The notes under the pieces: generated by a model | Databases searched by the model: none | What the model saw: only the letters and a program-made list of their open reading frames with translations | Told to the model about the DNA's origin: nothing | From: a virus | DNA length: 56,090 nt | Reading direction: 5' to 3' (one strand) | Virus record (IMG/VR): IMGVR_UViG_3300035698_006498 | Span: 1 to 56,090 of that record | Made by a program: the position numbers and the translations under genes | Part shown: in pieces, positions 1 to 56,090 of the stretch | Position numbering within the stretch: position 1 is the first letter of the stretch | Layout of the letters: each line of letters starts with the position of its first letter

Positions 1-50
1 CATGACGCAATGGTTGCATCGGTTAGTTCGTTCTCGTCAGATTGGCTCAT
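1..50 (-). CDS. Start of an unidentified protein, cut by the window edge
   Basis: Only the first 16 codons are inside the window (MSQSDENELTDATIAS). The ATG is preceded at good distance by GGAG and overlaps the end of the HTH-protein gene upstream, the same tight coupling used throughout this phage. Too short to identify. Confidence 0.55.
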   Translation of the reverse strand, partial: MSQSDENELTDATIAS

Positions 51-477
51 CGGCTTGCTCCATGTTCCTGATATGTTCGTATATGGCATTGGCAGTGTTG
101 AGACCGCAGCCGGGTATCCGTGCCTCCATGTCCTCGGGTGACATGACGCGCAGTTCTGCCAGACAGTCGTCGGCGTCCTCGATCCACTCCACGAGCATGG
201 TGCGCACGTAGGACGCCAACTGGCCTCGCCAGTCGTCACCCTCCGCCGCGTCGATGTAAGACACCAACAGGCCCAGACGCTGCCACACAGCCTGCCTGGA
301 CACGCCCAGGGCCTCAGCGACGTGCGTCTGGCTGTTGCAGGTGGTCAGGGCCGCTATGAAGCGCCTACGGGCCACCCTGCTGCCGATGGGCGCGTCCTGG
401 TAGAGCCTCACCCCTGGATGGCCGGTCAGGACGGCTTCCTTGCAGCCCTGGAACGGGTCTTTCGAGCGATCAGGCAT
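37..477 (-). CDS. Helix-turn-helix protein
   Basis: A 146-residue protein. Residues about 48-72 (SQTHVAEALGVSRQAVWQRL) have the shape of a helix-turn-helix: an alanine-rich first helix, a glycine turn and a recognition helix SRQAVWQRL. The C-terminal half is acidic and mostly helical. It could be a small-terminase-like or transcription-regulating DNA binder. A terminase role is less likely because a better candidate lies next to the large terminase at 13144-13659. It is the downstream member of a leftward string of small coupled genes. Its ATG lies inside a 16-codon micro-ORF. DNA target unknown; it is one candidate to bind the dispersed palindromes, which is inference. Confidence 0.7.
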   Translation of the reverse strand: MPDRSKDPFQGCKEAVLTGHPGVRLYQDAPIGSRVARRRFIAALTTCNSQTHVAEALGVSRQAVWQRLGLLVSYIDAAEGDDWRGQLASYVRTMLVEWIEDADDCLAELRVMSPEDMEARIPGCGLNTANAIYEHIRNMEQADEPI

Positions 478-520
478 GGGCCTCGCCCATGGCCTTGCTG
501 GTTGGCGTGTTGATGTTCAT
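470..520 (-). CDS. Possible 16-residue coupled micro-ORF
   Basis: The peptide reads MNINTPTSKAMGEAHA. A good ribosome-binding site (GAGGG, seven bases before ATG) sits in front, the ATG overlaps the stop of the upstream gene as ATGA, and its own stop overlaps the start of the HTH gene. It could be a real micropeptide or only a relay that couples translation of the two flanking genes. Confidence 0.4.
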   Translation of the reverse strand: MNINTPTSKAMGEAHA

Positions 521-846
521 GTCTTTTCCCTCAATACTCGCGTGATGAAAAACCCTAAGTGTTCAGGATGCTCGGCCAGCCACTTGCGCGCATATCGACT
601 GGTGTAGTTGTTGTTGATCTGGTAGCCGTAGCCACCCTCGACGTTGAGGTGCCAGCGCACGCGGTGCATGACAGCAGCGCTTGAGTAAGACGGGTAGCCC
701 GCCTCGATAAGTTTATTGGCAAACACACAGAATGCTTCATAGACTTCGGGATTTCTGCTGTCGAAGGCGTCGAATTTCTCTTGTATGGTCAATCCAGTAT
801 TGCTTAGCGCAGACAGGGCATGAGTGGAGCCAGAGCGGGTCACCAT
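517..846 (-). CDS. Conserved small phage protein of unknown function
   Basis: About 109 residues. The core reads as a family common in phages: a phenylalanine-rich segment (FDAFDSRNPEVYEAF), a central W-H-L region and an N-N-N-Y-T-x-R-Y-A-R segment followed by EHPEHLGFF. These proteins have no established function. The start is uncertain: ATG at 846 has no clear ribosome-binding site, ATG at 882 would lengthen the overlap with the gene upstream, and a TTG near 792 would fit the conserved core best. It overlaps the zinc-ribbon gene in another frame. Confidence 0.65.
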   Translation of the reverse strand: MVTRSGSTHALSALSNTGLTIQEKFDAFDSRNPEVYEAFCVFANKLIEAGYPSYSSAAVMHRVRWHLNVEGGYGYQINNNYTSRYARKWLAEHPEHLGFFITRVLREKT

Positions 847-1003
847 GCTGCCAGTGTCGGTTCTGGTAGGCTCGCCATCCATCGTGTTTCGCTTCCTCTA
901 AGGCTCTCGTCATCTCGGTTTCTGTATAGAAACAAATCGTGTAAGACGCAGCGCAGTCATCGCAGTCGATCTGCCAGACATCATCAAAGTAGAACATAGT
1001 CAT
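737..1003 (-). CDS. Small zinc-ribbon protein
   Basis: An 88-residue protein with two CxxC pairs (CDDC near residue 14 and CPVC near residue 63), which is the spacing of a zinc ribbon, and a basic C-terminal helix rich in arginine. The start MTMFYFDD is chosen because this ATG overlaps the stop of the membrane micro-ORF upstream as ATGA. The last 50 or more codons overlap the next gene in a different frame. Role unknown; DNA or RNA binding is plausible. Confidence 0.6.
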   Translation of the reverse strand: MTMFYFDDVWQIDCDDCAASYTICFYTETEMTRALEEAKHDGWRAYQNRHWQHGDPLWLHSCPVCAKQYWIDHTREIRRLRQQKSRSL

Positions 1004-1095
1004 AATAAATACTGCACCACTCTGTAGACTACCAATACCATGTTCCACAGCACCAATATTAGTATGATAAAGTAGAGCCACTGACGGTAGAGCAT
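1000..1095 (-). CDS. 31-residue single-pass membrane micro-protein
   Basis: After a short start (MLYRQW) almost the whole peptide is one hydrophobic helix, LYFIILILVLWNMVLVVY, with arginines on both sides. The stop overlaps the ATG of the zinc-ribbon gene as ATGA. No clear ribosome-binding site is visible, but the start lies only three bases after the stop of the previous gene, so reinitiation is possible. The hydrophobic profile is unlikely to be accidental, but no function can be assigned. Confidence 0.45.
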   Translation of the reverse strand: MLYRQWLYFIILILVLWNMVLVVYRVVQYLL

Positions 1096-1098
1096 GGA

Positions 1099-1365
1099 TT
1101 AATGAATCATCCCCGACCGTGTACGGTTATGTGGATTGTTTTTGGCAAGTGACTGGCAGATATCGATAAGCTTCTGGATGCACATGGGCCGGTGCAGGGG
1201 GTTGATCTGCACGGCGATCATGTAGCCAACGAAGCCCATCGCAACCTGTAGCGAGTGATAAGGCGACCAGCCTTTGTCCCGGCAGTAGGCTTCGAGCATC
1301 ATGATTTCATGCTTGGCATCCTGGCGGTCGAGGTCGCGCTGCAAGTCAGGCGGCAGGTCGGTCAT
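1099..1365 (-). CDS. Unidentified 88-residue protein
   Basis: Not recognised. It is a soluble, mostly helical protein with an acidic N-terminus (PPDLQRDLDRQDAKHE) and a weakly hydrophobic centre (VAMGFVGYMIAV) that might form a buried helix. The ATG overlaps the stop of the upstream gene as ATGA, so it is translated from the same leftward transcript. Confidence 0.6.
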   Translation of the reverse strand: MTDLPPDLQRDLDRQDAKHEIMMLEAYCRDKGWSPYHSLQVAMGFVGYMIAVQINPLHRPMCIQKLIDICQSLAKNNPHNRTRSGMIH

Positions 1366-2456
1366 GGTGTCTTTTTCCAGTATGATCTGAGTAGATGGTT
1401 GCCGCCGTACATGATGCGCGTTCCTCCAAACAGGTCACTGTTCGTGGGGGCGATGACCGCGAAGCCCTCACCCTCAGCGTGCATGTCCATGATCTGCTCA
1501 AGGCTGTAGCCCATCAGGCGGTGCAGGCTGAACACCAGCGGCAGGCTCATGCCAAGGCTGTGTGTCAGCAGCCGCAGCGGCACCTGCCTGCCATGACAGC
1601 GTGCCACCCACTGCCCGCCCAGCGTGCGGTAGGTGACGTTCTCCGGGGGCGAGGTGTTATGAGGAAGCTCGTCGTGTGGCTGCCAGACTAGCTGCTCGTC
1701 AGAGCGGTCAGGCGGCATGTCACAGAAGTACCGCATCATCCGTTCACCAATGATCGTCTTCATGCGCGCGGCGACGGACATGATGTAAGCCTCGTTGATC
1801 ACAGCCGCGACACCCATCCCTCGGTCCAGCGAGGTTTCATCGAGCGGCAGCAGCGAAAAGTAGTCGCACAGCCTGCCAAGGGTCGTGAACAGCCGGTGCG
1901 TGATCATCATCTGCGCATGGTGGTTACGTCTGGCCCGAGCTAAGCCGTGGCCCCGGTCGAAGTCGCCGTAGAAGGGGTTGTGTATCGTCCGTATCACGGG
2001 GTTCTCATGCGGCCCGACTGGCAAGCTGGTGCTCAGCCGCTTGGTGGCGTGCAGGTCGTGGTCGCATATGTTGAGGTGGATCAACCTGGACCCGGCGGAT
2101 ACGTGCCTGCCAACCAACGGGCCTGCCGGTAGCTGTAGCAGCCCTTTGAGGTAGAGCGTATCGTCTGAGCCAAGGTCGCCGTCCGACTTGAACCTCATCA
2201 CCTGCCCTGGCGTGCGCATCGTCGTCTCGGGTGAAGTCATGGTAGACACGGACTCCTGCTGGGCTTGGTTGAGGGTCGGTGGCGGTGTGCCAGGGCCTAT
2301 GCTCATGCTGGTGATACACGCCACCTGATAAGGTGGTGTCGCCTTGGTGCCAGGGCACTGGCGGTGGATGTCACTGGTATGCTTGGCAGGTAACAGTGGC
2401 GCCGACTTGCCGGTCAGACGGCGGATGGCTGCTCTCAGCCTGTCAGTCAGTGTCAT
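1362..2456 (-). CDS. Unidentified 364-residue protein carrying an in-frame palindrome
   Basis: Not recognised. Start MTLTDRLRAAIRR is chosen because it overlaps the end of the upstream gene by 14 bases; longer starts run far into that gene. Residues about 1-90 are low-complexity and proline- and threonine-rich, the rest looks globular with histidine- and arginine-rich segments. A copy of the dispersed palindrome lies in the low-complexity part and is read in frame as PPYQVA. No catalytic motif is visible. Confidence 0.6.
   Translation of the reverse strand: MTLTDRLRAAIRRLTGKSAPLLPAKHTSDIHRQCPGTKATPPYQVACITSMSIGPGTPPPTLNQAQQESVSTMTSPETTMRTPGQVMRFKSDGDLGSDDTLYLKGLLQLPAGPLVGRHVSAGSRLIHLNICDHDLHATKRLSTSLPVGPHENPVIRTIHNPFYGDFDRGHGLARARRNHHAQMMITHRLFTTLGRLCDYFSLLPLDETSLDRGMGVAAVINEAYIMSVAARMKTIIGERMMRYFCDMPPDRSDEQLVWQPHDELPHNTSPPENVTYRTLGGQWVARCHGRQVPLRLLTHSLGMSLPLVFSLHRLMGYSLEQIMDMHAEGEGFAVIAPTNSDLFGGTRIMYGGNHLLRSYWKKTP
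2321..2336. repeat. Dispersed palindrome, copy 1 (in gene)
   Basis: CCACCTGATAAGGTGG on the plus strand, read in the leftward gene as CCA CCT TAT CAG GTG (PPYQV). Confidence 0.9.
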
Positions 2457-3153
2457 GCAGCCCTCGCACGATGTCATGTTTGTTGTCGTCAAGCCACTCA
2501 TGGACAGACTGTTTGAACAGCACCTCGAACGTCTGTTTGATGAATGCCTCGCGGTAGCGCGTTGACACCGCGTCGGGAGACTGCCCGGTCACGACGCCTA
2601 TCCACTCGTTGGTCTGCGCGGCCACGGCAGATATCATTTTTTGGTGGACCTTGGCGACGGACTGACTGGCAAGATCGTCAATGAACCGCTCTGACACTTC
2701 GTCGGTCACCTTGCGGGATTTGGCCTGTATCGATCTCTCGACCTGTTTGACCACGGTGCGCTCAAAGTCAGCGGTGGCAATGAAGGCGTCGGCTTTGGTC
2801 TGGACCTGGGCTGTCAACTCGACCCTGAGCATCGGCCAGAGCGTGCGCAGTATCTCGGACATCAGTTCACTGGCAGGCTTGGTTGTGCTGAGCGGGTCGT
2901 ACATGAGGTGGCTGATCGAGATCTCAACGTGGTTGGCCGTGTGCTCTTTAAGGAGCGCGGATAGCTCCTGTATCTCGGGCAGGAGGCCCCGCAGGACGCT
3001 CTCAGGCGTGTCACCCTGGGTGATCATCGTGACCTGCTCGTCAACGCGCTCCAGCAGGGCTGTCAGGCGCTTGGTAAGCTCCAGCGTCTCGGCCATGTGC
3101 AGCGGATCACCCGGCTGGTGATTTACCCGGCGGTTCTTGTTGTAACTTTGCAT
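2443..3153 (-). CDS. Unidentified helical protein, first gene of a leftward operon
   Basis: A 236-residue protein, almost wholly helical, with long charged segments resembling coiled coil (LELTKRLTALLERVDEQ, residues 150-185). Not recognised. The start at 3153 follows a good sigma70-like promoter by about 30 bases, which supports it, although the ribosome-binding site is weak; ATG at 3096 is the alternative. It leads the leftward run of genes to the window edge. Confidence 0.6.
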   Translation of the reverse strand: MQSYNKNRRVNHQPGDPLHMAETLELTKRLTALLERVDEQVTMITQGDTPESVLRGLLPEIQELSALLKEHTANHVEISISHLMYDPLSTTKPASELMSEILRTLWPMLRVELTAQVQTKADAFIATADFERTVVKQVERSIQAKSRKVTDEVSERFIDDLASQSVAKVHQKMISAVAAQTNEWIGVVTGQSPDAVSTRYREAFIKQTFEVLFKQSVHEWLDDNKHDIVRGLHDTD

Positions 3154-3185
3154 GGAGGTCGCCTGTGGTTGTGTGCATTACGCTC

Positions 3186-3214
3186 ACTCTAGGCCCACTG
3201 GCAGGTTATGTCAA
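3186..3214 (-). promoter_or_regulatory. Sigma70-type promoter for the left-edge operon
   Basis: Read on the minus strand: TTGACA (3209-3214), 17-bp spacer, TAGAGT (3186-3191). Transcription would begin about 25 bases before the gene at 2443-3153. Confidence 0.65.
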
Positions 3215-3411
3215 GGTGTAGTTTGTATGCTTCTATAAGCGGGTGTTGTGAGGCTGGCCACCTGATAAGGTGGTGGCCCCGACGAAAACGCCGGGACCAC
3301 GCACCCAACTACACACCCTGTCTCTTTAGCGCGTGTTGTATGGCGTTGTCAACAGAAGCGCCTTTAGATGGTGGCAGGACACGTCCCGGCGGCGATACTG
3401 GCAGGGTAACA
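3215..3411. other. Intergenic region between two leftward genes
   Basis: Holds one palindrome copy at 3258-3273, flanked by GGCC arms that lengthen the hairpin. A 28-codon frame starts at a TGATG overlap with the end of the gene at 3412, but lacks a ribosome-binding site and any recognisable feature, so it is not called. Probably the 3' end of one transcript and upstream region of the next. Confidence 0.5.
3258..3273. repeat. Dispersed palindrome, copy 2
   Basis: CCACCTGATAAGGTGG in an intergenic gap, 45 bases upstream of the -35 box of the left-edge promoter. Confidence 0.9.
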
Positions 3412-4542
3412 TCAAGTGAGGTGCCTGATCTGCTGCTGCACCATGTGTTTAATCGCCAGCGGCATCTCGGGCCATGTGCCCAGCCAGCGCTTGGCAGCCT
3501 CTTTGTCGATCAGCCCCTCGCCGCGCGCGGCTGCCATGATGTAGCCCAGCCCTCGCGCACGCGGCACGCTCTCAGGCAGCGCACCGGATTTGGAAGGCCG
3601 GCATGCCTTGATGTACCGCCCGATGTGCTCACCCTGCGAAAACTGCACCACGTCCGTCTGCCATGAGCGCATGAACATCGTGTGCAGCGTGTGCGTCATG
3701 CCCTCGTACGCCTTGATCATCCGGTTCACCTCGGCCACGTACGCCGCCTCGTCATCCGTGAGCTTTATCGGACGCCCAACACCTCGATACTCAGCCCGCC
3801 AGACCGTGTGCATGGGCTTGATACCATTGGCAAGTGCACGGGTTAGCTGAACTTCGTTGGTGTTGATGGGGGTAAGCTGAACCGCGTACGCGAGCGGCAC
3901 CCACAACCAGTGACCTTTCGTGCCATGCGAGACGAATAGCTTGATGACGAGATGCGTGTTGTGCCGGGTCGGGCGCAGTCTTTCTGGCAGGAATACGGTG
4001 CGGACGTATGGATGCCGCCAGGGTAGCAGGTCGTCGGCCATGGGCGGAATGAAGCGATCACGCCATACAGGGTCGATGTCATTTGTTCCAGTGTGATCAA
4101 ACAGCGCGTCGAGGATATCGTCGGATCGAATGAACTCGATAAGCGTTTTGGCACTGACGCGGTAGAGACTTCGCAAGGCGGCGAACTGCCACCAGCCTTC
4201 GTTAGTCAGGACCATGGTTTGTGGCACGAGATTGACGGTGTAGACATGACGGTTTGTAAATCGACTGGCCACCATGATGGCAGAGCGCCCGACAGCCACA
4301 TGGAACGATTTATAAGAGTGGTGGTAATGGCGGTCAAGGTAGATGTCGATGGCTGGATCGTTTGGCTGCAAGTCGCATTGGCTGTGTTGCGTGACTGGCA
4401 ATATTGGCACGGTGTTGCCGCCGTCGTTTGGGTCGATGGTTGTGTAACTTGTATGGCGGATATCGGTGCGATCATCCTTAGGTAGATATACCTTGGAAGT
4501 ATCGCCTAAAGCGTCGCGGCGTTCGTGAATAAATTTGTTCAT
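3412..4542 (-). CDS. Orphan 376-residue protein next to iteron-like repeats
   Basis: Not recognised. Start MNKFIHERRD is chosen over the longer frame because of AAGGA about 11 bases upstream; the extra residues upstream are low-complexity and AT-rich. It is basic, rich in histidine and arginine, with a W-rich middle and a C-terminal half containing helical segments (TDDEAAYVAEVNRMIKAYE). Its gene lies directly downstream of five copies of an iteron-like site. By analogy with plasmid and phage replication initiators beside their iterons, it might bind that region; this is position-based inference, no initiator fold is visible. Confidence 0.6.
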   Translation of the reverse strand: MNKFIHERRDALGDTSKVYLPKDDRTDIRHTSYTTIDPNDGGNTVPILPVTQHSQCDLQPNDPAIDIYLDRHYHHSYKSFHVAVGRSAIMVASRFTNRHVYTVNLVPQTMVLTNEGWWQFAALRSLYRVSAKTLIEFIRSDDILDALFDHTGTNDIDPVWRDRFIPPMADDLLPWRHPYVRTVFLPERLRPTRHNTHLVIKLFVSHGTKGHWLWVPLAYAVQLTPINTNEVQLTRALANGIKPMHTVWRAEYRGVGRPIKLTDDEAAYVAEVNRMIKAYEGMTHTLHTMFMRSWQTDVVQFSQGEHIGRYIKACRPSKSGALPESVPRARGLGYIMAAARGEGLIDKEAAKRWLGTWPEMPLAIKHMVQQQIRHLT

Positions 4543-4775
4543 GGACCGGGTAAATCCTTTTTGTGTGGGTAGATCGATAAAACTATATTGTAGGTGTATC
4601 AGAAAGCATAGGTAGATCAAGTGAAACATATATGTAAGATAGGTTTTGGTGTGCCTAAATCGGGGCTGTAGGGCAGTGGCACGTGATAGGTCATTGATAT
4701 CGCTGGGATTTGTGGTTGTTTAGGTATAAGATAAAAAAAACTTTTTTTCAGGAGCAAATTTTAGAAAAAATTTTT

Positions 4776-4908
4776 ATTTACCCACTAGTTATTGGACCGC
4801 TTTTGGTAATTTACCCACTAGTTTTTGCAATTTACCCACTAGTTATTTCAAAGTACACCACCCAAATCCAATAACTAGTGGGTACGTTGAAATAACTAGT
4901 GGGTAAAT
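4776..4908. repeat. Five iteron-like sites, three direct and two inverted
   Basis: The core TTTACCCACTAGTTATT occurs at 4776-4794, 4809-4827 and 4830-4848 on the plus strand, and inverted at 4871-4884 and 4891-4908. Direct copies are 33 and 21 bases apart; the inverted pair is about 22 apart. All keep ACCCACTAGTT, containing the SpeI-type palindrome ACTAGT. Two to three helical turns between sites suits cooperative protein binding, either as an origin or as an operator array. Confidence 0.75.
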
Positions 4909-5166
4909 TAGAGGGGTCGCCACGGGGGTACTCATTTTGTCAATAGGTAATCTAATATATACTAAAAAAACAATAATAATAATAATATCAATCACTTGCC
5001 AATAGGCTACCCATGCCAAATTTGAGTGTCCTCCCAAAAATCTATGTATGTTCCTATAAGATGTGATATGTCTACCTATACATAAAATGAATTTACCACA
5101 AGTCGGAAATACCCGTAATAAGCGCCGTTATGAGGTTTTGTGGGGTCCTGTGAGAAAACGTAGATA

Positions 5167-5182
5167 CCACCTGATCAGGTGG
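5167..5182. repeat. Dispersed palindrome, copy 3
   Basis: Perfect consensus CCACCTGATCAGGTGG in the gap downstream of the 345-residue protein gene. Confidence 0.9.
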
Positions 5183-5206
5183 CACGCGCGTTTTGTGACA
5201 AACCAC

Positions 5207-5236
5207 AAAAAAACCCGGCAGCACGTGGCTACCGGG
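5207..5236 (-). terminator. Rho-independent terminator after the 345-residue protein gene
   Basis: On the minus strand a GC-rich hairpin (arms CCCGGTAGC and GCTGCCGGG, one mismatch, CACGT loop; 5214-5236) is followed by seven T. It ends the leftward transcript of the gene at 5344-6381, after two further hairpins. Confidence 0.8.
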
Positions 5237-5268
5237 GTTGTTAGTCCTATCACTAGGTTTGTTTAGCA

Positions 5269-5284
5269 CCACCTTATCAGGTGG
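5269..5284. repeat. Dispersed palindrome, copy 4
   Basis: CCACCTTATCAGGTGG, in the left unit of the 41-bp tandem duplication. Confidence 0.9.
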
Positions 5285-5309
5285 CACCAAAGTTATTCGA
5301 GATTTGGCA

Positions 5310-5325
5310 CCACCTTTTCAGGTGG
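5310..5325. repeat. Dispersed palindrome, copy 5
   Basis: CCACCTTTTCAGGTGG, in the right unit of the tandem duplication. In the leftward transcript its loop is GAAA, a GNRA-type tetraloop on a six-base-pair stem. Confidence 0.9.
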
Positions 5326-5343
5326 CACCAAAGTTATTCGAGA

Positions 5344-6381
5344 TTATGCTGATTTCTTGTTTGCGGCAGCACGGACCATGGTGGCGATCTCAGCATCTGT
5401 CATATCCTTGCCAGTATCCAAGTCGGCTAGGATATCAGCAATCTTTGAATTAGCTTTGTCGCTGGCACCTTTTACCTTACCTCCAGACTTCTTTGTGGCG
5501 TCGGCTTTCGCCTGTTCGGCAGCATCGGCCACGAACTTGGCAAGCATGGTGTCATGCGGGGCTTTGCGATCCGCGATTTTTAGCCATGCCTTGGAGCCAT
5601 ATAAATTATCAAGCCGTTCCACCATATTATCCCAAGCCTTATTGGCTTGCGCTAGCTTGGCGACCGCCGACATTTTTGCGGGTTGCTTTGGTGCCGTCTT
5701 GCCTTGCGCTTTGGCGGCACTTTCAAGCTTTTCGTGTATCACACCATCCGTTGCCTTATCGATATCAACTATCATGTTACCGTCATCGTCTTCGCTGAAG
5801 TATTCGCGATCAGATAGCCTAGATTTGTTCGCATCGCTAACCAAAGCATCAGATATGTTTTTCATAAAATCCTGTTTTTGCGTGGATAACGGCTTGATGT
5901 CTTGCGCCTTTGCCTGCTCTTGATTCGCTTTGTATGCCTTCGCCGCACTGTCTTCTAGTTGTTTGTACGTCACGCCTCCGCACGCCAGCGCTGTCATTAC
6001 CGAGGCGATCTTACCCCGTGCGGCCGATATGTAGTCCCGCGTTGATTTCTCCATGTCGTCTAGGATTGGAAAGACTTTTTGCGCAATGTCGCGGGCCAGT
6101 TCTGGCGTTTTGGTGAAGCTGGATTGCTCGAACGCGGTGCATACGACCGCAACATGGGATTGCCGTGCCCTGCCAGCGTGTTCCAACAAGTTGGCTTCAA
6201 GGTTTTTTGTAACATCCGCATAGTATTTAACAAACTCATCGGAAGACTTGAAAAGCTTCACACCTTCCAATTGTGTCCCTGCGCCGGTCGTGACGACATC
6301 GACAACCAGGCTTGTGGTCTTGGCCGTGCCCGCTTTGTCCGAAGCCCGCAGGGTTTTAATGCCGGTATTTACGTTAGCCAT
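5344..6381 (-). CDS. Unidentified lysine/alanine-rich 345-residue protein with its own promoter and terminator
   Basis: Not recognised. Start MANVNTGIK is preceded by AGAGGA at ten bases. The first 70 residues look like a small beta-rich domain; the rest is helical, rich in alanine and lysine, with an acidic patch (SEDDDGNMIVDIDK, about 215-228) and a lysine-rich tail. It stands alone: sigma70-like promoter upstream, then two palindrome hairpins and a rho-independent terminator downstream, an arrangement typical of a strongly expressed phage gene. The composition suits a nucleic-acid or nucleoid-associated role, but that is a guess. Its ribosome-binding-site region (GAGGACTACACAC) closely matches those of the genes starting at 50397 and 55785. 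Confidence 0.75.
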   Translation of the reverse strand: MANVNTGIKTLRASDKAGTAKTTSLVVDVVTTGAGTQLEGVKLFKSSDEFVKYYADVTKNLEANLLEHAGRARQSHVAVVCTAFEQSSFTKTPELARDIAQKVFPILDDMEKSTRDYISAARGKIASVMTALACGGVTYKQLEDSAAKAYKANQEQAKAQDIKPLSTQKQDFMKNISDALVSDANKSRLSDREYFSEDDDGNMIVDIDKATDGVIHEKLESAAKAQGKTAPKQPAKMSAVAKLAQANKAWDNMVERLDNLYGSKAWLKIADRKAPHDTMLAKFVADAAEQAKADATKKSGGKVKGASDKANSKIADILADLDTGKDMTDAEIATMVRAAANKKSA

Positions 6382-6435
6382 TTGTGTGTAGTCCTCTTGG
6401 TTTGTTCTCAAGCGGTATTGCTTGATCACTCATCT

Positions 6436-6464
6436 AATATCGCATAGATCACACGTGCTGTCAA
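6436..6464 (-). promoter_or_regulatory. Sigma70-type promoter for the 345-residue protein gene
   Basis: Minus strand: TTGACA (6459-6464), 17-bp spacer, GATATT (6436-6441). The start codon lies about 50 bases downstream. Confidence 0.6.
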
Positions 6465-6484
6465 ATCGCCTAGGTTTCAGGGCG

Positions 6485-6500
6485 TTACCTTATCAGGTGG
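6485..6500. repeat. Dispersed palindrome, copy 6 (degenerate)
   Basis: TTACCTTATCAGGTGG, two outer bases changed. Lies just upstream of the leftward promoter at 6436-6464. Confidence 0.75.
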
Positions 6501-6790
6501 CCCCCTACCCGTACATGCGTCACGGGGTACCCACCCCCACCCTCCCCCTTTATCCCAACCACCCATATTTATTCCACATTTCGGACGTATGGCCATACAA
6601 CCCTACAAGTTAGCGAGGTTCGGACGTATGGCCCTACAACCCGACAAGTTAGCGAGGTTCGGACGTAACAACCCAGCGGCCCTGGAAATTCCATCACACA
6701 AACCGGATGTATGGCTGTACCTACGGTTGACTTACCCGTTCCTGCGCGCCATACCCTCGGGGCACAGGCGATTGAGATCGGACCATACCA
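6501..6790. promoter_or_regulatory. Upstream region of the rightward regulator operon
   Basis: No gene is seen. Besides the 39-bp repeats there is a weak plus-strand promoter candidate, TTGACT near 6738 and CATACC 17 bases on; the -10 is poor, so it may need an activator or not be real. Leftward and rightward transcripts would diverge from here. Confidence 0.4.
6580..6667. repeat. 39-bp tandem repeat, about 2.3 units, candidate operator
   Basis: Units start at 6580 and 6619, with a third truncated after ten bases at 6658. Each begins TTCGGACGTATGGCC; the first holds a perfect 12-bp palindrome GTATGGCCATAC (6587-6598) and the second the same with one mismatch. A degenerate match (GGATGTATGGCTGTAC) lies near 6705. 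The array sits about 120 bp upstream of a ribbon-helix-helix gene, a family that usually binds repeated sites in its own promoter region. Confidence 0.8.
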
Positions 6791-6973
6791 TTGCCAAAAG
6801 AACTCAGGTTTTCCAAGCGGACGACATGCTTCCTTGAGCCGGATGTTCATGAATGGTTCCAGCAGCACGCTGCCAGGACCGGCACCCCGACGAGTGCTTT
6901 GATCCGCAAGAGTATGCGGCTATTCAAACGTGCCATTGAACAGCAAGACAAACGAGAGGAGCAAGCCCGGTGA
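6791..6973 (+). CDS. Ribbon-helix-helix DNA-binding protein
   Basis: A 60-residue protein with the Arc/MetJ/CopG plan: a beta strand (RTTCFLEPDV, residues 10-19), helix 1 (HEWFQQHAARTG), the turn TPTS, and helix 2 (ALIRKSMRLFKRAIEQQ). Such proteins dimerise, pair their strands into a ribbon and bind short repeated operators. The start is TTG with a weak ribosome-binding site; no later start keeps the strand. It is the first gene of a short rightward operon and follows a 39-bp tandem repeat, so autoregulation is a reasonable inference. It overlaps the lipase-like gene by four bases (GTGA). Confidence 0.7.
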   Translation: MPKELRFSKRTTCFLEPDVHEWFQQHAARTGTPTSALIRKSMRLFKRAIEQQDKREEQAR

Positions 6974-7686
6974 TACGCCTCAAGCACCGCCACAACCAGC
7001 GCGACACCTATGGAATTATCGACTTCCACCTGCACAACCTCGACATGATCGACTGCGCGGGGCGGCTGGCCAGCAAGAACTATCCACTCGAGCCCATACC
7101 TGTGCCACACGGCGCGGAGTTCGTGGAGCAGTACGACCGGGAGGGCATCCAGGCGGTGATCCTGCGTGATACCCGGACACTCAGGTCCGGTGACGATCCG
7201 GCGACGGCACCGCTCGTGTGTGCGCTGTACGGGACGAACGAGCGGTCGGACTGGTGTACCAACCTCGACATCGTGCCTGCCAGGGGGGCGCGGTACTGGT
7301 GGCACCGGGGGTTCCTGCGCTACGCGGAGGCGGTGTATGACTTTGCCAGGGAGTTCAGCCCGAGGTTCGTGATCGGTCACAGCCTGGGCGGGGCGACGGC
7401 GCAGATACTCTCGGTGTCCATGCCCTACGCCAGTTGTTACGCCTACGGTGCGCCACGGGTGAGACTTGGCGGGGGTCATGTCGAGGGTGAGGGCCGGGTG
7501 GTGGTGCTCAACCGGCCCGATGACCGGGTGACCCGGATGCCGAGGTTCTTCCGGCATCTTGGGGTCGTGCTCGAAGCGCCGCACGAGCGGTCGCCATTCA
7601 AGGAAGACCATTCCATAAGTCGTTACAGGGACGGGCTGCGGGTGCACCGGGTGGAGCTGTCGCTCGACACGGCCACGGCGCAGTGA
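6970..7686 (+). CDS. Class 3 lipase-like alpha/beta hydrolase
   Basis: A 238-residue protein with GHSLGG at 136-141 (nucleophile Ser138), preceded by WHRGFLRYAEAV, which matches the VHxGF segment of class 3 lipases. The rest of the triad is visible: an aspartate in NRPDDRV (184/185) and His214 in KEDHSISRY. The oxyanion and triad geometry therefore look intact. Known relatives hydrolyse acylglycerols or phospholipids. No signal peptide is present, so it would act in the cytoplasm or be released at lysis. GTG start overlapping the regulator gene. A lipase is an unusual cargo for a phage; it might help lysis, modify membranes, or be a host-benefit gene. Confidence 0.75.
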   Translation: MIRLKHRHNQRDTYGIIDFHLHNLDMIDCAGRLASKNYPLEPIPVPHGAEFVEQYDREGIQAVILRDTRTLRSGDDPATAPLVCALYGTNERSDWCTNLDIVPARGARYWWHRGFLRYAEAVYDFAREFSPRFVIGHSLGGATAQILSVSMPYASCYAYGAPRVRLGGGHVEGEGRVVVLNRPDDRVTRMPRFFRHLGVVLEAPHERSPFKEDHSISRYRDGLRVHRVELSLDTATAQ

Positions 7687-7720
7687 GCGGTGAACCACAA
7701 GAGAGAGAGAGGAAAGAAGA

Positions 7721-8704
7721 ATGAGCACGCATCCACTGGCGGTATCGCAGACATTCGACGGGGAGCCGGTGACCAGCATGGTCATATTTCACTCGGTGAA
7801 TGGCACGAGGCACTGCGATGATGGCTTCGGGGCGGCGTGGGCGTTCCGCAACTTCTGGCTGGAGACCATGCCTGCGCGGCACATCAAGCCTGAGTTCTTC
7901 CCGGCCAGCTACAGCATGGACCCACCTGCCATCTCCGAGATGGTACGGCGTGCGGCCGGGCGGCATGTCTACATGGTGGACTTCTCGCTCAAGCGGCATG
8001 ACATGCTGCGGCTGGGTGCCAGCGCGCGGTCGCTGACGGTGCTCGACCATCATGCCAGTGCCGAGATTGGGCTGGACGGGCTGGCGGCTGAGATCAAGGC
8101 CGTGTGCACGGGCATGCAGGTGCACGTCGAGTTCGACATGGCGCGCTCGGGGGCGGTCATGACATGGGATTTCCTGCGTGGAGACGCGCGGCCTATACCT
8201 AACATGCTGGCCTACGTTCAGGACGGCGACCTGTGGCAGTGGAGGCTGCCGGAGAGCAGGCTCTACCAGATGGCGCTGCGGTCGTACCCTCAGACTTTCG
8301 ACGGCTGGGACTTGGTGGTCGAGCTACCCACGGCCATGATGATCGACGAAGGCCGGTCGCTCAAACGGTGGTTCGACCAGCAGATCGGCTACATTACCTC
8401 GCAGATCATGATGATCCACGTCCCGCCGCTTGGGCCTATACCGGTGGTGAACGTGCCAAAAACCTTCGGGTCAGAAGCGTGCCACGAGATCATCATGCAG
8501 TGGGACGTGCCGGTGGCGGGGTACTATCAGGACTTAAACGGCATCCGCGAGTGGGAGCTGCGGTCGGACGGGACGGTCGATGTGTCTAAGATCGCCGTGC
8601 TTTATGGTGGCGGGGGGCACCCCACGGCCAGCGGGTTCAGGCAGAAGATACCCAGCGCGGTGCCGGTCGGGCCTAATGGCCAGACGCTGACGCTCAACAC
8701 CTGA
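7721..8704 (+). CDS. DHH-family phosphoesterase
   Basis: A 327-residue protein with the metal-binding motifs of the DHH/DHHA1 superfamily in order: HCDDGFGAA (Asp33, Asp34), VDF (Asp87), the signature LDHHAS (109-111), YVQDGDLW (Asp168, Asp170), and C-terminal GGGGHPTASGF (296-306), the DHHA1 substrate-binding glycine loop. Family members cleave short RNA (nanoRNase) or cyclic dinucleotides; the layout is closest to the NrnB/oligoribonuclease type, but which substrate cannot be told. A cyclic-dinucleotide target would make it a possible anti-defence protein. Good ribosome-binding site (AGGAAAGAAGA). The gene stops on a TGA contributed by a palindrome copy. Confidence 0.85.
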   Translation: MSTHPLAVSQTFDGEPVTSMVIFHSVNGTRHCDDGFGAAWAFRNFWLETMPARHIKPEFFPASYSMDPPAISEMVRRAAGRHVYMVDFSLKRHDMLRLGASARSLTVLDHHASAEIGLDGLAAEIKAVCTGMQVHVEFDMARSGAVMTWDFLRGDARPIPNMLAYVQDGDLWQWRLPESRLYQMALRSYPQTFDGWDLVVELPTAMMIDEGRSLKRWFDQQIGYITSQIMMIHVPPLGPIPVVNVPKTFGSEACHEIIMQWDVPVAGYYQDLNGIREWELRSDGTVDVSKIAVLYGGGGHPTASGFRQKIPSAVPVGPNGQTLTLNT

Positions 8705-8712
8705 TCAGGTGG
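8697..8712. repeat. Dispersed palindrome, copy 7, supplies a stop codon
   Basis: ACACCTGATCAGGTGG. The DHH-protein gene is read as AAC ACC TGA, so its stop codon is inside the palindrome. Confidence 0.85.
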
Positions 8713-8716
8713 CACA

Positions 8717-8757
8717 CCACCTGCCCCTCAACAGGCTAATGCTTTTGGGGCAGGTGG
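8717..8757 (+). terminator. Hairpin after the DHH-phosphoesterase gene
   Basis: Inverted arms CCACCTGCCCC and GGGGCAGGTGG (11 bp perfect) enclose a 19-base loop. No T-run follows, so it may be rho-dependent, a processing site, or a hairpin that protects the 3' end. The outer arm CCACCTG resembles half of the dispersed palindrome. Confidence 0.55.
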
Positions 8758-8853
8758 CAGGAGTTTTACGGCCTCCGCCATCTTAGGCGAGCACTCAGGG
8801 TACGGTAACTGCGTGCAGGCTTCAGATTTCATAATGACGAGAAGGTTTTACCA

Positions 8854-8997
8854 ATGGGCGGTCCCTATGACAAGACCACTTTTCTGATGGTCATGGCGCT
8901 ATACACGGCGGCGATGCTTTTGGTCGTCGCCGCCGTTGGCGGGTTGCTCTACCTGCTGCTCATCGTTGGCGGGTTGCTCTACCTGCTGCTCATCTGA
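8854..8997 (+). CDS. 47-residue membrane protein with a duplicated hydrophobic segment
   Basis: Very good ribosome-binding site (GAGAAGG nine bases before ATG). The peptide starts MGGPYDKTTFLMVMALYTAA and continues as one or two hydrophobic helices; VGGLLYLLLI is repeated exactly because of a 30-bp tandem repeat. It is last in the rightward operon and could be a holin-like or other small membrane protein. Most of it overlaps, on the opposite strand, the C-terminus of the leftward gene at 8899-9264. Both frames give sensible proteins, so at least one is real. Confidence 0.5.
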   Translation: MGGPYDKTTFLMVMALYTAAMLLVVAAVGGLLYLLLIVGGLLYLLLI

Positions 8998-9264
8998 ATG
9001 GGGGCTTATGCGGTCTTTCAGCATGGTCTGCTGTATGCCGCTTGAGAGGGTCTGGCCGAGGATATCATGCCCGCGCAGGATCAGCATGCAGGTGGCCGCG
9101 ACGACTGCCCCCTCAAGGATGGCGAGCAGGTTGAACACAGGCTCATAGACCCCGCCATAGAGCATGCGTGCACCATGTTCGACTGCGCACGAAACGATGA
9201 AGACCACGAACATCCACAGGGTGTTGCACCACACGCCGACCGGGCGCTCCTGCATGATGAACAA
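8899..9264 (-). CDS. Small membrane protein with a hydrophilic repeated tail
   Basis: About 121 residues: a hydrophobic segment LWMFVVFIVSCAVEHGA, a second one (FNLLAILEGAVVAATCMLIL), then a polar tail with DEQQVEQPAN twice and a basic end. Two membrane segments and a charged cytoplasmic tail are typical of class II holins, and the gene ends the lysis-type cluster, but the assignment is by position only. The start at 9264 is TTG; ATG at 9255 is equally possible. Its 3' end overlaps the rightward 47-residue gene. Confidence 0.55.
   Translation of the reverse strand: MFIMQERPVGVWCNTLWMFVVFIVSCAVEHGARMLYGGVYEPVFNLLAILEGAVVAATCMLILRGHDILGQTLSSGIQQTMLKDRISPHSDEQQVEQPANDEQQVEQPANGGDDQKHRRRV
8935..8994. 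repeat. Perfect 30-bp tandem repeat, two units
   Basis: Two identical 30-bp units starting GTTGGCGGGTTGCTC. Rightward they encode VGGLLYLLLI twice; leftward they encode DEQQVEQPAN twice. The exactness points to recent duplication. Confidence 0.9.
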
Positions 9265-9272
9265 GGTCAGGG

Positions 9273-9758
9273 TCAGCGGCGATCAGGTAGTTTCTGAATA
9301 GAGCTGCTCTTGAATGGTACAACCGGCGTGGCTGGCACGGTGCAGCCGCTGTAGTTGAGGTGGCCGGTGATCCAGAACGAGCCGGGAGGCAGCCGTTTAT
9401 CATCCGGCATGGTGTACTCCCAATTGATGTCGAATGCCCCAGTATCAAAATTTCCCAGGATTTCATCGGAAAGCATTACGCGGTGGGTGATGTTCTTCGA
9501 TGTCAATATCTGACCGAACACCACCGTGTTCACGTTGCCGCAGATCAGGTGCGCCACACCACGAAAATTCAAGATAAATTTTTCACCGCTGCGAACCAGC
9601 CCGTCTTCATCGACCAAGGAGACTGCAATGGTGATGGGTGACTGCCGATCAAAGCCGGGTTCGATCAGACCGGTCTTGGCCATCTGGATGCCAGTGATCC
9701 CGCTGATACTGAGCACAGCAGCCCATGAACCGAGTTTGATGAACCAATCAGTTATCAC
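9273..9758 (-). CDS. N-terminally anchored protein of unknown function
   Basis: A 161-residue protein with one N-terminal hydrophobic segment (WAAVLSISGITGI) and then a beta-rich, mostly polar body ending in a basic tail. The body is likely outside the cytoplasm. It is coupled to the gene upstream by a four-base overlap and belongs to the cluster of membrane proteins next to the M15 peptidase operon. No match recognised. Confidence 0.6.
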   Translation of the reverse strand: MITDWFIKLGSWAAVLSISGITGIQMAKTGLIEPGFDRQSPITIAVSLVDEDGLVRSGEKFILNFRGVAHLICGNVNTVVFGQILTSKNITHRVMLSDEILGNFDTGAFDINWEYTMPDDKRLPPGSFWITGHLNYSGCTVPATPVVPFKSSSIQKLPDRR

Positions 9759-10093
9759 TGTCCGACCTCTGACAAACGTCTTTCGAGAATACGGCGCTGC
9801 TGGTACAGCTTAGTAAGGTAGTCGCGTTCTTCGATGGTGAGGTCATCGCTCCTGGCTTCAAGCCCACGTATCGCACTCGTGAGTTCGATCACCTTGTCAG
9901 TCAGCATGTCAACAGTCAGCGACACGACGTTACTACGGTTCTGGTCGATTAGAAGTTCTATCTGCACCAGCCGCAGGGCTTGGCCGTAACCAAACGCTAT
10001 GGCCGATGCCATAATGCCACCAACGGCCAGCATGGTGGGTATGTTCGATTTGACCCAGCCCCATGTTGATTGGTCGTCAGAATTAGTTGCCAT
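9755..10093 (-). CDS. Small membrane protein with coiled-coil tail
   Basis: 112 residues: a short polar start, one membrane helix (IPTMLAVGGIMASAIAFGYG), then a long charged helical region with heptad-like leucines (residues 55-110, ending RRILERRLSEVGQ). This plan fits an inner-membrane spanin subunit or a class III holin-like protein, and the position among other membrane proteins agrees. No outer-membrane lipoprotein partner with a lipobox was found, so the spanin idea is weak. Confidence 0.6.
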   Translation of the reverse strand: MATNSDDQSTWGWVKSNIPTMLAVGGIMASAIAFGYGQALRLVQIELLIDQNRSNVVSLTVDMLTDKVIELTSAIRGLEARSDDLTIEERDYLTKLYQQRRILERRLSEVGQ

Positions 10094-10676
10094 CGAAAGT
10101 ACGGTTTATTTGCTGGCTGTAGCGCTTGACGCTGGCAATACGCTCGTTCCGAGATGTCGGATCACCGTCTATTTTCATGGTGCCCATGAAGCCGGTTGTC
10201 ACGCCATTCCTCTGGATCGGACAGATCGTGATCAACCGAAATTTACCCTCCCAGTCAGCTATACCGAGGTCATGTCCGCCGTTGGTGTAACTGGCACTCG
10301 AACATTCACCAGCTATCGTGTTGGCCATGTGGCGCAGAGCGACGAACGGGATGTTCTGCCTATTGGCGATAGGGTTCAATATACCCTCGTTGGCCCAAAA
10401 ATAGACAGCGCTGGTGTAAGGTATCCGGTCGCCAACCGACCTGTCGGACCATTTGTACGGCGAGTTGTGGATGAGGAACACGAAGAATGTGTCGATGGGC
10501 TCCGCCCGATCCAACGCCTCAGCGACCCGCTGAAGTTCTGTGGTCAGCTCTTGTGCCTGCACAAGGTTGATTGCCGATTTATGAACATCAAGCACCATGT
10601 ATGTATTGAGCGATAGCAGACCGACGATCAGTGTAATCACAACCGTAAAAACATGCCGCCTTAAGTATGAATACAT
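10083..10676 (-). CDS. Membrane-anchored sensor-like protein
   Basis: A 197-residue protein starting MYSYLRRH with one strongly hydrophobic helix (VFTVVITLIVGLLSLNTY), a helical stretch (VQAQELTTELQRVAEALDRA), then a mixed alpha/beta domain probably in the periplasm. The arrangement resembles small periplasmic sensor domains, but no partner domain is present. Start chosen over an upstream ATG at 10736 because the extra codons run through the terminator hairpin. It lies immediately downstream of that terminator, so it is expressed by read-through or a promoter not seen. Confidence 0.6.
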   Translation of the reverse strand: MYSYLRRHVFTVVITLIVGLLSLNTYMVLDVHKSAINLVQAQELTTELQRVAEALDRAEPIDTFFVFLIHNSPYKWSDRSVGDRIPYTSAVYFWANEGILNPIANRQNIPFVALRHMANTIAGECSSASYTNGGHDLGIADWEGKFRLITICPIQRNGVTTGFMGTMKIDGDPTSRNERIASVKRYSQQINRTFDGN

Positions 10677-10694
10677 ACCGTGTCTCCGCAGTGT

Positions 10695-10735
10695 AAAAAA
10701 AAAATGACCGGCAATGCCGGATGCATTGCCGGTCA
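10695..10735 (-). terminator. Strong rho-independent terminator of the terminase operon
   Basis: On the minus strand, arms TGACCGGCAATGC and GCATTGCCGGTCA (13 bp perfect) with a five-base loop are followed by ten T. It ends leftward transcription from the peptidase, terminase and dCTP-deaminase genes. Confidence 0.92.
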
Positions 10736-10826
10736 AACACTGAGAACAACAGGCTAGGTAGCACCTGCTAGCGATGACTTACACACAATGAACGAGTGTA
10801 GACTATCCACACCCATCATAGGCTGC

Positions 10827-11336
10827 TTAATAGATGTGCGTGGGCTGGCTGTCGAGCCAGTCTTGTGCTTTCGACGGCTGCGGCTCAGATGAGGCGTCCA
10901 TATAGGCACCTTCATACCCTTGCTCGACACCGTGTTTCAGGTGCAGGACTACCAGTTGGCAGATTGGCATCCCGGCTGGCAGCACGTATTCCCGCCGATA
11001 GCAGACAATCTCCAGGGTCACCCACCCTCTCCACCCAGGCTCAATGACCGTGTTCATGACGCCGATACCGGCGCGAGCCAGCGACGATTTGTCCTTGATA
11101 AAACCGATACAGGACCGTGGCATCGTCACCCGCTCCAGGGTGATCCCCAGGCCGAATGGCACATATGCGTAGGCTTGGTCGGGGTCGTTGCGGCGGATAT
11201 GCACGTCGCGGCCAAGCCGCAGATCGTAACCCGCGTAGGACTTGCCATAGGTCAGGCCGCTCTTGTGCACGGTACGCTCGCCCCAGGGGTCCACGATCCC
11301 GTTGCGGATGACTTCTACACCGGTCAGCACTGTCAT
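10827..11336 (-). CDS. dcd: dCTP deaminase / dUTPase-family protein
   Basis: A 169-residue protein with the trimeric dUTPase-fold signatures in order: SYAGYDLRLG (33-42), a KSSLAR motif (83-88) matching RSSLAR of dCTP deaminases, then NTVIEPGWRGWVTLEI (95-110) with Glu109 at the position of the catalytic glutamate of dCTP deaminase, and GMPICQL. The glutamate favours deamination of dCTP to dUTP over plain dUTP hydrolysis; a bifunctional enzyme is possible. It would feed dUMP to the phage ThyX encoded at 51464-52306. Coupled (ATGA) to the gene upstream. Confidence 0.82.
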   Translation of the reverse strand: MTVLTGVEVIRNGIVDPWGERTVHKSGLTYGKSYAGYDLRLGRDVHIRRNDPDQAYAYVPFGLGITLERVTMPRSCIGFIKDKSSLARAGIGVMNTVIEPGWRGWVTLEIVCYRREYVLPAGMPICQLVVLHLKHGVEQGYEGAYMDASSEPQPSKAQDWLDSQPTHIY

Positions 11337-11749
11337 GGCTGGAACACTGTCGTCTCGATGATGGCCACCTCGTCCGCCACCTGATCAGGTGGCGGGGCCG
11401 GTAGCGTGATGATCAGGTCGGCGGTGCAGCCCGAGTATCCGGCCTTGTCAATGTAGTGGTCGAGCACTTCGGGGCTTGAAGCGATGCGACTTGTTTTGAC
11501 GAAATCCATCAACATGCCGATGTCGTGAGCCGTCAGTCCAATTGGGCGGCCTCCTGCCTTGGCGTAGACGTTCCACAGACCGGCAATTGTCCCGAAGTTG
11601 TCCTCAGTCGTGCCGTAGGCTTTGCGGCGGTCTTTGAGGATCGCACAGGCAGCATTGAATATGACTTCCTCGCGTCCTCCTGGCGCTACGCCTGACTGTC
11701 GGTTGGCGAACTGCCGGATCGCGTCTCTCATTTTATCAGTAGGGTCCAT
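11333..11749 (-). CDS. DUF6378-like phage protein
   Basis: 138 residues. The middle (KDRRKAYGTTEDNFGTIAGLW, DIGMLMDFVKTSRI, HYIDKAGYSGCTADL) reads like DUF6378, a helical family seen in many phages with no proven function, loosely similar to nucleotide pyrophosphohydrolase (MazG-type) folds. The neighbour is a nucleotide enzyme, which suits a role in the nucleotide pool, as inference. The C-terminal tail carries a palindrome copy read as PPPDQVAD. Confidence 0.7.
   Translation of the reverse strand: MDPTDKMRDAIRQFANRQSGVAPGGREEVIFNAACAILKDRRKAYGTTEDNFGTIAGLWNVYAKAGGRPIGLTAHDIGMLMDFVKTSRIASSPEVLDHYIDKAGYSGCTADLIITLPAPPPDQVADEVAIIETTVFQP
11377..11392. repeat. Dispersed palindrome, copy 8 (in gene)
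   Basis: Perfect CCACCTGATCAGGTGG, read as PPDQV in the proline-rich tail of the DUF6378-like protein. Confidence 0.9.
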
Positions 11750-11758
11750 CAGGGTGTC

Positions 11759-13147
11759 CTATGTCCAAGCCAGGGAAGGTGGTATTCTCGTCGGGTGGGC
11801 TTTGCGCCGTTCGAGCCTTTTCATGACACGGGTGACGAGGTTGCCCTGGCCTCCCATGATCGCGTAGCCCGTCGCATCGACAACATCAGACCAAGGGTGT
11901 TTCTTGTCCGGTACGTCGTCGATTTGACCGGTTTTCTTGCGCCGGTATTTGTATTGATGGGCCATGGACGCGGCCAGCACCGTGCACGACGGGTCAAGAA
12001 TGAAACCCGGCTGGCCGCGCAGGGTGCGCACGAGCTGGTGTTCGACCGCGTACAGGCGTGGGGCCAGATCGTTGGTCGGCCCTGGTACACCGACCATGCC
12101 GTTGCTTTCGATGATGCTCTTGGCGTCGTGTTCGGTGTATTGGCCCTTACTCGATCCCGAGGGGTCGAACACCACGCAGTGTTTCAGCCCGGCGAACCGC
12201 TCATGGTGCAGCATTGGCACAAGCTTCTCTTTGCAGAACACGTCCAGCCCCATACCCTCGCTGGTCAACTCGGCCAGCACCGCGAACTGGCTGTTCCAGC
12301 GGAACTGGCTCAACACCGCGCAGGGGGTTCGGCCAAGGTCGAGACCGACCACCAGGATGTTCTGCGGATGGACTTCAAGCGGGCCTTCGGAGACGTGGTA
12401 GTCCATTGAGAATGACCGGGCGAAGACTGCCTGCCCTGACAGATCATCGCCGTACTCACCATCGACGTGGACCTTCACCCAATCGTCCGAGTGGCCCTCG
12501 CACAGGCGTTCATAGTAATCTGCTGGCAGGTTGGCGGTGTTCTCTGCGTCCACCGCCCGGCCGGAAGGCTGCTTGAAGAAATCCCAGCTCTTGGGACGGT
12601 TGATGATTAGGTGTTCATACCAGGGCGTGCCCTTGGCGAACGGGTTGCTCTCACCGAAGATACCGTGCCAAGTCGGGCCACCCATGCTGGCGGATGGAAA
12701 GCGCCCAACACGGCCCATGAGCGCTGAAATGACCTCGTAGTCCAGTTCCCTGAACTCCATCGGCCACGCCCATGTCAGTTGCAATGACAGCAACCGGCGC
12801 TGGTCTTCCGCCGTCTCAAGCGGCAGGAGGATGATATCCAGCTCGACATCGTTGAACCGGACGTAGATCGTCTGGTCGCTGACCTTGTAGTGGCTGATCG
12901 CCCTGAACTGCTGCATCCAGTCCGACACGAACGTCATGCGCAACTGGCTAAGTGTGTTCCTGACCACCACCATGCGCGACCGGCGCACACCGTCTGGCCC
13001 TGGCTTCTGCTCGCAGGCCCGGATGATGCACTCCATCAGGTAGGCGTGGGTCTTACCCGATCCATAAGGCCCGATTGTGAACCTTGCGAAGGCGTTGGAG
13101 AGGTGGAAGTGGCGAAGGGTCTTGGTCGGCGTGTAAACTAGGCTCAT
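11759..13147 (-). CDS. terL: Terminase large subunit
   Basis: A 462-residue packaging ATPase-nuclease. Walker A is GPYGSGKT (26-33); TWAWPMEF (125-132) fits Walker B with Glu131 as catalytic carboxylate. The C-terminal RNase H-like nuclease shows its acidic residues in VVGLDLGRT (Asp270), VVFDPSG (Asp328) and HPWSDVVDATGYAI (Asp421/Asp424). It cuts concatemeric DNA and pumps it into the prohead through the portal (18665-20665). It overlaps the small-subunit candidate by four bases. The length is usual for podovirus terminases. Confidence 0.9.
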   Translation of the reverse strand: MSLVYTPTKTLRHFHLSNAFARFTIGPYGSGKTHAYLMECIIRACEQKPGPDGVRRSRMVVVRNTLSQLRMTFVSDWMQQFRAISHYKVSDQTIYVRFNDVELDIILLPLETAEDQRRLLSLQLTWAWPMEFRELDYEVISALMGRVGRFPSASMGGPTWHGIFGESNPFAKGTPWYEHLIINRPKSWDFFKQPSGRAVDAENTANLPADYYERLCEGHSDDWVKVHVDGEYGDDLSGQAVFARSFSMDYHVSEGPLEVHPQNILVVGLDLGRTPCAVLSQFRWNSQFAVLAELTSEGMGLDVFCKEKLVPMLHHERFAGLKHCVVFDPSGSSKGQYTEHDAKSIIESNGMVGVPGPTNDLAPRLYAVEHQLVRTLRGQPGFILDPSCTVLAASMAHQYKYRRKKTGQIDDVPDKKHPWSDVVDATGYAIMGGQGNLVTRVMKRLERRKAHPTRIPPSLAWT

Positions 13148-13659
13148 GCAGCCTCGCCCTCGATCACCGGGTGCCGGATTGTGGGTGTGACATCTATCTC
13201 TTTGTCACGCCCTCCGCCCATGTTGATGGTGATCGAGAACTGGCTGCCGTTGACCTTACCGTTTTCATTTGGGGTGTCGGTTCCGGCCAGCTTGTGCATC
13301 AGCTTCATGGCTTCGAGCCTGACGCTTGGCGTGATGTCGGCGCTGACCGCGATATGGTGCAGGTCGCACACCGTGTCCTCGGCGGCGATGCTGGCCTTCA
13401 ACTGGATGCGCTTGCGGGCGTTGGTGGAGCCACGGAACTCTTGGAGTTTTTCCTTGAGCAGGTTCTTGAACAGCTCCGACACACGCAGCCGTTCCCACTG
13501 CTCGCGGGTAACACCAAATCTTGCCAGGATGTTTTCGCGGGTATCAAGTTGCGCCGCCAGCTCGGCAGCGAGTTGCGATGATACATCCCAAATCGTCAGA
13601 GGTATGTCACTTGTGATGATCTGATCGTTAGGGTCCAACAGGGTTGGGTGCCTGATCAT
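13144..13659 (-). CDS. terS: Probable terminase small subunit
   Basis: 171 residues. Identified mainly by position directly upstream of the large terminase with a four-base overlap. Residues about 35-60 (ELAAQLDTRENILARFGVTREQWERL) could be a helix-turn-helix with the recognition helix TREQWERL, followed by a helical oligomerisation region and a beta-rich tail, the usual plan of small terminases, which recognise the packaging site. Confidence 0.72.
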   Translation of the reverse strand: MIRHPTLLDPNDQIITSDIPLTIWDVSSQLAAELAAQLDTRENILARFGVTREQWERLRVSELFKNLLKEKLQEFRGSTNARKRIQLKASIAAEDTVCDLHHIAVSADITPSVRLEAMKLMHKLAGTDTPNENGKVNGSQFSITINMGGGRDKEIDVTPTIRHPVIEGEAA

Positions 13660-14030
13660 TTGTAAATCCAGAGGTATGGTCGTTTCCGGTCGGTGCCGTC
13701 CATATCATCCAGATGGATGAATGTCTCGGCTATGCCGATACCTGTGAAACCAATACGGTGCGCCCAATGGATCAGTCGGGTACGTCGTTCAGGGATGACG
13801 ACGATATCGGCGGCGCGGCCAAGTATATGCGCTGATTTTGGTGACCCCCCTACCGCCTTATTGTGATAAGGCGTGCGATACCCGCTGGTCACGGCTATAG
13901 GGAAACCGAAGCGTTCCCGCAGATTGTCAAGGCGATACATGAAATCTTCATTCATCTTGGTTTCGCCGGTATCGGGGGATTGCAACTCGTGAGGGGTAAA
14001 AAACTCGAATGGCCAGTCAGGAGATGTCAT
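13656..14030 (-). CDS. Peptidase M15-type endolysin
   Basis: 124 residues. Zinc-peptidase M15 motifs are clear: VTSGYRT (48-52), SAHILGRAAD (66-75; zinc ligands His68 and Asp75) and FIHLD (His106). Such proteins are D,D-/L,D-carboxypeptidase-like enzymes that cut peptidoglycan cross-bridges in lysis. No signal peptide, so export would need a holin. The ATG overlaps, head to head, the ATG of the rightward gene: the two start codons share the bases of CATG at 14028-14031. First gene of the leftward packaging/lysis operon. Confidence 0.88.
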   Translation of the reverse strand: MTSPDWPFEFFTPHELQSPDTGETKMNEDFMYRLDNLRERFGFPIAVTSGYRTPYHNKAVGGSPKSAHILGRAADIVVIPERRTRLIHWAHRIGFTGIGIAETFIHLDDMDGTDRKRPYLWIYK

Positions 14031-14460
14031 GCCTATTCCACATACACAGCTAGATGAGGTCGCTGCTGATAGCATCACGGCCACCGATACAGCAATCCTC
14101 GACAGTATAGACCGGTCTGACGCACGGCAAGCCACGGTTAAATCACTGTTGGCTGCGGGCATCAGTCTGGCAGAGCTGCGTACAACTCCAAGTGGTGCAT
14201 TGCTGGTACCACTTCTGTTGGCCAATGGTGACGGCACGTTGACTATCTACCATGCGACCTTGGCATCATTAGTGTCTGGTCTGGCGGTGGCGACAACTAC
14301 CAACAACGGCATCATGACTGCCGAGGACAAGACCATCATCGATCAGAACGCATTTGAAAGCCGGTTCATTGATGGGGGGCGTGCCGACAGTATCTACCTC
14401 GAAACACAGAATGTTGATGGCGGCGGTGCGCTGTCTGTAGGAGACGACGACGATGGCTGA
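14029..14460 (+). CDS. Small structural protein, first gene of the late operon
   Basis: 143 residues, good AGGAG site five bases before ATG. Composition is threonine-, alanine- and glycine-rich, with strand-like segments and an acidic tail ending in several aspartates. Sequence TTTNNGIMTAEDKTIID resembles linker motifs common in phage tail-fibre proteins. Position just upstream of the fibre genes supports a tail-fibre or fibre-attachment role. Not otherwise recognised. Confidence 0.6.
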   Translation: MPIPHTQLDEVAADSITATDTAILDSIDRSDARQATVKSLLAAGISLAELRTTPSGALLVPLLLANGDGTLTIYHATLASLVSGLAVATTTNNGIMTAEDKTIIDQNAFESRFIDGGRADSIYLETQNVDGGGALSVGDDDDG

Positions 14461-16003
14461 TCAAATCCAGATGAGGCGTGACAGCCGGTCGAACTGGCTG
14501 GCCGAAGACCCGGTTCTCGCCAACGGCGAACCCACATGGGATGTGGTGAACAAGCTCATCAAGGTTGGTGACGGCCAGACAGCGTGGTCGGACCTGCCCT
14601 ACCATACGCAGCCATGGACAGGTTTCCAGGGCGTCCTGGCGATTGATGAAAGTGACTTCACCGCAGGCACGAGCGACACCTACGAATGGGGTGCTACCTC
14701 ACCTATGCTGGTGATCGTCGGCGCTACGATGACCAAGGATTTGATCTTCGCGCTCGATGCTCTCGATACTGAGTTGTTCGGCAACCAGACCGTGACCGTC
14801 GTCAGGCATGACAGCACGTCGTTTGACCTGACGGTGACTGGTGTCGGTGTCGGCGGAGGCGATACGGTCGTTCTCGACGCTGAGTTTGACAGCGCCACCT
14901 TCCGGTTCAATGGCAGTGACTGGCTGACGGTTAACATCTCCAAACAGACGGCTGCGGCAGCGGCCACTGGCAAGGTGATGTCCAGCCGCAATTCCGGCAA
15001 TCCGGTAACCAGCGGGATCACACTTTCGGCGTCAGATTTTTCGACCTTGATCCAGGCTAACCTTAATGCTGACGCGACGTTCACCCTCCCGACCGCAGTG
15101 GTGACTGCAACCACGGACATCGAAGAAATCCAGATCACCAACCTACCCGGCTCCAGTGGTGCCATGGCGCTGCGGTCGGACGGCTCCGGTTCAGGTGAAA
15201 TCGCCTACGGCACTATCGTTGACGCCCGGCGCTCCTATCAGGGTGAAGGTGCCACCACGACGACCACGGCCACTGTGTCGGTCGATGCGACGGTCGCTGG
15301 CGGCGACAACTACCTGCTGGTCGGCATCATGTACCAAGCCAATGCAATATCATCCAAATCGTTCAGTGGGACGTTTGATGGTAACGCCATGAGCGCGGTG
15401 CTGGCTCCAACCTCTGAGGAAGAACAATACCTGCCGGGTGTTGCGATCCTCGGCATCGCCAGTCCAACGCAAGGCACTGCTGACCTCGTGATCAATTTTG
15501 GTGCCGCGATCCGGTCTTATGGCATCGTTGCCATTCCGATGTCGGGCGTGGATAGCGTCGAGAATGCAACCGGCAGCCGGTCGAACAACCAGTCGAGCTA
15601 CAATCTTGCGCTGACGGCTGCGGATGTGGATCGAGTGCTGTTTGCCTTTACCGGCCAGCAGGGGTTTGCAGCGCAGGATACCGGTGGCGGCATCACGTTC
15701 AACCCTGGCACCGAGTTGATCCAGAACGCCAGTGGCACCAACAATACATCCTCCGATATGTCCTACGCAGCCGGTCGCGTGAGCAACCCGACTGCCGGGG
15801 TCAACAATATCCTGTTGGATTACCAGGGTATCTCGGATGGTGTCGGTTACGGCGGTGTTTCCGTGGTGCCGATTGCCGGTAGCGGGGCCGTTACCTTCAT
15901 GCCTAATTCTGTGCCAACCGATCTTGCACCGGGTGAGACTTATGTTTTGCAGGTCCAAGGTGATACCGGATACGTCCTAGTCGGCGGTGATGCTATCGGT
16001 TGA
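14453..16003 (+). CDS. Tail fibre with tropism-determinant N-terminal domain
   Basis: 516 residues. The first 50 (QIQMRRDSRSNWLAEDPVLA, then GEPTWD and KVGDGQTAWSDLPY) match the N-terminal fold found in the Bordetella phage major tropism determinant and many other fibres, used to trimerise and attach to the virion. The remainder is Gly/Thr/Ser-rich beta sandwich, including a carbohydrate-binding-like section from about residue 255. Likely binds the host receptor. No variable repeat or reverse transcriptase was found, so a diversity-generating system is not supported here. Overlaps the previous gene by eight bases. Confidence 0.75.
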   Translation: MADQIQMRRDSRSNWLAEDPVLANGEPTWDVVNKLIKVGDGQTAWSDLPYHTQPWTGFQGVLAIDESDFTAGTSDTYEWGATSPMLVIVGATMTKDLIFALDALDTELFGNQTVTVVRHDSTSFDLTVTGVGVGGGDTVVLDAEFDSATFRFNGSDWLTVNISKQTAAAAATGKVMSSRNSGNPVTSGITLSASDFSTLIQANLNADATFTLPTAVVTATTDIEEIQITNLPGSSGAMALRSDGSGSGEIAYGTIVDARRSYQGEGATTTTTATVSVDATVAGGDNYLLVGIMYQANAISSKSFSGTFDGNAMSAVLAPTSEEEQYLPGVAILGIASPTQGTADLVINFGAAIRSYGIVAIPMSGVDSVENATGSRSNNQSSYNLALTAADVDRVLFAFTGQQGFAAQDTGGGITFNPGTELIQNASGTNNTSSDMSYAAGRVSNPTAGVNNILLDYQGISDGVGYGGVSVVPIAGSGAVTFMPNSVPTDLAPGETYVLQVQGDTGYVLVGGDAIG

Positions 16004-16019
16004 TCGAAGGGAATTTACG

Positions 16020-16913
16020 ATGGTCCTCTTGGGTACTCTGATCGAAGGTCGCCGTGCCACCTTATCAGGTGGCGGCGGTGGCGGTGGCACACCGACTATA
16101 CCCGGTACAGGCACGCCCGGTGTGTGGGTACCCACGTCGTTCAATACTGAACCGGAAGGCCGTACGTGGACCATAGTCTATGGTGATGCGACCGGTGGCC
16201 TGACGCAGAACTTCATCGATAGTCAGCGCAACAAATTGACCAATGGCACCTATCCATATCGGTCATATTCGGTCACTGAGTATGACGGGTTCGAGATGCT
16301 GGTGAACGATGTCAAACAAGGCCAGATCGTGCCGCCTATCCAGTTCTCAGACACTGAACTGAACCTGGACGCCACGGCTCACCGCTATTGGTGGATGCGC
16401 TACCACCTCGTCATGACCGCCTACATCGGGCTGAACGGCAAGTTTCATCAGTTGATGCTCGGTCGCGGCTATTGGGGCGATAATTACGCTCGACCGGCAG
16501 GCAGTTATTGGGGCACCGACGCGGTGTTTCTCTGCGGCATGCACCCAAAGCGCAACGGCAATGCGAAGAATTTCTACCGGGGGTTTGCGTCGTACCGTGG
16601 GCAGGACAGTTCGTTCGGTGATGTTTTCGGGATTAACTCATCCCCTGACTTTCCTCTCAATCGTATCGTCACTATTGATCAGATCATCGACCTCGGCACC
16701 GGGTCGAACGATGGGGGACATCGGGTTTATCTCGACGGCATCCCTCATGGCGAGATCGCTAATATCGAGCCAAAGTTGACAGGCCCAAGTGGGACGCTCA
16801 ACAAGGTGTGGTTTCGCTTGCGGGATATGAATGGAGGCACGGTCGAGAACTACCCTGCCCCTCGCCCATACAAGCTCTACACTGGCGGTTTATTCATAGG
16901 GTATGCAGGCTGA
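16020..16913 (+). CDS. Tail protein with lectin-like domain and palindrome-derived linker
   Basis: 297 residues; start [10 protein letters not shown] chosen for the GAAGGGA site upstream. Residues 13-32 form a glycine-rich linker in which a palindrome copy is read as ATLSGG followed by a glycine run and [10 protein letters not shown]. The rest is a beta-rich domain with aromatic clusters ([16 protein letters not shown]) and a terminal segment [15 protein letters not shown] like laminin-G/concanavalin-type lectins and glucanases. Probably a receptor-binding or glycan-degrading tail component; catalytic residues cannot be assigned. Confidence 0.65.
16057..16072. repeat. Dispersed palindrome, copy 9 (in gene)
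   Basis: CCACCTTATCAGGTGG, read as ACC TTA TCA GGT GG (TLSGG). With the consensus centre this frame would contain TGA. Confidence 0.9.
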
Positions 16914-17962
16914 TGGCTTTACGATTTCAAGTCCGTGGCGGCACTGAAGCTGAGTGGGTTGATGCCAATCCGACGCTTGCCGAGCGCGAAATTGCACTAT
17001 CGACTGATGTCAACGCACTCAAGGTAGGTGACGGTTCAACCGCCTGGAACGACCTGCCCTACTTCTCGACCGCCAATGAGACGCTGACCCAGGCCGCGTA
17101 CGATGCGTTGACGCCTGTCAACGGCAAGTATTACCGGATCGAGAACACCCCCGGCATTTTCGTCAAGCACTACATGGGTGATCAGGAGATCGTGGCTGGA
17201 ACGGCAGGTGCTGACGGTGCTGATGGCGCTGACGGTGACACTGGCCCTGCTGGCCCTGCTGGCCCTACGGGTCCGACTGGTCCGACCGGTCCTGCGGGTG
17301 CTGACGGTGCTGACGGTGATGATGGTGCCACCGGCCCTGCTGGCCCTGCTGGCCCAACCGGCCCAACCGGTCCTGACGGTGCCGACAGCATGGTTGCTGG
17401 CCCTGCTGGCCCTGCTGGCCCTGCTGGCCCTGCTGGCCCTGCTGGCCCTACGGGTCCGACTGGTCCGACCGGTCCTGCGGGTGCTGACGGTGCCACCGGC
17501 CCTGCTGGCCCTGCTGGCCCAACCGGCCCAACCGGTCCTACTGGTCCCAACGCACCGCTAAGCATATCCGGCACCCCGGTGAACAATCAGGTTGCGGTCT
17601 GGACCGACGCCGACACGCTCGAAGGCGATGATGCCCTTCAGCTTGACGCCAACAATGTTACGATCACTCAAGGCTTCCGCAAGAAAGCGCAGGTCAAGTC
17701 AGCCAACTACACACTGGCCGCAGCCGATGCCGGCACCACGATTATCTGCACGGCTGCACTGACTTTGACCTTTCCGGCGACCGGCACGCTGGGTGACGGC
17801 TCCAACACCACTATTATCGCTGATGGCGGCGGCGTGACGGTTGACGGCCCAGGCGGTACCAATGCCACTATTGCCGATGGTGAGGCTGGTTCAGTGATAG
17901 AGGCCAACTCCAAGCAGTATTGTCAGACCGCCAGCGCCACCAGTTATGTGACGATTTCCTGA
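16913..17962 (+). CDS. Collagen-like tail fibre with tropism-type N-terminal domain
   Basis: 349 residues. Residues 1-50 repeat the fibre-attachment domain seen in the gene at 14453 ([20 protein letters not shown], then WNDLPY). A spacer follows, then about 115 residues of Gly-X-Y triplets dominated by GPA, GPT and GAD, a collagen-type triple helix, and a small beta-rich head. The start overlaps the previous stop (TGATG). The two fibres with the same anchor probably share one attachment site on the virion. The repeats are built of near-identical GGCCCTGCT-type units and could change length by recombination. Confidence 0.8.
17206..17550. repeat. Collagen-coding triplet repeats
   Basis: Nine-base and longer units such as GGCCCTGCT and GGTCCGACT repeat in blocks; one larger block (from GGTGACACTGG) recurs after about 180 bases. 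All encode Gly-X-Y. Confidence 0.85.
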
Positions 17963-18663
17963 TGGTGATTGCGATCAGTCGGCTGGCAGCGGCCACGACC
18001 GAGGTCAATGGGGTGGGCAGTATCACCACGGCGGCGTTCTCTCCGAGTGACGACGCGCTGCTGATGGTCATGATCGGCTACCGTGATGGATCGACGATTG
18101 ACGACGATCACACCATATCAGCCGACACAGTGGCCAACAACGGCGCGTGGACGGCCTACAATGGCTCCAATACCGGTTCTGGCCCTTCGAGATCGGTCAA
18201 GGTATTTACGTCGCAGATTACCGGGTCACCGGGCACTGACGTGACGGTCACCATTGACTTCGATGCCGAGAGCATTTCTGAGGGCCGGGTCGAGGTGGTC
18301 GAGGTGACCGGCCACGATGTGACGACGCCTATTGTTCAGACCAAGAACGCCACACAGACTGGCAGCAGCACGGCGGCTGTCAGCTTCGATGCTGGCGTGA
18401 CGGCAGGTAATGCTGTGATCGGGTTTCTGATCAATGGGGGCAATGGGCCGATTAACGCTGGTACTGATTTTACCGAGCTGTTTGAAAGCATTGCGGTTGG
18501 CTCGAATGACTACGTCCAGGCGCAGTACGATTTGTCACCTGCCGACGATACCGTTGATTGGGACCAGATCGATGCGAACCAAACATCGATCATGATTTTA
18601 GAAGTTGCACTGGCATCTACGGCAAACCCAGGTGGGTTGGTTGCCACGTTGATGGGAGCTTAA
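17962..18663 (+). CDS. Beta-rich tail-associated protein
   Basis: 233 residues; start [10 protein letters not shown] overlaps the previous stop (TGATG). All-beta prediction with alternating Thr/Val/Asp strands. The segment ALLMVMIGYRDGS is similar in form to YLLVGIMYQ in the first fibre (14453), suggesting a shared jelly-roll carbohydrate-binding fold. Likely a fibre tip or host-recognition accessory. Not otherwise recognised. Confidence 0.6.
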   Translation: MVIAISRLAAATTEVNGVGSITTAAFSPSDDALLMVMIGYRDGSTIDDDHTISADTVANNGAWTAYNGSNTGSGPSRSVKVFTSQITGSPGTDVTVTIDFDAESISEGRVEVVEVTGHDVTTPIVQTKNATQTGSSTAAVSFDAGVTAGNAVIGFLINGGNGPINAGTDFTELFESIAVGSNDYVQAQYDLSPADDTVDWDQIDANQTSIMILEVALASTANPGGLVATLMGA

Positions 18664-18664
18664 A

Positions 18665-20665
18665 ATGGCGTTTGATTTGGTGGCCACTGACGCCAGGGCG
18701 CAGATCGGTGCTGAGCCTCAGCAGGCTCCACCCGAGAGCATACCCAAACTCGCACGCAACGAATTCATGGGGTTCATCCGCCAGCAGTTTTCAGAGATGA
18801 AGCGGTTTCGCAATGGCAGGCTCAAGTTCGATGACCGCATCGCCTACTGTCTCCGTGCGCGTGAGGGGCGCTACGACAGCCAGACGCTCGCGGCCATCCG
18901 TGAGTTCAAGGGGTCGGAAATCTTCGCCCGGTTGACATCGAACAAATGCCGTGGCGCTGCCGCGATGCTTCGTGAACTATTCGTGAGCAATGAGCGGCCA
19001 TGGTCACTCGAACCGACACCGGTTCCGTCAAACTTCAACGATATGATCGGGGAAGCCAAAAAACTCGTGATCATGGAAGCCCAGGCTGCGATACAGCAAG
19101 GTTTCCCGGTTGATGAAGGTATGGTCGCCATGCGCATGGACACCATGTACGAGGCGGTGGCCAAGGCATCCCGCACTGAAGCGCGTGAGAAGACCAACAC
19201 CGCCGCCAAATACGTGGACGACATGCTGGTCGAAGGCGGCTTCTACCGGGCACTCGACGTGTTCCTCGAAGACTTCGTGACATTCCCGATTGCCGTCATC
19301 AAAGGCCCGGTGGTGCGCATGGAGCGCGATGTCCGGTGGGTCAAAGGTAGAGCAGTCACCCAGGTCATACCCAAAATGACATGGGAGTGCATCCGACCCC
19401 ATAGGCTATGGTGGACCCCCGGCGCGTTCGATGTAAATCGCTCGGACTTCTGCGAGATCGTGCCAATGCTGCGGTCTGACTTGCAGGCGCTCATAGGCGT
19501 GCCAGGGTTTGATGAAGTGGCCATCAGGAACGCCATTGTCGATCACGCCCAAGGGCATCGCGAGTACCATCTGGAAGACACTGATATCAGTGAGCTGGAA
19601 GGTCGGCACGATAGCCTCGGTGGTGGTTATGAGTTCATCGACATGGTTGAATTCAATGGCCGTGTGCATGGGCGTGATCTTGAGATTATGGGCATTGAAG
19701 TTGAAGACCCTGATCTCGACTATCTCTGTCGCTCGTGGATGGTCGGTAATCACCTGCTCAAGGTTCAGGTCGATCCTGACCCCCGTCAGCGCATGCCCTA
19801 CTACATCACTAGCTACGAGCCGACCCCAGGCTCCATGGTGGGTGTTGCGCTACCTGAACTCATGGGTGACCTACAGCAGGCTCAGAACGCCACTCTGCGC
19901 TCGCTGGTGAACAATATGAGCATCGCCAGCGGACCACAGGTCGCGGTTAACCAGGAGGCGCTGGCGGACCCGGAGGACGCGCACACGCTCTATCCATGGA
20001 AGCGCTGGATTGTCGATATGGACCCGACGCTGATCGGCACGCAGAATTACCGGCCGATTGACTTTTTCCAGCCACAGAGCAACGTGCAAGACCTTTTGTT
20101 CGCGTTCAGCTCATTGTCGAATATCGCGGACGAGGTGACAGCGGTCCCGCGTTACCTATCGGGCAACCAGAACGTCGGTGGTGCTGCGCGTACAGCTTCC
20201 GGCCTCTCGATGCTCATGGGTAACGCAACCCGCACCATGAAGTCAGTCGCCAGCCGCATCGATCACGACATCATCGAACCGTTGATCCGCAAAACCTACG
20301 ACATGGTTATGCTCTCGACCGAAGCCGATTTTCTGCAAGGTGACGACGAGATCGTGGTACGCGGCGCGACCAGGGCCGAGCAGCTTGAGCGCGATAAAAT
20401 GCGCATGCTCGAATTGCTTCAGATCACCGGCAACCCAATCGATCAGGCCATCATGGGCGTCGATGGGCGCGCCTCTGCTATTCGTGAGATTTCCCGCCAC
20501 ATGGGTATCAAGCACGAAGATACTTTGCCGACACCCCAGGAGGTCAAGCAGCGCCTCGAAATGCTCCAGGGCAACATGGGTGCACAGAACGGGCGACCGG
20601 CAGAGAAACCCGCCGACAACCGGGTAAACGCCAACCAAGACAACCGGCAAAGGACGAACATATGA
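18665..20665 (+). CDS. Portal protein (head-tail connector)
   Basis: 666 residues, in the size range of podovirus portals. Supporting features: a helical, charged N-terminal region; a central stem-type section with FPIAVIKGPVVRME; the segment YYITSYEPTPGSMVGVALPE, then DLQQAQNATLRSLVNNM, which is characteristic of portals of this group; and a helical C-terminal barrel. Twelve copies would form the ring at the DNA-entry vertex and bind the terminase. Upstream of scaffold and coat genes, as expected. Confidence 0.88.
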   Translation: MAFDLVATDARAQIGAEPQQAPPESIPKLARNEFMGFIRQQFSEMKRFRNGRLKFDDRIAYCLRAREGRYDSQTLAAIREFKGSEIFARLTSNKCRGAAAMLRELFVSNERPWSLEPTPVPSNFNDMIGEAKKLVIMEAQAAIQQGFPVDEGMVAMRMDTMYEAVAKASRTEAREKTNTAAKYVDDMLVEGGFYRALDVFLEDFVTFPIAVIKGPVVRMERDVRWVKGRAVTQVIPKMTWECIRPHRLWWTPGAFDVNRSDFCEIVPMLRSDLQALIGVPGFDEVAIRNAIVDHAQGHREYHLEDTDISELEGRHDSLGGGYEFIDMVEFNGRVHGRDLEIMGIEVEDPDLDYLCRSWMVGNHLLKVQVDPDPRQRMPYYITSYEPTPGSMVGVALPELMGDLQQAQNATLRSLVNNMSIASGPQVAVNQEALADPEDAHTLYPWKRWIVDMDPTLIGTQNYRPIDFFQPQSNVQDLLFAFSSLSNIADEVTAVPRYLSGNQNVGGAARTASGLSMLMGNATRTMKSVASRIDHDIIEPLIRKTYDMVMLSTEADFLQGDDEIVVRGATRAEQLERDKMRMLELLQITGNPIDQAIMGVDGRASAIREISRHMGIKHEDTLPTPQEVKQRLEMLQGNMGAQNGRPAEKPADNRVNANQDNRQRTNI

Positions 20666-20841
20666 AGACCCCCGCCAAGAAAGAACGAGTGATCCGCGAT
20701 CCGCTTCACACCATGGATCGACCGAGTGAACGAAAGACCGACTATTGGGACCGGCAACAGCGTTGGTTTGGCAAGGGGAAGAACCCGACCAACCCCATGA
20801 ACGCCACGGGTGAAAGCGCGACCATGGTTCGTGTCACTTAA
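20662..20841 (+). CDS. Small basic 59-residue protein
   Basis: Starts MKTPAKKERVIRDPLHTMDR; overlaps the portal stop as ATGA, with AAAGGA upstream. Rich in arginine and lysine in the first half, with W residues at 29 and 35. A small basic protein between portal and scaffold is common in podoviruses; function unknown. Confidence 0.65.
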   Translation: MKTPAKKERVIRDPLHTMDRPSERKTDYWDRQQRWFGKGKNPTNPMNATGESATMVRVT

Positions 20842-21046
20842 GCCCAATGCCGGTGCAGCGGAGTTCCTGCGGCTCGTTGAGAACCACAGGAACTTCGCTC
20901 AGTTTCGAGACTGGCTGACCACAGAGCACGCGAGGAAAGTTGCAGCTCTGACCGCCCGCGATGTGCAGCTTCCCGATTGGGAAAGGGGCTACGCACGCTG
21001 CCTTAGCGATCTGATAGAAACCATGAACAAGCCAAGAGGAAATTGA
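20810..21046 (+). CDS. Unidentified 78-residue protein before the scaffold
   Basis: Mostly helical, soluble (EFLRLVENHRNFAQFRDWLT). Start uncertain: GTG at 20810 or GTG at 20831, neither with a strong ribosome-binding site, so translation probably depends on coupling with the overlapping gene upstream. Its stop overlaps the scaffold ATG. Possibly a head-assembly accessory. Confidence 0.6.
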   Translation: MKARPWFVSLKPNAGAAEFLRLVENHRNFAQFRDWLTTEHARKVAALTARDVQLPDWERGYARCLSDLIETMNKPRGN

Positions 21047-22020
21047 TGGCCCTTCCCAAAGACATCCGAGACAGTATCGACCGTGGTGAAAAAGCCCAAC
21101 GCGCATTGCGCGGGGAGACTGATCCAGCGGCGAAACAGCCGGAACCAGAGGATACGGCTAAGCCCGCCCCCGCCAATAACGATGACAAACCCGCCGACAA
21201 TCAGCCGCCACCTGATAAGGTGGTACCCAAAGCAGATACGCCTCCGATACCAGACCCGGAACCTGATCCATGGGAACAGCGCTTCCGCACGCTGCAAGGC
21301 AAATACAATACCGAGATGCAGCGCGAGCGTGATGCACGCCAGGAACTTGAACAAAAGGTCAAGGAACTCAGGGAAAAAGCACCAGCGCCTGCGGCCATCG
21401 CCACCCCTGAACAGGTCGAAGAATTTGGCCCCGAGTTGATCGGGTTGATCGAACGTATGGCGACCGCCAAGGCCACAGAGCAGACTGCGGCCTTACAGGC
21501 TGAAGTCGAACGACTTAAGACCAGCCAGCAAAAAGTATCCGGCGATGTCTCGAACCTTCGTGCCAATGATGTGCAAGGACACTTGCGTCAGCGCTTCCCT
21601 GATTGGGCCAAACAGAATGGCGACCCCAAGTTCCATAAATGGCTCGATGTTCGTGACCCAATATCTGGCCACCACCGGCAGGATTTACTTGACCACGCCG
21701 TCACGAATGGTGATGTAAGTCGAACGATTGCCATCTTTGATGCCTTTCGCAGGGAAACAGGTTGGACTGCCAGCACTGAGCCAGAGCCAAAACCCAAGCT
21801 GGATACTTTGGCCGCTCCACCAAATGCTGGACGCACTGCCCCTCACACCGATCCGACCGAGCCTAAGCCAGTCGAAATGTTGTCCAGGTCCAGAATACGC
21901 GAGTTCAATCGCCAACTGGCCAATGGTCAACTCAAGCGCGGTGGTATGTCGGACAAGGAAATCTCCGATCATCTGAAACAAATTGATGTTGCCGTCAAAG
22001 AGGGCCGCATCACCGACTAA
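21046..22020 (+). CDS. Scaffold protein
   Basis: 324 residues. Highly charged, proline-rich N-terminal third, long coiled coil (EMQRERDARQELEQKVKELR and following), and a basic helix-loop C-terminus (SRIREFNRQLANGQLKRGG), the typical plan of capsid scaffolds whose C-terminus binds coat. Lies directly before the coat gene. ATG with AGAGGA five bases upstream. A palindrome copy in the proline-rich part is read as PPPDKVV. Confidence 0.82.
   Translation: MALPKDIRDSIDRGEKAQRALRGETDPAAKQPEPEDTAKPAPANNDDKPADNQPPPDKVVPKADTPPIPDPEPDPWEQRFRTLQGKYNTEMQRERDARQELEQKVKELREKAPAPAAIATPEQVEEFGPELIGLIERMATAKATEQTAALQAEVERLKTSQQKVSGDVSNLRANDVQGHLRQRFPDWAKQNGDPKFHKWLDVRDPISGHHRQDLLDHAVTNGDVSRTIAIFDAFRRETGWTASTEPEPKPKLDTLAAPPNAGRTAPHTDPTEPKPVEMLSRSRIREFNRQLANGQLKRGGMSDKEISDHLKQIDVAVKEGRITD
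21208..21223. repeat. Dispersed palindrome, copy 10 (in gene)
   Basis: CCACCTGATAAGGTGG, read as PPDKV in the disordered N-terminal part of the scaffold. Confidence 0.9.
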
Positions 22021-22036
22021 CCTGTGAGGAATAGAT

Positions 22037-23011
22037 ATGGCCTTTGCACTAGGCACCCCGCATCCGTCTGGTTCCAGCACCAGTTCACCCGCCCTGTCTG
22101 GCACCTTTATCCCCGAAGTATGGAGCGGTAAGCTCCTGCACAAGTTCTATGCTTCGACCGTCTTGGCCGCGATTTCCAACACCGACTACGAGGGTGAAAT
22201 TCGCAACCAGGGCGACAAGGTCAAAATCCGTCAGGTGCCGACCGTCACCATCAATAACTACAGCGCTGAGCAGACCCTGGCGTTCCAGCGTCCTGGTATC
22301 GCAGTGGTCGAGCTGGACATCGACAAGGGCAAATACTTCAACTGCATCTTGGACGATGTGCTGGCACAGCAGTCCGATATCGAGCTGTTGGACCTGTGGG
22401 CCGAAGACGCTGCCGAGCAAATGAAGATCAGCATCGACACGCAGGTGTTGGCTGCTCTCCCTGCCACCGTCAGTGCCGACAACTCCGGCACCACTGCCGG
22501 TGTCATCTCCGGTGACATCGATCTCGGTGCCGTGGATAGTTCGGTTGAACTGGTCGGTCGCAACGGGGCTGCCGGTGAAACCGAAATCCTCGACTTGATC
22601 GTGGATATGGGCCAGACGCTCGATGAGCAGAACGTCCCTGAAACTGGTCGATGGATCGTCCTCCCGGCATGGGCTGCGTCCATGATCCAGAAGTCCGATT
22701 TGCGGCAGGCCGACATTTCGGGTGATGACGTTTCCATCCTCCGCAACGGTCGCCTGGGCATGATCGACCGCTTCACGATCTACCGCTCGAACCTGCTGGC
22801 AACTGCCGCCAACGACAGCGGCGGCGACGGCACCTACTTCCTGGCCGGTCACTCTGTGGGCTTCACTTTTGCCAGCCAGTTGGCCGAGATGGAAACCTTG
22901 CGGATGGAAAGCACGTTCGGTAACGTGGTCCGTGGTCTTCAGGTATATGGATACAAAACCACCGATGGCAAAGCGCTTGCCACGGCATTTGCCCGTAAGT
23001 CTGAAGTCTAA
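22037..23011 (+). CDS. Major capsid protein
   Basis: 324 residues, of the P22/HK97-fold coat type: N-terminal arm (PEVWSGKLLHKFYASTVLAA), an E-loop/beta region with GDKVKIRQVPTVTINNY, spine helix segments (EQMKISIDTQVLAALP), and a C-terminal half with GRWIVLPAWAASMIQKSDLR that is shared by coats of this group. Follows the scaffold; well-placed ribosome-binding site (GTGAGGAA). A 13-bp hairpin lies just after the stop. Confidence 0.88.
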   Translation: MAFALGTPHPSGSSTSSPALSGTFIPEVWSGKLLHKFYASTVLAAISNTDYEGEIRNQGDKVKIRQVPTVTINNYSAEQTLAFQRPGIAVVELDIDKGKYFNCILDDVLAQQSDIELLDLWAEDAAEQMKISIDTQVLAALPATVSADNSGTTAGVISGDIDLGAVDSSVELVGRNGAAGETEILDLIVDMGQTLDEQNVPETGRWIVLPAWAASMIQKSDLRQADISGDDVSILRNGRLGMIDRFTIYRSNLLATAANDSGGDGTYFLAGHSVGFTFASQLAEMETLRMESTFGNVVRGLQVYGYKTTDGKALATAFARKSEV

Positions 23012-23026
23012 GAAAGTCCCGAGCTT

Positions 23027-23056
23027 GTTGCCGTCACCTTATCAGGTGGCGGCAAC
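23027..23056 (+). terminator. Hairpin after the coat gene, built on a palindrome copy
   Basis: Arms GTTGCCGTCACCT and AGGTGGCGGCAAC form 13 pairs (one G-U) around the loop TATC. No T-run follows, so it probably attenuates or stabilises the coat mRNA end rather than stopping all transcription. Confidence 0.7.
23034..23049. repeat. Dispersed palindrome, copy 11
   Basis: TCACCTTATCAGGTGG; the outer T pairs with G in the transcript. Core of the post-coat hairpin. Confidence 0.88.
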
Positions 23057-23076
23057 GGCATTCATAAGAGGTTATC

Positions 23077-23475
<399 letters not shown>

Positions 23476-23476
23476 A

Positions 23477-23824
23477 ATGGATATAGCGAGCCTCATCAGA
23501 CAGGTTCGGGATATCCTTCAAGACGCCGACAGCAGCAACTATCGGTACTCCGATCAGAGTTTGCTGGACCGCGTCAACCAAGGCATCCGCGAAGCGTACA
23601 GGCTACGGCCTGACGCCTTTGTGGGGCTGTACGACCAACCTCTCCCGACATATACCGAAGCTGATATCACCAACGCCACCGAGCTGAGCATGGCCAACGT
23701 GGTCCAGGTGAGCCTCGAATACTATGTGGCTGGAACGGCCGAGCTGCGTGACGACGAGTACGTCACCGATGGCCGCGCCGCGCAACTCATCTCAGACTTC
23801 CGCAGACAGCTTCGTGGGGCTTGA
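23477..23824 (+). CDS. Head-tail adaptor-like protein
   Basis: 115 residues, helical. The segment LLDRVNQGIREAYRLRPDAF and the C-terminal ELRDDEYVTDGRAAQLISDF match a small family (DUF6682-like) found after coat genes in short-tailed phages. Expected to bind the portal ring or neck. Confidence 0.7.
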   Translation: MDIASLIRQVRDILQDADSSNYRYSDQSLLDRVNQGIREAYRLRPDAFVGLYDQPLPTYTEADITNATELSMANVVQVSLEYYVAGTAELRDDEYVTDGRAAQLISDFRRQLRGA

Positions 23825-23827
23825 TAG

Positions 23828-24481
23828 ATGGCTGAACCCTTTGGCGGCACGCTAACCACTCCACAGCCATGGCTCGACCTCGTCCTGCCAATGTTACCCG
23901 GTGCGGTGCCGGAAGCGGTGCGATCACGGTTGCTGACATGCCTGCGTGAGTTCTGCACGGAAGGGCTTGGGTATGTCTCCACCATAGACACGGTGAACTT
24001 CGTTGCTGGCACCGATACCTATCCAATTTCATCCGGTGTCGCCAACACGGACATCGTGACCGTGCTTGAGTTGTTGATCGGCGGTCAGCCGTATCGACCG
24101 ACCACACGCCAACAGATGCTCAACCTGCGCAACAGGTTCGATCAGCCAATCGGCTTTTCCTATGAGTTCACGCAGATACAACCCGGTGTCATCCAGTTCA
24201 ACAAGGTGCTGACGGAGGATGCGACCGGCTCAGTCTACGTCGCGCTGGTGCCAAAAACCCTTCTGGTGCCGGATTGGTTCATCTCTCGATATGGTCACAT
24301 CATCGCTGAAGGTTGTGCTGGCAAGATGATGCAGCAGACCAAGATGCCGTGGGCTGACCCGAAAGAGGGACTGAAACTTGAGCGCCGGTTCTACAAACGA
24401 GCAAGACGATCAAAAACGGAAGCCAGCCACGGCTTCATGAAAGTCAACACTGCATGGGCATTTCCCAGGTTTGGGGTCTGA
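23828..24481 (+). CDS. Neck / adaptor protein
   Basis: 217 residues. N-terminal helices with RLLTCLREFCTEG, a small beta domain (TDTYPISSG) and a C-terminal helix with FYKRARRSKTEASHG. The pattern is like the tail tubular protein A/gp4-type adaptors that join portal to nozzle. Three bases separate it from the preceding gene. Confidence 0.7.
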   Translation: MAEPFGGTLTTPQPWLDLVLPMLPGAVPEAVRSRLLTCLREFCTEGLGYVSTIDTVNFVAGTDTYPISSGVANTDIVTVLELLIGGQPYRPTTRQQMLNLRNRFDQPIGFSYEFTQIQPGVIQFNKVLTEDATGSVYVALVPKTLLVPDWFISRYGHIIAEGCAGKMMQQTKMPWADPKEGLKLERRFYKRARRSKTEASHGFMKVNTAWAFPRFGV

Positions 24482-24483
24482 CC

Positions 24484-24942
24484 ATGGCAGTTGATTTCGA
24501 CTACACACCAGACGTTGATACCATACGGGTTAAAATTGATGCGCTCCTTGACGTTTCCACATTCAATGTCGTCAAGACGCTTCAGTCCTATAACCTTGCC
24601 GTCCGGTTCGTAGACGAAGACGGGCGACCTATCAATGCGTCGTCCGTCACTATTTTACGCTACTCAGCCACGATGGCTGCGTCCCGGCCACTTAGAGACA
24701 CCCAAGATTACAGTTTGTGGACAATGGGTTTGTTCGGTGGCAGCGCGGATGAAGCGGATAGCCTGCGCCTGCGTGCGATTGCCACCAACGGTCTTATCCA
24801 AGACTTCGAGCTGGCCATATTCATCACCAACGAAGGTGCAGGTGACAATGATGGAACAGCCTTGTGTGTTTCGGTCGGCGGTGTGCAGACGACGCTACAA
24901 GTCAGTTTTCAGGGCATACCGGTAGCGGTTGGAGTATCATAG
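24484..24942 (+). CDS. Unidentified 152-residue virion-region protein
   Basis: Start MAVDFDYTPDVDT begins two bases after the previous stop. All-beta prediction, no motif recognised. In the adaptor-collar cluster, so a tail or neck component is likely. Confidence 0.6.
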   Translation: MAVDFDYTPDVDTIRVKIDALLDVSTFNVVKTLQSYNLAVRFVDEDGRPINASSVTILRYSATMAASRPLRDTQDYSLWTMGLFGGSADEADSLRLRAIATNGLIQDFELAIFITNEGAGDNDGTALCVSVGGVQTTLQVSFQGIPVAVGVS

Positions 24943-25968
24943 ATGGCTGAACAACTGTTCACGAACAATGCGTCTTCGACGCTCCTAAATTCGATCACCA
25001 CCGTCAGCGCAACCTTGACCGTCGCGTCAGGTGAAGGCTCGCTTTATCCGGCTCCTGTCGATACTGAATTTTTTCTGGTCAGCATCACTTCAGTTGCTGG
25101 CGACAATGAAATCATGCGGTGCACAAGCCGCTCGGGTGATGTGCTGACGGTTCAGCGCGGTCGCGAAGGGACAGCCATTCAGGCGTTCGATGCGGGTAGC
25201 CGCGTCGAGGTTCGCGTGACTGCCGGTACACTCGACATGTTCCTACAGAAGGGCGGCGGCACGATGACTGGCCCCCTCGACATGGGCAACCAGGATATCG
25301 ACAACCTGTCTGGTATCACCGGTGAAACCCGATACGAAGTCCTCTATGGCGGCAAACTCCAAGGCGCTGACAAAGGCACTGAGAACGAAGTCTTCATCCC
25401 CGAGGAAGGCGGCAGACCGACACTCGGTGGGTCTATCATCCTGACTGCTGCTCTGCTGCGTGGCGTGATCTTTCCATACAATGGGATATCGAGCGCGATC
25501 CCCGAACCATTCATTCTGTGTGATGGCGAGAACGGTACCCCGGATTTGCGGGATAGGTTCATCGTCGGCGCGGGTAGCGACTTTGAATATCCCAATATCG
25601 GTGGTGGTGCGGTGGCGACCGGATCGGCCGGTGCACACAGCCACGGCGGCGCTACGGCAGCGCATGCCCTCACCATTGCCCAGCTACCTGCCCACGGTCA
25701 CCCAAGCCGCGTCACTGCCGCCATCGCAAACACTGCCAGTTCTATGCTGAGCGGTGGGTTCCTGCTGAACAGCGATAACGACACCAACTACCCGGCACAC
25801 ACGAGTGCCACGCCGGATGCGACTGCCGGTAATCAGATCGGGCAAATCGGCGGCGGTGGTGGACATACCCATGTGATCGCAGAACAGGCTGCCCACACCC
25901 ATACCATTGACGTGAAGCCAAAATACTTCGCTTTGGCGTATGTGATGTTTGATCCAAACATTCCGTAG
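24943..25968 (+). CDS. Tail collar fibre protein
   Basis: 341 residues. N-terminal repeats of fibre type (VQRGREGTAIQAFDAGSRV, about 65-85). Phage tail collar domain: VIFPYNG (about 174-180), DLRDRFIVGAG and a histidine-rich end (LPAHGHPSR, GGHTHVIAEQ, AAHTHTI) whose histidines bind metal in a trimer. Ends with a beta strand FALAYVMFD. Likely a short tail fibre. Confidence 0.82.
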   Translation: MAEQLFTNNASSTLLNSITTVSATLTVASGEGSLYPAPVDTEFFLVSITSVAGDNEIMRCTSRSGDVLTVQRGREGTAIQAFDAGSRVEVRVTAGTLDMFLQKGGGTMTGPLDMGNQDIDNLSGITGETRYEVLYGGKLQGADKGTENEVFIPEEGGRPTLGGSIILTAALLRGVIFPYNGISSAIPEPFILCDGENGTPDLRDRFIVGAGSDFEYPNIGGGAVATGSAGAHSHGGATAAHALTIAQLPAHGHPSRVTAAIANTASSMLSGGFLLNSDNDTNYPAHTSATPDATAGNQIGQIGGGGGHTHVIAEQAAHTHTIDVKPKYFALAYVMFDPNIP

Positions 25969-26023
25969 ACTATTCGCTAAGCGGGATGCTACCGTTTGAC
26001 CGTTGCAACAATGGAGATAGTCT

Positions 26024-26164
26024 ATGGCCCAAGTCACCAAGCTCACCATCCAGGGTGCCACCAACACCCAGGTCACCAAGCCGGGCAGTTCACCCGTCAC
26101 GGCTAAGGTCACGTCTATGCCGGGTCCGCGCGAGCAGTCCCAGCCCGACAACCGCAGCTCGTAA
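26024..26164 (+). CDS. 46-residue protein before the nozzle gene
   Basis: Starts MAQVTKLTIQGATNTQVTKP, ATG with GGAGA at good distance. Threonine-, valine- and proline-rich, beta-like. A palindrome hairpin follows the stop. Function unknown; possibly a small virion component. Confidence 0.6.
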   Translation: MAQVTKLTIQGATNTQVTKPGSSPVTAKVTSMPGPREQSQPDNRSS

Positions 26165-26171
26165 TTTTAGA

Positions 26172-26200
26172 GGGGGGCCACCTGATCAGGTGACCCCCTA
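26172..26200 (+). terminator. Hairpin with G5/C5 arms around a palindrome copy
   Basis: Arms GGGGGCCACCT-type and AGGTGACCCCC form about 11 pairs with one mismatch around GATC. Lies between the 46-residue gene and the nozzle gene; no T-run, so attenuation or RNA processing is more likely than full termination. Confidence 0.6.
26178..26193. repeat. Dispersed palindrome, copy 12
   Basis: CCACCTGATCAGGTGA, core of an extended hairpin. Confidence 0.88.
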
Positions 26201-26210
26201 GGAACCAACC

Positions 26211-28040
26211 ATGGTCGCACTGCGGATCGACCGGTTCGCTGGCATGGCTCCCAGGGTCAGCGACCGCCTCAAAGACCAGAGCCAAGCAGCTTTCGCTGCC
26301 AATGCCAAGGTGCTGACGGGATCACTCGTCGGCTTCAATGCACTGCGCTACGACCAGAAGCTCACCGGCACGGTGAACTACGTCTACCCGATCCACAAGG
26401 ACGATGGCAGCGTCGTCTACATCAGCAGCTCCGACCGTAACGCGCGTGTCCTGCCAGCCCCCGTGGTCAACGACAGCTTCGACCGGTACTATATCAGCGA
26501 GGACGGTGAAGACCCCAAATACCTCGACTTTGCCGGGATTGAAGCCGAAGACCCCTATTGGAAACTTGGCGTCCCACGCCCCTCATCCGCCCCTGGACTG
26601 ACTTCAACGGGCGGTTCCGGCACTGATGTCACCAGGGCCTACATCTACACCCACGTCACGTCTTATGGCGAGGAAGGGGCACCGTCACCGCCTGTGATCC
26701 TCGTCGGCAAGGATGACGACACCTGGACGCTCACAGCACTCCCGGCGACCAACCCTGATGCCAACCGCGATATCACCGCGATCCGCATCTACCGCACCGT
26801 GGTATCCGACAGCGGCGTGGCATCATTCTTCTTTGTTGCCGAACAAGTTGTGGGCTTGACCACATACGCTGACAGCGCGCTTGAGACTGAAATCGCCTTC
26901 AACAACACCCTGTTGACCGACACCTTCGACACACCCCCGGCCGAGCTACAGGGGCTGTGTGTTCATAGCTCCGGGTTCTTCGCTGGGTTTGTCGGTAAGT
27001 CGGTCTATTTTAGCGAACCGTTTCTGCCACATGCGTGGCCTCCTGAATATGTGCTGACGGTCGATGATGACATCGTAGGCATCGCGGCTATCGAGGATCA
27101 GATCGTCGTGCTGACCGACCGGCATCCGGTCGTCCTCGCGGGCATCGTGCCAGGGTCATTGCAGAAAATTAAACTCCCAAATGCCGAGCCTTGTGTCAGC
27201 CAGGCGAGCATCGTTGTTGATGTCGGCAGGTTGCTTTATGTCAGCCTCAACGGGTTGATGGAAATCATCGGCACTACCCTTCGCAGCGTCACCGAAACCT
27301 TGGTTGATCCGGCTGTCTGGCGTGTCGAGTACGCATCCGAAGACATTCTGGCTGGCCGGTACGCCGACTATTATCTGGCCTTTAACAGCCCATCGGGCGG
27401 GTATGCACTTAGCTGGAATGACCCACAAAGCACGCTTACCCGGCTCGACCGGTTCCGGTCGATCACGGGCATCAGCCAGGACGATGAAGTCTCGGATTTG
27501 TTGCTGCTGTCTTCCAGCCGCATTTTTCGGTGGGATCGACTACTCGCAGCCACCTACCAAACAACGTGGCGGTCCAAACTGTTCGCGACAGCAAAAGAGA
27601 TCAACCTCGGTGCGATCCAAATCCACTTCCGGCTAGGCCAGCAATTCAACGAAACGAACCTGGACGAGCAGTCCGATGTCTGGCTGGCCTACAATGCTCT
27701 GCGTGTCGCAGAAGGTCCGCTTGATACGCTCAATGCCTATGCGATCAATGGCCAACTCGACCGCGTGGCATATGACCCGCTGTCTGATGAACCACCACAG
27801 CAGCCGGTAGGCGGCGACCCATTGTTCGCGGTCAGCCGTGTAGATGTGAGCAGAGCGTCCGTCCGCGTCAGGCTCTATGGCGACAACGTGATCCGGTACG
27901 ATAACACCATCAGCGACGATGAAATCCACAAACTGCCGAGTGGTTACCGTGCGTCGAGGTGGCAGATAGAGCTGTTTTCCACGGCTGAGATTGAGGCGGT
28001 CTACCTCGCTTCAACTGCCAAGGAACTCCTGCGTGTCTGA
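26211..28040 (+). CDS. Tail nozzle (tubular B-like) protein
   Basis: 609 residues. Start MVALRIDRFAGMAPRVSDRL; the IDRFAGMAPR opening and the long all-beta body with repeated blade-like segments (VYISSSDRNA, FFAGFVGKSVYFSEPFLPHA, VTDRHPVVLAG) are typical of short-tail nozzle proteins with a beta-propeller. It would form the tail tube below the adaptors. Upstream of internal virion protein genes, as in other podoviruses. Confidence 0.78.
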   Translation: MVALRIDRFAGMAPRVSDRLKDQSQAAFAANAKVLTGSLVGFNALRYDQKLTGTVNYVYPIHKDDGSVVYISSSDRNARVLPAPVVNDSFDRYYISEDGEDPKYLDFAGIEAEDPYWKLGVPRPSSAPGLTSTGGSGTDVTRAYIYTHVTSYGEEGAPSPPVILVGKDDDTWTLTALPATNPDANRDITAIRIYRTVVSDSGVASFFFVAEQVVGLTTYADSALETEIAFNNTLLTDTFDTPPAELQGLCVHSSGFFAGFVGKSVYFSEPFLPHAWPPEYVLTVDDDIVGIAAIEDQIVVLTDRHPVVLAGIVPGSLQKIKLPNAEPCVSQASIVVDVGRLLYVSLNGLMEIIGTTLRSVTETLVDPAVWRVEYASEDILAGRYADYYLAFNSPSGGYALSWNDPQSTLTRLDRFRSITGISQDDEVSDLLLLSSSRIFRWDRLLAATYQTTWRSKLFATAKEINLGAIQIHFRLGQQFNETNLDEQSDVWLAYNALRVAEGPLDTLNAYAINGQLDRVAYDPLSDEPPQQPVGGDPLFAVSRVDVSRASVRVRLYGDNVIRYDNTISDDEIHKLPSGYRASRWQIELFSTAEIEAVYLASTAKELLRV

Positions 28041-28233
28041 AATCAAACACCCGTCACCCGGTTTTCCAACCAGCCGCAACTGGATGCGGTCACTCGGTGC
28101 GCTGCATGAGAGTTTGCAGATTTTGCTTGGCAGGCGGAGCACTGTCCGTGACCGCGTCGTTCGGGTACAAGACTTGATCGACCTAGGGATTATCGGGCCA
28201 ACGGATGTCAGCAAGATCAGCGAAAAACTTTAA
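28033..28233 (+). CDS. 66-residue protein, GTG start
   Basis: Reads MSEIKHPSPGFPTSRNWMRS from a GTG with AAGGA nine bases upstream, inside the end of the nozzle gene. Ends in helical sequence (RVQDLIDLGIIGPTDVSKI). Not recognised. It overlaps the GNAT-like gene by 29 bases. Confidence 0.65.
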   Translation: MSEIKHPSPGFPTSRNWMRSLGALHESLQILLGRRSTVRDRVVRVQDLIDLGIIGPTDVSKISEKL

Positions 28234-28729
28234 CCACCTGGAATTCCTGCCAAGGGTTCAGTTTGAAGACTATGAATTCACCTGCGAGCCATATGGCTTA
28301 ATCATAACTGAAATCGAGCGGTTGTATGCCCTGCATTGGCAGGAGACTGAGCAGGTTTACCGTGATGAGTATTACAAGCCTGATCACGCACGATACACTC
28401 AACTGGCCAATACCGGTTCCTTGATGCTGTGTGTTCCACGGACATTTAGCGGGCAGATGGTCGGGTATCTGATGTTCTTCTTTTTGCCTGATCTGCACCG
28501 GGCCGGAAAACTCAAAGCGATGGAGGGCGGTATTTTTATCGACCCTGAACACCGCAAAGGCCGATTAGGGCTTGTATTCTTTGATTATGGTGAGCGTTGC
28601 GTCAAACAGATGGGTGCGGCTACTATCACCGCATCATGTAAAGCGCCTGTTGGTGGCCCTAAGTTTGGCGTGATCTTGCGCCGCCGAGGATACCGTCACT
28701 TCGCTGACCTCTACACTAAGGAAATATGA
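28205..28729 (+). CDS. GNAT-like acetyltransferase of phage type
   Basis: 174 residues. Features of the GNAT fold: MVGYLMFFFLPDLH strand, GGIFIDPEHRKGRLGLVFF (about 108-126; R/Q-x-x-G-x acetyl-CoA loop, here HRKGRLG) and a C-terminal strand KFGVILRRRGYRHF. Proteins like this are common just before internal virion protein genes in podoviruses. Substrate unknown; may be structural rather than enzymatic. Confidence 0.7.
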   Translation: MSARSAKNFNHLEFLPRVQFEDYEFTCEPYGLIITEIERLYALHWQETEQVYRDEYYKPDHARYTQLANTGSLMLCVPRTFSGQMVGYLMFFFLPDLHRAGKLKAMEGGIFIDPEHRKGRLGLVFFDYGERCVKQMGAATITASCKAPVGGPKFGVILRRRGYRHFADLYTKEI

Positions 28730-28730
28730 G

Positions 28731-29588
28731 ATGTGCGGTGGTTGCGACGGCCCCTCGATCCCCAAGGAACTCGGTAGTGTCATTGCTGAGCTAAACCTCC
28801 TGGCGGACCAGTCAAAACAAACGACCGAGCAGCAGACTGCCCGGTTGGAAAACCTCGACGCACGGACACAGGACGCGGTTGAGCAGCAGTACGACACGCT
28901 GAACACCGACGCCCAGGACCGGCTGGCCTTCAGCACGTCAGAGCGTGAGCGCTACCAGCGCGAAGGTATCCCTCGTGAGCAGGCGTACATGGAGTATGCC
29001 GACAATTACGACACCCAAAGCCGACGCCAGCAGGAGGCTGGCCGAGCGATTGCCTCAACCGCCCAGGCGTTCGAGGCTGAGCGTGGCAACACCGTGCGCC
29101 GGTTGATGCAGTTTGGTGTCGATCCATCCGAGGTATCGCATGGCATAGACCGCCAGTTCCAGACGCAGGCTGTCGCTGCCAAGGTTCAGGCCGCAGAGGA
29201 TGCTCGTCTCCGTGTCGAGGATAAGGGCACCACCCTTCGACGAGACGCTATCGATCTGGCCGGGCAGTCAGCCGACCGCAGTATCGCTGAAGCACAGGTT
29301 GGCACAGGGCAAATGATCCAGGGCACGCAGGGGCTTATGCAGGGTGCCGGTCAGACCATGGATGCGTTCGGCACCGTCCCGCAGCGTGAGCAGATGGGTG
29401 CAGCATTGCGCAGCGCTGTGGGTGATGCAGAGATGCAGCGCTACGGCCTCAAGCTGGATCGACAGGCAAACAAAATGGGTGTCATCGGTGACGCGGTTGG
29501 TGCCGTGGCCACCATTGGTGGTGCTGCCATCGGTGGACCGTTTGGTGGAGCGGCGGGTGCTGCGCTCTTTGGTGCAGGAGAACCATAA
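28731..29588 (+). CDS. Internal virion protein candidate
   Basis: 285 residues. Long glutamine- and alanine-rich helices (residues 15-240) and a C-terminal glycine/alanine-rich hydrophobic end (VGAVATIGGAAIGGPFGGAA). The short CGGCDGP start could carry metal or a lipid. Ejected proteins that cross the envelope often combine long helices with such a membrane-active end. First of three consecutive internal-virion-type genes; stop overlaps next start by one base. Confidence 0.65.
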   Translation: MCGGCDGPSIPKELGSVIAELNLLADQSKQTTEQQTARLENLDARTQDAVEQQYDTLNTDAQDRLAFSTSERERYQREGIPREQAYMEYADNYDTQSRRQQEAGRAIASTAQAFEAERGNTVRRLMQFGVDPSEVSHGIDRQFQTQAVAAKVQAAEDARLRVEDKGTTLRRDAIDLAGQSADRSIAEAQVGTGQMIQGTQGLMQGAGQTMDAFGTVPQREQMGAALRSAVGDAEMQRYGLKLDRQANKMGVIGDAVGAVATIGGAAIGGPFGGAAGAALFGAGEP

Positions 29589-31237
29589 TGGCTGGATACG
29601 GACTGACCCAGGCTGTTCAGGGTGGCCTCGACGCATTCTACAGGTCACGCGAGTACATGAACAATGAGGAAGACCGCGCTCGCGCAGGCAAAGAACGCAT
29701 GGCAGAAGAACGCTCGTACGATACCGCGCGCGCTCTCGGCAAGGTCGGTACGGCGTTTGATATGAACCAGCCTGAACAGGCGATGGAGATGGCCAACGCG
29801 AAGATCAAAGAGTTGTTCCCTGATACGACCGCGCAGTTCCAGATCAACGAAGACGGCAAGCTCTTTATCCCTGGCACCAGCAAAGCGTTCGGCGGCGACG
29901 ATTTCCGACGCATAGCTGCCGGGTTGAACCCTCGCTACGCAGGTGAGGTGGAGAACCTGCTTGGCATTGACCTTAAGACATCCCAGGTCAACGTGGCGCA
30001 GGGCACTGAGGGTGCCGACATCCTCTCGGCCAACTCAAACGCAGAGACGGCCAGGGTTGGTGCCAACATCGCTGGTGCGACCCAGCAGGACGTGATCGAT
30101 CAGTCGGGCTTCCAGCGCGATATCGCAGGCGATAATGCTGCTGTCTCCGGTGCAACCGTGGGCGATAGGGTCAATCTATCAGGCGCTCAGTCGCAGCAGG
30201 CTCAGAACGCAGCTACGCTCAGCAGCGGCACGTTGAAGTCCAGCATTGACGCGATCAACGCCGACAACACGGTCGCCATCGAGACTGCGGGGTCAAAGAT
30301 TTTCCTGGACCAGCACAAGGCCCTCATGGCGGGCCTCTACGGCGAACAGAAGGAGATCGACCAGCAGGAACTCAATCGCCTCACCATCGAGCGCGAGCAG
30401 TTTGCCAATAAGCTGGAGGACACATTCGGGTTCCAAGACCGGTACATGACGAATGTCGGTCGCCGGGAAGCCATCGAGACAGGCAAGCTCAACAACGAGA
30501 AGACCCGCACGGAGATCGCACAGCTTGAGCAAGAAATCGCGCTGGCCGGTAATCTCGATCTTGCCCAGGGCGGGTCGCGCCACCCCAATGCCGAGAAGGC
30601 GACGGCTGAACAGGTCAAGCTCTTGAGCAATAGCGCAGAAACTTTCGAAGCCGCTGATAGGATGGCATCGTACTATCAGCAGGAAATAGCCAGCATTCCT
30701 GGTTTGAACCAGCAGCAGAAGGACGTTGTTGATCCGATGTCCGAGCTAAACGCTGCCAACACCACGCAGATGGCCCGGCAACTGGCCATGGCGATGTCTT
30801 CGCAAGCGGGTATCCCGGTGCCGTTTGAACTCGCGCTCGAAGCCGCTGGTGCACTCCACATGGAAATGATGGCTGGCAATATCCCGATGGAGAAGGCTGG
30901 TGCCAGCCTCATCGTGCCGATCCCCGGTGGCGGGCAGGTGCGCGTTCCGTTCGCGGTCAACACCATGATGTCCTCCGCGATGGAGGCGGCTGATCAGCTT
31001 GGGCTTCCTGATATCCTCATGGGTCGTCAAGCTACACCTGCTGGTGGCGCTCCCGTTGGTGCCGGTGGCACCCCTGGCCCCATTGGCATGGACGGCACCG
31101 CAGCACCGGTAGAGAGCACCGGCAGGCTGACAGGCGGCATCCGCGACACCGGCTCCACGCCCGACATGGGACGTACACCCGAGGAACGGGACTCTTACTG
31201 GGGCAACATCTACGAAGCATTGAAGATGGGCAACTGA
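29588..31237 (+). CDS. Internal virion protein candidate
   Basis: 549 residues. Start MAGYGLTQAVQGGLDAFYRS with AGGAG upstream. Mostly helical, with repeated Q/N/A-rich segments (SQVNVAQGTEGADILSANS and similar) and a coiled-coil section near 270-330, then a glycine- and proline-rich tail. The composition is that of ejection proteins. Stop overlaps the next ATG (TGATG). Confidence 0.65.
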   Translation: MAGYGLTQAVQGGLDAFYRSREYMNNEEDRARAGKERMAEERSYDTARALGKVGTAFDMNQPEQAMEMANAKIKELFPDTTAQFQINEDGKLFIPGTSKAFGGDDFRRIAAGLNPRYAGEVENLLGIDLKTSQVNVAQGTEGADILSANSNAETARVGANIAGATQQDVIDQSGFQRDIAGDNAAVSGATVGDRVNLSGAQSQQAQNAATLSSGTLKSSIDAINADNTVAIETAGSKIFLDQHKALMAGLYGEQKEIDQQELNRLTIEREQFANKLEDTFGFQDRYMTNVGRREAIETGKLNNEKTRTEIAQLEQEIALAGNLDLAQGGSRHPNAEKATAEQVKLLSNSAETFEAADRMASYYQQEIASIPGLNQQQKDVVDPMSELNAANTTQMARQLAMAMSSQAGIPVPFELALEAAGALHMEMMAGNIPMEKAGASLIVPIPGGGQVRVPFAVNTMMSSAMEAADQLGLPDILMGRQATPAGGAPVGAGGTPGPIGMDGTAAPVESTGRLTGGIRDTGSTPDMGRTPEERDSYWGNIYEALKMGN

Positions 31238-34200
31238 TGGAACCTATCCAATCTGGTGGCACACGGGCCTACGGCGGTGGCACCACGTCCAGTCAGGGCG
31301 GTGGGATAAATTCCGGCCGCTTTGCTGACAGCAACTATGGCGGTGGCCTCAAAGACGTGATGGCCATGCTGCTGACCGGTGGCGTGAACGTCGCTGACGG
31401 ACTGACCACGCTGGCATCATTGCCAATCGGTAAAAGCCCTGAAGTCAACGAGTTCATGCAAGGGCTGCGCGAGCAAATCCAGAACAACGTCGCGTCACCA
31501 GCGCTTAAGTCCGCGATGCGCAAGACCTTCCTGACGACCGACGCCAATGATGCTGCTTGGGCTGATCCCCTGGCGTTGAGCAATATCATCATCTCGAACA
31601 TCCCAAGCATGCTGCCGTTTGCGGCGGCTGGGCGTCTTGGTGGAGCCATCACCAAAGGCACCAATGCCGCCAAGAACGCCATGGTTGGCGGTGCCGTGAT
31701 CGGCGGCACGATGACCGGTGGTGAGAGTGCCAGCGCGGCTACCCGCCAAGTGCGTGACGAGGGTGGTACCCGCGAACAGCAACAGCGTGCCGGTGCCGTA
31801 GGTGCCGTCTTGGGTGCACCAGTCGGTGCTGCTGCGGGTCCGCTACTCGGACGGGTTATCGCAGGGCCGTCGCAGGCAGGTGGCCGGTTGGCGCGTACTG
31901 CAAAAGGTATTGCCAAGACCAGCCCGGTCGAAGGCGTCGAGGAAGCTATCGGCAATGTGACCGGTCAACTTGGCGCGATCTCCCAGGTCGGCGGTTCGGT
32001 TGATGTGCTGCAAGCGCTTGATGAAGGCATTGCCGGTGCTATTGCCGGTGGTGCAATCGGTGGCACTATCTCAGCTTTTTCGTCTGCCGAAGACGCCGCC
32101 GTCAAAGCACATGCCGGTAAATCGGGATTACTCGATGATGCGGCACCACCGGTAGGCAAGACGGTGCCACGGCTACCACCACCTGATCAGGTGGCTCCTG
32201 GCCAGCCAGCACCGCAGGATGAGCGCGCTCGCCGTCAAGCCAACATGCAATCATGGCGCACCGGCAGACAGCCGGTTCAGGGCGAGCCTAAGCCGCTACC
32301 CGGCACCCTTGGTTATGAGGCTGGTGCGCGCCGCACGCAGGAGGGTCGCACGGTCGAGCGCACGGCGCTTCGCCAGCAAGAGGCCCAGGCTGCCCGTGCT
32401 GCCCGTGAGGAAGCATCGACCGCGTCTGGCCGTGGGCTGAGAGAGAATGTCGGACGGACCAGGGCGCAGCAGGAAGAACAGGCACGCAAGCGGCAGATAG
32501 GGCCACTGTTTGATCCTGATACCGAGCGTGAACTGGCACGTCAGAGGCGTGACGCCGAGGGCAGGCGCAAAAAGCAGGCAGAGGTCGATGCGTTCGACAA
32601 TGCCGAGCAGCAACCCCTTGGCCTTGGACCCGGCAGCGCGACCGCGCGTGATCCCGAACAACTGCCGCTGCGCACCCTTCCACCGGAGGCTGACACAGAT
32701 GCTGAACAGCGTTCTTTCCTTCGCGACAATCGTACTCGTAAGGGAGACGAAGGCCCTCGGTCTGGCGCGATTAAACCCATTGCTGGCACACCGGCTGGCG
32801 ATGCAGCACGCGCCCGAAAAGCCGAACGCGATGCGGCTAAAGGGGCTGTTGAAGAACAAGCCGACGTTGCTCCGGTTGCTGAACAAAAGCCTGCCAATAA
32901 ACCGCGCAAGGCAAAAGCGAAACCGGCTCCCGCACCTGCTGACGTAACACCTGCCAAGACGCCACCTGATCAGGTAGCGTCAGCCAAGGCCGCACGACCA
33001 AGACTGACTGTTTCTGTGAACGAAGAAACAGGTCAGACGGAAGTCACCTCGGATGCACCCATCGTCAGCACGTCGGCCAACCCGATTGGTCCGTCACGCT
33101 CGCGCAAGCCGGGTAAGACCATCAAGCTCGACCAAGCACTTGGCGAGACGCAGTCAGAGACTGTGATCGACGAAGACCGGGTGGTGAGTGAGGAAGCGGC
33201 AGACGCCACCGAGGGTGACACCATCAAGCGTGTTGCCAAGGCGTTGCAGCAGCGGGTGAACGACAGGCCCTATTACCGCAGTCGCCAGTTCCAGTCGGCC
33301 ATCCGCGCCATCGGCAAAACGATTGGCAACCAGTCGCTCGTGGACGTGGCCACAGAGGCGCGCGACGACAAGACGACAAATATGTCCGCCAAGGCCGTGG
33401 CTGAGTTTCTTAAGGCGATACCGGCAATCAACGAGGCAACCGGGCTTGATCTGGCAGCAGACCTTCAAGGGTCGCCAGCAGACATCGCCAAGGCACTGGC
33501 CGACGCTAACAATGCACTGCGCCAATCAGCGCCTAGCTCGGACACTGTGACCGAGACAAAGGTGGAGCCTGCTCAGACACCCCGTACCAAAAAGCTCCGG
33601 CAGGCAGTCGCCCGGTTCACCACGTTCCGCAACGCTGGTGGGCTGAAGGCTATCGAGGCACTGGAAGTAGCCGAGGCCAAGGCAAGGACAGCCGAGAAGA
33701 ACTCGGGCACCGCTCAGAGGATCGTCAGTGACGCCAAGCGAGCGCTGCCCCAGGCTGCGCGTGATGCCAGCCCCAAGATGGCTGAGAAGTTCGACGCTGC
33801 GGTTGAGGCCCTGCGCCAGGAGATTGCACCGAACACCAACATCCTGAAGTCGAAAGCGGCCAGCGCGAAGGGACGCAAGGTCCGCCGTGATCTGGTTGAG
33901 CTGGCAGAGAATGCTGATCGACGGGATGCTCGGCTGACGACCGCTCAGACCCAGCAGGCTGCACGACAGCTCGATAATCTGACGGCTGACGAAATCAACA
34001 TGCTTGCCAGTGACCGGGGGATCAAAACCGAAGGTCGTTCTCGTGATGCGGTGGCAGCAGACTTGGTGGGCTTTACGCCCAGGCGGTTCAATACCAAGGC
34101 AACCCTCAAGGGCACCATGCCGTCCGGTCAGCGCGTCTACCAGCTTGGCAGGGGATACGTGGTGGTCGCGGAGAGTGGCTTGGTCGAGCGGGTGGCCACC

Positions 34201-37200
34201 AACCCGGCAGATGTCGAGAGCGTCAAGTTCGATCCGGTCACCGCCCAGGCATCGGTCGCACCGGAACAACTCATGGCCAACGACCTGAAGGCCATCGAAC
34301 AGATCGAGGCCGACATCAAACGGCGCTCGGTATCCCGGCCCACGACCAAGATTGCTGCCAAGTTACAGAGCGTCGTGAAAGACTTCGAGAACGAAGGTGG
34401 GCACCCTGAAGGCAGTGTGCCCATGATCAGCGTTGGCGACCTCATGAAGGTTGTCAGCCAGGGGTCCACCAGCATGATGCGGCGCACGGCGCGCAAGCTG
34501 GAAAAACTCGACCTGAACACACCTGTGTTCCTGGTCGATCACCAGTACCTCATGGATCGCGGCCAGTTCGACGCAGCGGGCCTCTATGTGTTCGATCAGA
34601 ACAACCCCACGGTCGGTGAAATATTCCTCGACGTGAACGCACCTGATGTTGGCATCACGGCGCTGCACGAGACGGTTCACGCGGCGACACGCAACGCCAT
34701 CGCGGCAGGTCGTGCCGGGCCGAGGCTACAAGAAATCCTTGACGAATTTCGCGCCAAGTTCCCCGGCCACTACGCTGGTGAGAACATAGATGAATTCGTT
34801 GCCAGTGCCTTTTCCAACCCTGATGTGCAGGCGATGCTGCGTGCGCCCGAAACCAACCTGTGGCGTCGGATAGTTCAGTGGGTCCGTGGCGTGATCGCTC
34901 CATGGACACCGCGCATCCAGTTCAACGAACTCGACAAGCTGATGAATACCCAGAGCGTCCTGTTCGAGAGTGCCCGGCAGCAGCGCGAGAGCCTTGGCAG
35001 TCTGCCAGAAGGTGAAGTCCGCGATGTATCGATCCTGGCAAGTCGCCTCGGTGACCTGATGCAGGGCAACGTCCGCAAGTCCATGCAGCTTCCGGCCGAT
35101 AGCCGCATGAACACGCGCGTCAATATGCTCAAGACCATGACGCTGCGGCAGATCATCGAGACTTATGGCGAATATTTCGGGGTCATAAGGAACGGCAAAG
35201 TCGTCTCTAATCCGCTGAGTTCCCTAGGCTCGCTCATCTCCCGCAAGGACGCCTACTCGAAGACCCTTCAGCAGGAGGGTGACCTGATCGACCAAGAGTG
35301 GGCGATGTATCAGGCTGATCATTCGGGCGGTAAGCAGCTCGACAAAGCCATGCTTGAAGCCACGATCTATGGGATCGATCCAACCCTGACAGGCGACAAG
35401 AAAGGATCGGGGCCGAAGTATGATCGGGTCAAAGCTGAGTACGATAAGCTCGATGCGGCTGGTCGCGATATGTTCCTCAAGATACGCAACTACTACCGGA
35501 AAGACTGGAATGATACCGCTAAGCATATGCGCGACCACCTCGTCCTTGCGACCGGCGATGTTGATTATTTCCTGAACCCTGAAAAGCTCGACACCAACGC
35601 CGGTATCAACACATGGCGAGATCGCAACCTTGCTTTCAAGAATGCCGACGCCCGTATAATCAACGAGATCACCAGTTCACTGCGTGAGATCAACGCGAAG
35701 GGCCGGGCGCAAGTCTACTTCCCGCTGCGGCGCTACGGGAATATCGCACTTGAAGCCCGCACCACACCCAAGTTCGACACCCACACGGTCGAGCGTTGGG
35801 AGGAATTGCAGGCTGCTGATCCGGCATTGCGGATGAAAAACACCAAGACCCGCAAAGCCGACGATGGCACGCCGATGATCGAGGGCGAAGTCTACCGCCA
35901 CTATTTCGAGCAGTTCGAGAGCGTCCACGAAGCTGAACTCAAACGCGAAGAACTGCAACAGGGGCAGGGACAGTGGGACGTGATCAGCACGCCGACGCCC
36001 ATGCAGAAGCACACGTTCGATCCTGGCACGGCTCCGAGTGATCTGTTCAACCGGCTGGAAGCCCGGTTCGGCAGTGACCCGGACCAGATGCAGGCGCTCG
36101 AACTCGTGCGGCAGACGCTCATCACCATGATGCCGGAAGGCTCTGTGCGCCACGCTGACCTGCGGCGCGGCGGCGTCGATGGTGCCAGTGAAGACATGCG
36201 CCGGGCCTTTGCTCAGCATGTTCGATCAAACTCGAATTTCCGCAGCCAGTCGCGCTACGGTCGGCGCATCGCTGAGCAACGGCGAGAGGTGCATAAATTC
36301 GCTCGTAATGCTGCCGTGGCCATGACCGTGGATGAGAATGGCAACGCGGTCGAAGACACAAGGGTGCGTGAGAACGCCATGATGATCGGGCAAGTGGCCG
36401 GTATCATGCAGGAGCGCAGCCAACTTGAGGCCAACTTTACGCCGCCCGGTGCAGCCGCCAAGTTCATCACTGACCTTGGGTTTGTCACGTACCTGATGTC
36501 GCCATCCTACTGGATGATCAACGGCACGCAGCCATTCACGGTCGGTCTGCCAGTCATGGCTGCGAGGTACGGATGGGCTGAAACCACCGCGATGATGTGG
36601 GACACCATGCGCACCATGGGCGTCATGAAGCCCTGGCAGATGGGTGCCCAGGAGTGGTTCGGCTTCAAGATGTTCGCTGGCACGTCGAAAGACGCGCGAC
36701 GCAAGAACCGGGCTGCCACGCAGCATCGCGTCCTTGGCGCGGTCCACGAGCTGATCGACGCCATCGAGAACGGCAACGATCCATTGGCTGCCGACATCAC
36801 GGAGATGCTGAAAGAGGTCGGGGCGGAAGGTTTGATCGATCTGACCTTCGCCATCGATCTTCGTGAGACGGCTGACTTCGGTTCGGATGGCACCACGGCC
36901 ACGCACCGGACGATGAAGTACGCGACCGAGTTTGCCAGAATGATGCCACACCTTGTCGAGGTGTCGAACCGGTCGCTGGTGGCCGTCGCCACGTACAAGC
37001 TCGCGCGCAAAGCCGGTCAATCGCATGATGATGCGGTGGTGGAGAGTAAACGCATAATCTCGCAGACGCAGGGCGATTATTCGGCTGGCAACAAGGCGGT
37101 CTTGTTCCAGCAAGGTGGCCCCTTGGGGTCCATCGCGGCACCGGTCCTGCTGTTCAAGCAATACAGTCAGTTCATGTACTATAACCTGATCCGCAACTTC

Positions 37201-38190
37201 GCGGCAGGTATCGGGCGTGACATCCCAGGGGTGACGCAAAAAGAAGGACTGAAGGCGGTCGCCGGGCTGATGGGTATCCACACCCTGGCTGCCGGTGCCT
37301 TGGGTGGCATCATGCTCGAACCGATCAAAGCTGGCTTAGGCATCCTGCGGCTGCTCTGGAACGAACTGTTCCCTGACGAGCCAATCGAGAGCGTGGACAC
37401 GATATTCCGTCAGTGGAGCAACGACATTGCGACCGATGTCTTCGGTGACAGCGCGGGCGTGTATATCGCAGAGGCGTTCACCCGTGGTTTGCCAAGACTG
37501 GCAGGGTTTGATCTGTCCTCGCGCATGGGCCTCGATCAGATGCTTTTGATGTACGACCCGCGCTCGGACGCCACGCCAGAGGACACCTACCGCGACTTCC
37601 TCGTGGCGTTAGGAGGTCCGGTGGTTGCCATGGGCGAGAGCTACTTCAAGGGCGGTGCCGCGCTGCTGGGCGACGGCGACATCGTCAAAGCCACCAGACT
37701 GATCATGCCCAAGATGGTCCGTGATGTCATCACTGCTGGCGGGTACATGACAGAAGGCGTGGTCGATCAGCGTGGCAATGTCCTGCGTCCGACCGAAGAC
37801 ATCAGCGCCATTGGCATGATGTTCAAGATGCTCGGCTTCCAGCCCAGGCTCGTGGCCGAAACCTACGAGCGCATCGGTGCCATCAAGGGCGCTGAAACCA
37901 TGCTGGCCGACCGCCGAACGGAACTGCTGCAATCCTACTACAATGCCGACAAGGATAGAGATCGGGTTGCGCGCCGACAGATCAAAGCCGAAATCCAGAT
38001 GTACAATACTGCCATGCAGGATCAGGGGTACAGGGGGCTGCGCATCACCCCTGCCACGCTCCAACGCTCCGTCAAACAGCGTGGAGAGTTGGCAGAAAAC
38101 AAGCTGGAAAACCGTGGTGCGTACCTGTCCAAACAACAGGCAGCGCTGATGCGGGAAGGTCGCTTTGGCAATGTGGAGGCCGCGTTCTGA
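31237..38190 (+). CDS. Giant internal virion / polyvalent protein with zincin motif
   Basis: 2317 residues, the largest gene here. Order: a glycine/alanine-rich hydrophobic N-terminal region (to about 300), a disordered basic and glutamine-rich section (300-650) with two palindrome-encoded PPDQVA peptides, helical regions, then a zincin-like motif HETVH (1144-1148) followed by NIDEFVASAFSNP with a glutamate that could be the third ligand, and a C-terminal half with a helical virion-protein domain (GGPLGSIAAPVLLFKQYSQF near 1960). Such polyvalent proteins are packaged with DNA and ejected into the host. The protease-like domain may act on cell envelope or host proteins; not proven. Confidence 0.78.
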   Translation: MEPIQSGGTRAYGGGTTSSQGGGINSGRFADSNYGGGLKDVMAMLLTGGVNVADGLTTLASLPIGKSPEVNEFMQGLREQIQNNVASPALKSAMRKTFLTTDANDAAWADPLALSNIIISNIPSMLPFAAAGRLGGAITKGTNAAKNAMVGGAVIGGTMTGGESASAATRQVRDEGGTREQQQRAGAVGAVLGAPVGAAAGPLLGRVIAGPSQAGGRLARTAKGIAKTSPVEGVEEAIGNVTGQLGAISQVGGSVDVLQALDEGIAGAIAGGAIGGTISAFSSAEDAAVKAHAGKSGLLDDAAPPVGKTVPRLPPPDQVAPGQPAPQDERARRQANMQSWRTGRQPVQGEPKPLPGTLGYEAGARRTQEGRTVERTALRQQEAQAARAAREEASTASGRGLRENVGRTRAQQEEQARKRQIGPLFDPDTERELARQRRDAEGRRKKQAEVDAFDNAEQQPLGLGPGSATARDPEQLPLRTLPPEADTDAEQRSFLRDNRTRKGDEGPRSGAIKPIAGTPAGDAARARKAERDAAKGAVEEQADVAPVAEQKPANKPRKAKAKPAPAPADVTPAKTPPDQVASAKAARPRLTVSVNEETGQTEVTSDAPIVSTSANPIGPSRSRKPGKTIKLDQALGETQSETVIDEDRVVSEEAADATEGDTIKRVAKALQQRVNDRPYYRSRQFQSAIRAIGKTIGNQSLVDVATEARDDKTTNMSAKAVAEFLKAIPAINEATGLDLAADLQGSPADIAKALADANNALRQSAPSSDTVTETKVEPAQTPRTKKLRQAVARFTTFRNAGGLKAIEALEVAEAKARTAEKNSGTAQRIVSDAKRALPQAARDASPKMAEKFDAAVEALRQEIAPNTNILKSKAASAKGRKVRRDLVELAENADRRDARLTTAQTQQAARQLDNLTADEINMLASDRGIKTEGRSRDAVAADLVGFTPRRFNTKATLKGTMPSGQRVYQLGRGYVVVAESGLVERVATNPADVESVKFDPVTAQASVAPEQLMANDLKAIEQIEADIKRRSVSRPTTKIAAKLQSVVKDFENEGGHPEGSVPMISVGDLMKVVSQGSTSMMRRTARKLEKLDLNTPVFLVDHQYLMDRGQFDAAGLYVFDQNNPTVGEIFLDVNAPDVGITALHETVHAATRNAIAAGRAGPRLQEILDEFRAKFPGHYAGENIDEFVASAFSNPDVQAMLRAPETNLWRRIVQWVRGVIAPWTPRIQFNELDKLMNTQSVLFESARQQRESLGSLPEGEVRDVSILASRLGDLMQGNVRKSMQLPADSRMNTRVNMLKTMTLRQIIETYGEYFGVIRNGKVVSNPLSSLGSLISRKDAYSKTLQQEGDLIDQEWAMYQADHSGGKQLDKAMLEATIYGIDPTLTGDKKGSGPKYDRVKAEYDKLDAAGRDMFLKIRNYYRKDWNDTAKHMRDHLVLATGDVDYFLNPEKLDTNAGINTWRDRNLAFKNADARIINEITSSLREINAKGRAQVYFPLRRYGNIALEARTTPKFDTHTVERWEELQAADPALRMKNTKTRKADDGTPMIEGEVYRHYFEQFESVHEAELKREELQQGQGQWDVISTPTPMQKHTFDPGTAPSDLFNRLEARFGSDPDQMQALELVRQTLITMMPEGSVRHADLRRGGVDGASEDMRRAFAQHVRSNSNFRSQSRYGRRIAEQRREVHKFARNAAVAMTVDENGNAVEDTRVRENAMMIGQVAGIMQERSQLEANFTPPGAAAKFITDLGFVTYLMSPSYWMINGTQPFTVGLPVMAARYGWAETTAMMWDTMRTMGVMKPWQMGAQEWFGFKMFAGTSKDARRKNRAATQHRVLGAVHELIDAIENGNDPLAADITEMLKEVGAEGLIDLTFAIDLRETADFGSDGTTATHRTMKYATEFARMMPHLVEVSNRSLVAVATYKLARKAGQSHDDAVVESKRIISQTQGDYSAGNKAVLFQQGGPLGSIAAPVLLFKQYSQFMYYNLIRNFAAGIGRDIPGVTQKEGLKAVAGLMGIHTLAAGALGGIMLEPIKAGLGILRLLWNELFPDEPIESVDTIFRQWSNDIATDVFGDSAGVYIAEAFTRGLPRLAGFDLSSRMGLDQMLLMYDPRSDATPEDTYRDFLVALGGPVVAMGESYFKGGAALLGDGDIVKATRLIMPKMVRDVITAGGYMTEGVVDQRGNVLRPTEDISAIGMMFKMLGFQPRLVAETYERIGAIKGAETMLADRRTELLQSYYNADKDRDRVARRQIKAEIQMYNTAMQDQGYRGLRITPATLQRSVKQRGELAENKLENRGAYLSKQQAALMREGRFGNVEAAF
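32179..32194. repeat. Dispersed palindrome, copy 13 (in gene)
   Basis: Perfect CCACCTGATCAGGTGG, read as PPDQV in the disordered section of the giant virion protein. Confidence 0.9.
32962..32977. repeat. Dispersed palindrome, copy 14 (in gene)
   Basis: CCACCTGATCAGGTAG, read as PPDQV in the same disordered section, 783 bases (261 codons) after copy 13. Confidence 0.88.
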
Positions 38191-38456
38191 TGGGTGAGCG
38201 TGAACGCACGAAGGCGTATTACGAGCGCTATCACACCAGCGAGAAAGCTCGTGCCAACAACCGTGCCCGCAAGCGCGCCAGATACCACGCCGAGAAGGAC
38301 GGCAAGGTCAAGCCGGGTGATGGCAAAGAGATCGACCACAAGAAGGCTCTGTCCAATGGCGGCTCCTATGACAAGAGCAACACTCGGGTGGTGTCTCGGA
38401 AACAGAACCGATCCTACAAGCGTGACAAGAACAACAAGCCCATAGGTCCAGCGTAG
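38190..38456 (+). CDS. Small HNH-type protein
   Basis: 88 residues. A basic N-terminal half is followed by EIDHKKALSNGGSYDKSNTR and VVSRKQNRS: Asp49-His50, Asn64 and Asn73 in the spacing of small HNH nucleases. No zinc cysteines. Phages use such proteins with terminase or as homing or nicking enzymes. The last gene of the late operon; starts on TGATG overlap with the giant protein gene. Confidence 0.75.
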   Translation: MGERERTKAYYERYHTSEKARANNRARKRARYHAEKDGKVKPGDGKEIDHKKALSNGGSYDKSNTRVVSRKQNRSYKRDKNNKPIGPA

Positions 38457-38472
38457 CCACCTGATCAGGTGG
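38457..38472. repeat. Dispersed palindrome, copy 15, at a convergent junction
   Basis: Perfect CCACCTGATCAGGTGGC directly after the stop of the rightward HNH gene and three bases before the stop of the leftward primase-helicase gene. A short T run follows on the plus strand. It could act as a bidirectional terminator for the two long operons. Confidence 0.85.
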
Positions 38473-38475
38473 CGC

Positions 38476-41343
38476 TCAGATTTTACTGGACACGGCGTAG
38501 ATTTCGTCGCGCGTCGAGCGAGTTTCGGTACCGGCTCCAAGCTGGCCTTTGCCCTTGTAGAAGATGATATGTTCGTCAATCAGCCGCTCGATGAGGGCGT
38601 CAGGGCTGACCCGGTTTTCGATGGCAAATGACCGTATCGCCTCCCGGCTGATGAACAGGCGTTCCTCGAACTTCACCCCTCGCAGTGGCCCACGGCTGGC
38701 CGGGACCATTACCGGCACCTGTTCGCCTGGACCAACCCGCTGCCCTGAAATCGACGCGCTCAGCCCTTTGAGGTTGCCGACAGCGACGGTGTAAGCCTGC
38801 ACCCATGCCAATAGCTGACGGGCCATGCCTCGTGGTGACAACTCGGTGTCGCGCACTGCATCGGCATGAACGCTCAACTGCTTGAAGCGCGCCACCAGAT
38901 ACTTGGAGAGCGTGCTGATATCGAACTGCGCTACCCCGGCCTTGTTGGCACACAGCGCACCAGCGATCAGGGTGGTGATTGTGCCAAGCCTGAACCGGGC
39001 ATCCTCACTGCCAAGAGCAGGATCACTGGCCAGCATGGTGCTGACCTTCTCGATCAGACCCCTGGCTTCGATCTGATTGTGAGCCAGCCATTGCGCGTAG
39101 GCGAAGCCCGTATGGCCGTAGTTGTGATCGACCGCAGACATGACCTGCTGCATCTGAAAGCTCGACATGCTCATGGTCAGCGTCTCGGCTTCCAGCTCGA
39201 ACACACGCATCATGCCAGCTTCCAGGGCACCCTTGCGCATGCGCATCATGTCGATCATCGAATTATTAGACGACGCAGTGAGCATGGTATTCCAACTGGC
39301 CGTCTGTTTTCTCTCCATCCCAGGCGACATGCGGGCCTTGTTGCGGCCTTGCCCGAGGGCGAAAATGGTGTCGGCAAACCCTTCGTCGTTTTCCTTCCAG
39401 GCGATGTCATCCCAATAGGCTGGCAGGTTGTTCAGCCCGCGCAGAAGGTCTTCGACCGAGGCTGGTGTGTCGGTGTTCTGAGCCATGAGATCGCGCGGAT
39501 TACCCCACATGCTCGCGGCCACCTTCATTGCGCTGGTCTTGCCTCGCGCCGTCTCCTTGCTCTGGATTGCCAGGAACAAACCGGAAAAACCCGTAAACGC
39601 CACGAGAGGGGCAGCGAAGCCCGAGGCTAGTATGCAGGCCAGCGCGGTGCCGCAATCGCGCGTGAGGTGCTGCGCAGCCGCCTGCCAGGGGCCAGGATCA
39701 CCCGCAGTGTGCATCTTGTCTAAGACGCTCTCCTGCATCACCGGCATGTGGTCTGAAGTCTGCCCGTCGCCATGAAACACTGAGCTACCCCAGCGGAACG
39801 ACTGGCAGTGGTGTGTCTCGTCATCGAACCATCCGGCGCGTGATGAGATGTGAGTGATACCTCGATTGGCTTCCAGGTTTCGGAGGAACATTGGCACAAA
39901 CTCCAGCAGCGGTTTCACCTCATAGGGCGTGAGCGGCATCCCGCCTTCCTTGCACTCATCCAGCAGCCTGCGAGCGTCACCATTGATCGACAGCATCACT
40001 TGGCCATTCGGCTCGGCGTAGGATGAATAGGTGACCACGAGCCTCTGCTCAGCATCGATCTTGATGGCGTAGATGCGCTCGATCCTAAACCGTAGCACCG
40101 GCTTGAGGACATCGACCATTGCGCCTTCATCGTCCTTTTGTTGTTCCATCCGGCACAGATGGCGGTCTTCGTTGAAGTCGAACGGGAACGGCAACTCGCG
40201 CACCGGCTCGGACCCGAGGGTCAGCGGCGTGCCAATCTTGGTCTGTTCGCCGTCATTCCAGAACTTGCAATTCTGGCAGATCGCAAGGCACTCTGGCACC
40301 TCTGCAAAGCTCGTGCACCGGGCCGGGGCCTTGCCGTTTTCAAGTGCTATGTTGTATCGACGGTTGGTGTCGGCTTCGCTGTAGGTTTCGTGCGCGCGGG
40401 ACATCGAGTGGATGAAGTCCTGGCCGTCCTCACAGAACTTCGTGACTTCAAGCATCCGGTACCAGAAACCACCGGGGAGGTCGGCACCCTCGGTCGCGTG
40501 TGCATGCGCGAACAGCGGGCACTTGGCCACTACGTGCTTCATGAATTTCGGCTGCACGTTGAACACGGACCCGATCATCGACTTGTTGTCGGCCTTGCGC
40601 AGGTCACCAAAGCTCGACGCAACGCGGCCACCGACGATGGCAGCCACCACGTCGTTGACGGTCCCGGCCTGACCGACATGCGGCTCTAGCGCGGCTTGCA
40701 TCTTTGCCAGGGGGATGACACCGCCTTCGTAGATCAGCTTGACCTTACGCGGCGTCCCACGCTTGTGGTTGAAGGTGTTGATGGGCCTCAACACGCCCAC
40801 AGGGTTGACCGTCACATTGTGGTCGGCATGGACGCCAACCGTCTTGCACGCGGTGACTATGCGAGCGGCCATGTCCTTGTAGGTGAGAAGGTCGATTTCC
40901 TGGTCGTAGACCCAATACAGGTGCAGCCCACCACCACTGGCAACGATGAACGTCGGCACAGGGATACCGAGTTTCCACAGTCGCTTGAGCGCGGCATCAA
41001 CCGACGCCTTGTCAGGGTGCCCACCCTTTTCTTTGCCAATGTCGATGTCAACAATGTTGCACTTGGATGCGAGGAAGTTTTCGTAGACCCGGCGCTTGCG
41101 TGCTTTCCGGCCGTTTTTGTTGATGCGAATGTAGGGTTTATCGAATGAAGCGTAGGCAAAATAGACATCTTGTTCTTTGGTCAGACGTGCGATCTCAACC
41201 ATGGCACGGGGGATGCTATTGACGGCCTTGTGCATCCAGAATTGCTTCGGTTCAGCATCGGCCTTGGGATTGTCCTTGATATGGACAATGAAATAGGTGC
41301 CCTCCGGTGGCCAGACGGCCTCAAGAAATTTTGAGAGTTTCAT
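38476..41343 (-). CDS. AEP-type primase with DUF927-like helicase domain
   Basis: 955 residues; start MKLSKFLEAV chosen after the hairpin. N-terminal archaeo-eukaryotic primase: catalytic DIDIG (Asp99, Asp101) and SGGGLHLYW (136-144), with the HADHN loop following. Middle domain with a Cys/His-containing segment (LAICQNCKFW). C-terminal ATPase of DUF927 type: ARGKTSAMKVAASMWG (Lys602) and YWDDIAW. Together it would make primers and unwind DNA at the fork. Last gene of the replication operon; a 16-bp RNA hairpin separates it from the gene before. Confidence 0.85.
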   Translation of the reverse strand: MKLSKFLEAVWPPEGTYFIVHIKDNPKADAEPKQFWMHKAVNSIPRAMVEIARLTKEQDVYFAYASFDKPYIRINKNGRKARKRRVYENFLASKCNIVDIDIGKEKGGHPDKASVDAALKRLWKLGIPVPTFIVASGGGLHLYWVYDQEIDLLTYKDMAARIVTACKTVGVHADHNVTVNPVGVLRPINTFNHKRGTPRKVKLIYEGGVIPLAKMQAALEPHVGQAGTVNDVVAAIVGGRVASSFGDLRKADNKSMIGSVFNVQPKFMKHVVAKCPLFAHAHATEGADLPGGFWYRMLEVTKFCEDGQDFIHSMSRAHETYSEADTNRRYNIALENGKAPARCTSFAEVPECLAICQNCKFWNDGEQTKIGTPLTLGSEPVRELPFPFDFNEDRHLCRMEQQKDDEGAMVDVLKPVLRFRIERIYAIKIDAEQRLVVTYSSYAEPNGQVMLSINGDARRLLDECKEGGMPLTPYEVKPLLEFVPMFLRNLEANRGITHISSRAGWFDDETHHCQSFRWGSSVFHGDGQTSDHMPVMQESVLDKMHTAGDPGPWQAAAQHLTRDCGTALACILASGFAAPLVAFTGFSGLFLAIQSKETARGKTSAMKVAASMWGNPRDLMAQNTDTPASVEDLLRGLNNLPAYWDDIAWKENDEGFADTIFALGQGRNKARMSPGMERKQTASWNTMLTASSNNSMIDMMRMRKGALEAGMMRVFELEAETLTMSMSSFQMQQVMSAVDHNYGHTGFAYAQWLAHNQIEARGLIEKVSTMLASDPALGSEDARFRLGTITTLIAGALCANKAGVAQFDISTLSKYLVARFKQLSVHADAVRDTELSPRGMARQLLAWVQAYTVAVGNLKGLSASISGQRVGPGEQVPVMVPASRGPLRGVKFEERLFISREAIRSFAIENRVSPDALIERLIDEHIIFYKGKGQLGAGTETRSTRDEIYAVSSKI

Positions 41344-41362
41344 AGTTACCGCCGATTGAGGG

Positions 41363-41398
41363 GTGGAGGATGCCACCTGATCAGGTGACACCCTCCAC
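41363..41398 (-). terminator. Long RNA hairpin between two replication genes
   Basis: On the transcribed minus strand, arms GTGGAGGGTGTCACCT and AGGTGGCATCCTCCAC pair along 16 positions with two G-U pairs and a GATC loop; on the plus strand these two are mismatches. It follows the stop of the ssDNA-binding-like gene. No T-run, so attenuation or mRNA processing/stabilisation is likely. Confidence 0.7.
41373..41388. repeat. Dispersed palindrome, copy 16
   Basis: CCACCTGATCAGGTGA, core of the long hairpin above. Confidence 0.88.
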
Positions 41399-41403
41399 TA
41401 AGG

Positions 41404-42615
41404 TCAGTCCAGCCCGGCGAGTAAGTCGCCCAACTCGTCGTCTTCGTCGTCATCGACTTCATCGACGGGTTCAGCCTTGGCCTTGGTCCTTGCCTTGGCA
41501 GCGGGTTTCTTTTTGGGTGGAGGCGGCGCTTCGTCCTCGTCCTCGTCCTCGTCTTCTTCGTCGTCTTCCTCGACCACAGGCGCAGGCTTGGCCTTACGCT
41601 TGGGCTTCGGTGAAGGGGCTTCTTCCTCGTCGTCTTCCTCGTCGTCTTCGTCCACCACGGGCGCAGGCTTGGCCTTACGCTTGGGCTTCGGTGAAGGGGC
41701 TTCTTCCTCGTCGTCTTCCTCGTCGTCTTCCTCGTCGTCTTCGTCCACCACGGGCGCAGGCTTGGCGCGGACCTTCTCGGACGCTCGGCGGGGCTTGGCG
41801 GCGGGTTTCTTTTTGACTGGTGCCGGGGCCTCGTCTTCGTCAAGCTCGGCTACGTCCTCGTCATCCACCGCCTTGCCGAACTCAGGGTCGCGTTCCAAGA
41901 TGCTCTCGACCACAGACCCATTGATGTGGGCTATGATCTGTTTGGCATCATTTTCGTCACCAACCACGGATTTGGCACGGAAAATGATCCGGGGATAAGC
42001 TGTCTCGGGATCGAACGACAGGCGAGTGACCACGACCGAGACGTTCAGCCCGTGTTCATCGAGCTTGGCACCGTATTGAGCGAGCTTTTTGAGGGATGCC
42101 GCAGGCACCCGCAACAGCATGGGTCCGCCATAAGCCTCATTGGCAATATCGATAGCCGGGACCACAGCCACGCGCCGACTGTCGGTACAAGCCTTCAGTT
42201 TTTTGCCAGCGTCAGAGATGCGGCTGCCGATGCGGTTGAACTTGCAGGTGGCGCATGTCTTGGATTGTTTTTCTTCAGCATCATCCGCAGGCTTGGCACC
42301 ATCATGGCTGTAGCAAAGCGGCCGATCATCGTCGCCTTCCTCATAACCCCCTTCGTAATAGACCTTTGACAGGTTGCCGCGAGCGCCGAGGATGATCACG
42401 TCGATAGAGGGCTTGCTGTCACCGTCTTCATCAGTGACGACCGTTTCCTCGCCCTCGAACCGCACGCGCCATTTGCCGCCACGGATCGACAGCACGCCGA
42501 AGCCTGCCATGGCCCCTTCACGGAGCGAAGCATTGTTGGCAGCCATGCCTTTGAACGCGGCAGGTAGCCCTGTCTTTTTCCCTAGACCGGCTGGCACTAG
42601 GTCATTTTTCGCCAT
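41404..42615 (-). CDS. Single-stranded-DNA-binding-like protein with repetitive acidic tail
   Basis: 403 residues. The first 250 form a beta-rich domain with four cysteines (101, 121, 124, 143; CATC pair) that could hold zinc, similar in plan to phage ssDNA-binding proteins. The tail has 27- to 31-residue repeats alternating KPKRKAKPAPVV with runs of D/E (DEDDEEDDEEEAP), and ends DDELGDLLAGLD, an acidic hydrophobic tip like those that recruit replication partners. The tandem repeats in DNA are almost exact. Placed between primase-helicase and helicase genes. Function inferred, not proven. Confidence 0.65.
   Translation of the reverse strand: MAKNDLVPAGLGKKTGLPAAFKGMAANNASLREGAMAGFGVLSIRGGKWRVRFEGEETVVTDEDGDSKPSIDVIILGARGNLSKVYYEGGYEEGDDDRPLCYSHDGAKPADDAEEKQSKTCATCKFNRIGSRISDAGKKLKACTDSRRVAVVPAIDIANEAYGGPMLLRVPAASLKKLAQYGAKLDEHGLNVSVVVTRLSFDPETAYPRIIFRAKSVVGDENDAKQIIAHINGSVVESILERDPEFGKAVDDEDVAELDEDEAPAPVKKKPAAKPRRASEKVRAKPAPVVDEDDEEDDEEDDEEEAPSPKPKRKAKPAPVVDEDDEEDDEEEAPSPKPKRKAKPAPVVEEDDEEDEDEDEDEAPPPPKKKPAAKARTKAKAEPVDEVDDDEDDELGDLLAGLD
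41581..41780. repeat. 81-/93-bp tandem repeats coding acidic-basic units
   Basis: Units start at 41581, 41662 and 41755 with CGCAGGCTTGG. The last is partial. The 12-base difference adds an EEDD block. Confidence 0.8.
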
Positions 42616-43013
42616 CAGGTTCTTCCCTTTACAATGGACACTGTTTCAAACTGTTGGATTTTGACGCCCGGCACGTCCTCGCCCTGTTCCTCCATATATT
42701 CCATGACCGCGACCTTCGCCGGTCGGTAATCGACAAGGTGACCGAGGTCATGTTCTTCAACAAAGGCTTGGAAGTCCTTGCGGCTTTTCACGGTCACCGA
42801 GGTTTTGACCACGCGACTGGCAGTGCCAACACCCTTGGCCCCGATGGTGTCAGTCTTGTGGAGGTTCATGCGCTCAAGCATCAGTGCCTCGATCTTGGCC
42901 ATGCCATCAAGGATCGGGCGGCGGCGTTTCTTATGAGCTTCCTCCATATCGTTCCGCTTATCGCGAAGCTTGCGGTAGCGCGTTATAAGCTCGCTGTCCG
43001 TCAGCGTGCTCAT
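42615..43013 (-). CDS. Conserved 132-residue phage protein
   Basis: N-terminal coiled coil (RYRKLRDKRNDMEEAHKKRR) and a small C-terminal domain (KDFQAFVEEHDLGHLVDYRP). Similar proteins occur beside phage helicases and ssDNA-binding proteins; no function known. TGATG overlaps at both ends couple it to its neighbours. Confidence 0.65.
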   Translation of the reverse strand: MSTLTDSELITRYRKLRDKRNDMEEAHKKRRRPILDGMAKIEALMLERMNLHKTDTIGAKGVGTASRVVKTSVTVKSRKDFQAFVEEHDLGHLVDYRPAKVAVMEYMEEQGEDVPGVKIQQFETVSIVKGRT

Positions 43014-45487
43014 CAGGTTTCAAACATCGACAGAAGGACGCCTTGCATTGATTGTTTCATGTGTAGCCTCCGGTATATATCAGTTTCGATTTTGCACCCT
43101 GCCAGTTGGACGATCAGTTGCTTCCTGGTCTGCCCCGGTCGGGTGATCCGTCCACAGGCTTGTTCGTATGTCTCAAGGCCGGGGAAGGCACAGTACCAGA
43201 TTATTGTATTCGCCGCAGTAAGGGTCAGCCCATGTGCCATACACTTCGGATGTGCGATCAGAACGCGAGGGGTATCATGGTGTTGGAACCGAGTGAATAT
43301 GCGGGAGCGCGCGGTAGCCGACACCTGTCCGTGGACCAACTCTGTCATGTGACCGCGTGATGTCAAGTAGTCATTTACCTGCTTGCACAGGGCGATGAAC
43401 GGCACGTAGATGATGACCTTGCCCTGACTGCCAGCGATGATCTGCTCGCATTTCTGCTGGCGTGGAGCGCTCGGCAACTGCCACATTTTCTTCTGTTCGC
43501 CGTAGACGAACCCGCTGGCGACTTGCAGCAATTTGTTGATCTTGACGCCTTCGTTGGCAGCCGTCACCTCACCGTCCTGAAACTGGACATGGTAGTGCTT
43601 CAGGATCGTTTCGTAGACCTTGCGTTGCAACTTGGTGAAATCGGCATGCTCCTGCACGGTCATGACTGGCGGCAGGTCAACACACTGGTTGCGCCGGAAA
43701 CGTATGGCGGGTTGCATCGCGTTGAACGCGGTGTTGACTGCGCCCTTGCGCGGCACCCACGAGAAGGTCGAGACTTGCATCATCAGGTCGCGGCGGAACC
43801 GGGTGTAGAAGTCGGGCACCGTCCAAGGCGTGATCAACCGGCATTGTGCCCAAACATCGGTTGGCTCGTTCGGCATGGGTGTGCCAGTCATGCCCCACAC
43901 GAAACTGCGCTGGTTGGTCACCTTGCGCATGGCCTTCCAGATCAGCGTGCGCGCCGTCCTGAAGACCGCCAGCTCGTCAATGACGACGGCCTGGATCGAA
44001 CGCTCTGCTGCCAGTTCATCGGCAATGACCCTGATACCTTCGTGGTTGATGATCAGAACATTCGCGTCAGAGCGCATCAGCCGCAGCCGCTTCTTTTTGT
44101 CACCGTGCAGGACGACCGGGTGCATGTTGGGGAATAGGGCCTCGATCTCCTGCTGCCAGACATTGCGCAGGGTCGAGAGCGGCGCGCTGATCAGGACGCG
44201 CTTGATCAGACCGATACCCATCAGGTAGTCGAGCGCGAATAGCGCGGCTCTGGTCTTGCCAGTGTTGCCGGTGCAGAACACGCATCCATTGCGCCGCAGC
44301 ACGAGGAAGGTGCTTGGCACCATAAAACAATACTTGTGGCCGTCAGGCATCGGCTCGCGCCAGATATTTTTAACCGGCCCATTCGCTGTGTTTCCCTGGA
44401 TACCACGAGGCTTGCCGTCGCGGCGGATATGGAGACACCAGTCAATGCCGTCATCCCGCCGTGCCATTGTCATGGTCGCAGATCGCCCGGTGCCGACGCA
44501 GGCATACTGAATGAAATCTACGTCAACCTTGCACCGTGACGAGTAAGAGACACCACTTGCCTTGCGCTGGCTGCCGTCCCAATACTGCACTTCATCGACA
44601 ATCACCTTTAGTTGTTCGGGCGTGCAGTCCCACCAACAGTCATTGAAGTTCTTGGTGTGCAGAGGTGGCTTGAATGCGAAAGCCATAAACCCCTTTGGCA
44701 GACAGGCGCGAGGGTTACACTCGATAGCCGCCTCGGCCAGCAACCGGGTTAACCGGGCAATCTTGCGTTTTTTCTTGATCCTGATCGTGCACCGGCCTGG
44801 GTAGTTCAGATATCCATCAGCATGAATGGCAACCTGCACCCGCAGTTGCGCCGATGACAGCGGCATGCCGGTGCCGCCAGGGGATATGAACGTGGTCGGG
44901 ATCAGGCCACGCCATCGGAACCCACGGTCCATGTAATCCTGTTCGATGTCCTCGGCAGGTTTGACATGAACGGCTCCACTGCGCGTGGTGTAGAGCACGC
45001 GGTGCTCGGGACTGAGCAGTTGGTCGATACCGTACTTGGTCTTGAACCGGATGCCCTCGGCGCACGGGCGCTTGACAAACTCGGTCGGCTCCACGAACGC
45101 AATTCGCCCGTCCAGGTTGTACTGCGCCACCTTGCCAGTCTGATAGTCAGCAATCCTCTGCCAGCCATCGGGCGACAGGTACTCGGTGTCAGCATCGACG
45201 CAGCCAATATCGTTCAGGCAGTAGGCCCGTGGCTCGATACACAGCTTGGCAGCGGTGATAATCTGTGCGTCGAATGGTTTGGAGTTGGCCCAATCGTAGT
45301 CGATCATGATCGGGGATGGCGGCTTGTATCCCAGGTTGCTCAATTTCTTGACGGTTGGCAAATCCCAGGGCAGCACCACACCGCCACCTGATAAGGTGGC
45401 GGTAGGGCTAATGCCTTTCGGCGCGTGGTCCAGCAACAACACGCGATGTGCCCTGCTGGCCTTTATCCGTGCGGAGGCGGTGGCCAT
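43013..45487 (-). CDS. SNF2/DEAD-type helicase interrupted by an intein
   Basis: 824 residues; about 511 after splicing. Extein: N-terminal YKPPSPIMIDYDW; the P-loop is completed only after intein removal (NDIG joined to TGKTRAAL); VVIDELAVF (motif II); WGMTGTPMPNEPTD (motif III); C-terminal GKVIIYVPF and a final CGRITRPGQTRKQ (motif VI). The intein occupies residues 96-408. The ATG overlaps the VRR-NUC gene by 80 bases; GTG codons after the palindrome copy (residue about 37) are an alternative start. It would act as a translocase in replication or recombination. Confidence 0.85.
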   Translation of the reverse strand: MATASARIKASRAHRVLLLDHAPKGISPTATLSGGGVVLPWDLPTVKKLSNLGYKPPSPIMIDYDWANSKPFDAQIITAAKLCIEPRAYCLNDIGCVDADTEYLSPDGWQRIADYQTGKVAQYNLDGRIAFVEPTEFVKRPCAEGIRFKTKYGIDQLLSPEHRVLYTTRSGAVHVKPAEDIEQDYMDRGFRWRGLIPTTFISPGGTGMPLSSAQLRVQVAIHADGYLNYPGRCTIRIKKKRKIARLTRLLAEAAIECNPRACLPKGFMAFAFKPPLHTKNFNDCWWDCTPEQLKVIVDEVQYWDGSQRKASGVSYSSRCKVDVDFIQYACVGTGRSATMTMARRDDGIDWCLHIRRDGKPRGIQGNTANGPVKNIWREPMPDGHKYCFMVPSTFLVLRRNGCVFCTGNTGKTRAALFALDYLMGIGLIKRVLISAPLSTLRNVWQQEIEALFPNMHPVVLHGDKKKRLRLMRSDANVLIINHEGIRVIADELAAERSIQAVVIDELAVFRTARTLIWKAMRKVTNQRSFVWGMTGTPMPNEPTDVWAQCRLITPWTVPDFYTRFRRDLMMQVSTFSWVPRKGAVNTAFNAMQPAIRFRRNQCVDLPPVMTVQEHADFTKLQRKVYETILKHYHVQFQDGEVTAANEGVKINKLLQVASGFVYGEQKKMWQLPSAPRQQKCEQIIAGSQGKVIIYVPFIALCKQVNDYLTSRGHMTELVHGQVSATARSRIFTRFQHHDTPRVLIAHPKCMAHGLTLTAANTIIWYCAFPGLETYEQACGRITRPGQTRKQLIVQLAGCKIETDIYRRLHMKQSMQGVLLSMFET
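44264..45202 (-). other. Intein with LAGLIDADG-type endonuclease region
   Basis: 313 residues, Cys1 (CVDADTEYLSPDGW) to Asn, followed by Thr as first C-extein residue. Splicing block B is LLSPEHRV (S-x-x-H). Endonuclease motifs IHADGYL and YWDGS give one aspartate each (residues 224 and 304 of the precursor). Block F/G ends FLVLRRNGCVFCTGN: the residue before Asn is Gly, where His is usual. It lies exactly in Walker A of the helicase, a frequent insertion point for inteins. Confidence 0.85.
45384..45399. repeat. Dispersed palindrome, copy 17 (in gene)
   Basis: CCACCTGATAAGGTGG, extended to 22 bp (CCGCCACC…GGTGGCGG). Read in the leftward gene as ACC TTA TCA GGT GGC (TLSGG), the orientation that avoids a TGA. 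Confidence 0.9.
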
Positions 45488-45791
45488 ACCGTGTCTTCAA
45501 CCAATCCAATACCTTGGCAAACTTAGGGATGTCATCAAGGCATCTTACGACAACCTTGAAGCCACCAGCGCAGTGAACCTGTCGCAGAGTTAGCTGCTGC
45601 CGATCAGTCGGGTTTTCTCCCGGCTGACCCTTCGTCTCGACTGCCATGAACTGTCCATAGACGCAAGCAAGGCAATCGACCGTTGAAGCTCCGAAGCCCC
45701 CTGGCACCGGCCAGTGCTGGTAGGCATTGTGTGCAGTTAGCAGCGCTTTGACTTTCGCCTTGACGCGCCCCTCTGGTGTCTGAGCGGCCAT
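45408..45791 (-). CDS. VRR-NUC endonuclease
   Basis: 127 residues. PD-(D/E)xK-type active site: Glu7, Asp39 (STVDCL), Glu52 and Lys54 (AVETKG), then TDRQQL and GGFKVVV, the VRR-NUC order. Relatives act as structure-specific nucleases (resolvases) or in phage recombination and DNA breakdown. No ribosome-binding site is obvious before ATG. It overlaps the helicase gene. Confidence 0.8.
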   Translation of the reverse strand: MAAQTPEGRVKAKVKALLTAHNAYQHWPVPGGFGASTVDCLACVYGQFMAVETKGQPGENPTDRQQLTLRQVHCAGGFKVVVRCLDDIPKFAKVLDWLKTRYGHRLRTDKGQQGTSRVVAGPRAERH

Positions 45792-45821
45792 CTAAAGACT
45801 ACAACCATACGTTGTCAACTG

Positions 45822-46514
45822 TTAATTCCGACTTTCGTTATGCTCGCAAGACTTGACAGCGCAGAAACGGCACCGCCAACTAGGAAACTTAGGCCATTTA
45901 TTTTGCTCGAACGCATCTTTCATTGTATCAACGCGGGGTAAGAACTTGTCCCACACGTCGTTAACTTCGTCGCGCGTTAGAGTAACCTTGGTGTGAGGGT
46001 TGTCATGCTCCAACCAGACGTAGGCCGCGCGTGCCGTCTCGACGTTGGGATGCACCATCATGAACGCGGCCATGGAGATTTCCATCTGGCTCCGGTCCTG
46101 ATCTTTCACCTTGCCAGTCTTCCAGTCGATGATCGCCATGCTCGGCGGGTTTACGACCTGCACGTCAGCGACGACACGCAGCCATACATCTTTGGCGAAG
46201 TATCCAGTCTCGGTAAAATCTTCACGCAACGCAAGTTTCTGCTCGACGGCGATCTTGCCGGGGGCCTTTTCGAGCGGCTTGGCGTACTTCTCGAATTTCT
46301 GCATGCCGACTGGCAGCCGGGTGCCCATCTTGACCCGCCGCTCCATGGCAGAGTGAACAGACTTGCCCCACTCAAGGTGCGGTGACATGACGAACGGCAC
46401 GTCTTTCAGCACGTTCTCGCGGTAATATTGATAAGGGCAGCCCTCGAATTTGTTGAGTGCTGAGTGTGACCAGCCCTTGAATTTGTAGGGCGTGTGCTTC
46501 AGTACCTTGGCCAT
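45822..46514 (-). CDS. Cas4/RecB-like PD-(D/E)xK exonuclease with iron-sulphur cysteines
   Basis: 230 residues. Nuclease core: His54, Asp117 (VVADVQVV), Asp130 and Lys132 (IIDWKTGK). Cys26 (EGCPYQYY) together with Cys215, Cys218 and Cys223 (RCRFCAVKSCEH) has the one-plus-three pattern of the [4Fe-4S] cluster in AddB/Cas4 nucleases. No other CRISPR component is near, so a phage recombination/replication exonuclease is the likely role. TAATG overlap with the polymerase gene. Confidence 0.85.
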   Translation of the reverse strand: MAKVLKHTPYKFKGWSHSALNKFEGCPYQYYRENVLKDVPFVMSPHLEWGKSVHSAMERRVKMGTRLPVGMQKFEKYAKPLEKAPGKIAVEQKLALREDFTETGYFAKDVWLRVVADVQVVNPPSMAIIDWKTGKVKDQDRSQMEISMAAFMMVHPNVETARAAYVWLEHDNPHTKVTLTRDEVNDVWDKFLPRVDTMKDAFEQNKWPKFPSWRCRFCAVKSCEHNESRN

Positions 46515-48340
46515 TATTTTGCGTCTCCATATCGCGCGCCTTGTCCAGTCTCAGCTCTCAAGGGTAGCCCAGGTGCCCACTCCAAGGGAAGGGTAAGCGA
46601 TTGCTCAACCAGCGCCTCGCATTTGTCTGCTGAGTGTGTTGGCACGATAAAGACGATCTCGTCATGCACCTGTAGGACGCACTGAAAACCCTTGTATTTC
46701 ATCCACGCCATGGCTCGACGGACGATGATCGCTGCCAATGCCTGAATGATGTTTTCACATATTTTACCGCCGTACAAGTTTGAGGGTTTGTTGCCCTGCA
46801 TGTAGACATACTTGGGCCTTGAGCGCCCAGGGATTTCCTCAGTGTGCAGCCCAGGATAATGCAGCGCGAAGCCGCTCGGCAATTCGATGCGATTCTCAAA
46901 GAACGTCACACCGCAGCGGAACAGATCATTGGCAGTGCCCTTGAGCATGGCCGGGATTTGCTTTTGGTACCGGCCCCACGATTTCGTGATCGCCCGGTAG
47001 CTGGCCCGGTAGAGCGCCACCACGCGCTCGCACTCGTGCAGCGGTAGATCGACGCCATAGGACCACAGCATCTGTTGCAGCGTCACCGCAGCCGACTGGT
47101 AGCCCAGGCTCAGAATACCCACCTTGCCAACCGTCCGCTCGTCACGGTTCTCTTTGGTGATCAGCCGCTCATAGAGTGTCGTGGCGAACTCGCAATAAGG
47201 ATCGCGATTCTCCGCGAACGCCTGCACCAACTCCTGCTCGCGGGCGATGTAGGCGTTCAGCCGTGCCTCGATCTGGCTGGCGTCACCCACGACCACAGCG
47301 TAGCCCTTCGGCGCGCACAGGCTCTTGCGCAGCGGTCCCTTGTTGGGGAAGTTGTGGGGATTGATCTTTTCACGCCCTGCCAGCCTGCCAGTGTGCGCGG
47401 CGTAATAGGCTTGCGGGAGGGTGATCTTGCCAAACTGTTTGCCCAGGCTCAGCAGCCGCTCGGTGCGTGACTGAGCCATGGTGGACTGCACGCCCAGCTT
47501 GACCTCCACCAGCGAGCGCACAGCCTCGTTGGGATGCTCTTGCAGCTTGGTGAAGGCGATGTCTTTTTTGGCAAAAGCGAAGGTCGGCTTGCCCGTTGAC
47601 GGGCTGATCTTGCGGGGGATGTCCCACTTGGACAGGCCAGCCTGATTGAGCAGCAACGCGAACTTTTTGTGGCTCCTGAACCATGTCGCGCTCAGGCCAC
47701 CGAAACGATCCAGAAGCGCCTGCCGCTCGGCGTTCAACTCGGCCAGATATTCTTCCAGCATTGGCACGTCGATCTCGAACTGCGGCTCGATACACATGCG
47801 CACCACGAGGTCGATGACCAGCATTTCATCCTGGCTGAAGTGCGGCTTGCAGAAATTGTAGATGGCAGCCGCGAGGTAGCAGTCGTGGCCGCAGTATTTT
47901 TTGTATGACCGCCACTCGGCCTTGGTGAAGTCGGCACGCCGCTTGCCCATGGCCATGACGACTTCCTGGCCCTTGGGTTCAAGCCCCATGCACTTTGCCA
48001 GTTCCGCGAGTGAGAAGCGCCACGTCTTGTTGCGCATGACCGCTCGGGCCATGGACAGGGTGTCCGTGTAGAGCTTGGGTGACCGTCCATAATGGTGATG
48101 CAGCACGGCCCCATCGAAGGCCATGTTATGAGCACAAACAGCCCGCTTCCCCCACGGGAAACGGGCTATCCATGCGTCGATTTCGCTGCCTTCGAGGATG
48201 ATCAGTTCATCGTCTGGATCAAGCACGCTGAGGATGAGCGGTTCAAACTCAGCGTGCTTCACATACTCCAGCGTGCTCATCTTGGTGAGCGAGTAGGTCT
48301 TCGAGTAGAATGTCTCAAAGTCGAGGATATGTGGTCGCAC
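46514..48340 (-). CDS. polA: Family A DNA polymerase with 3'-5' exonuclease
   Basis: 608 residues. Exonuclease: ILDFET (Asp7, Glu9), HNMAFDG (72-77), YCGHDC (Asp153). Polymerase motif A VVGDASQIEAR (Asp353), motif B RTVGKVGILSLGY (Arg402, Lys406, Tyr414), motif C VHDE (559-561). The position matching Phe762 of E. coli Pol I is Leu410. Like T7 polymerase it lacks a 5' nuclease domain. GTG start, with GAGGG very close; later starts would lose exonuclease motif I. Replicates the phage genome with the primase-helicase. Confidence 0.93.
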   Translation of the reverse strand: MRPHILDFETFYSKTYSLTKMSTLEYVKHAEFEPLILSVLDPDDELIILEGSEIDAWIARFPWGKRAVCAHNMAFDGAVLHHHYGRSPKLYTDTLSMARAVMRNKTWRFSLAELAKCMGLEPKGQEVVMAMGKRRADFTKAEWRSYKKYCGHDCYLAAAIYNFCKPHFSQDEMLVIDLVVRMCIEPQFEIDVPMLEEYLAELNAERQALLDRFGGLSATWFRSHKKFALLLNQAGLSKWDIPRKISPSTGKPTFAFAKKDIAFTKLQEHPNEAVRSLVEVKLGVQSTMAQSRTERLLSLGKQFGKITLPQAYYAAHTGRLAGREKINPHNFPNKGPLRKSLCAPKGYAVVVGDASQIEARLNAYIAREQELVQAFAENRDPYCEFATTLYERLITKENRDERTVGKVGILSLGYQSAAVTLQQMLWSYGVDLPLHECERVVALYRASYRAITKSWGRYQKQIPAMLKGTANDLFRCGVTFFENRIELPSGFALHYPGLHTEEIPGRSRPKYVYMQGNKPSNLYGGKICENIIQALAAIIVRRAMAWMKYKGFQCVLQVHDEIVFIVPTHSADKCEALVEQSLTLPLEWAPGLPLRAETGQGARYGDAK

Positions 48341-48346
48341 CAGCCC

Positions 48347-49015
48347 TCACCGCATGGTCCAGATTGGCACGGGTTTGCCATTCTCCATACCCGACAGCAC
48401 GCCGAAGCGGACGACATTTGTCAATACCGCCATACTCTCCACGCGCTGTTCATCGTCAAGGTAGGCTTTCGCCCCGTCTGGCAATGGTGCCGACCGTGTG
48501 ACCGTCTCCCATTTCCACAGTGCGCATATCTCAGGGAACACCGTGGCAACTTGCTTGGGTGTTTCCAATACCTCCAACATTTCGACAGAGTGTCGAATGG
48601 CTTGCCGCACAAGCTGCTCGTAAGTATTCACCGTCCAAAAGTATTTGATCCACCGCTTGTTTTCCACCAAGACCGAGTGGCGGTCCTTGACACGCACCCT
48701 GACATCCGGTGTGGTGATATCCACCTTGAACGGCCACTCGGTACCGTTCAGGTATGCCCGCAGGTTAATTATGTGGTACCGCGACCGCTCTAAAGTTGTC
48801 GCAGCGTCGAAGCAAGCCGGTGCGTCTTCCAGCCACTTCAACGCATCAGGCCCAATGAAATAATCGTATAGTTCATCGGGTGTTACCGGGCACTCGTGCC
48901 CAAACTGCCACCGTGCCGCAAGGACGGTTTGCTCCATTCGGCGGCGAAAGTTGTGGCGAAGGTCAGACAGGCGCTCTGCGCGCCTGTTCGCAAAATGGCT
49001 TGTACTCCTTGCCAT
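48347..49015 (-). CDS. Unidentified 222-residue protein
   Basis: Not recognised. Basic arginine-rich N-terminus (RRAERLSDLRHNFRRRME), central helical region, and beta segments near the end. Coupled (TGATG) to the VWA-protein gene upstream and just before the polymerase gene; may assist either. Confidence 0.6.
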   Translation of the reverse strand: MARSTSHFANRRAERLSDLRHNFRRRMEQTVLAARWQFGHECPVTPDELYDYFIGPDALKWLEDAPACFDAATTLERSRYHIINLRAYLNGTEWPFKVDITTPDVRVRVKDRHSVLVENKRWIKYFWTVNTYEQLVRQAIRHSVEMLEVLETPKQVATVFPEICALWKWETVTRSAPLPDGAKAYLDDEQRVESMAVLTNVVRFGVLSGMENGKPVPIWTMR

Positions 49016-50397
49016 CAGATATCATCCGCCACAATGTAATCGCCAAACGGCGGTTCCTGACTGCGCGCCTTACTCACCCAGATAACATCGTAGTCGGGCT
49101 TGGGTGGAAAGTTGCACTCCATATCCGTGAAGTAGATGAACTGATCCGGCTCCACGTTGTTTTCCTCGCACCACCTGAAAGGTGGCGCAAAGCTGGTGCC
49201 GCCGCCACCACCATGGGTGAACTTGAACACCTCGATCAGGTCATCCTCGGTCGTCGTTAGCGGGTCGATGTCCGTCGTGTAGTGCACGCGGGCATCGCAA
49301 TAGATGCAGACAACACGCTCTGGCCGCAGACTGGCGATGATTGGCAAAGCCTCGCTCACGAACGTCGCGAATTCATCCCGACTGACACTGCCAGAAGTAT
49401 CGAACGCCAGCACGAGTGTGCCAGGAGCCTCACCCTTCTTGCGCGGCAGGATCACACCGAATGTCGCCAGCCGCCGACGATGCGGACGGTTCCAGTCGTT
49501 GGCGTCATCACCGAACATGCGAGTGATGGACATGCGGAGGATGTCCCGCCAGTCGATCTTAGGCTCGACCATCTGCTCGATCATGCGCTCGAAGTCGGTG
49601 GGCAAATGACCGCGCGTCTTTGCCATGGATGCAGCCCGTCGAAAGTCTGCCTTGACCTCGGCATCTATCTGCCCGGTATCTGCCTGATCCTGATCGGACC
49701 CGTACCCGCTCGTGGGCTTCTCCCCTGGCTCCTGCACGTCGTCATCCAGTTGCTCGCCCACGCCATGGCCAGAGCGAAGTCTGTTCTTGACGCCCTCTAT
49801 GTCCTCGTCGGGAGGGCCACCGGCACCATCATCGTCGCCGTCTTGCGGCTTGCCATCACCCGGCTCACCCTTGTCGGAGGATGCACCGCTATCAGGTTCT
49901 TTGGGTGGCATTATCTCGTACAGCCGACGATAGACTTCCTCCTGGGTGTCGGTCATGGTCCCGTATTCAGGGTCATGCAGCACACCTTTGAGTAATGGCA
50001 GGCCAGCGTGCAGCAGCATGTCGTTGATCACCAGATCGGCCGCGACGTTCATAAGTTTTGGGTTGAACGGCAGTCCGCTGACAGTGCCCTGGCGATGGTA
50101 AAGCTTGTTGCGCAGGACATGACGGAAGGCGACGTGCAGCGTCTCGTGGCACCACGGGAACAACAGGTCTTTGATCGACAGCGCACGCACCGCGTCGGGG
50201 TTCCACATGAACGAGTAGTGGTCGGTCGCAGCAATGGGGATCATGGGGTGCGATACCCACCGCTGCTTGACCTTGCCAATGGACAGATCGGCAAAGAAGG
50301 TGTGCCGCTGCATGATGATCGCCCGCACGGCGGTCAGCTTGGCTTCGAGTTTGTCGATGTTTTTGATGGTGCTAGGGTCGAGGGAAATGATAGCCAT
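49015..50397 (-). CDS. VWA-domain protein with HExxH motif (MoxR partner)
   Basis: 460 residues; start MAIISLDPST has AAAGGA nine bases upstream. CHETLHVAFRH (83-93) is an HExxH zinc-binding motif of the DUF2201/VWA-like metallopeptidase family; residues 165-245 are a disordered acidic linker; LVLAFDTSGSVS (MIDAS DTSGS, 333-337) is a VWA domain with further THGGGGGTSF and FTDME segments. Pairs with the MoxR ATPase at 52411. MoxR-VWA pairs act as chaperones or metal-insertion/remodelling complexes. Its target in phage infection is unknown. Confidence 0.82.
   Translation of the reverse strand: MAIISLDPSTIKNIDKLEAKLTAVRAIIMQRHTFFADLSIGKVKQRWVSHPMIPIAATDHYSFMWNPDAVRALSIKDLLFPWCHETLHVAFRHVLRNKLYHRQGTVSGLPFNPKLMNVAADLVINDMLLHAGLPLLKGVLHDPEYGTMTDTQEEVYRRLYEIMPPKEPDSGASSDKGEPGDGKPQDGDDDGAGGPPDEDIEGVKNRLRSGHGVGEQLDDDVQEPGEKPTSGYGSDQDQADTGQIDAEVKADFRRAASMAKTRGHLPTDFERMIEQMVEPKIDWRDILRMSITRMFGDDANDWNRPHRRRLATFGVILPRKKGEAPGTLVLAFDTSGSVSRDEFATFVSEALPIIASLRPERVVCIYCDARVHYTTDIDPLTTTEDDLIEVFKFTHGGGGGTSFAPPFRWCEENNVEPDQFIYFTDMECNFPPKPDYDVIWVSKARSQEPPFGDYIVADDI
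49171..49185. repeat. Dispersed palindrome, copy 18 (degenerate, in gene)
   Basis: CCACCTGAAAGGTGG, 15 bp with one centre base missing; read as PPFRW in the VWA protein. Could be chance similarity. Confidence 0.55.
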
Positions 50398-50423
50398 GGT
50401 GTGTAGTCCTTTGAGTTGGAGCG

Positions 50424-50439
50424 CCACCTGATCAGGTGA
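50424..50439. repeat. Dispersed palindrome, copy 19, in a leader
   Basis: CCACCTGATCAGGTGA, extended to ten-pair arms (AGCGTCACCT on the transcribed strand, one G-U). Sits between the stop of the upstream gene and the ribosome-binding site of the VWA-protein gene. Confidence 0.9.
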
Positions 50440-50447
50440 CGCTTAGG

Positions 50448-51368
50448 TTATCGGTCAAGGCCCTTGAGACTGGCACGCAGTTCAGCCGCAATGGTCCTGG
50501 CCCGCTCTGCGGCTTCCTCGCGCAGGTTCGGGTTATCGCGGATCACGTCGAGTTTGTGCTTGAGCACGTCGTGCTTGACCTCGGCCAGCAGGTCGGCAAG
50601 CTCAGTGTCCCGGCCATCGTTCATAGCCTCGGCAAGGATCGTGTTGGTCTTGACGTTCTCGTAGATGCCCTTGCGCAAGACAGCCTCGGGATCGCCATAG
50701 CGGTCGGCCATAATCTCCAGGGGCTTGATGTTCCGCTCGTACAGTTCGATGGTCGCCACCTTGATGCTTTCTGCCATCCGGTCGCTGATCTGGTGGTTCA
50801 GTGCCTCGGCCATGCCCTTGGGCAGGGTGGCGTTCAGTCTGGCAAAGCCCTGGCCTTCGGGGATCGGGGCATAGCTGTGCTCGATGTAATAGCGTGCCTT
50901 GATCTGGTCGGGCGTCGGGTAGTCGTCGGGGTCGAACAGGTCGCCCAATTGCAACCGGGACTGCTCGATACGTTCGAGGTACACGTCGAGCAATTCGGTC
51001 ACGGCGGCGACCAGCGCCTCCTGGTGGCCCTCAAGCGTGCGCTTGTGGGTCATGAACAGTTTGGTCGGCAGCAGGCGAGGGCCATTGGTCTGCGACTTCA
51101 TCGAGCCGAAGCGCATGGTGATCAGCCGATGCTTCTCACGCAAGTCATCGATCACGCGGTTGGCAGCCCGCAGCTCGCCGTCCGCGCCCTTGAGCAGGCT
51201 CTTGGTCACGCGGGTGGACTTCGCCACGGCCTTGGCGTCCACCTCAAGCCGCGACCGCGCAGAGTTGTCATTGATCTCGCCGGTCCATTTGCCAGCGGTC
51301 ACTTCGACCAGCATGCAGGAGGAACGCAGCGCCTCCACAAGTTCGTTTGTGATATCCAGTTCAGCCAT
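50448..51368 (-). CDS. Unidentified 306-residue protein in the MoxR-VWA locus
   Basis: Mostly helical, with long charged helices (KVATIELYERNIKPLEIMAD, C-terminal coiled-coil-like part). It may belong to the DUF3150 type often coded between MoxR and VWA genes, but this is by context and shape, not a clear match. Start has TTGGAGA at good distance and follows a strong promoter, so it would be highly expressed. Confidence 0.65.
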   Translation of the reverse strand: MAELDITNELVEALRSSCMLVEVTAGKWTGEINDNSARSRLEVDAKAVAKSTRVTKSLLKGADGELRAANRVIDDLREKHRLITMRFGSMKSQTNGPRLLPTKLFMTHKRTLEGHQEALVAAVTELLDVYLERIEQSRLQLGDLFDPDDYPTPDQIKARYYIEHSYAPIPEGQGFARLNATLPKGMAEALNHQISDRMAESIKVATIELYERNIKPLEIMADRYGDPEAVLRKGIYENVKTNTILAEAMNDGRDTELADLLAEVKHDVLKHKLDVIRDNPNLREEAAERARTIAAELRASLKGLDR

Positions 51369-51388
51369 CAGTTATCTCCAAGTTGGTA

Positions 51389-51404
51389 CCACCTGATCAG
51401 GTGG
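51389..51404. repeat. Dispersed palindrome, copy 20, in a leader
   Basis: Perfect CCACCTGATCAGGTGG between promoter and ribosome-binding site of the gene at 50448-51368. Confidence 0.92.
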
Positions 51405-51438
51405 CGGGGTTGCGACCGGTGTCTCCCGATATTCTAAT

Positions 51439-51467
51439 GTTATAGCACATTTAGAGTAGTTTGTCAA
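51439..51467 (-). promoter_or_regulatory. Sigma70-type promoter A, overlaps the thyX stop
   Basis: Minus strand: TTGACA (51462-51467), 17-bp spacer, TATAAC (51439-51444). The thyX stop codon is inside the -35 box. Leader shares long identity with promoter B (ACACCGGTCG and CCCCGCCACC). Confidence 0.85.
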
Positions 51468-52306
51468 GGGGTCGTTGTTTCACCAAGAAGTTGCTTAATT
51501 TTGTCGTAGAACTCAGTTTTCTCTGTACCTAACAACACGCTGTACTGTGCTATCAGAGACATAAATGTATCGGAGCCGCCAAGCGCTCTGATTGCAGCAG
51601 CCATCGCGGCTTTCTCTTGTCTACTTAACGTCACCGCTTCGAGTACATAATCTCGGAAAGCCTGCATGCTCACCGGCCATTGCTGTTCAGCGATGATCAT
51701 CATCTGCTCGGCAAACTGCCTGATTTCCTTTTGGGCGTGCGGGTCAGAGCGCAGTGCCAGGAAGTGCATCAGGTTGTGGAGGTTCGTTTTCCAGACGAAC
51801 TTGGTCTGTGTCGCCAGCGGCAGGACGGTTCGCGCGATCTCGGGTGCCACGTCATGCCGCATCATTTCTTCGTAGGTCTGACCGCTCAGCCGCATGAGCG
51901 TCATCATCTTGGCACGCAGTGTGTCATCCTCGACGGGTGCCAAGGCCCTCCCCTGTTTGTTTGACACAGGCCGTTTCGGTAGTTCCTCTGGCAGGAAAAA
52001 CTCGCTGACCGGCATGTCGGTGTACCTGCCAGAGATTTCATTCATGCTGGCCGTGCGGTGTCTGACCCACTGACGTGCCACGTAGATGGGACACTTCACG
52101 TACCACTTTGTTTCCACCATTTCAAATGGTGATGTATGCCTGTTCCGCATGAGGTAGCGCAACAATCGCACGTCATCATAAAACTTTGTTACCTTGTCAC
52201 CGCCATACGACACACGCGCTGCGTCGGTTATATCCTTGTCAGAACCCATGTAATCTACCAGTCGGATGGACCCGATCTGGTTTACCTGAATGACTTTCGT
52301 GTCCAT
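51464..52306 (-). CDS. thyX: Flavin-dependent thymidylate synthase
   Basis: 280 residues. ThyX signature RHRTASMNEISGRY (82-95) is complete, matching RHRxxSxNExSxRY. Makes dTMP from dUMP with FAD and methylene-tetrahydrofolate, complementing the dCTP deaminase-like gene. Ribosome-binding site TTGGAG. A hairpin with six T lies just upstream and may attenuate it. Confidence 0.95.
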   Translation of the reverse strand: MDTKVIQVNQIGSIRLVDYMGSDKDITDAARVSYGGDKVTKFYDDVRLLRYLMRNRHTSPFEMVETKWYVKCPIYVARQWVRHRTASMNEISGRYTDMPVSEFFLPEELPKRPVSNKQGRALAPVEDDTLRAKMMTLMRLSGQTYEEMMRHDVAPEIARTVLPLATQTKFVWKTNLHNLMHFLALRSDPHAQKEIRQFAEQMMIIAEQQWPVSMQAFRDYVLEAVTLSRQEKAAMAAAIRALGGSDTFMSLIAQYSVLLGTEKTEFYDKIKQLLGETTTP

Positions 52307-52316
52307 TGTTCACTCC

Positions 52317-52356
52317 AAAAAAGACAGCCGGGACCGGACTACACATGGCCCCGGCT
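52317..52356 (-). terminator. Terminator-like hairpin just before thyX
   Basis: Minus strand arms AGCCGGG and CCCGGCT (7 bp, with further inner pairs) and TGTC followed by six T, immediately before GGAG of thyX. Suggests partial termination between the MoxR gene and thyX. Confidence 0.65.
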
Positions 52357-52410
52357 GCAAATCAAGTTGGACGCTGTGCGGGTGGGCGCAGCGTTAACCC
52401 CAACTTGGAG

Positions 52411-53520
52411 CTATACGCTCACGTCCATCAGGGCCAGCAGCAAATCCTCGTTCTCAGCGAGGTATGCCGCAAACTCAGGCCGGGACATGAGCGAGTTGTT
52501 CCGATTGACAGCAGCCGCGACACCGACGACCTGAAACTCGTTCGGCATGCGGGATAAAAACGCGAACACCTTCGCCGCGTTCTTTCGCTCGGCATTGTAG
52601 GCAACCAGCGAGGTCAGCGCAAACAGCACGTCAGGCCGGTCGAAGTTGACCGTCACGCCCTCCGGGTCTGCCATGATCTCGTCAAAGGTCAGCAGCCCCT
52701 CCATGCCAAGGAAGTTGATAAACTCGGCAGCGACACCCTCCCCAAGCCAGCCCTCGGCAATGACACGGCCCTCGAAGTTGACCGGGATTTTGTCCTCGTT
52801 GCCAACCCGGCCAATCGTGAGCAACTGATCGACACAGCGCATGAACGAGCGCGGCGTGGCGAACGGCTGGTCGGTGATGGTCGGCTGTTCACCGAAAAAC
52901 AAGTTCGGCCGGAAGTTGGCAAAGGCCACTGCCATTGGGTGGATGTCGTTGACCGTGGCCCACCGGGTCCACGCCTTCACGTCAGGGCGGATGTTCCACT
53001 GCGCCATGCGGTTGATCAGGTAGGGTGGCCGCTTGGTCGAGTTGTTCTTCGACTTGAGCGGATTACTGGCAGCGATCACCATGACATGCTCAAAGCCGCA
53101 TTCTTCCAGGTTCAAGGCATTGATGCGCCTCTCATCCAGCAGAGGTGCGACCGCCTTGAGAACGTCGGGTGCCGCCTTGTCAATTTCGTCCAGAAACAGG
53201 ATCATGAACTTGCAGTCTGCCATTTCTCGGGCAGTCGGGAACCACTGCGGCGCATACTGAAACACGCGGCGGGTGCCGTCTTCGTCGGTCACCGGCATGT
53301 TGAAGCCGCCGACCTCGGGTGCCTCGTAGAGCGACAGGTGTATGGTGCGCAGCAGCACCTTGGCACCGAGCAGTTGCTCGATGTCGTTGCGGAGCGCCTT
53401 GATCATCGTCGTCTTGCCGACACCAGCGCCGCTGACGAGTTCGACAGGGTGCTTGTTGTAGCCGTCGTACAGGTCGAGCAGCATGCGGCGAGCCTGATAG
53501 AGTGTGGCTTCGATTGCCAT
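52411..53520 (-). CDS. MoxR-type AAA+ ATPase
   Basis: 369 residues. Walker A GAGVGKTT (31-38), Walker B MILFLDEID (106-114), PLLDERRIN arginine-bearing segment, and the MoxR-like SNPLKSKNNSTKRPPYLINR sensor region. Such ATPases work with VWA proteins, encoded here at 49015. Probably remodels a protein complex. First gene after promoter B. Confidence 0.85.
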   Translation of the reverse strand: MAIEATLYQARRMLLDLYDGYNKHPVELVSGAGVGKTTMIKALRNDIEQLLGAKVLLRTIHLSLYEAPEVGGFNMPVTDEDGTRRVFQYAPQWFPTAREMADCKFMILFLDEIDKAAPDVLKAVAPLLDERRINALNLEECGFEHVMVIAASNPLKSKNNSTKRPPYLINRMAQWNIRPDVKAWTRWATVNDIHPMAVAFANFRPNLFFGEQPTITDQPFATPRSFMRCVDQLLTIGRVGNEDKIPVNFEGRVIAEGWLGEGVAAEFINFLGMEGLLTFDEIMADPEGVTVNFDRPDVLFALTSLVAYNAERKNAAKVFAFLSRMPNEFQVVGVAAAVNRNNSLMSRPEFAAYLAENEDLLLALMDVSV

Positions 53521-53541
53521 GGTAGTATCTCCAAGTTTTCA

Positions 53542-53557
53542 CCACCTGATCAGGTGG
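53542..53557. repeat. Dispersed palindrome, copy 21, in a leader
   Basis: Perfect CCACCTGATCAGGTGG between promoter B and the ribosome-binding site of the MoxR gene. Confidence 0.92.
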
Positions 53558-53591
53558 CGGGGTTACGACCGGTGTTCCCCGATCTTTGAGT

Positions 53592-53620
53592 ATTGTAGCA
53601 CAAAACAAGTAGTTTGTCAA
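53592..53620 (-). promoter_or_regulatory. Sigma70-type promoter B for the MoxR gene
   Basis: Minus strand: TTGACA (53615-53620), 17-bp spacer, TACAAT (53592-53597). Flank CGACCCC before the -35 is shared with promoters A and C. Confidence 0.88.
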
Positions 53621-53669
53621 GGGGTCGATAAGTCACGGTTAGCAGCTTCAAGTTTGTTCAGTGGTTGCC

Positions 53670-53840
53670 TCACACGATAAAGATGTTCCTAATCACCCAT
53701 CCGCTTTTGATGAACGCGATGAGTGCCCACGCCCCGAGCGACAGGAACTGTAGGGTCGCGTGGCCTTTGGTTATTTTGTAGAGGAAGATTGGCACTGCGA
53801 TATAGGCGACGAGTACCATAATTGTCTGTTCGATTGTCAT
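53670..53840 (-). CDS. 56-residue membrane protein
   Basis: Start MTIEQTIMV with GGAG nine bases upstream. Two hydrophobic segments (IMVLVAYIAVPIFLY and FLSLGAWALIAFI) separated by a short polar loop. Small two-helix membrane protein; holin-like in shape only. Lies inside another frame of the gene at 53689-53913. Confidence 0.6.
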   Translation of the reverse strand: MTIEQTIMVLVAYIAVPIFLYKITKGHATLQFLSLGAWALIAFIKSGWVIRNIFIV

Positions 53841-53913
53841 CACGTATTGCTCCAATGATTAACACCGTCCCAGCGACGGCGAGTAGACTTGCCAGTATGT
53901 TCAGCCACAGCAT
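53689..53913 (-). CDS. Possible 74-residue overlapping membrane protein
   Basis: Starts MLWLNILASLLAVAGTVLII, one membrane helix, then a polar arginine-rich tail that fully overlaps the frame at 53670-53840. GGAAG upstream and coupling to the preceding small gene favour real translation of at least the first part. The tail may be only a shadow. Confidence 0.4.
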   Translation of the reverse strand: MLWLNILASLLAVAGTVLIIGAIRDDNRTDNYGTRRLYRSANLPLQNNQRPRDPTVPVARGVGTHRVHQKRMGD

Positions 53914-53914
53914 G

Positions 53915-54043
53915 TCATAGGCTTCCGACGATGGCAGGGACCGCTCTGATTTCGCGGCCACAGTTCTCCGCAGGATCATCGATAATCAACAAGCCCAACA
54001 ACATGCCGCCCATGATCCCAAGGGCTAAATCAAAGAGGCTCAT
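53915..54043 (-). CDS. 42-residue membrane protein
   Basis: Starts MSLFDLALGIMGGMLLGLLI; one helix, then an acidic and polar tail. GGAG eight bases upstream, ATGA overlap with the gene before and stop immediately before the next ATG. Function unknown. Confidence 0.55.
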   Translation of the reverse strand: MSLFDLALGIMGGMLLGLLIIDDPAENCGREIRAVPAIVGSL

Positions 54044-54294
54044 CGGTAGAACTCCAGGTGCGGGTACTGGTCCACGAGCAGCATCTTGGCACGAGTGCGT
54101 GTCCTGGCACGGACAGCGTGTGCCAGGGTGCCGTCGATGGTCTGAGCGCAGTAAAGGTACAGGCCGCTGCCGTCGTCAGTGACAGGCACATAACGGAGGT
54201 AGGCAAAGACCTTACCTTCCTTCGGTACCCGGTGCGTGGCGCTGAACTTCATGCGGCGATGAATACGACGGGTGAGTATCGAGTGGTGTAACAT
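54040..54294 (-). CDS. Basic 84-residue protein
   Basis: Start MLHHSILTRRIHRRMKF with perfect GGAGG five bases upstream. Very basic N-terminus and a beta-alpha body (RYVPVTDDGSGLYLYCAQT). Nucleic-acid binding plausible. Overlaps the 3' end of the next upstream gene in another frame. Confidence 0.65.
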   Translation of the reverse strand: MLHHSILTRRIHRRMKFSATHRVPKEGKVFAYLRYVPVTDDGSGLYLYCAQTIDGTLAHAVRARTRTRAKMLLVDQYPHLEFYR

Positions 54295-54382
54295 TGTAGC
54301 CTCCAATAATAGCAGTGATACGGATCGCGATAGCGGCGAACAGAAGTACCAGCCCAAGACTGAACTGGTTTCTGGTAGTCAT
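54212..54382 (-). CDS. 56-residue membrane protein whose ribosome-binding site may be a palindrome arm
   Basis: Starts MTTRNQFSLGLVLLFAAIAI, a membrane helix, then a polar tail. The only upstream Shine-Dalgarno-like sequence is AGGTGG, the right arm of palindrome copy 22, a few bases before ATG. ATGA overlap with the 50-residue gene. Confidence 0.5.
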   Translation of the reverse strand: MTTRNQFSLGLVLLFAAIAIRITAIIGGYNVTPLDTHPSYSSPHEVQRHAPGTEGR

Positions 54383-54531
54383 GCCGCCACCTGATCAGGT
54401 AGTAGATCAAGTATCTCGTTCAGTCTTTCGGCCATCGTTCGTTTCCTTGGGTGCGTGTTGTGTAGGTTACCGTCGTTGGTGGAAACCGCATGGCCAGATA
54501 CTCTTGCTGGCCACGCGACAACTTTCGTCAT
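54379..54531 (-). CDS. 50-residue protein ending in a palindrome-encoded tail
   Basis: Starts MTKVVAWPARVSGHAVSTND with AAGGGA seven bases upstream; ends LNEILDLLPDQVAA, where PDQV comes from palindrome copy 22. An inner ATG (MAERLNEI) with AAGGA could give an 18-residue form. No match recognised. Confidence 0.6.
   Translation of the reverse strand: MTKVVAWPARVSGHAVSTNDGNLHNTHPRKRTMAERLNEILDLLPDQVAA
54387..54402. repeat. Dispersed palindrome, copy 22 (end of gene)
   Basis: CCACCTGATCAGGTAG; codes LPDQVA and its arm AGGTGG precedes the next ATG. Confidence 0.88.
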
Positions 54532-54576
54532 GTTAAAATCCCTTAGTCCGTTTGGTTTGGCTGGATTGCCAGACGC

Positions 54577-54924
54577 TCACTTGTGGGAGCGTTTCGACCG
54601 CTTGCGACTGACACGCCATGCACTCTTGATCTGGTGGTCCCGTTCCATCTGGTCGGCAGGTGGTGCCAGCACGTCAGGCAACTGGTCGAATTTGAGCGTC
54701 ACCTGATGCTCGCCATGCTTGAGGATCATGGCCCCCCGAAAGGGGCCTTCTCCAAGGTAGCGAGTGCTGCACTTCATGCCTGAACCTTTAATCTCGGGGC
54801 ACAGCCGGTAGAGTGCATACAACCGCCTGAGTTTCTTGAACGCCTCGATCTTCTGGTATTCCAGGTCGATCAGCTTCTCCATTTTGGCGTCGAGTTTATC
54901 CAGCAGCTCGGGGTCAAGCGTCAT
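54577..54924 (-). CDS. Unidentified 115-residue protein
   Basis: Start MTLDPELLDKLDAKMEKL, helical and charged first half, then a small beta region (GAMILKHGEHQVTLKF) and basic tail (RVSRKRSKRSHK). ATG overlaps the end of the gene before it. Not recognised. Confidence 0.65.
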   Translation of the reverse strand: MTLDPELLDKLDAKMEKLIDLEYQKIEAFKKLRRLYALYRLCPEIKGSGMKCSTRYLGEGPFRGAMILKHGEHQVTLKFDQLPDVLAPPADQMERDHQIKSAWRVSRKRSKRSHK

Positions 54925-55198
54925 CGAGCCGAAACCACCAGTCTGCAAGTTGGCCAAAATCCTCGACCACGAAATAATCATCGTATTCTTGGTCATTGAC
55001 TTTATTGGCCGCGTCCAAATTTTCGCCGAAAACATCCAGGGCACGATTGACGCAAATCGGCATGATATAATCGTCGTGGGATTTAGGCGGGAAATCCTCG
55101 GTAACAGAGTTATGACCAGAGAATTTACTTGCGGCATCATGCGGCGTTTCCGCCTCGATGATCTGGATGTCGGTTTCGCTCGACACGTAATACAGCAT
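54914..55198 (-). CDS. Acidic 94-residue protein
   Basis: Excellent ribosome-binding site (AGGAGACGATAA-ATG). Starts MLYYVSSETDIQIIEAETPH; strongly acidic, with alpha-beta pattern and Trp-rich end (DWWFRLDDA). Acidic small phage proteins often mimic DNA or inhibit host proteins, but nothing specific is visible. Confidence 0.65.
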   Translation of the reverse strand: MLYYVSSETDIQIIEAETPHDAASKFSGHNSVTEDFPPKSHDDYIMPICVNRALDVFGENLDAANKVNDQEYDDYFVVEDFGQLADWWFRLDDA

Positions 55199-55255
55199 TT
55201 ATCGTCTCCTGTCCTCGACCAGCCCCTTGCCGGTGCTGCGCGCAAAATTGCTCAT
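55199..55255 (-). CDS. Possible 18-residue coupled micro-ORF
   Basis: MSNFARSTGKGLVEDRRR. The ATG overlaps the preceding stop as ATGA, and the micro-ORF spans the ribosome-binding site of the next gene. It may only relay ribosomes. Confidence 0.35.
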   Translation of the reverse strand: MSNFARSTGKGLVEDRRR

Positions 55256-55785
55256 ACCAGACCTGCCTTGTGTGCGAGTTTGAGCATTTGGGTTTCGTCA
55301 AACTTCGGCACCCGCAGGTCGAAGTGTGCAGCGAACGCTATCAGGTTGGTGCGCAAATCCTTGGCACGGTCGAGGTGATTGAGCGCATATTTCTGCGAGC
55401 GTAAACCCGCCTCGATCATGCTATGGTAGCGCCCAAGCAGGTGGTGCAGGTGGTTAACGTCAGGAGTTCTGGTCAGCCAAGGCGCACCGTCGAATAAGAA
55501 GGTGTTCTGGTTGGTGCCGCCCATCTTGCGCACCGCACGGAACCGCGCCGTGTAGTGCTTGCCCTTGGTCGTCATGGTCGTGTCCTGATCGTTGAGCAGG
55601 AAGACCAGACCCTTGTTGCCGTCTGGCAGCGCCCTGCCAATCAACAGGCGGTAAGAGTAGAGGTCGCCGTTCACACACCAGAGGTTGCCATTGGCAGTCT
55701 GGAGTTCATGCCCGGCTGGCCACCCGTCAGCAACATACTGGTTGGTGTGGCTACCAGCGGCATAGTCGATCTTGGGGTTGTTCAT
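55252..55785 (-). CDS. Unidentified 177-residue protein, first gene after promoter C
   Basis: Not recognised. Beta-rich first half (WCVNGDLYSYRLLIGRALPD, then FLLNDQDTTMTTKGKHYTAR), helical second half with HLHHLLGRYH. AGAGGA site upstream. Leads the small-gene operon, so expected to be made early and in quantity. Confidence 0.7.
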   Translation of the reverse strand: MNNPKIDYAAGSHTNQYVADGWPAGHELQTANGNLWCVNGDLYSYRLLIGRALPDGNKGLVFLLNDQDTTMTTKGKHYTARFRAVRKMGGTNQNTFLFDGAPWLTRTPDVNHLHHLLGRYHSMIEAGLRSQKYALNHLDRAKDLRTNLIAFAAHFDLRVPKFDETQMLKLAHKAGLV

Positions 55786-55806
55786 CGTGTAGTCCTCTAA
55801 GTTGCA

Positions 55807-55822
55807 CCACCTGATCAGGTGG
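55807..55822. repeat. Dispersed palindrome, copy 23, in a leader
   Basis: Perfect CCACCTGATCAGGTGG between promoter C and the ribosome-binding site of the gene at 55252-55785. Confidence 0.92.
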
Positions 55823-55856
55823 CCGGTTTGACTGGTTAAATTTCCAGCTTATTTAA

Positions 55857-55885
55857 ATTATAGCACACTTTTACTTGTTTGTCAA
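55857..55885 (-). promoter_or_regulatory. Sigma70-type promoter C, consensus
   Basis: Minus strand: TTGACA (55880-55885), 17-bp spacer, TATAAT (55857-55862), both boxes perfect. Starts nine bases after the stop of the gene at the right edge. Confidence 0.92.
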
Positions 55886-55893
55886 GGGGTCGT

Positions 55894-56090
55894 TTATTTG
55901 GGTTTACCGTACTCTTTTTCGTATAACTTACGTTGCCTGTTGTACTCAGCCTCTATGTTGTCAGGGTGATTTGAACCATTACTCTCGAAAACCACCTTGC
56001 GATACACGGCGATGTCAGGATAGTCGAACTCACCCTCGGGCTGCTCGGGCGTCGTGCGCTCATCGTCGGAGATGTCGAGGCGTTGTGAGG
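55894..56090 (-). CDS. C-terminal part of an unidentified gene, cut by the window edge
   Basis: Open for 65 codons to the stop; contains EFDYPDIAVYRKVVFESNGS and ends NRQRKLYEKEYGKPK. Acidic upstream part, basic end. Frame does not join to the partial gene at position 1 if the ends are simply linked. Confidence 0.6.
   Translation of the reverse strand, partial: SQRLDISDDERTTPEQPEGEFDYPDIAVYRKVVFESNGSNHPDNIEAEYNRQRKLYEKEYGKPK

Follow-up and report, generated by a model that had tools for sequence, protein, structure and literature searches.

What is the short palindrome that stands between the promoter and the ribosome-binding site of several transcription units in this virus, a hairpin in the messenger or a site on the DNA? 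In this study, we followed the element through the whole stretch of DNA analysed (hereafter the window, 56,090 nucleotides) and through related phages. The original prediction described a repeated expression cassette whose promoters A, B and C share a sequence element and a TATAAT-like box 17 bases further on. This description was confirmed: CGACCCCTTGACAAAC is present in three perfect copies on the minus strand (at 51459, 53612 and 55877), a count matched by none of 100 shuffles with up to three mismatches, and each copy is followed by a spacer of 17 nt and then by TATAAC, TACAAT or TATAAT. All three are sigma-70-type promoters on the minus strand. The leader ACACCGGTCG..CCCCGCCACC was found in both A and B, as predicted, and the order of palindrome, AACT(T/C)-type stretch and ribosome-binding site also holds for A, B, C and the region before the VWA gene, with cassettes A–C each having their own ribosome-binding site 3' of the palindrome. 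The ribosome-binding region said to be related to that of the gene at 6381 is indeed so, GGACTACACAC recurring exactly at 6384 (minus strand). The cassettes form a 102-bp block in three copies (identity of 83% for A/B, 76% for A/C and 73% for B/C), outside of which the flanks are unrelated and without comparable similarity; copying of the promoter-leader cassette by recombination, as proposed earlier, is supported by this comparison. The centre of the dyad is located exactly 42 bp past the −10 box in all three window promoters, against 0.20 at random.

The palindrome CCACCTGATCAGGTGG occurs 22 times in the window with three or fewer mismatches (0.46 expected), and the window consensus of the dyad is YRCCACCTKNNMAGGTGGYR. 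Copies are found in intergenic stretches, within genes and between the stop codons of converging genes, and at least 6 of the 22 lie well inside ORFs (Table 1). The palindrome is not bound to the cassette, and most copies lie outside promoter leaders. Its description as a cassette part is correct for the four sites noted earlier; these are only 4 of the 22 copies, and the rest are dispersed.

Table 1. Palindromes (dyads), promoters, cassette blocks and associated genes in the window.
Feature	Position	Strand	Remark
Dyad in ORF 1362-2501	2321..2336		Reads PPYQV
Dyad, intergenic	3258..3273		Palindrome scan
Dyad in 715-bp AT-rich intergenic region 4630-5343	5167..5182		Palindrome scan
Dyad in tandemly duplicated 41-bp unit	5269..5284		Repeat comparison
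Dyad in second copy of 41-bp unit	5310..5325		Repeat comparison
Dyad, 3 mismatches	6485..6500		Upstream of gene starting near 6381
Dyad over stop codon of 7721-8704	8697..8712		ORF overlap
Dyad in ORF 11333-11749, near 3' end	11377..11392		PPDQV
Dyad in ORF 15987-16913, near 5' end	16057..16072		ATLSGGG frame; TTATC variant without stop
Dyad in ORF 21043-22020	21208..21223		Proline-rich linker, PPDKV
Dyad in gap between capsid gene and next gene	23034..23049		Tip of 13-bp RNA hairpin
Dyad upstream of gene at 26211	26178..26193		GGGGG/CCCCC flanks
Dyad in 2317-aa ORF	32179..32194		In linker
Dyad in 2317-aa ORF	32962..32977		In linker
Dyad exactly between two convergent stop codons	38457..38472		ORF map
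Dyad between two minus-strand genes	41373..41388		Tip of 16-bp RNA hairpin
Dyad in SNF2 helicase ORF, near 5' end	45384..45399		No insertion relative to homologues
VWA gene (DUF2201 metallopeptidase plus VWA)	49015..50397	-	Domain match
Dyad, 1 mismatch, before VWA gene, no promoter	50424..50439		AGCG/CGCT flanks extend possible RNA hairpin
306-aa gene under cassette A	50448..51368	-	No family above cut-off
Cassette block A: promoter, leader ACACCGGTCG, palindrome, AACTTGGAGA	51373..51474	-	102 bp, common to B and C
Dyad CCACCTGATCAGGTGG, block A	51389..51404		20 nt before start codon of 50448-51368
Promoter A, TTGACA-17-TATAAC	51439..51467	-	Motif matches, shuffles, spacing
AAA+ (AAA_5, MoxR-like) ATPase gene under cassette B	52411..53520	-	Domain match
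Cassette block B	53526..53627	-	83% to A
Dyad, block B	53542..53557		21 nt before ATPase start
Promoter B, TTGACA-17-TACAAT	53592..53620	-	Motif and spacing
Dyad	54387..54402		AGGTGG arm few nt upstream of minus-strand ATG, Shine-Dalgarno position
177-aa gene under cassette C	55252..55785	-	No family found
Cassette block C	55795..55894	-	76% to A, 73% to B
Dyad, block C	55807..55822		21 nt before start of 55252-55785
Promoter C, TTGACA-17-TATAAT, 12/12	55857..55885	-	Motif and spacing

Such sites are also present in relatives, namely Rhizobium phage RHph_TM3_14A, several IMG/VR contigs and two Bradyrhizobium-borne relatives. Each has its own dyad in 18–76 copies per record; the letters of the site differ between relatives while the architecture, GYYACY-N6-RGTRRC, is constant, and centre and half-site were shared by all eight genomes or contigs for which motif models were made. 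With at most one mismatch, this pattern occurs 32 times in the window, 48 times in RHph_TM3_14A and 64, 36 and 27 times in G007, G002 and C42, respectively, compared with 3–7 in Markov controls. The more distant phages HMO-2011, CRP-3, phiM6 and RHph_N3_19 and the host flank have it only at control level. The positions of orthologous sites are kept between the close relatives G013 and G002, and across 22 aligned sites the arms are 93.9% identical and the flanks 80.4%. In RHph_TM3_14A, 18 of 44 sites are located at gene starts (4.6 at random) and 16 at gene ends (4.3 at random), and about half are inside genes. Sites deep in genes are many, and in several genomes the spacing is more even than chance would give, neither of which a repressor requires. 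The portal, capsid and terminase of the window have their relatives among HMO-2011-like and rhizobial podovirus-type phages, and no close relative of the window was found via its ATPase or portal.

One relative, in Bradyrhizobium sp. 139, is an integrated prophage with a large serine integrase and a 17-bp direct repeat at its end. All eight exact GTTAC-N8-GTAAC places in this 7.9-Mb genome are on two prophage-carrying contigs, and the sites cease at the prophage ends, showing their confinement to phage DNA. No integrase like that of the prophage is present in the window or RHph_TM3_14A, and the evidence for lysogeny is therefore confined to the prophage relative.

Our preferred explanation, held with about even confidence, is that the palindromes are dispersed operators (stoperator-like roadblocks) of a putative phage regulator. 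It builds on the observed copy number, symmetry, DNA-type variation, conservation, clade-wide occurrence, phage-DNA confinement and fixed promoter spacing of the sites, from which we infer a binding protein, its binding and repression by roadblock. The operator would be a two-fold symmetric double-stranded DNA site of approximately 18–20 bp, recognised by a dimeric protein of the phage and maintained in some 20–75 copies per phage. In cassettes A–C, the site lies in the transcribed leader, approximately 35 bp past the expected start, where a bound dimer would form a roadblock for RNA polymerase on its way out of a strong promoter of host type. Bound copies within genes and at their boundaries would silence read-through, as cluster A mycobacteriophage stoperators do. 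The earlier suggestion that the element blocks read-in survives in changed form, in that a protein on the DNA site could be the block. Such repression would probably be part of prophage maintenance or early/late timing.

A search for the putative regulator among most window genes with Pfam, PHROGs and NCBIfam revealed no convincing repressor. The only helix-turn-helix (HTH) candidate seen in the window, the protein at 37–477, has no relatives in the clade or phage collection and is a weak lead. The conserved first early gene of the relatives, f1 (RHph_TM3_14A 18372–19100), has a predicted fold of fair confidence; it was set aside because it has no PDB structural match and no homologue was detected in the window, and in the viral library only relatives were matched. 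No homologues in the set were found for a two-winged-helix protein encoded at the end of the prophage (C111 27759–28685), and exclusive presence in site-bearing phages did not single out a binder because too many genes have that pattern.

It is possible, but in our judgement rather unlikely, that the sites are read by a genome-wide structural protein (DNA compaction, partition, packaging or replication organisation) and not by a repressor. In RHph_TM3_14A, G002, G013 and G004 the sites are spaced more evenly than expected by chance, at most 1.4% of random placements being as even; copies are found throughout structural and replication genes; and a dyad dispersed in as many as 76 copies is reminiscent of the sites of a coating or organising protein. 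However, no such evenness is seen in G005, G006 and G007 and in the window it is no more than marginal, the sites are strongly linked to gene starts and ends and stand at a fixed spacing to three promoters, and no ParB-like gene is present among the window genes scanned. A broader version, which we put forward only tentatively, is that a putative, undescribed family of dimeric phage proteins coats or organises the genome via 20–76 evenly spread palindromes of drifting specificity, and might link the control of transcription to the organisation of the genome in a widespread HMO-2011-like lineage.

The original prediction, an RNA 5' hairpin stabilising early mRNAs or shielding them from read-in, now appears unlikely. 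The leaders fold into CCACCU-GAUC-AGGUGG stems, the copies at 23034, 41373 and 50424 form stems of 10–16 bp far beyond shuffles (z = −4.0, −3.8 and −3.3, respectively), and in the window the flanks past the core pair somewhat more than in re-paired controls (p = 0.004 at 10 positions). However, this extra pairing is seen in the window only and not in RHph_TM3_14A, and cassette leaders A–C fold no better than their shuffles (z from −0.25 to −1.27). Among 286 distinct sites from eight genomes or contigs, the half-sites are independent at every position, without covariation, and at nearly all of them the complementarity of the arms does not exceed what independence predicts. Sense-strand mismatches that preserve wobble pairing (145 G-U) and those that break it (137 A-C) are equally common, and Rfam has no match for the palindrome. 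On the covariation and wobble tests, an RNA hairpin was rejected as the conserved feature. The occurrence of copies downstream of stop codons, between converging genes and within ORFs also argues against it, and protection of early mRNA is not supported as a general function. The independent halves, the lack of wobble bias and the conservation of the arms over the flanks are together the signature of a site on double-stranded DNA that a dimeric protein reads. With its 22 dispersed copies and the versions of its own in each relative, the palindrome is best read not as an RNA hairpin but as a repeated docking site for a putative DNA-binding switch protein of the phage, and the copies at 23034, 41373 and 50424 may have a role in RNA.

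An element acting on translation, in which a Shine-Dalgarno sequence, the AGGT arm, pairs with its own anti-sequence and a hairpin or protein gates ribosome access, is very improbable. Approximately ten sites in RHph_TM3_14A with GGAGGTAAC-type arms are centred 10–15 nt before a start codon, and the window copy at 54387 and the f1 starts of L142 and L143 are likewise placed. In cassettes A–C, however, ribosome binding has a distinct site of its own 3' of the palindrome; half of the sites lie within genes or follow stop codons, and RNA covariation is absent. It is more likely that the operator also serves for ribosome binding at places where it happens to fit. We give similarly little credence to a selfish palindromic element (REP-, MITE- or Rickettsia-palindromic-element-like) spread by insertion, also in frame into linkers (PPDQV). 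The many copies, several of them in frame in disordered linkers, the tandem duplication of the 41-bp unit and the copied 102-bp cassette are in its favour; the SNF2 site, however, falls on aligned residues of the homologues with no clean gap opposite, the linker sites are uninformative, and G013 and G002 have their sites at orthologous positions. The same architecture with other letters in the relatives indicates point evolution of a binding site, not transposition. N4-type hairpin promoters for a virion RNA polymerase (vRNAP) were dropped because the sites are symmetric, without a directional flank, and in the 2317-aa protein the match to the vRNAP family is limited to the N-terminus, while the C-terminus matches a DarB-like family.

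To our knowledge, very few phages (cluster A mycobacteriophages and P1) are known to have operators dispersed over the whole genome. Cluster A mycobacteriophages, including L5 and TipsytheTRex, have more than 20 repressor sites, some at promoters and most at gene boundaries; these stoperators are asymmetric, monomer-bound 13-mers oriented with transcription, and their phage-specific letters diverge between related phages along with immunity (PMC9283540, PMC6550527). The sites described here are similar in forming tens of near-identical copies (22 in the window, 18–76 in relatives) in genomes of similar size and in having phage-specific letters that diverge between related phages. They are enriched at gene boundaries and linked to three promoters, but about half of the RHph_TM3_14A sites are inside genes. 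Unlike stoperators, they are near-perfect palindromes, more numerous (up to approximately 76) and often inside genes, and the phages that host them are podovirus-type relatives of HMO-2011. The C1 repressor of phage P1 has many operators scattered over the genome, asymmetric and largely promoter-linked. Our reading shares with it one phage repressor (putative here) and many dispersed operators, whereas the dyad here is symmetric. The PeSL of Arbiol et al. (2010) are reportedly mobile intergenic regulatory cassettes of T4-type phages, with an early promoter and an adjacent inverted repeat. Cassettes A, B and C likewise combine a promoter with an inverted repeat and were copied whole into unrelated surroundings, but the inverted repeat here is far wider spread than the promoter, evolves as a DNA-binding site and does not keep a stem-loop, and the related phages are not of T4 type, being HMO-2011-like or rhizobial podovirus-type. 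Short dispersed palindromes are also known as REP and Rickettsia palindromic elements, some in frame in proteins; the present sites are distinct in having no sign of insertion, letters particular to each phage lineage and conserved positions. If true, the dispersed-operator reading is directly testable with the isolated phage RHph_TM3_14A and a sequenced lysogen, and would provide a second, independent case of how a dispersed-operator network arises and changes specificity, in a symmetric version with more copies, in a rhizobial and uncultured phage lineage and an integrated Bradyrhizobium prophage.

Three minus-strand promoter cassettes (A, B and C) of the window, which is an IMG/VR virus record of 56,090 bases, carry the only mismatch-free copies of CGACCCCTTGACAAAC, every other match having at least three mismatches. 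One of their promoters matches the sigma-70 consensus at 12 of 12 positions and the other two at 11 of 12; the spacer between the -35 and -10 boxes is 17 nt in each. The layout bears out the original prediction. In each cassette, the palindrome is centered 42 bp downstream of the -10 box and ends 20–21 nt before the start codon. BLAST searches between 600-bp stretches revealed one 102-bp block common to A, B and C (73–83% identity) with unrelated flanks, which gives good support to the proposal that the cassette was copied. The cassette region sits in a minus-strand series of replication and accessory genes, in which a terminator-like hairpin between the ATPase and ThyX genes would set the cassette-B ATPase apart as its own transcription unit (Table). 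The portal, capsid, internal virion protein and terminase are of the podovirus type and related to those of Rhizobium phage RHph_TM3_14A (39% identity between the portals), while HMO-2011, the CRP phages and pelagiphages are remoter kin of the structural proteins and terminase.

The palindrome is not confined to the cassettes. At up to three mismatches, CCACCTGATCAGGTGG has 22 copies in the window, compared with a mean of 0.46 and a maximum of 4 in shuffled sequences. The copies are located in leaders, intergenic gaps, a stop codon (8697), the gap between convergent stops (38457) and ORF interiors. ORF-internal copies read PPDQV, and in the frame where GATC would create a stop, they carry a TTATC variant and read ATLSGGG. 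The AGGT arm of the palindrome at 54387 is a Shine-Dalgarno sequence, and this double use is frequent in RHph_TM3_14A.

Table. Features of the window and its relatives.
Feature	Position	Description
Minus-strand series		AAA+ ATPase, ThyX, DUF2201/VWA protein, DNA polymerase A, SNF2 helicase, DUF927
Palindromes well inside ORFs	2321, 11377, 16057, 21208, 32179, 32962, 45384	
Iteron-like repeats	4764–4915	TACCCACTAGTTATT present five times in either orientation; long inverted repeats; AT-rich 715-bp intergenic region with three dyad sites; may be a replication origin or the main control region
Terminator-like hairpin and T run	5200–5240, minus	CCCCGGTAGCCACGTGCTGCCGGGTTTTTTT
Tail-region gene	17240–17551	Collagen-like GPX repeats
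RNA hairpin	23025–23060	13 bp, near-perfect, intergenic, dyad site at tip, z -4.0
2317-aa protein	31237–38190	Virion RNA polymerase family match (N-terminal part), LPD39 (mid-protein), DarB-like antirestriction family match (C-terminal part); two dyad sites in linkers
RNA hairpin	41358–41400	16 bp, near-perfect, intergenic, dyad site at tip, z -3.8
Conserved 403-aa gene	41404–42615	Long acidic repeats at 41529–41742
Gene set	49015–53520	AAA+ (MoxR-like) ATPase, DUF2201 metallopeptidase/VWA protein, 306-aa protein; exactly the genes driven or preceded by cassettes; partly conserved among site-bearing phages
Terminator-like hairpin and T run	52312–52350, minus	ATPase/ThyX gap; GCAGCCGGGGCC..GGTCCCGGCTGTCTTTTTT
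First early protein	RHph_TM3_14A 18372–19100	Conserved (L009 and L141–L146); about 250 aa; modeled as all-helical at pLDDT 82
Prophage relative	C111:25004–61049 and C166:1–25158	Bradyrhizobium sp. 139 (G020)

RHph_TM3_14A has no copies of the window's palindrome letters; it has about 44–55 copies of GTTACC-N5/6-GGTAAC. The IMG/VR capsid relatives show their own dyads. GTTACC-N6-GGTAAC at up to two mismatches occurs 50, 41, 27, 13 and 9 times in G002, G007, G013, G005 and G006, respectively (0–2 matches for the reversed pattern), and the other dyads are TCACTA-N4-TAGTGA (G004), TTACCG-N3-CGGTAA (G001) and GTTACA-N5-TGTAAC (G003). Motif models indicated that all even-spaced families share one frame, with G, pyrimidine, pyrimidine, A, C and pyrimidine at -9 to -4 from the same center. 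A single degenerate dyad pattern is overrepresented in the window and most relatives; it misses the odd-spaced dyad of G001 and shows no excess in HMO-2011, phiM6, CRP-3, RHph_N3_19 or 25 kb of Bradyrhizobium sp. 139 host flank, which is at control level.

A genome scan showed that Bradyrhizobium sp. 139 carries a relative, apparently split over the ends of two contigs (C111 and C166), which we infer to adjoin. Phage genes extend from C111 into C166, where a large serine integrase ending at 25165 adjoins a bacterial methyltransferase gene; an S49 peptidase gene and glyQ lie on the opposite side (all these gene names are our reading of the translations). The 17-bp direct repeat GGCCATGCCGTTACCTC is present at both boundaries, and the integration target is apparently inside the S49 peptidase gene. 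All eight exact GTTAC-N8-GTAAC matches in the 7.9-Mb genome fall on these two contigs. In a second Bradyrhizobium genome, a 60.6-kb relative forms a separate contig and has 31 sites with no more than two mismatches.

Across 22 aligned sites of G013 and G002 (about 79% identical), the arms are 93.9% identical versus 80.4% for the flanks. When the 44 sites of RHph_TM3_14A are placed on its public annotation, 18 are centered between -60 and +10 of a start codon against 4.6 expected, 16 fall between -10 and +60 of a stop codon against 4.3 expected, and 23 lie deep within a gene against 38.6 expected. In four genomes, the sites are distributed more evenly than chance would give; in the remaining ones, they are not.

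The site is symmetric and phage-specific, its letters drift between related phages, and its tens of copies occur at gene boundaries and immediately 3' of strong host-type promoters. This is consistent with dispersed operators that a phage regulator would bind. The bound regulator would cause roadblock repression, as with the stoperators of cluster A mycobacteriophages. Since no protein binding the palindrome was found among the candidates examined, we infer this functional step with roughly even confidence; the main rival is that the palindromes serve a genome-organizing protein. The first early protein occurs in several site-bearing phages; it has no PDB match, and no homolog was detected in the window.

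The original prediction had read the palindrome as a 5' hairpin. A hairpin kept by selection is expected to have covarying arms. Among 286 distinct sites from eight genomes or contigs, core complementarity at every position is at or below the expectation for independent halves, although motif thresholding alone can drive the halves slightly apart. On the sense strand, which was assigned only with a simple ORF-based rule, the mismatches comprise 145 G-U and 137 A-C. All 20 non-redundant window copies have a purine before and a pyrimidine after the core, including A..C combinations that are unable to pair. The predicted folds of the cassette leaders are no better than those of shuffled sequences. 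Such features are typical of double-stranded DNA bound by a dimer, and the hairpin did not hold up as a conserved feature. Three window copies (23034, 41373 and 50424) are located at the tips of RNA hairpins that are long and significant, and at longer range the flanks of the window copies pair more than re-paired controls do; thus, these three copies may have a local RNA role. The two intergenic RNA hairpins in the Table are possibly RNA processing sites superposed on the DNA site.

Text searches of open-licence papers turned up no account of comparable sites for this group of phages. The cluster A stoperators, which act by roadblock repression, are asymmetric and oriented with transcription (PMC9283540, PMC6550527), whereas the palindrome described here is symmetric. 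Therefore, the palindrome system falls outside the stoperator system as defined.
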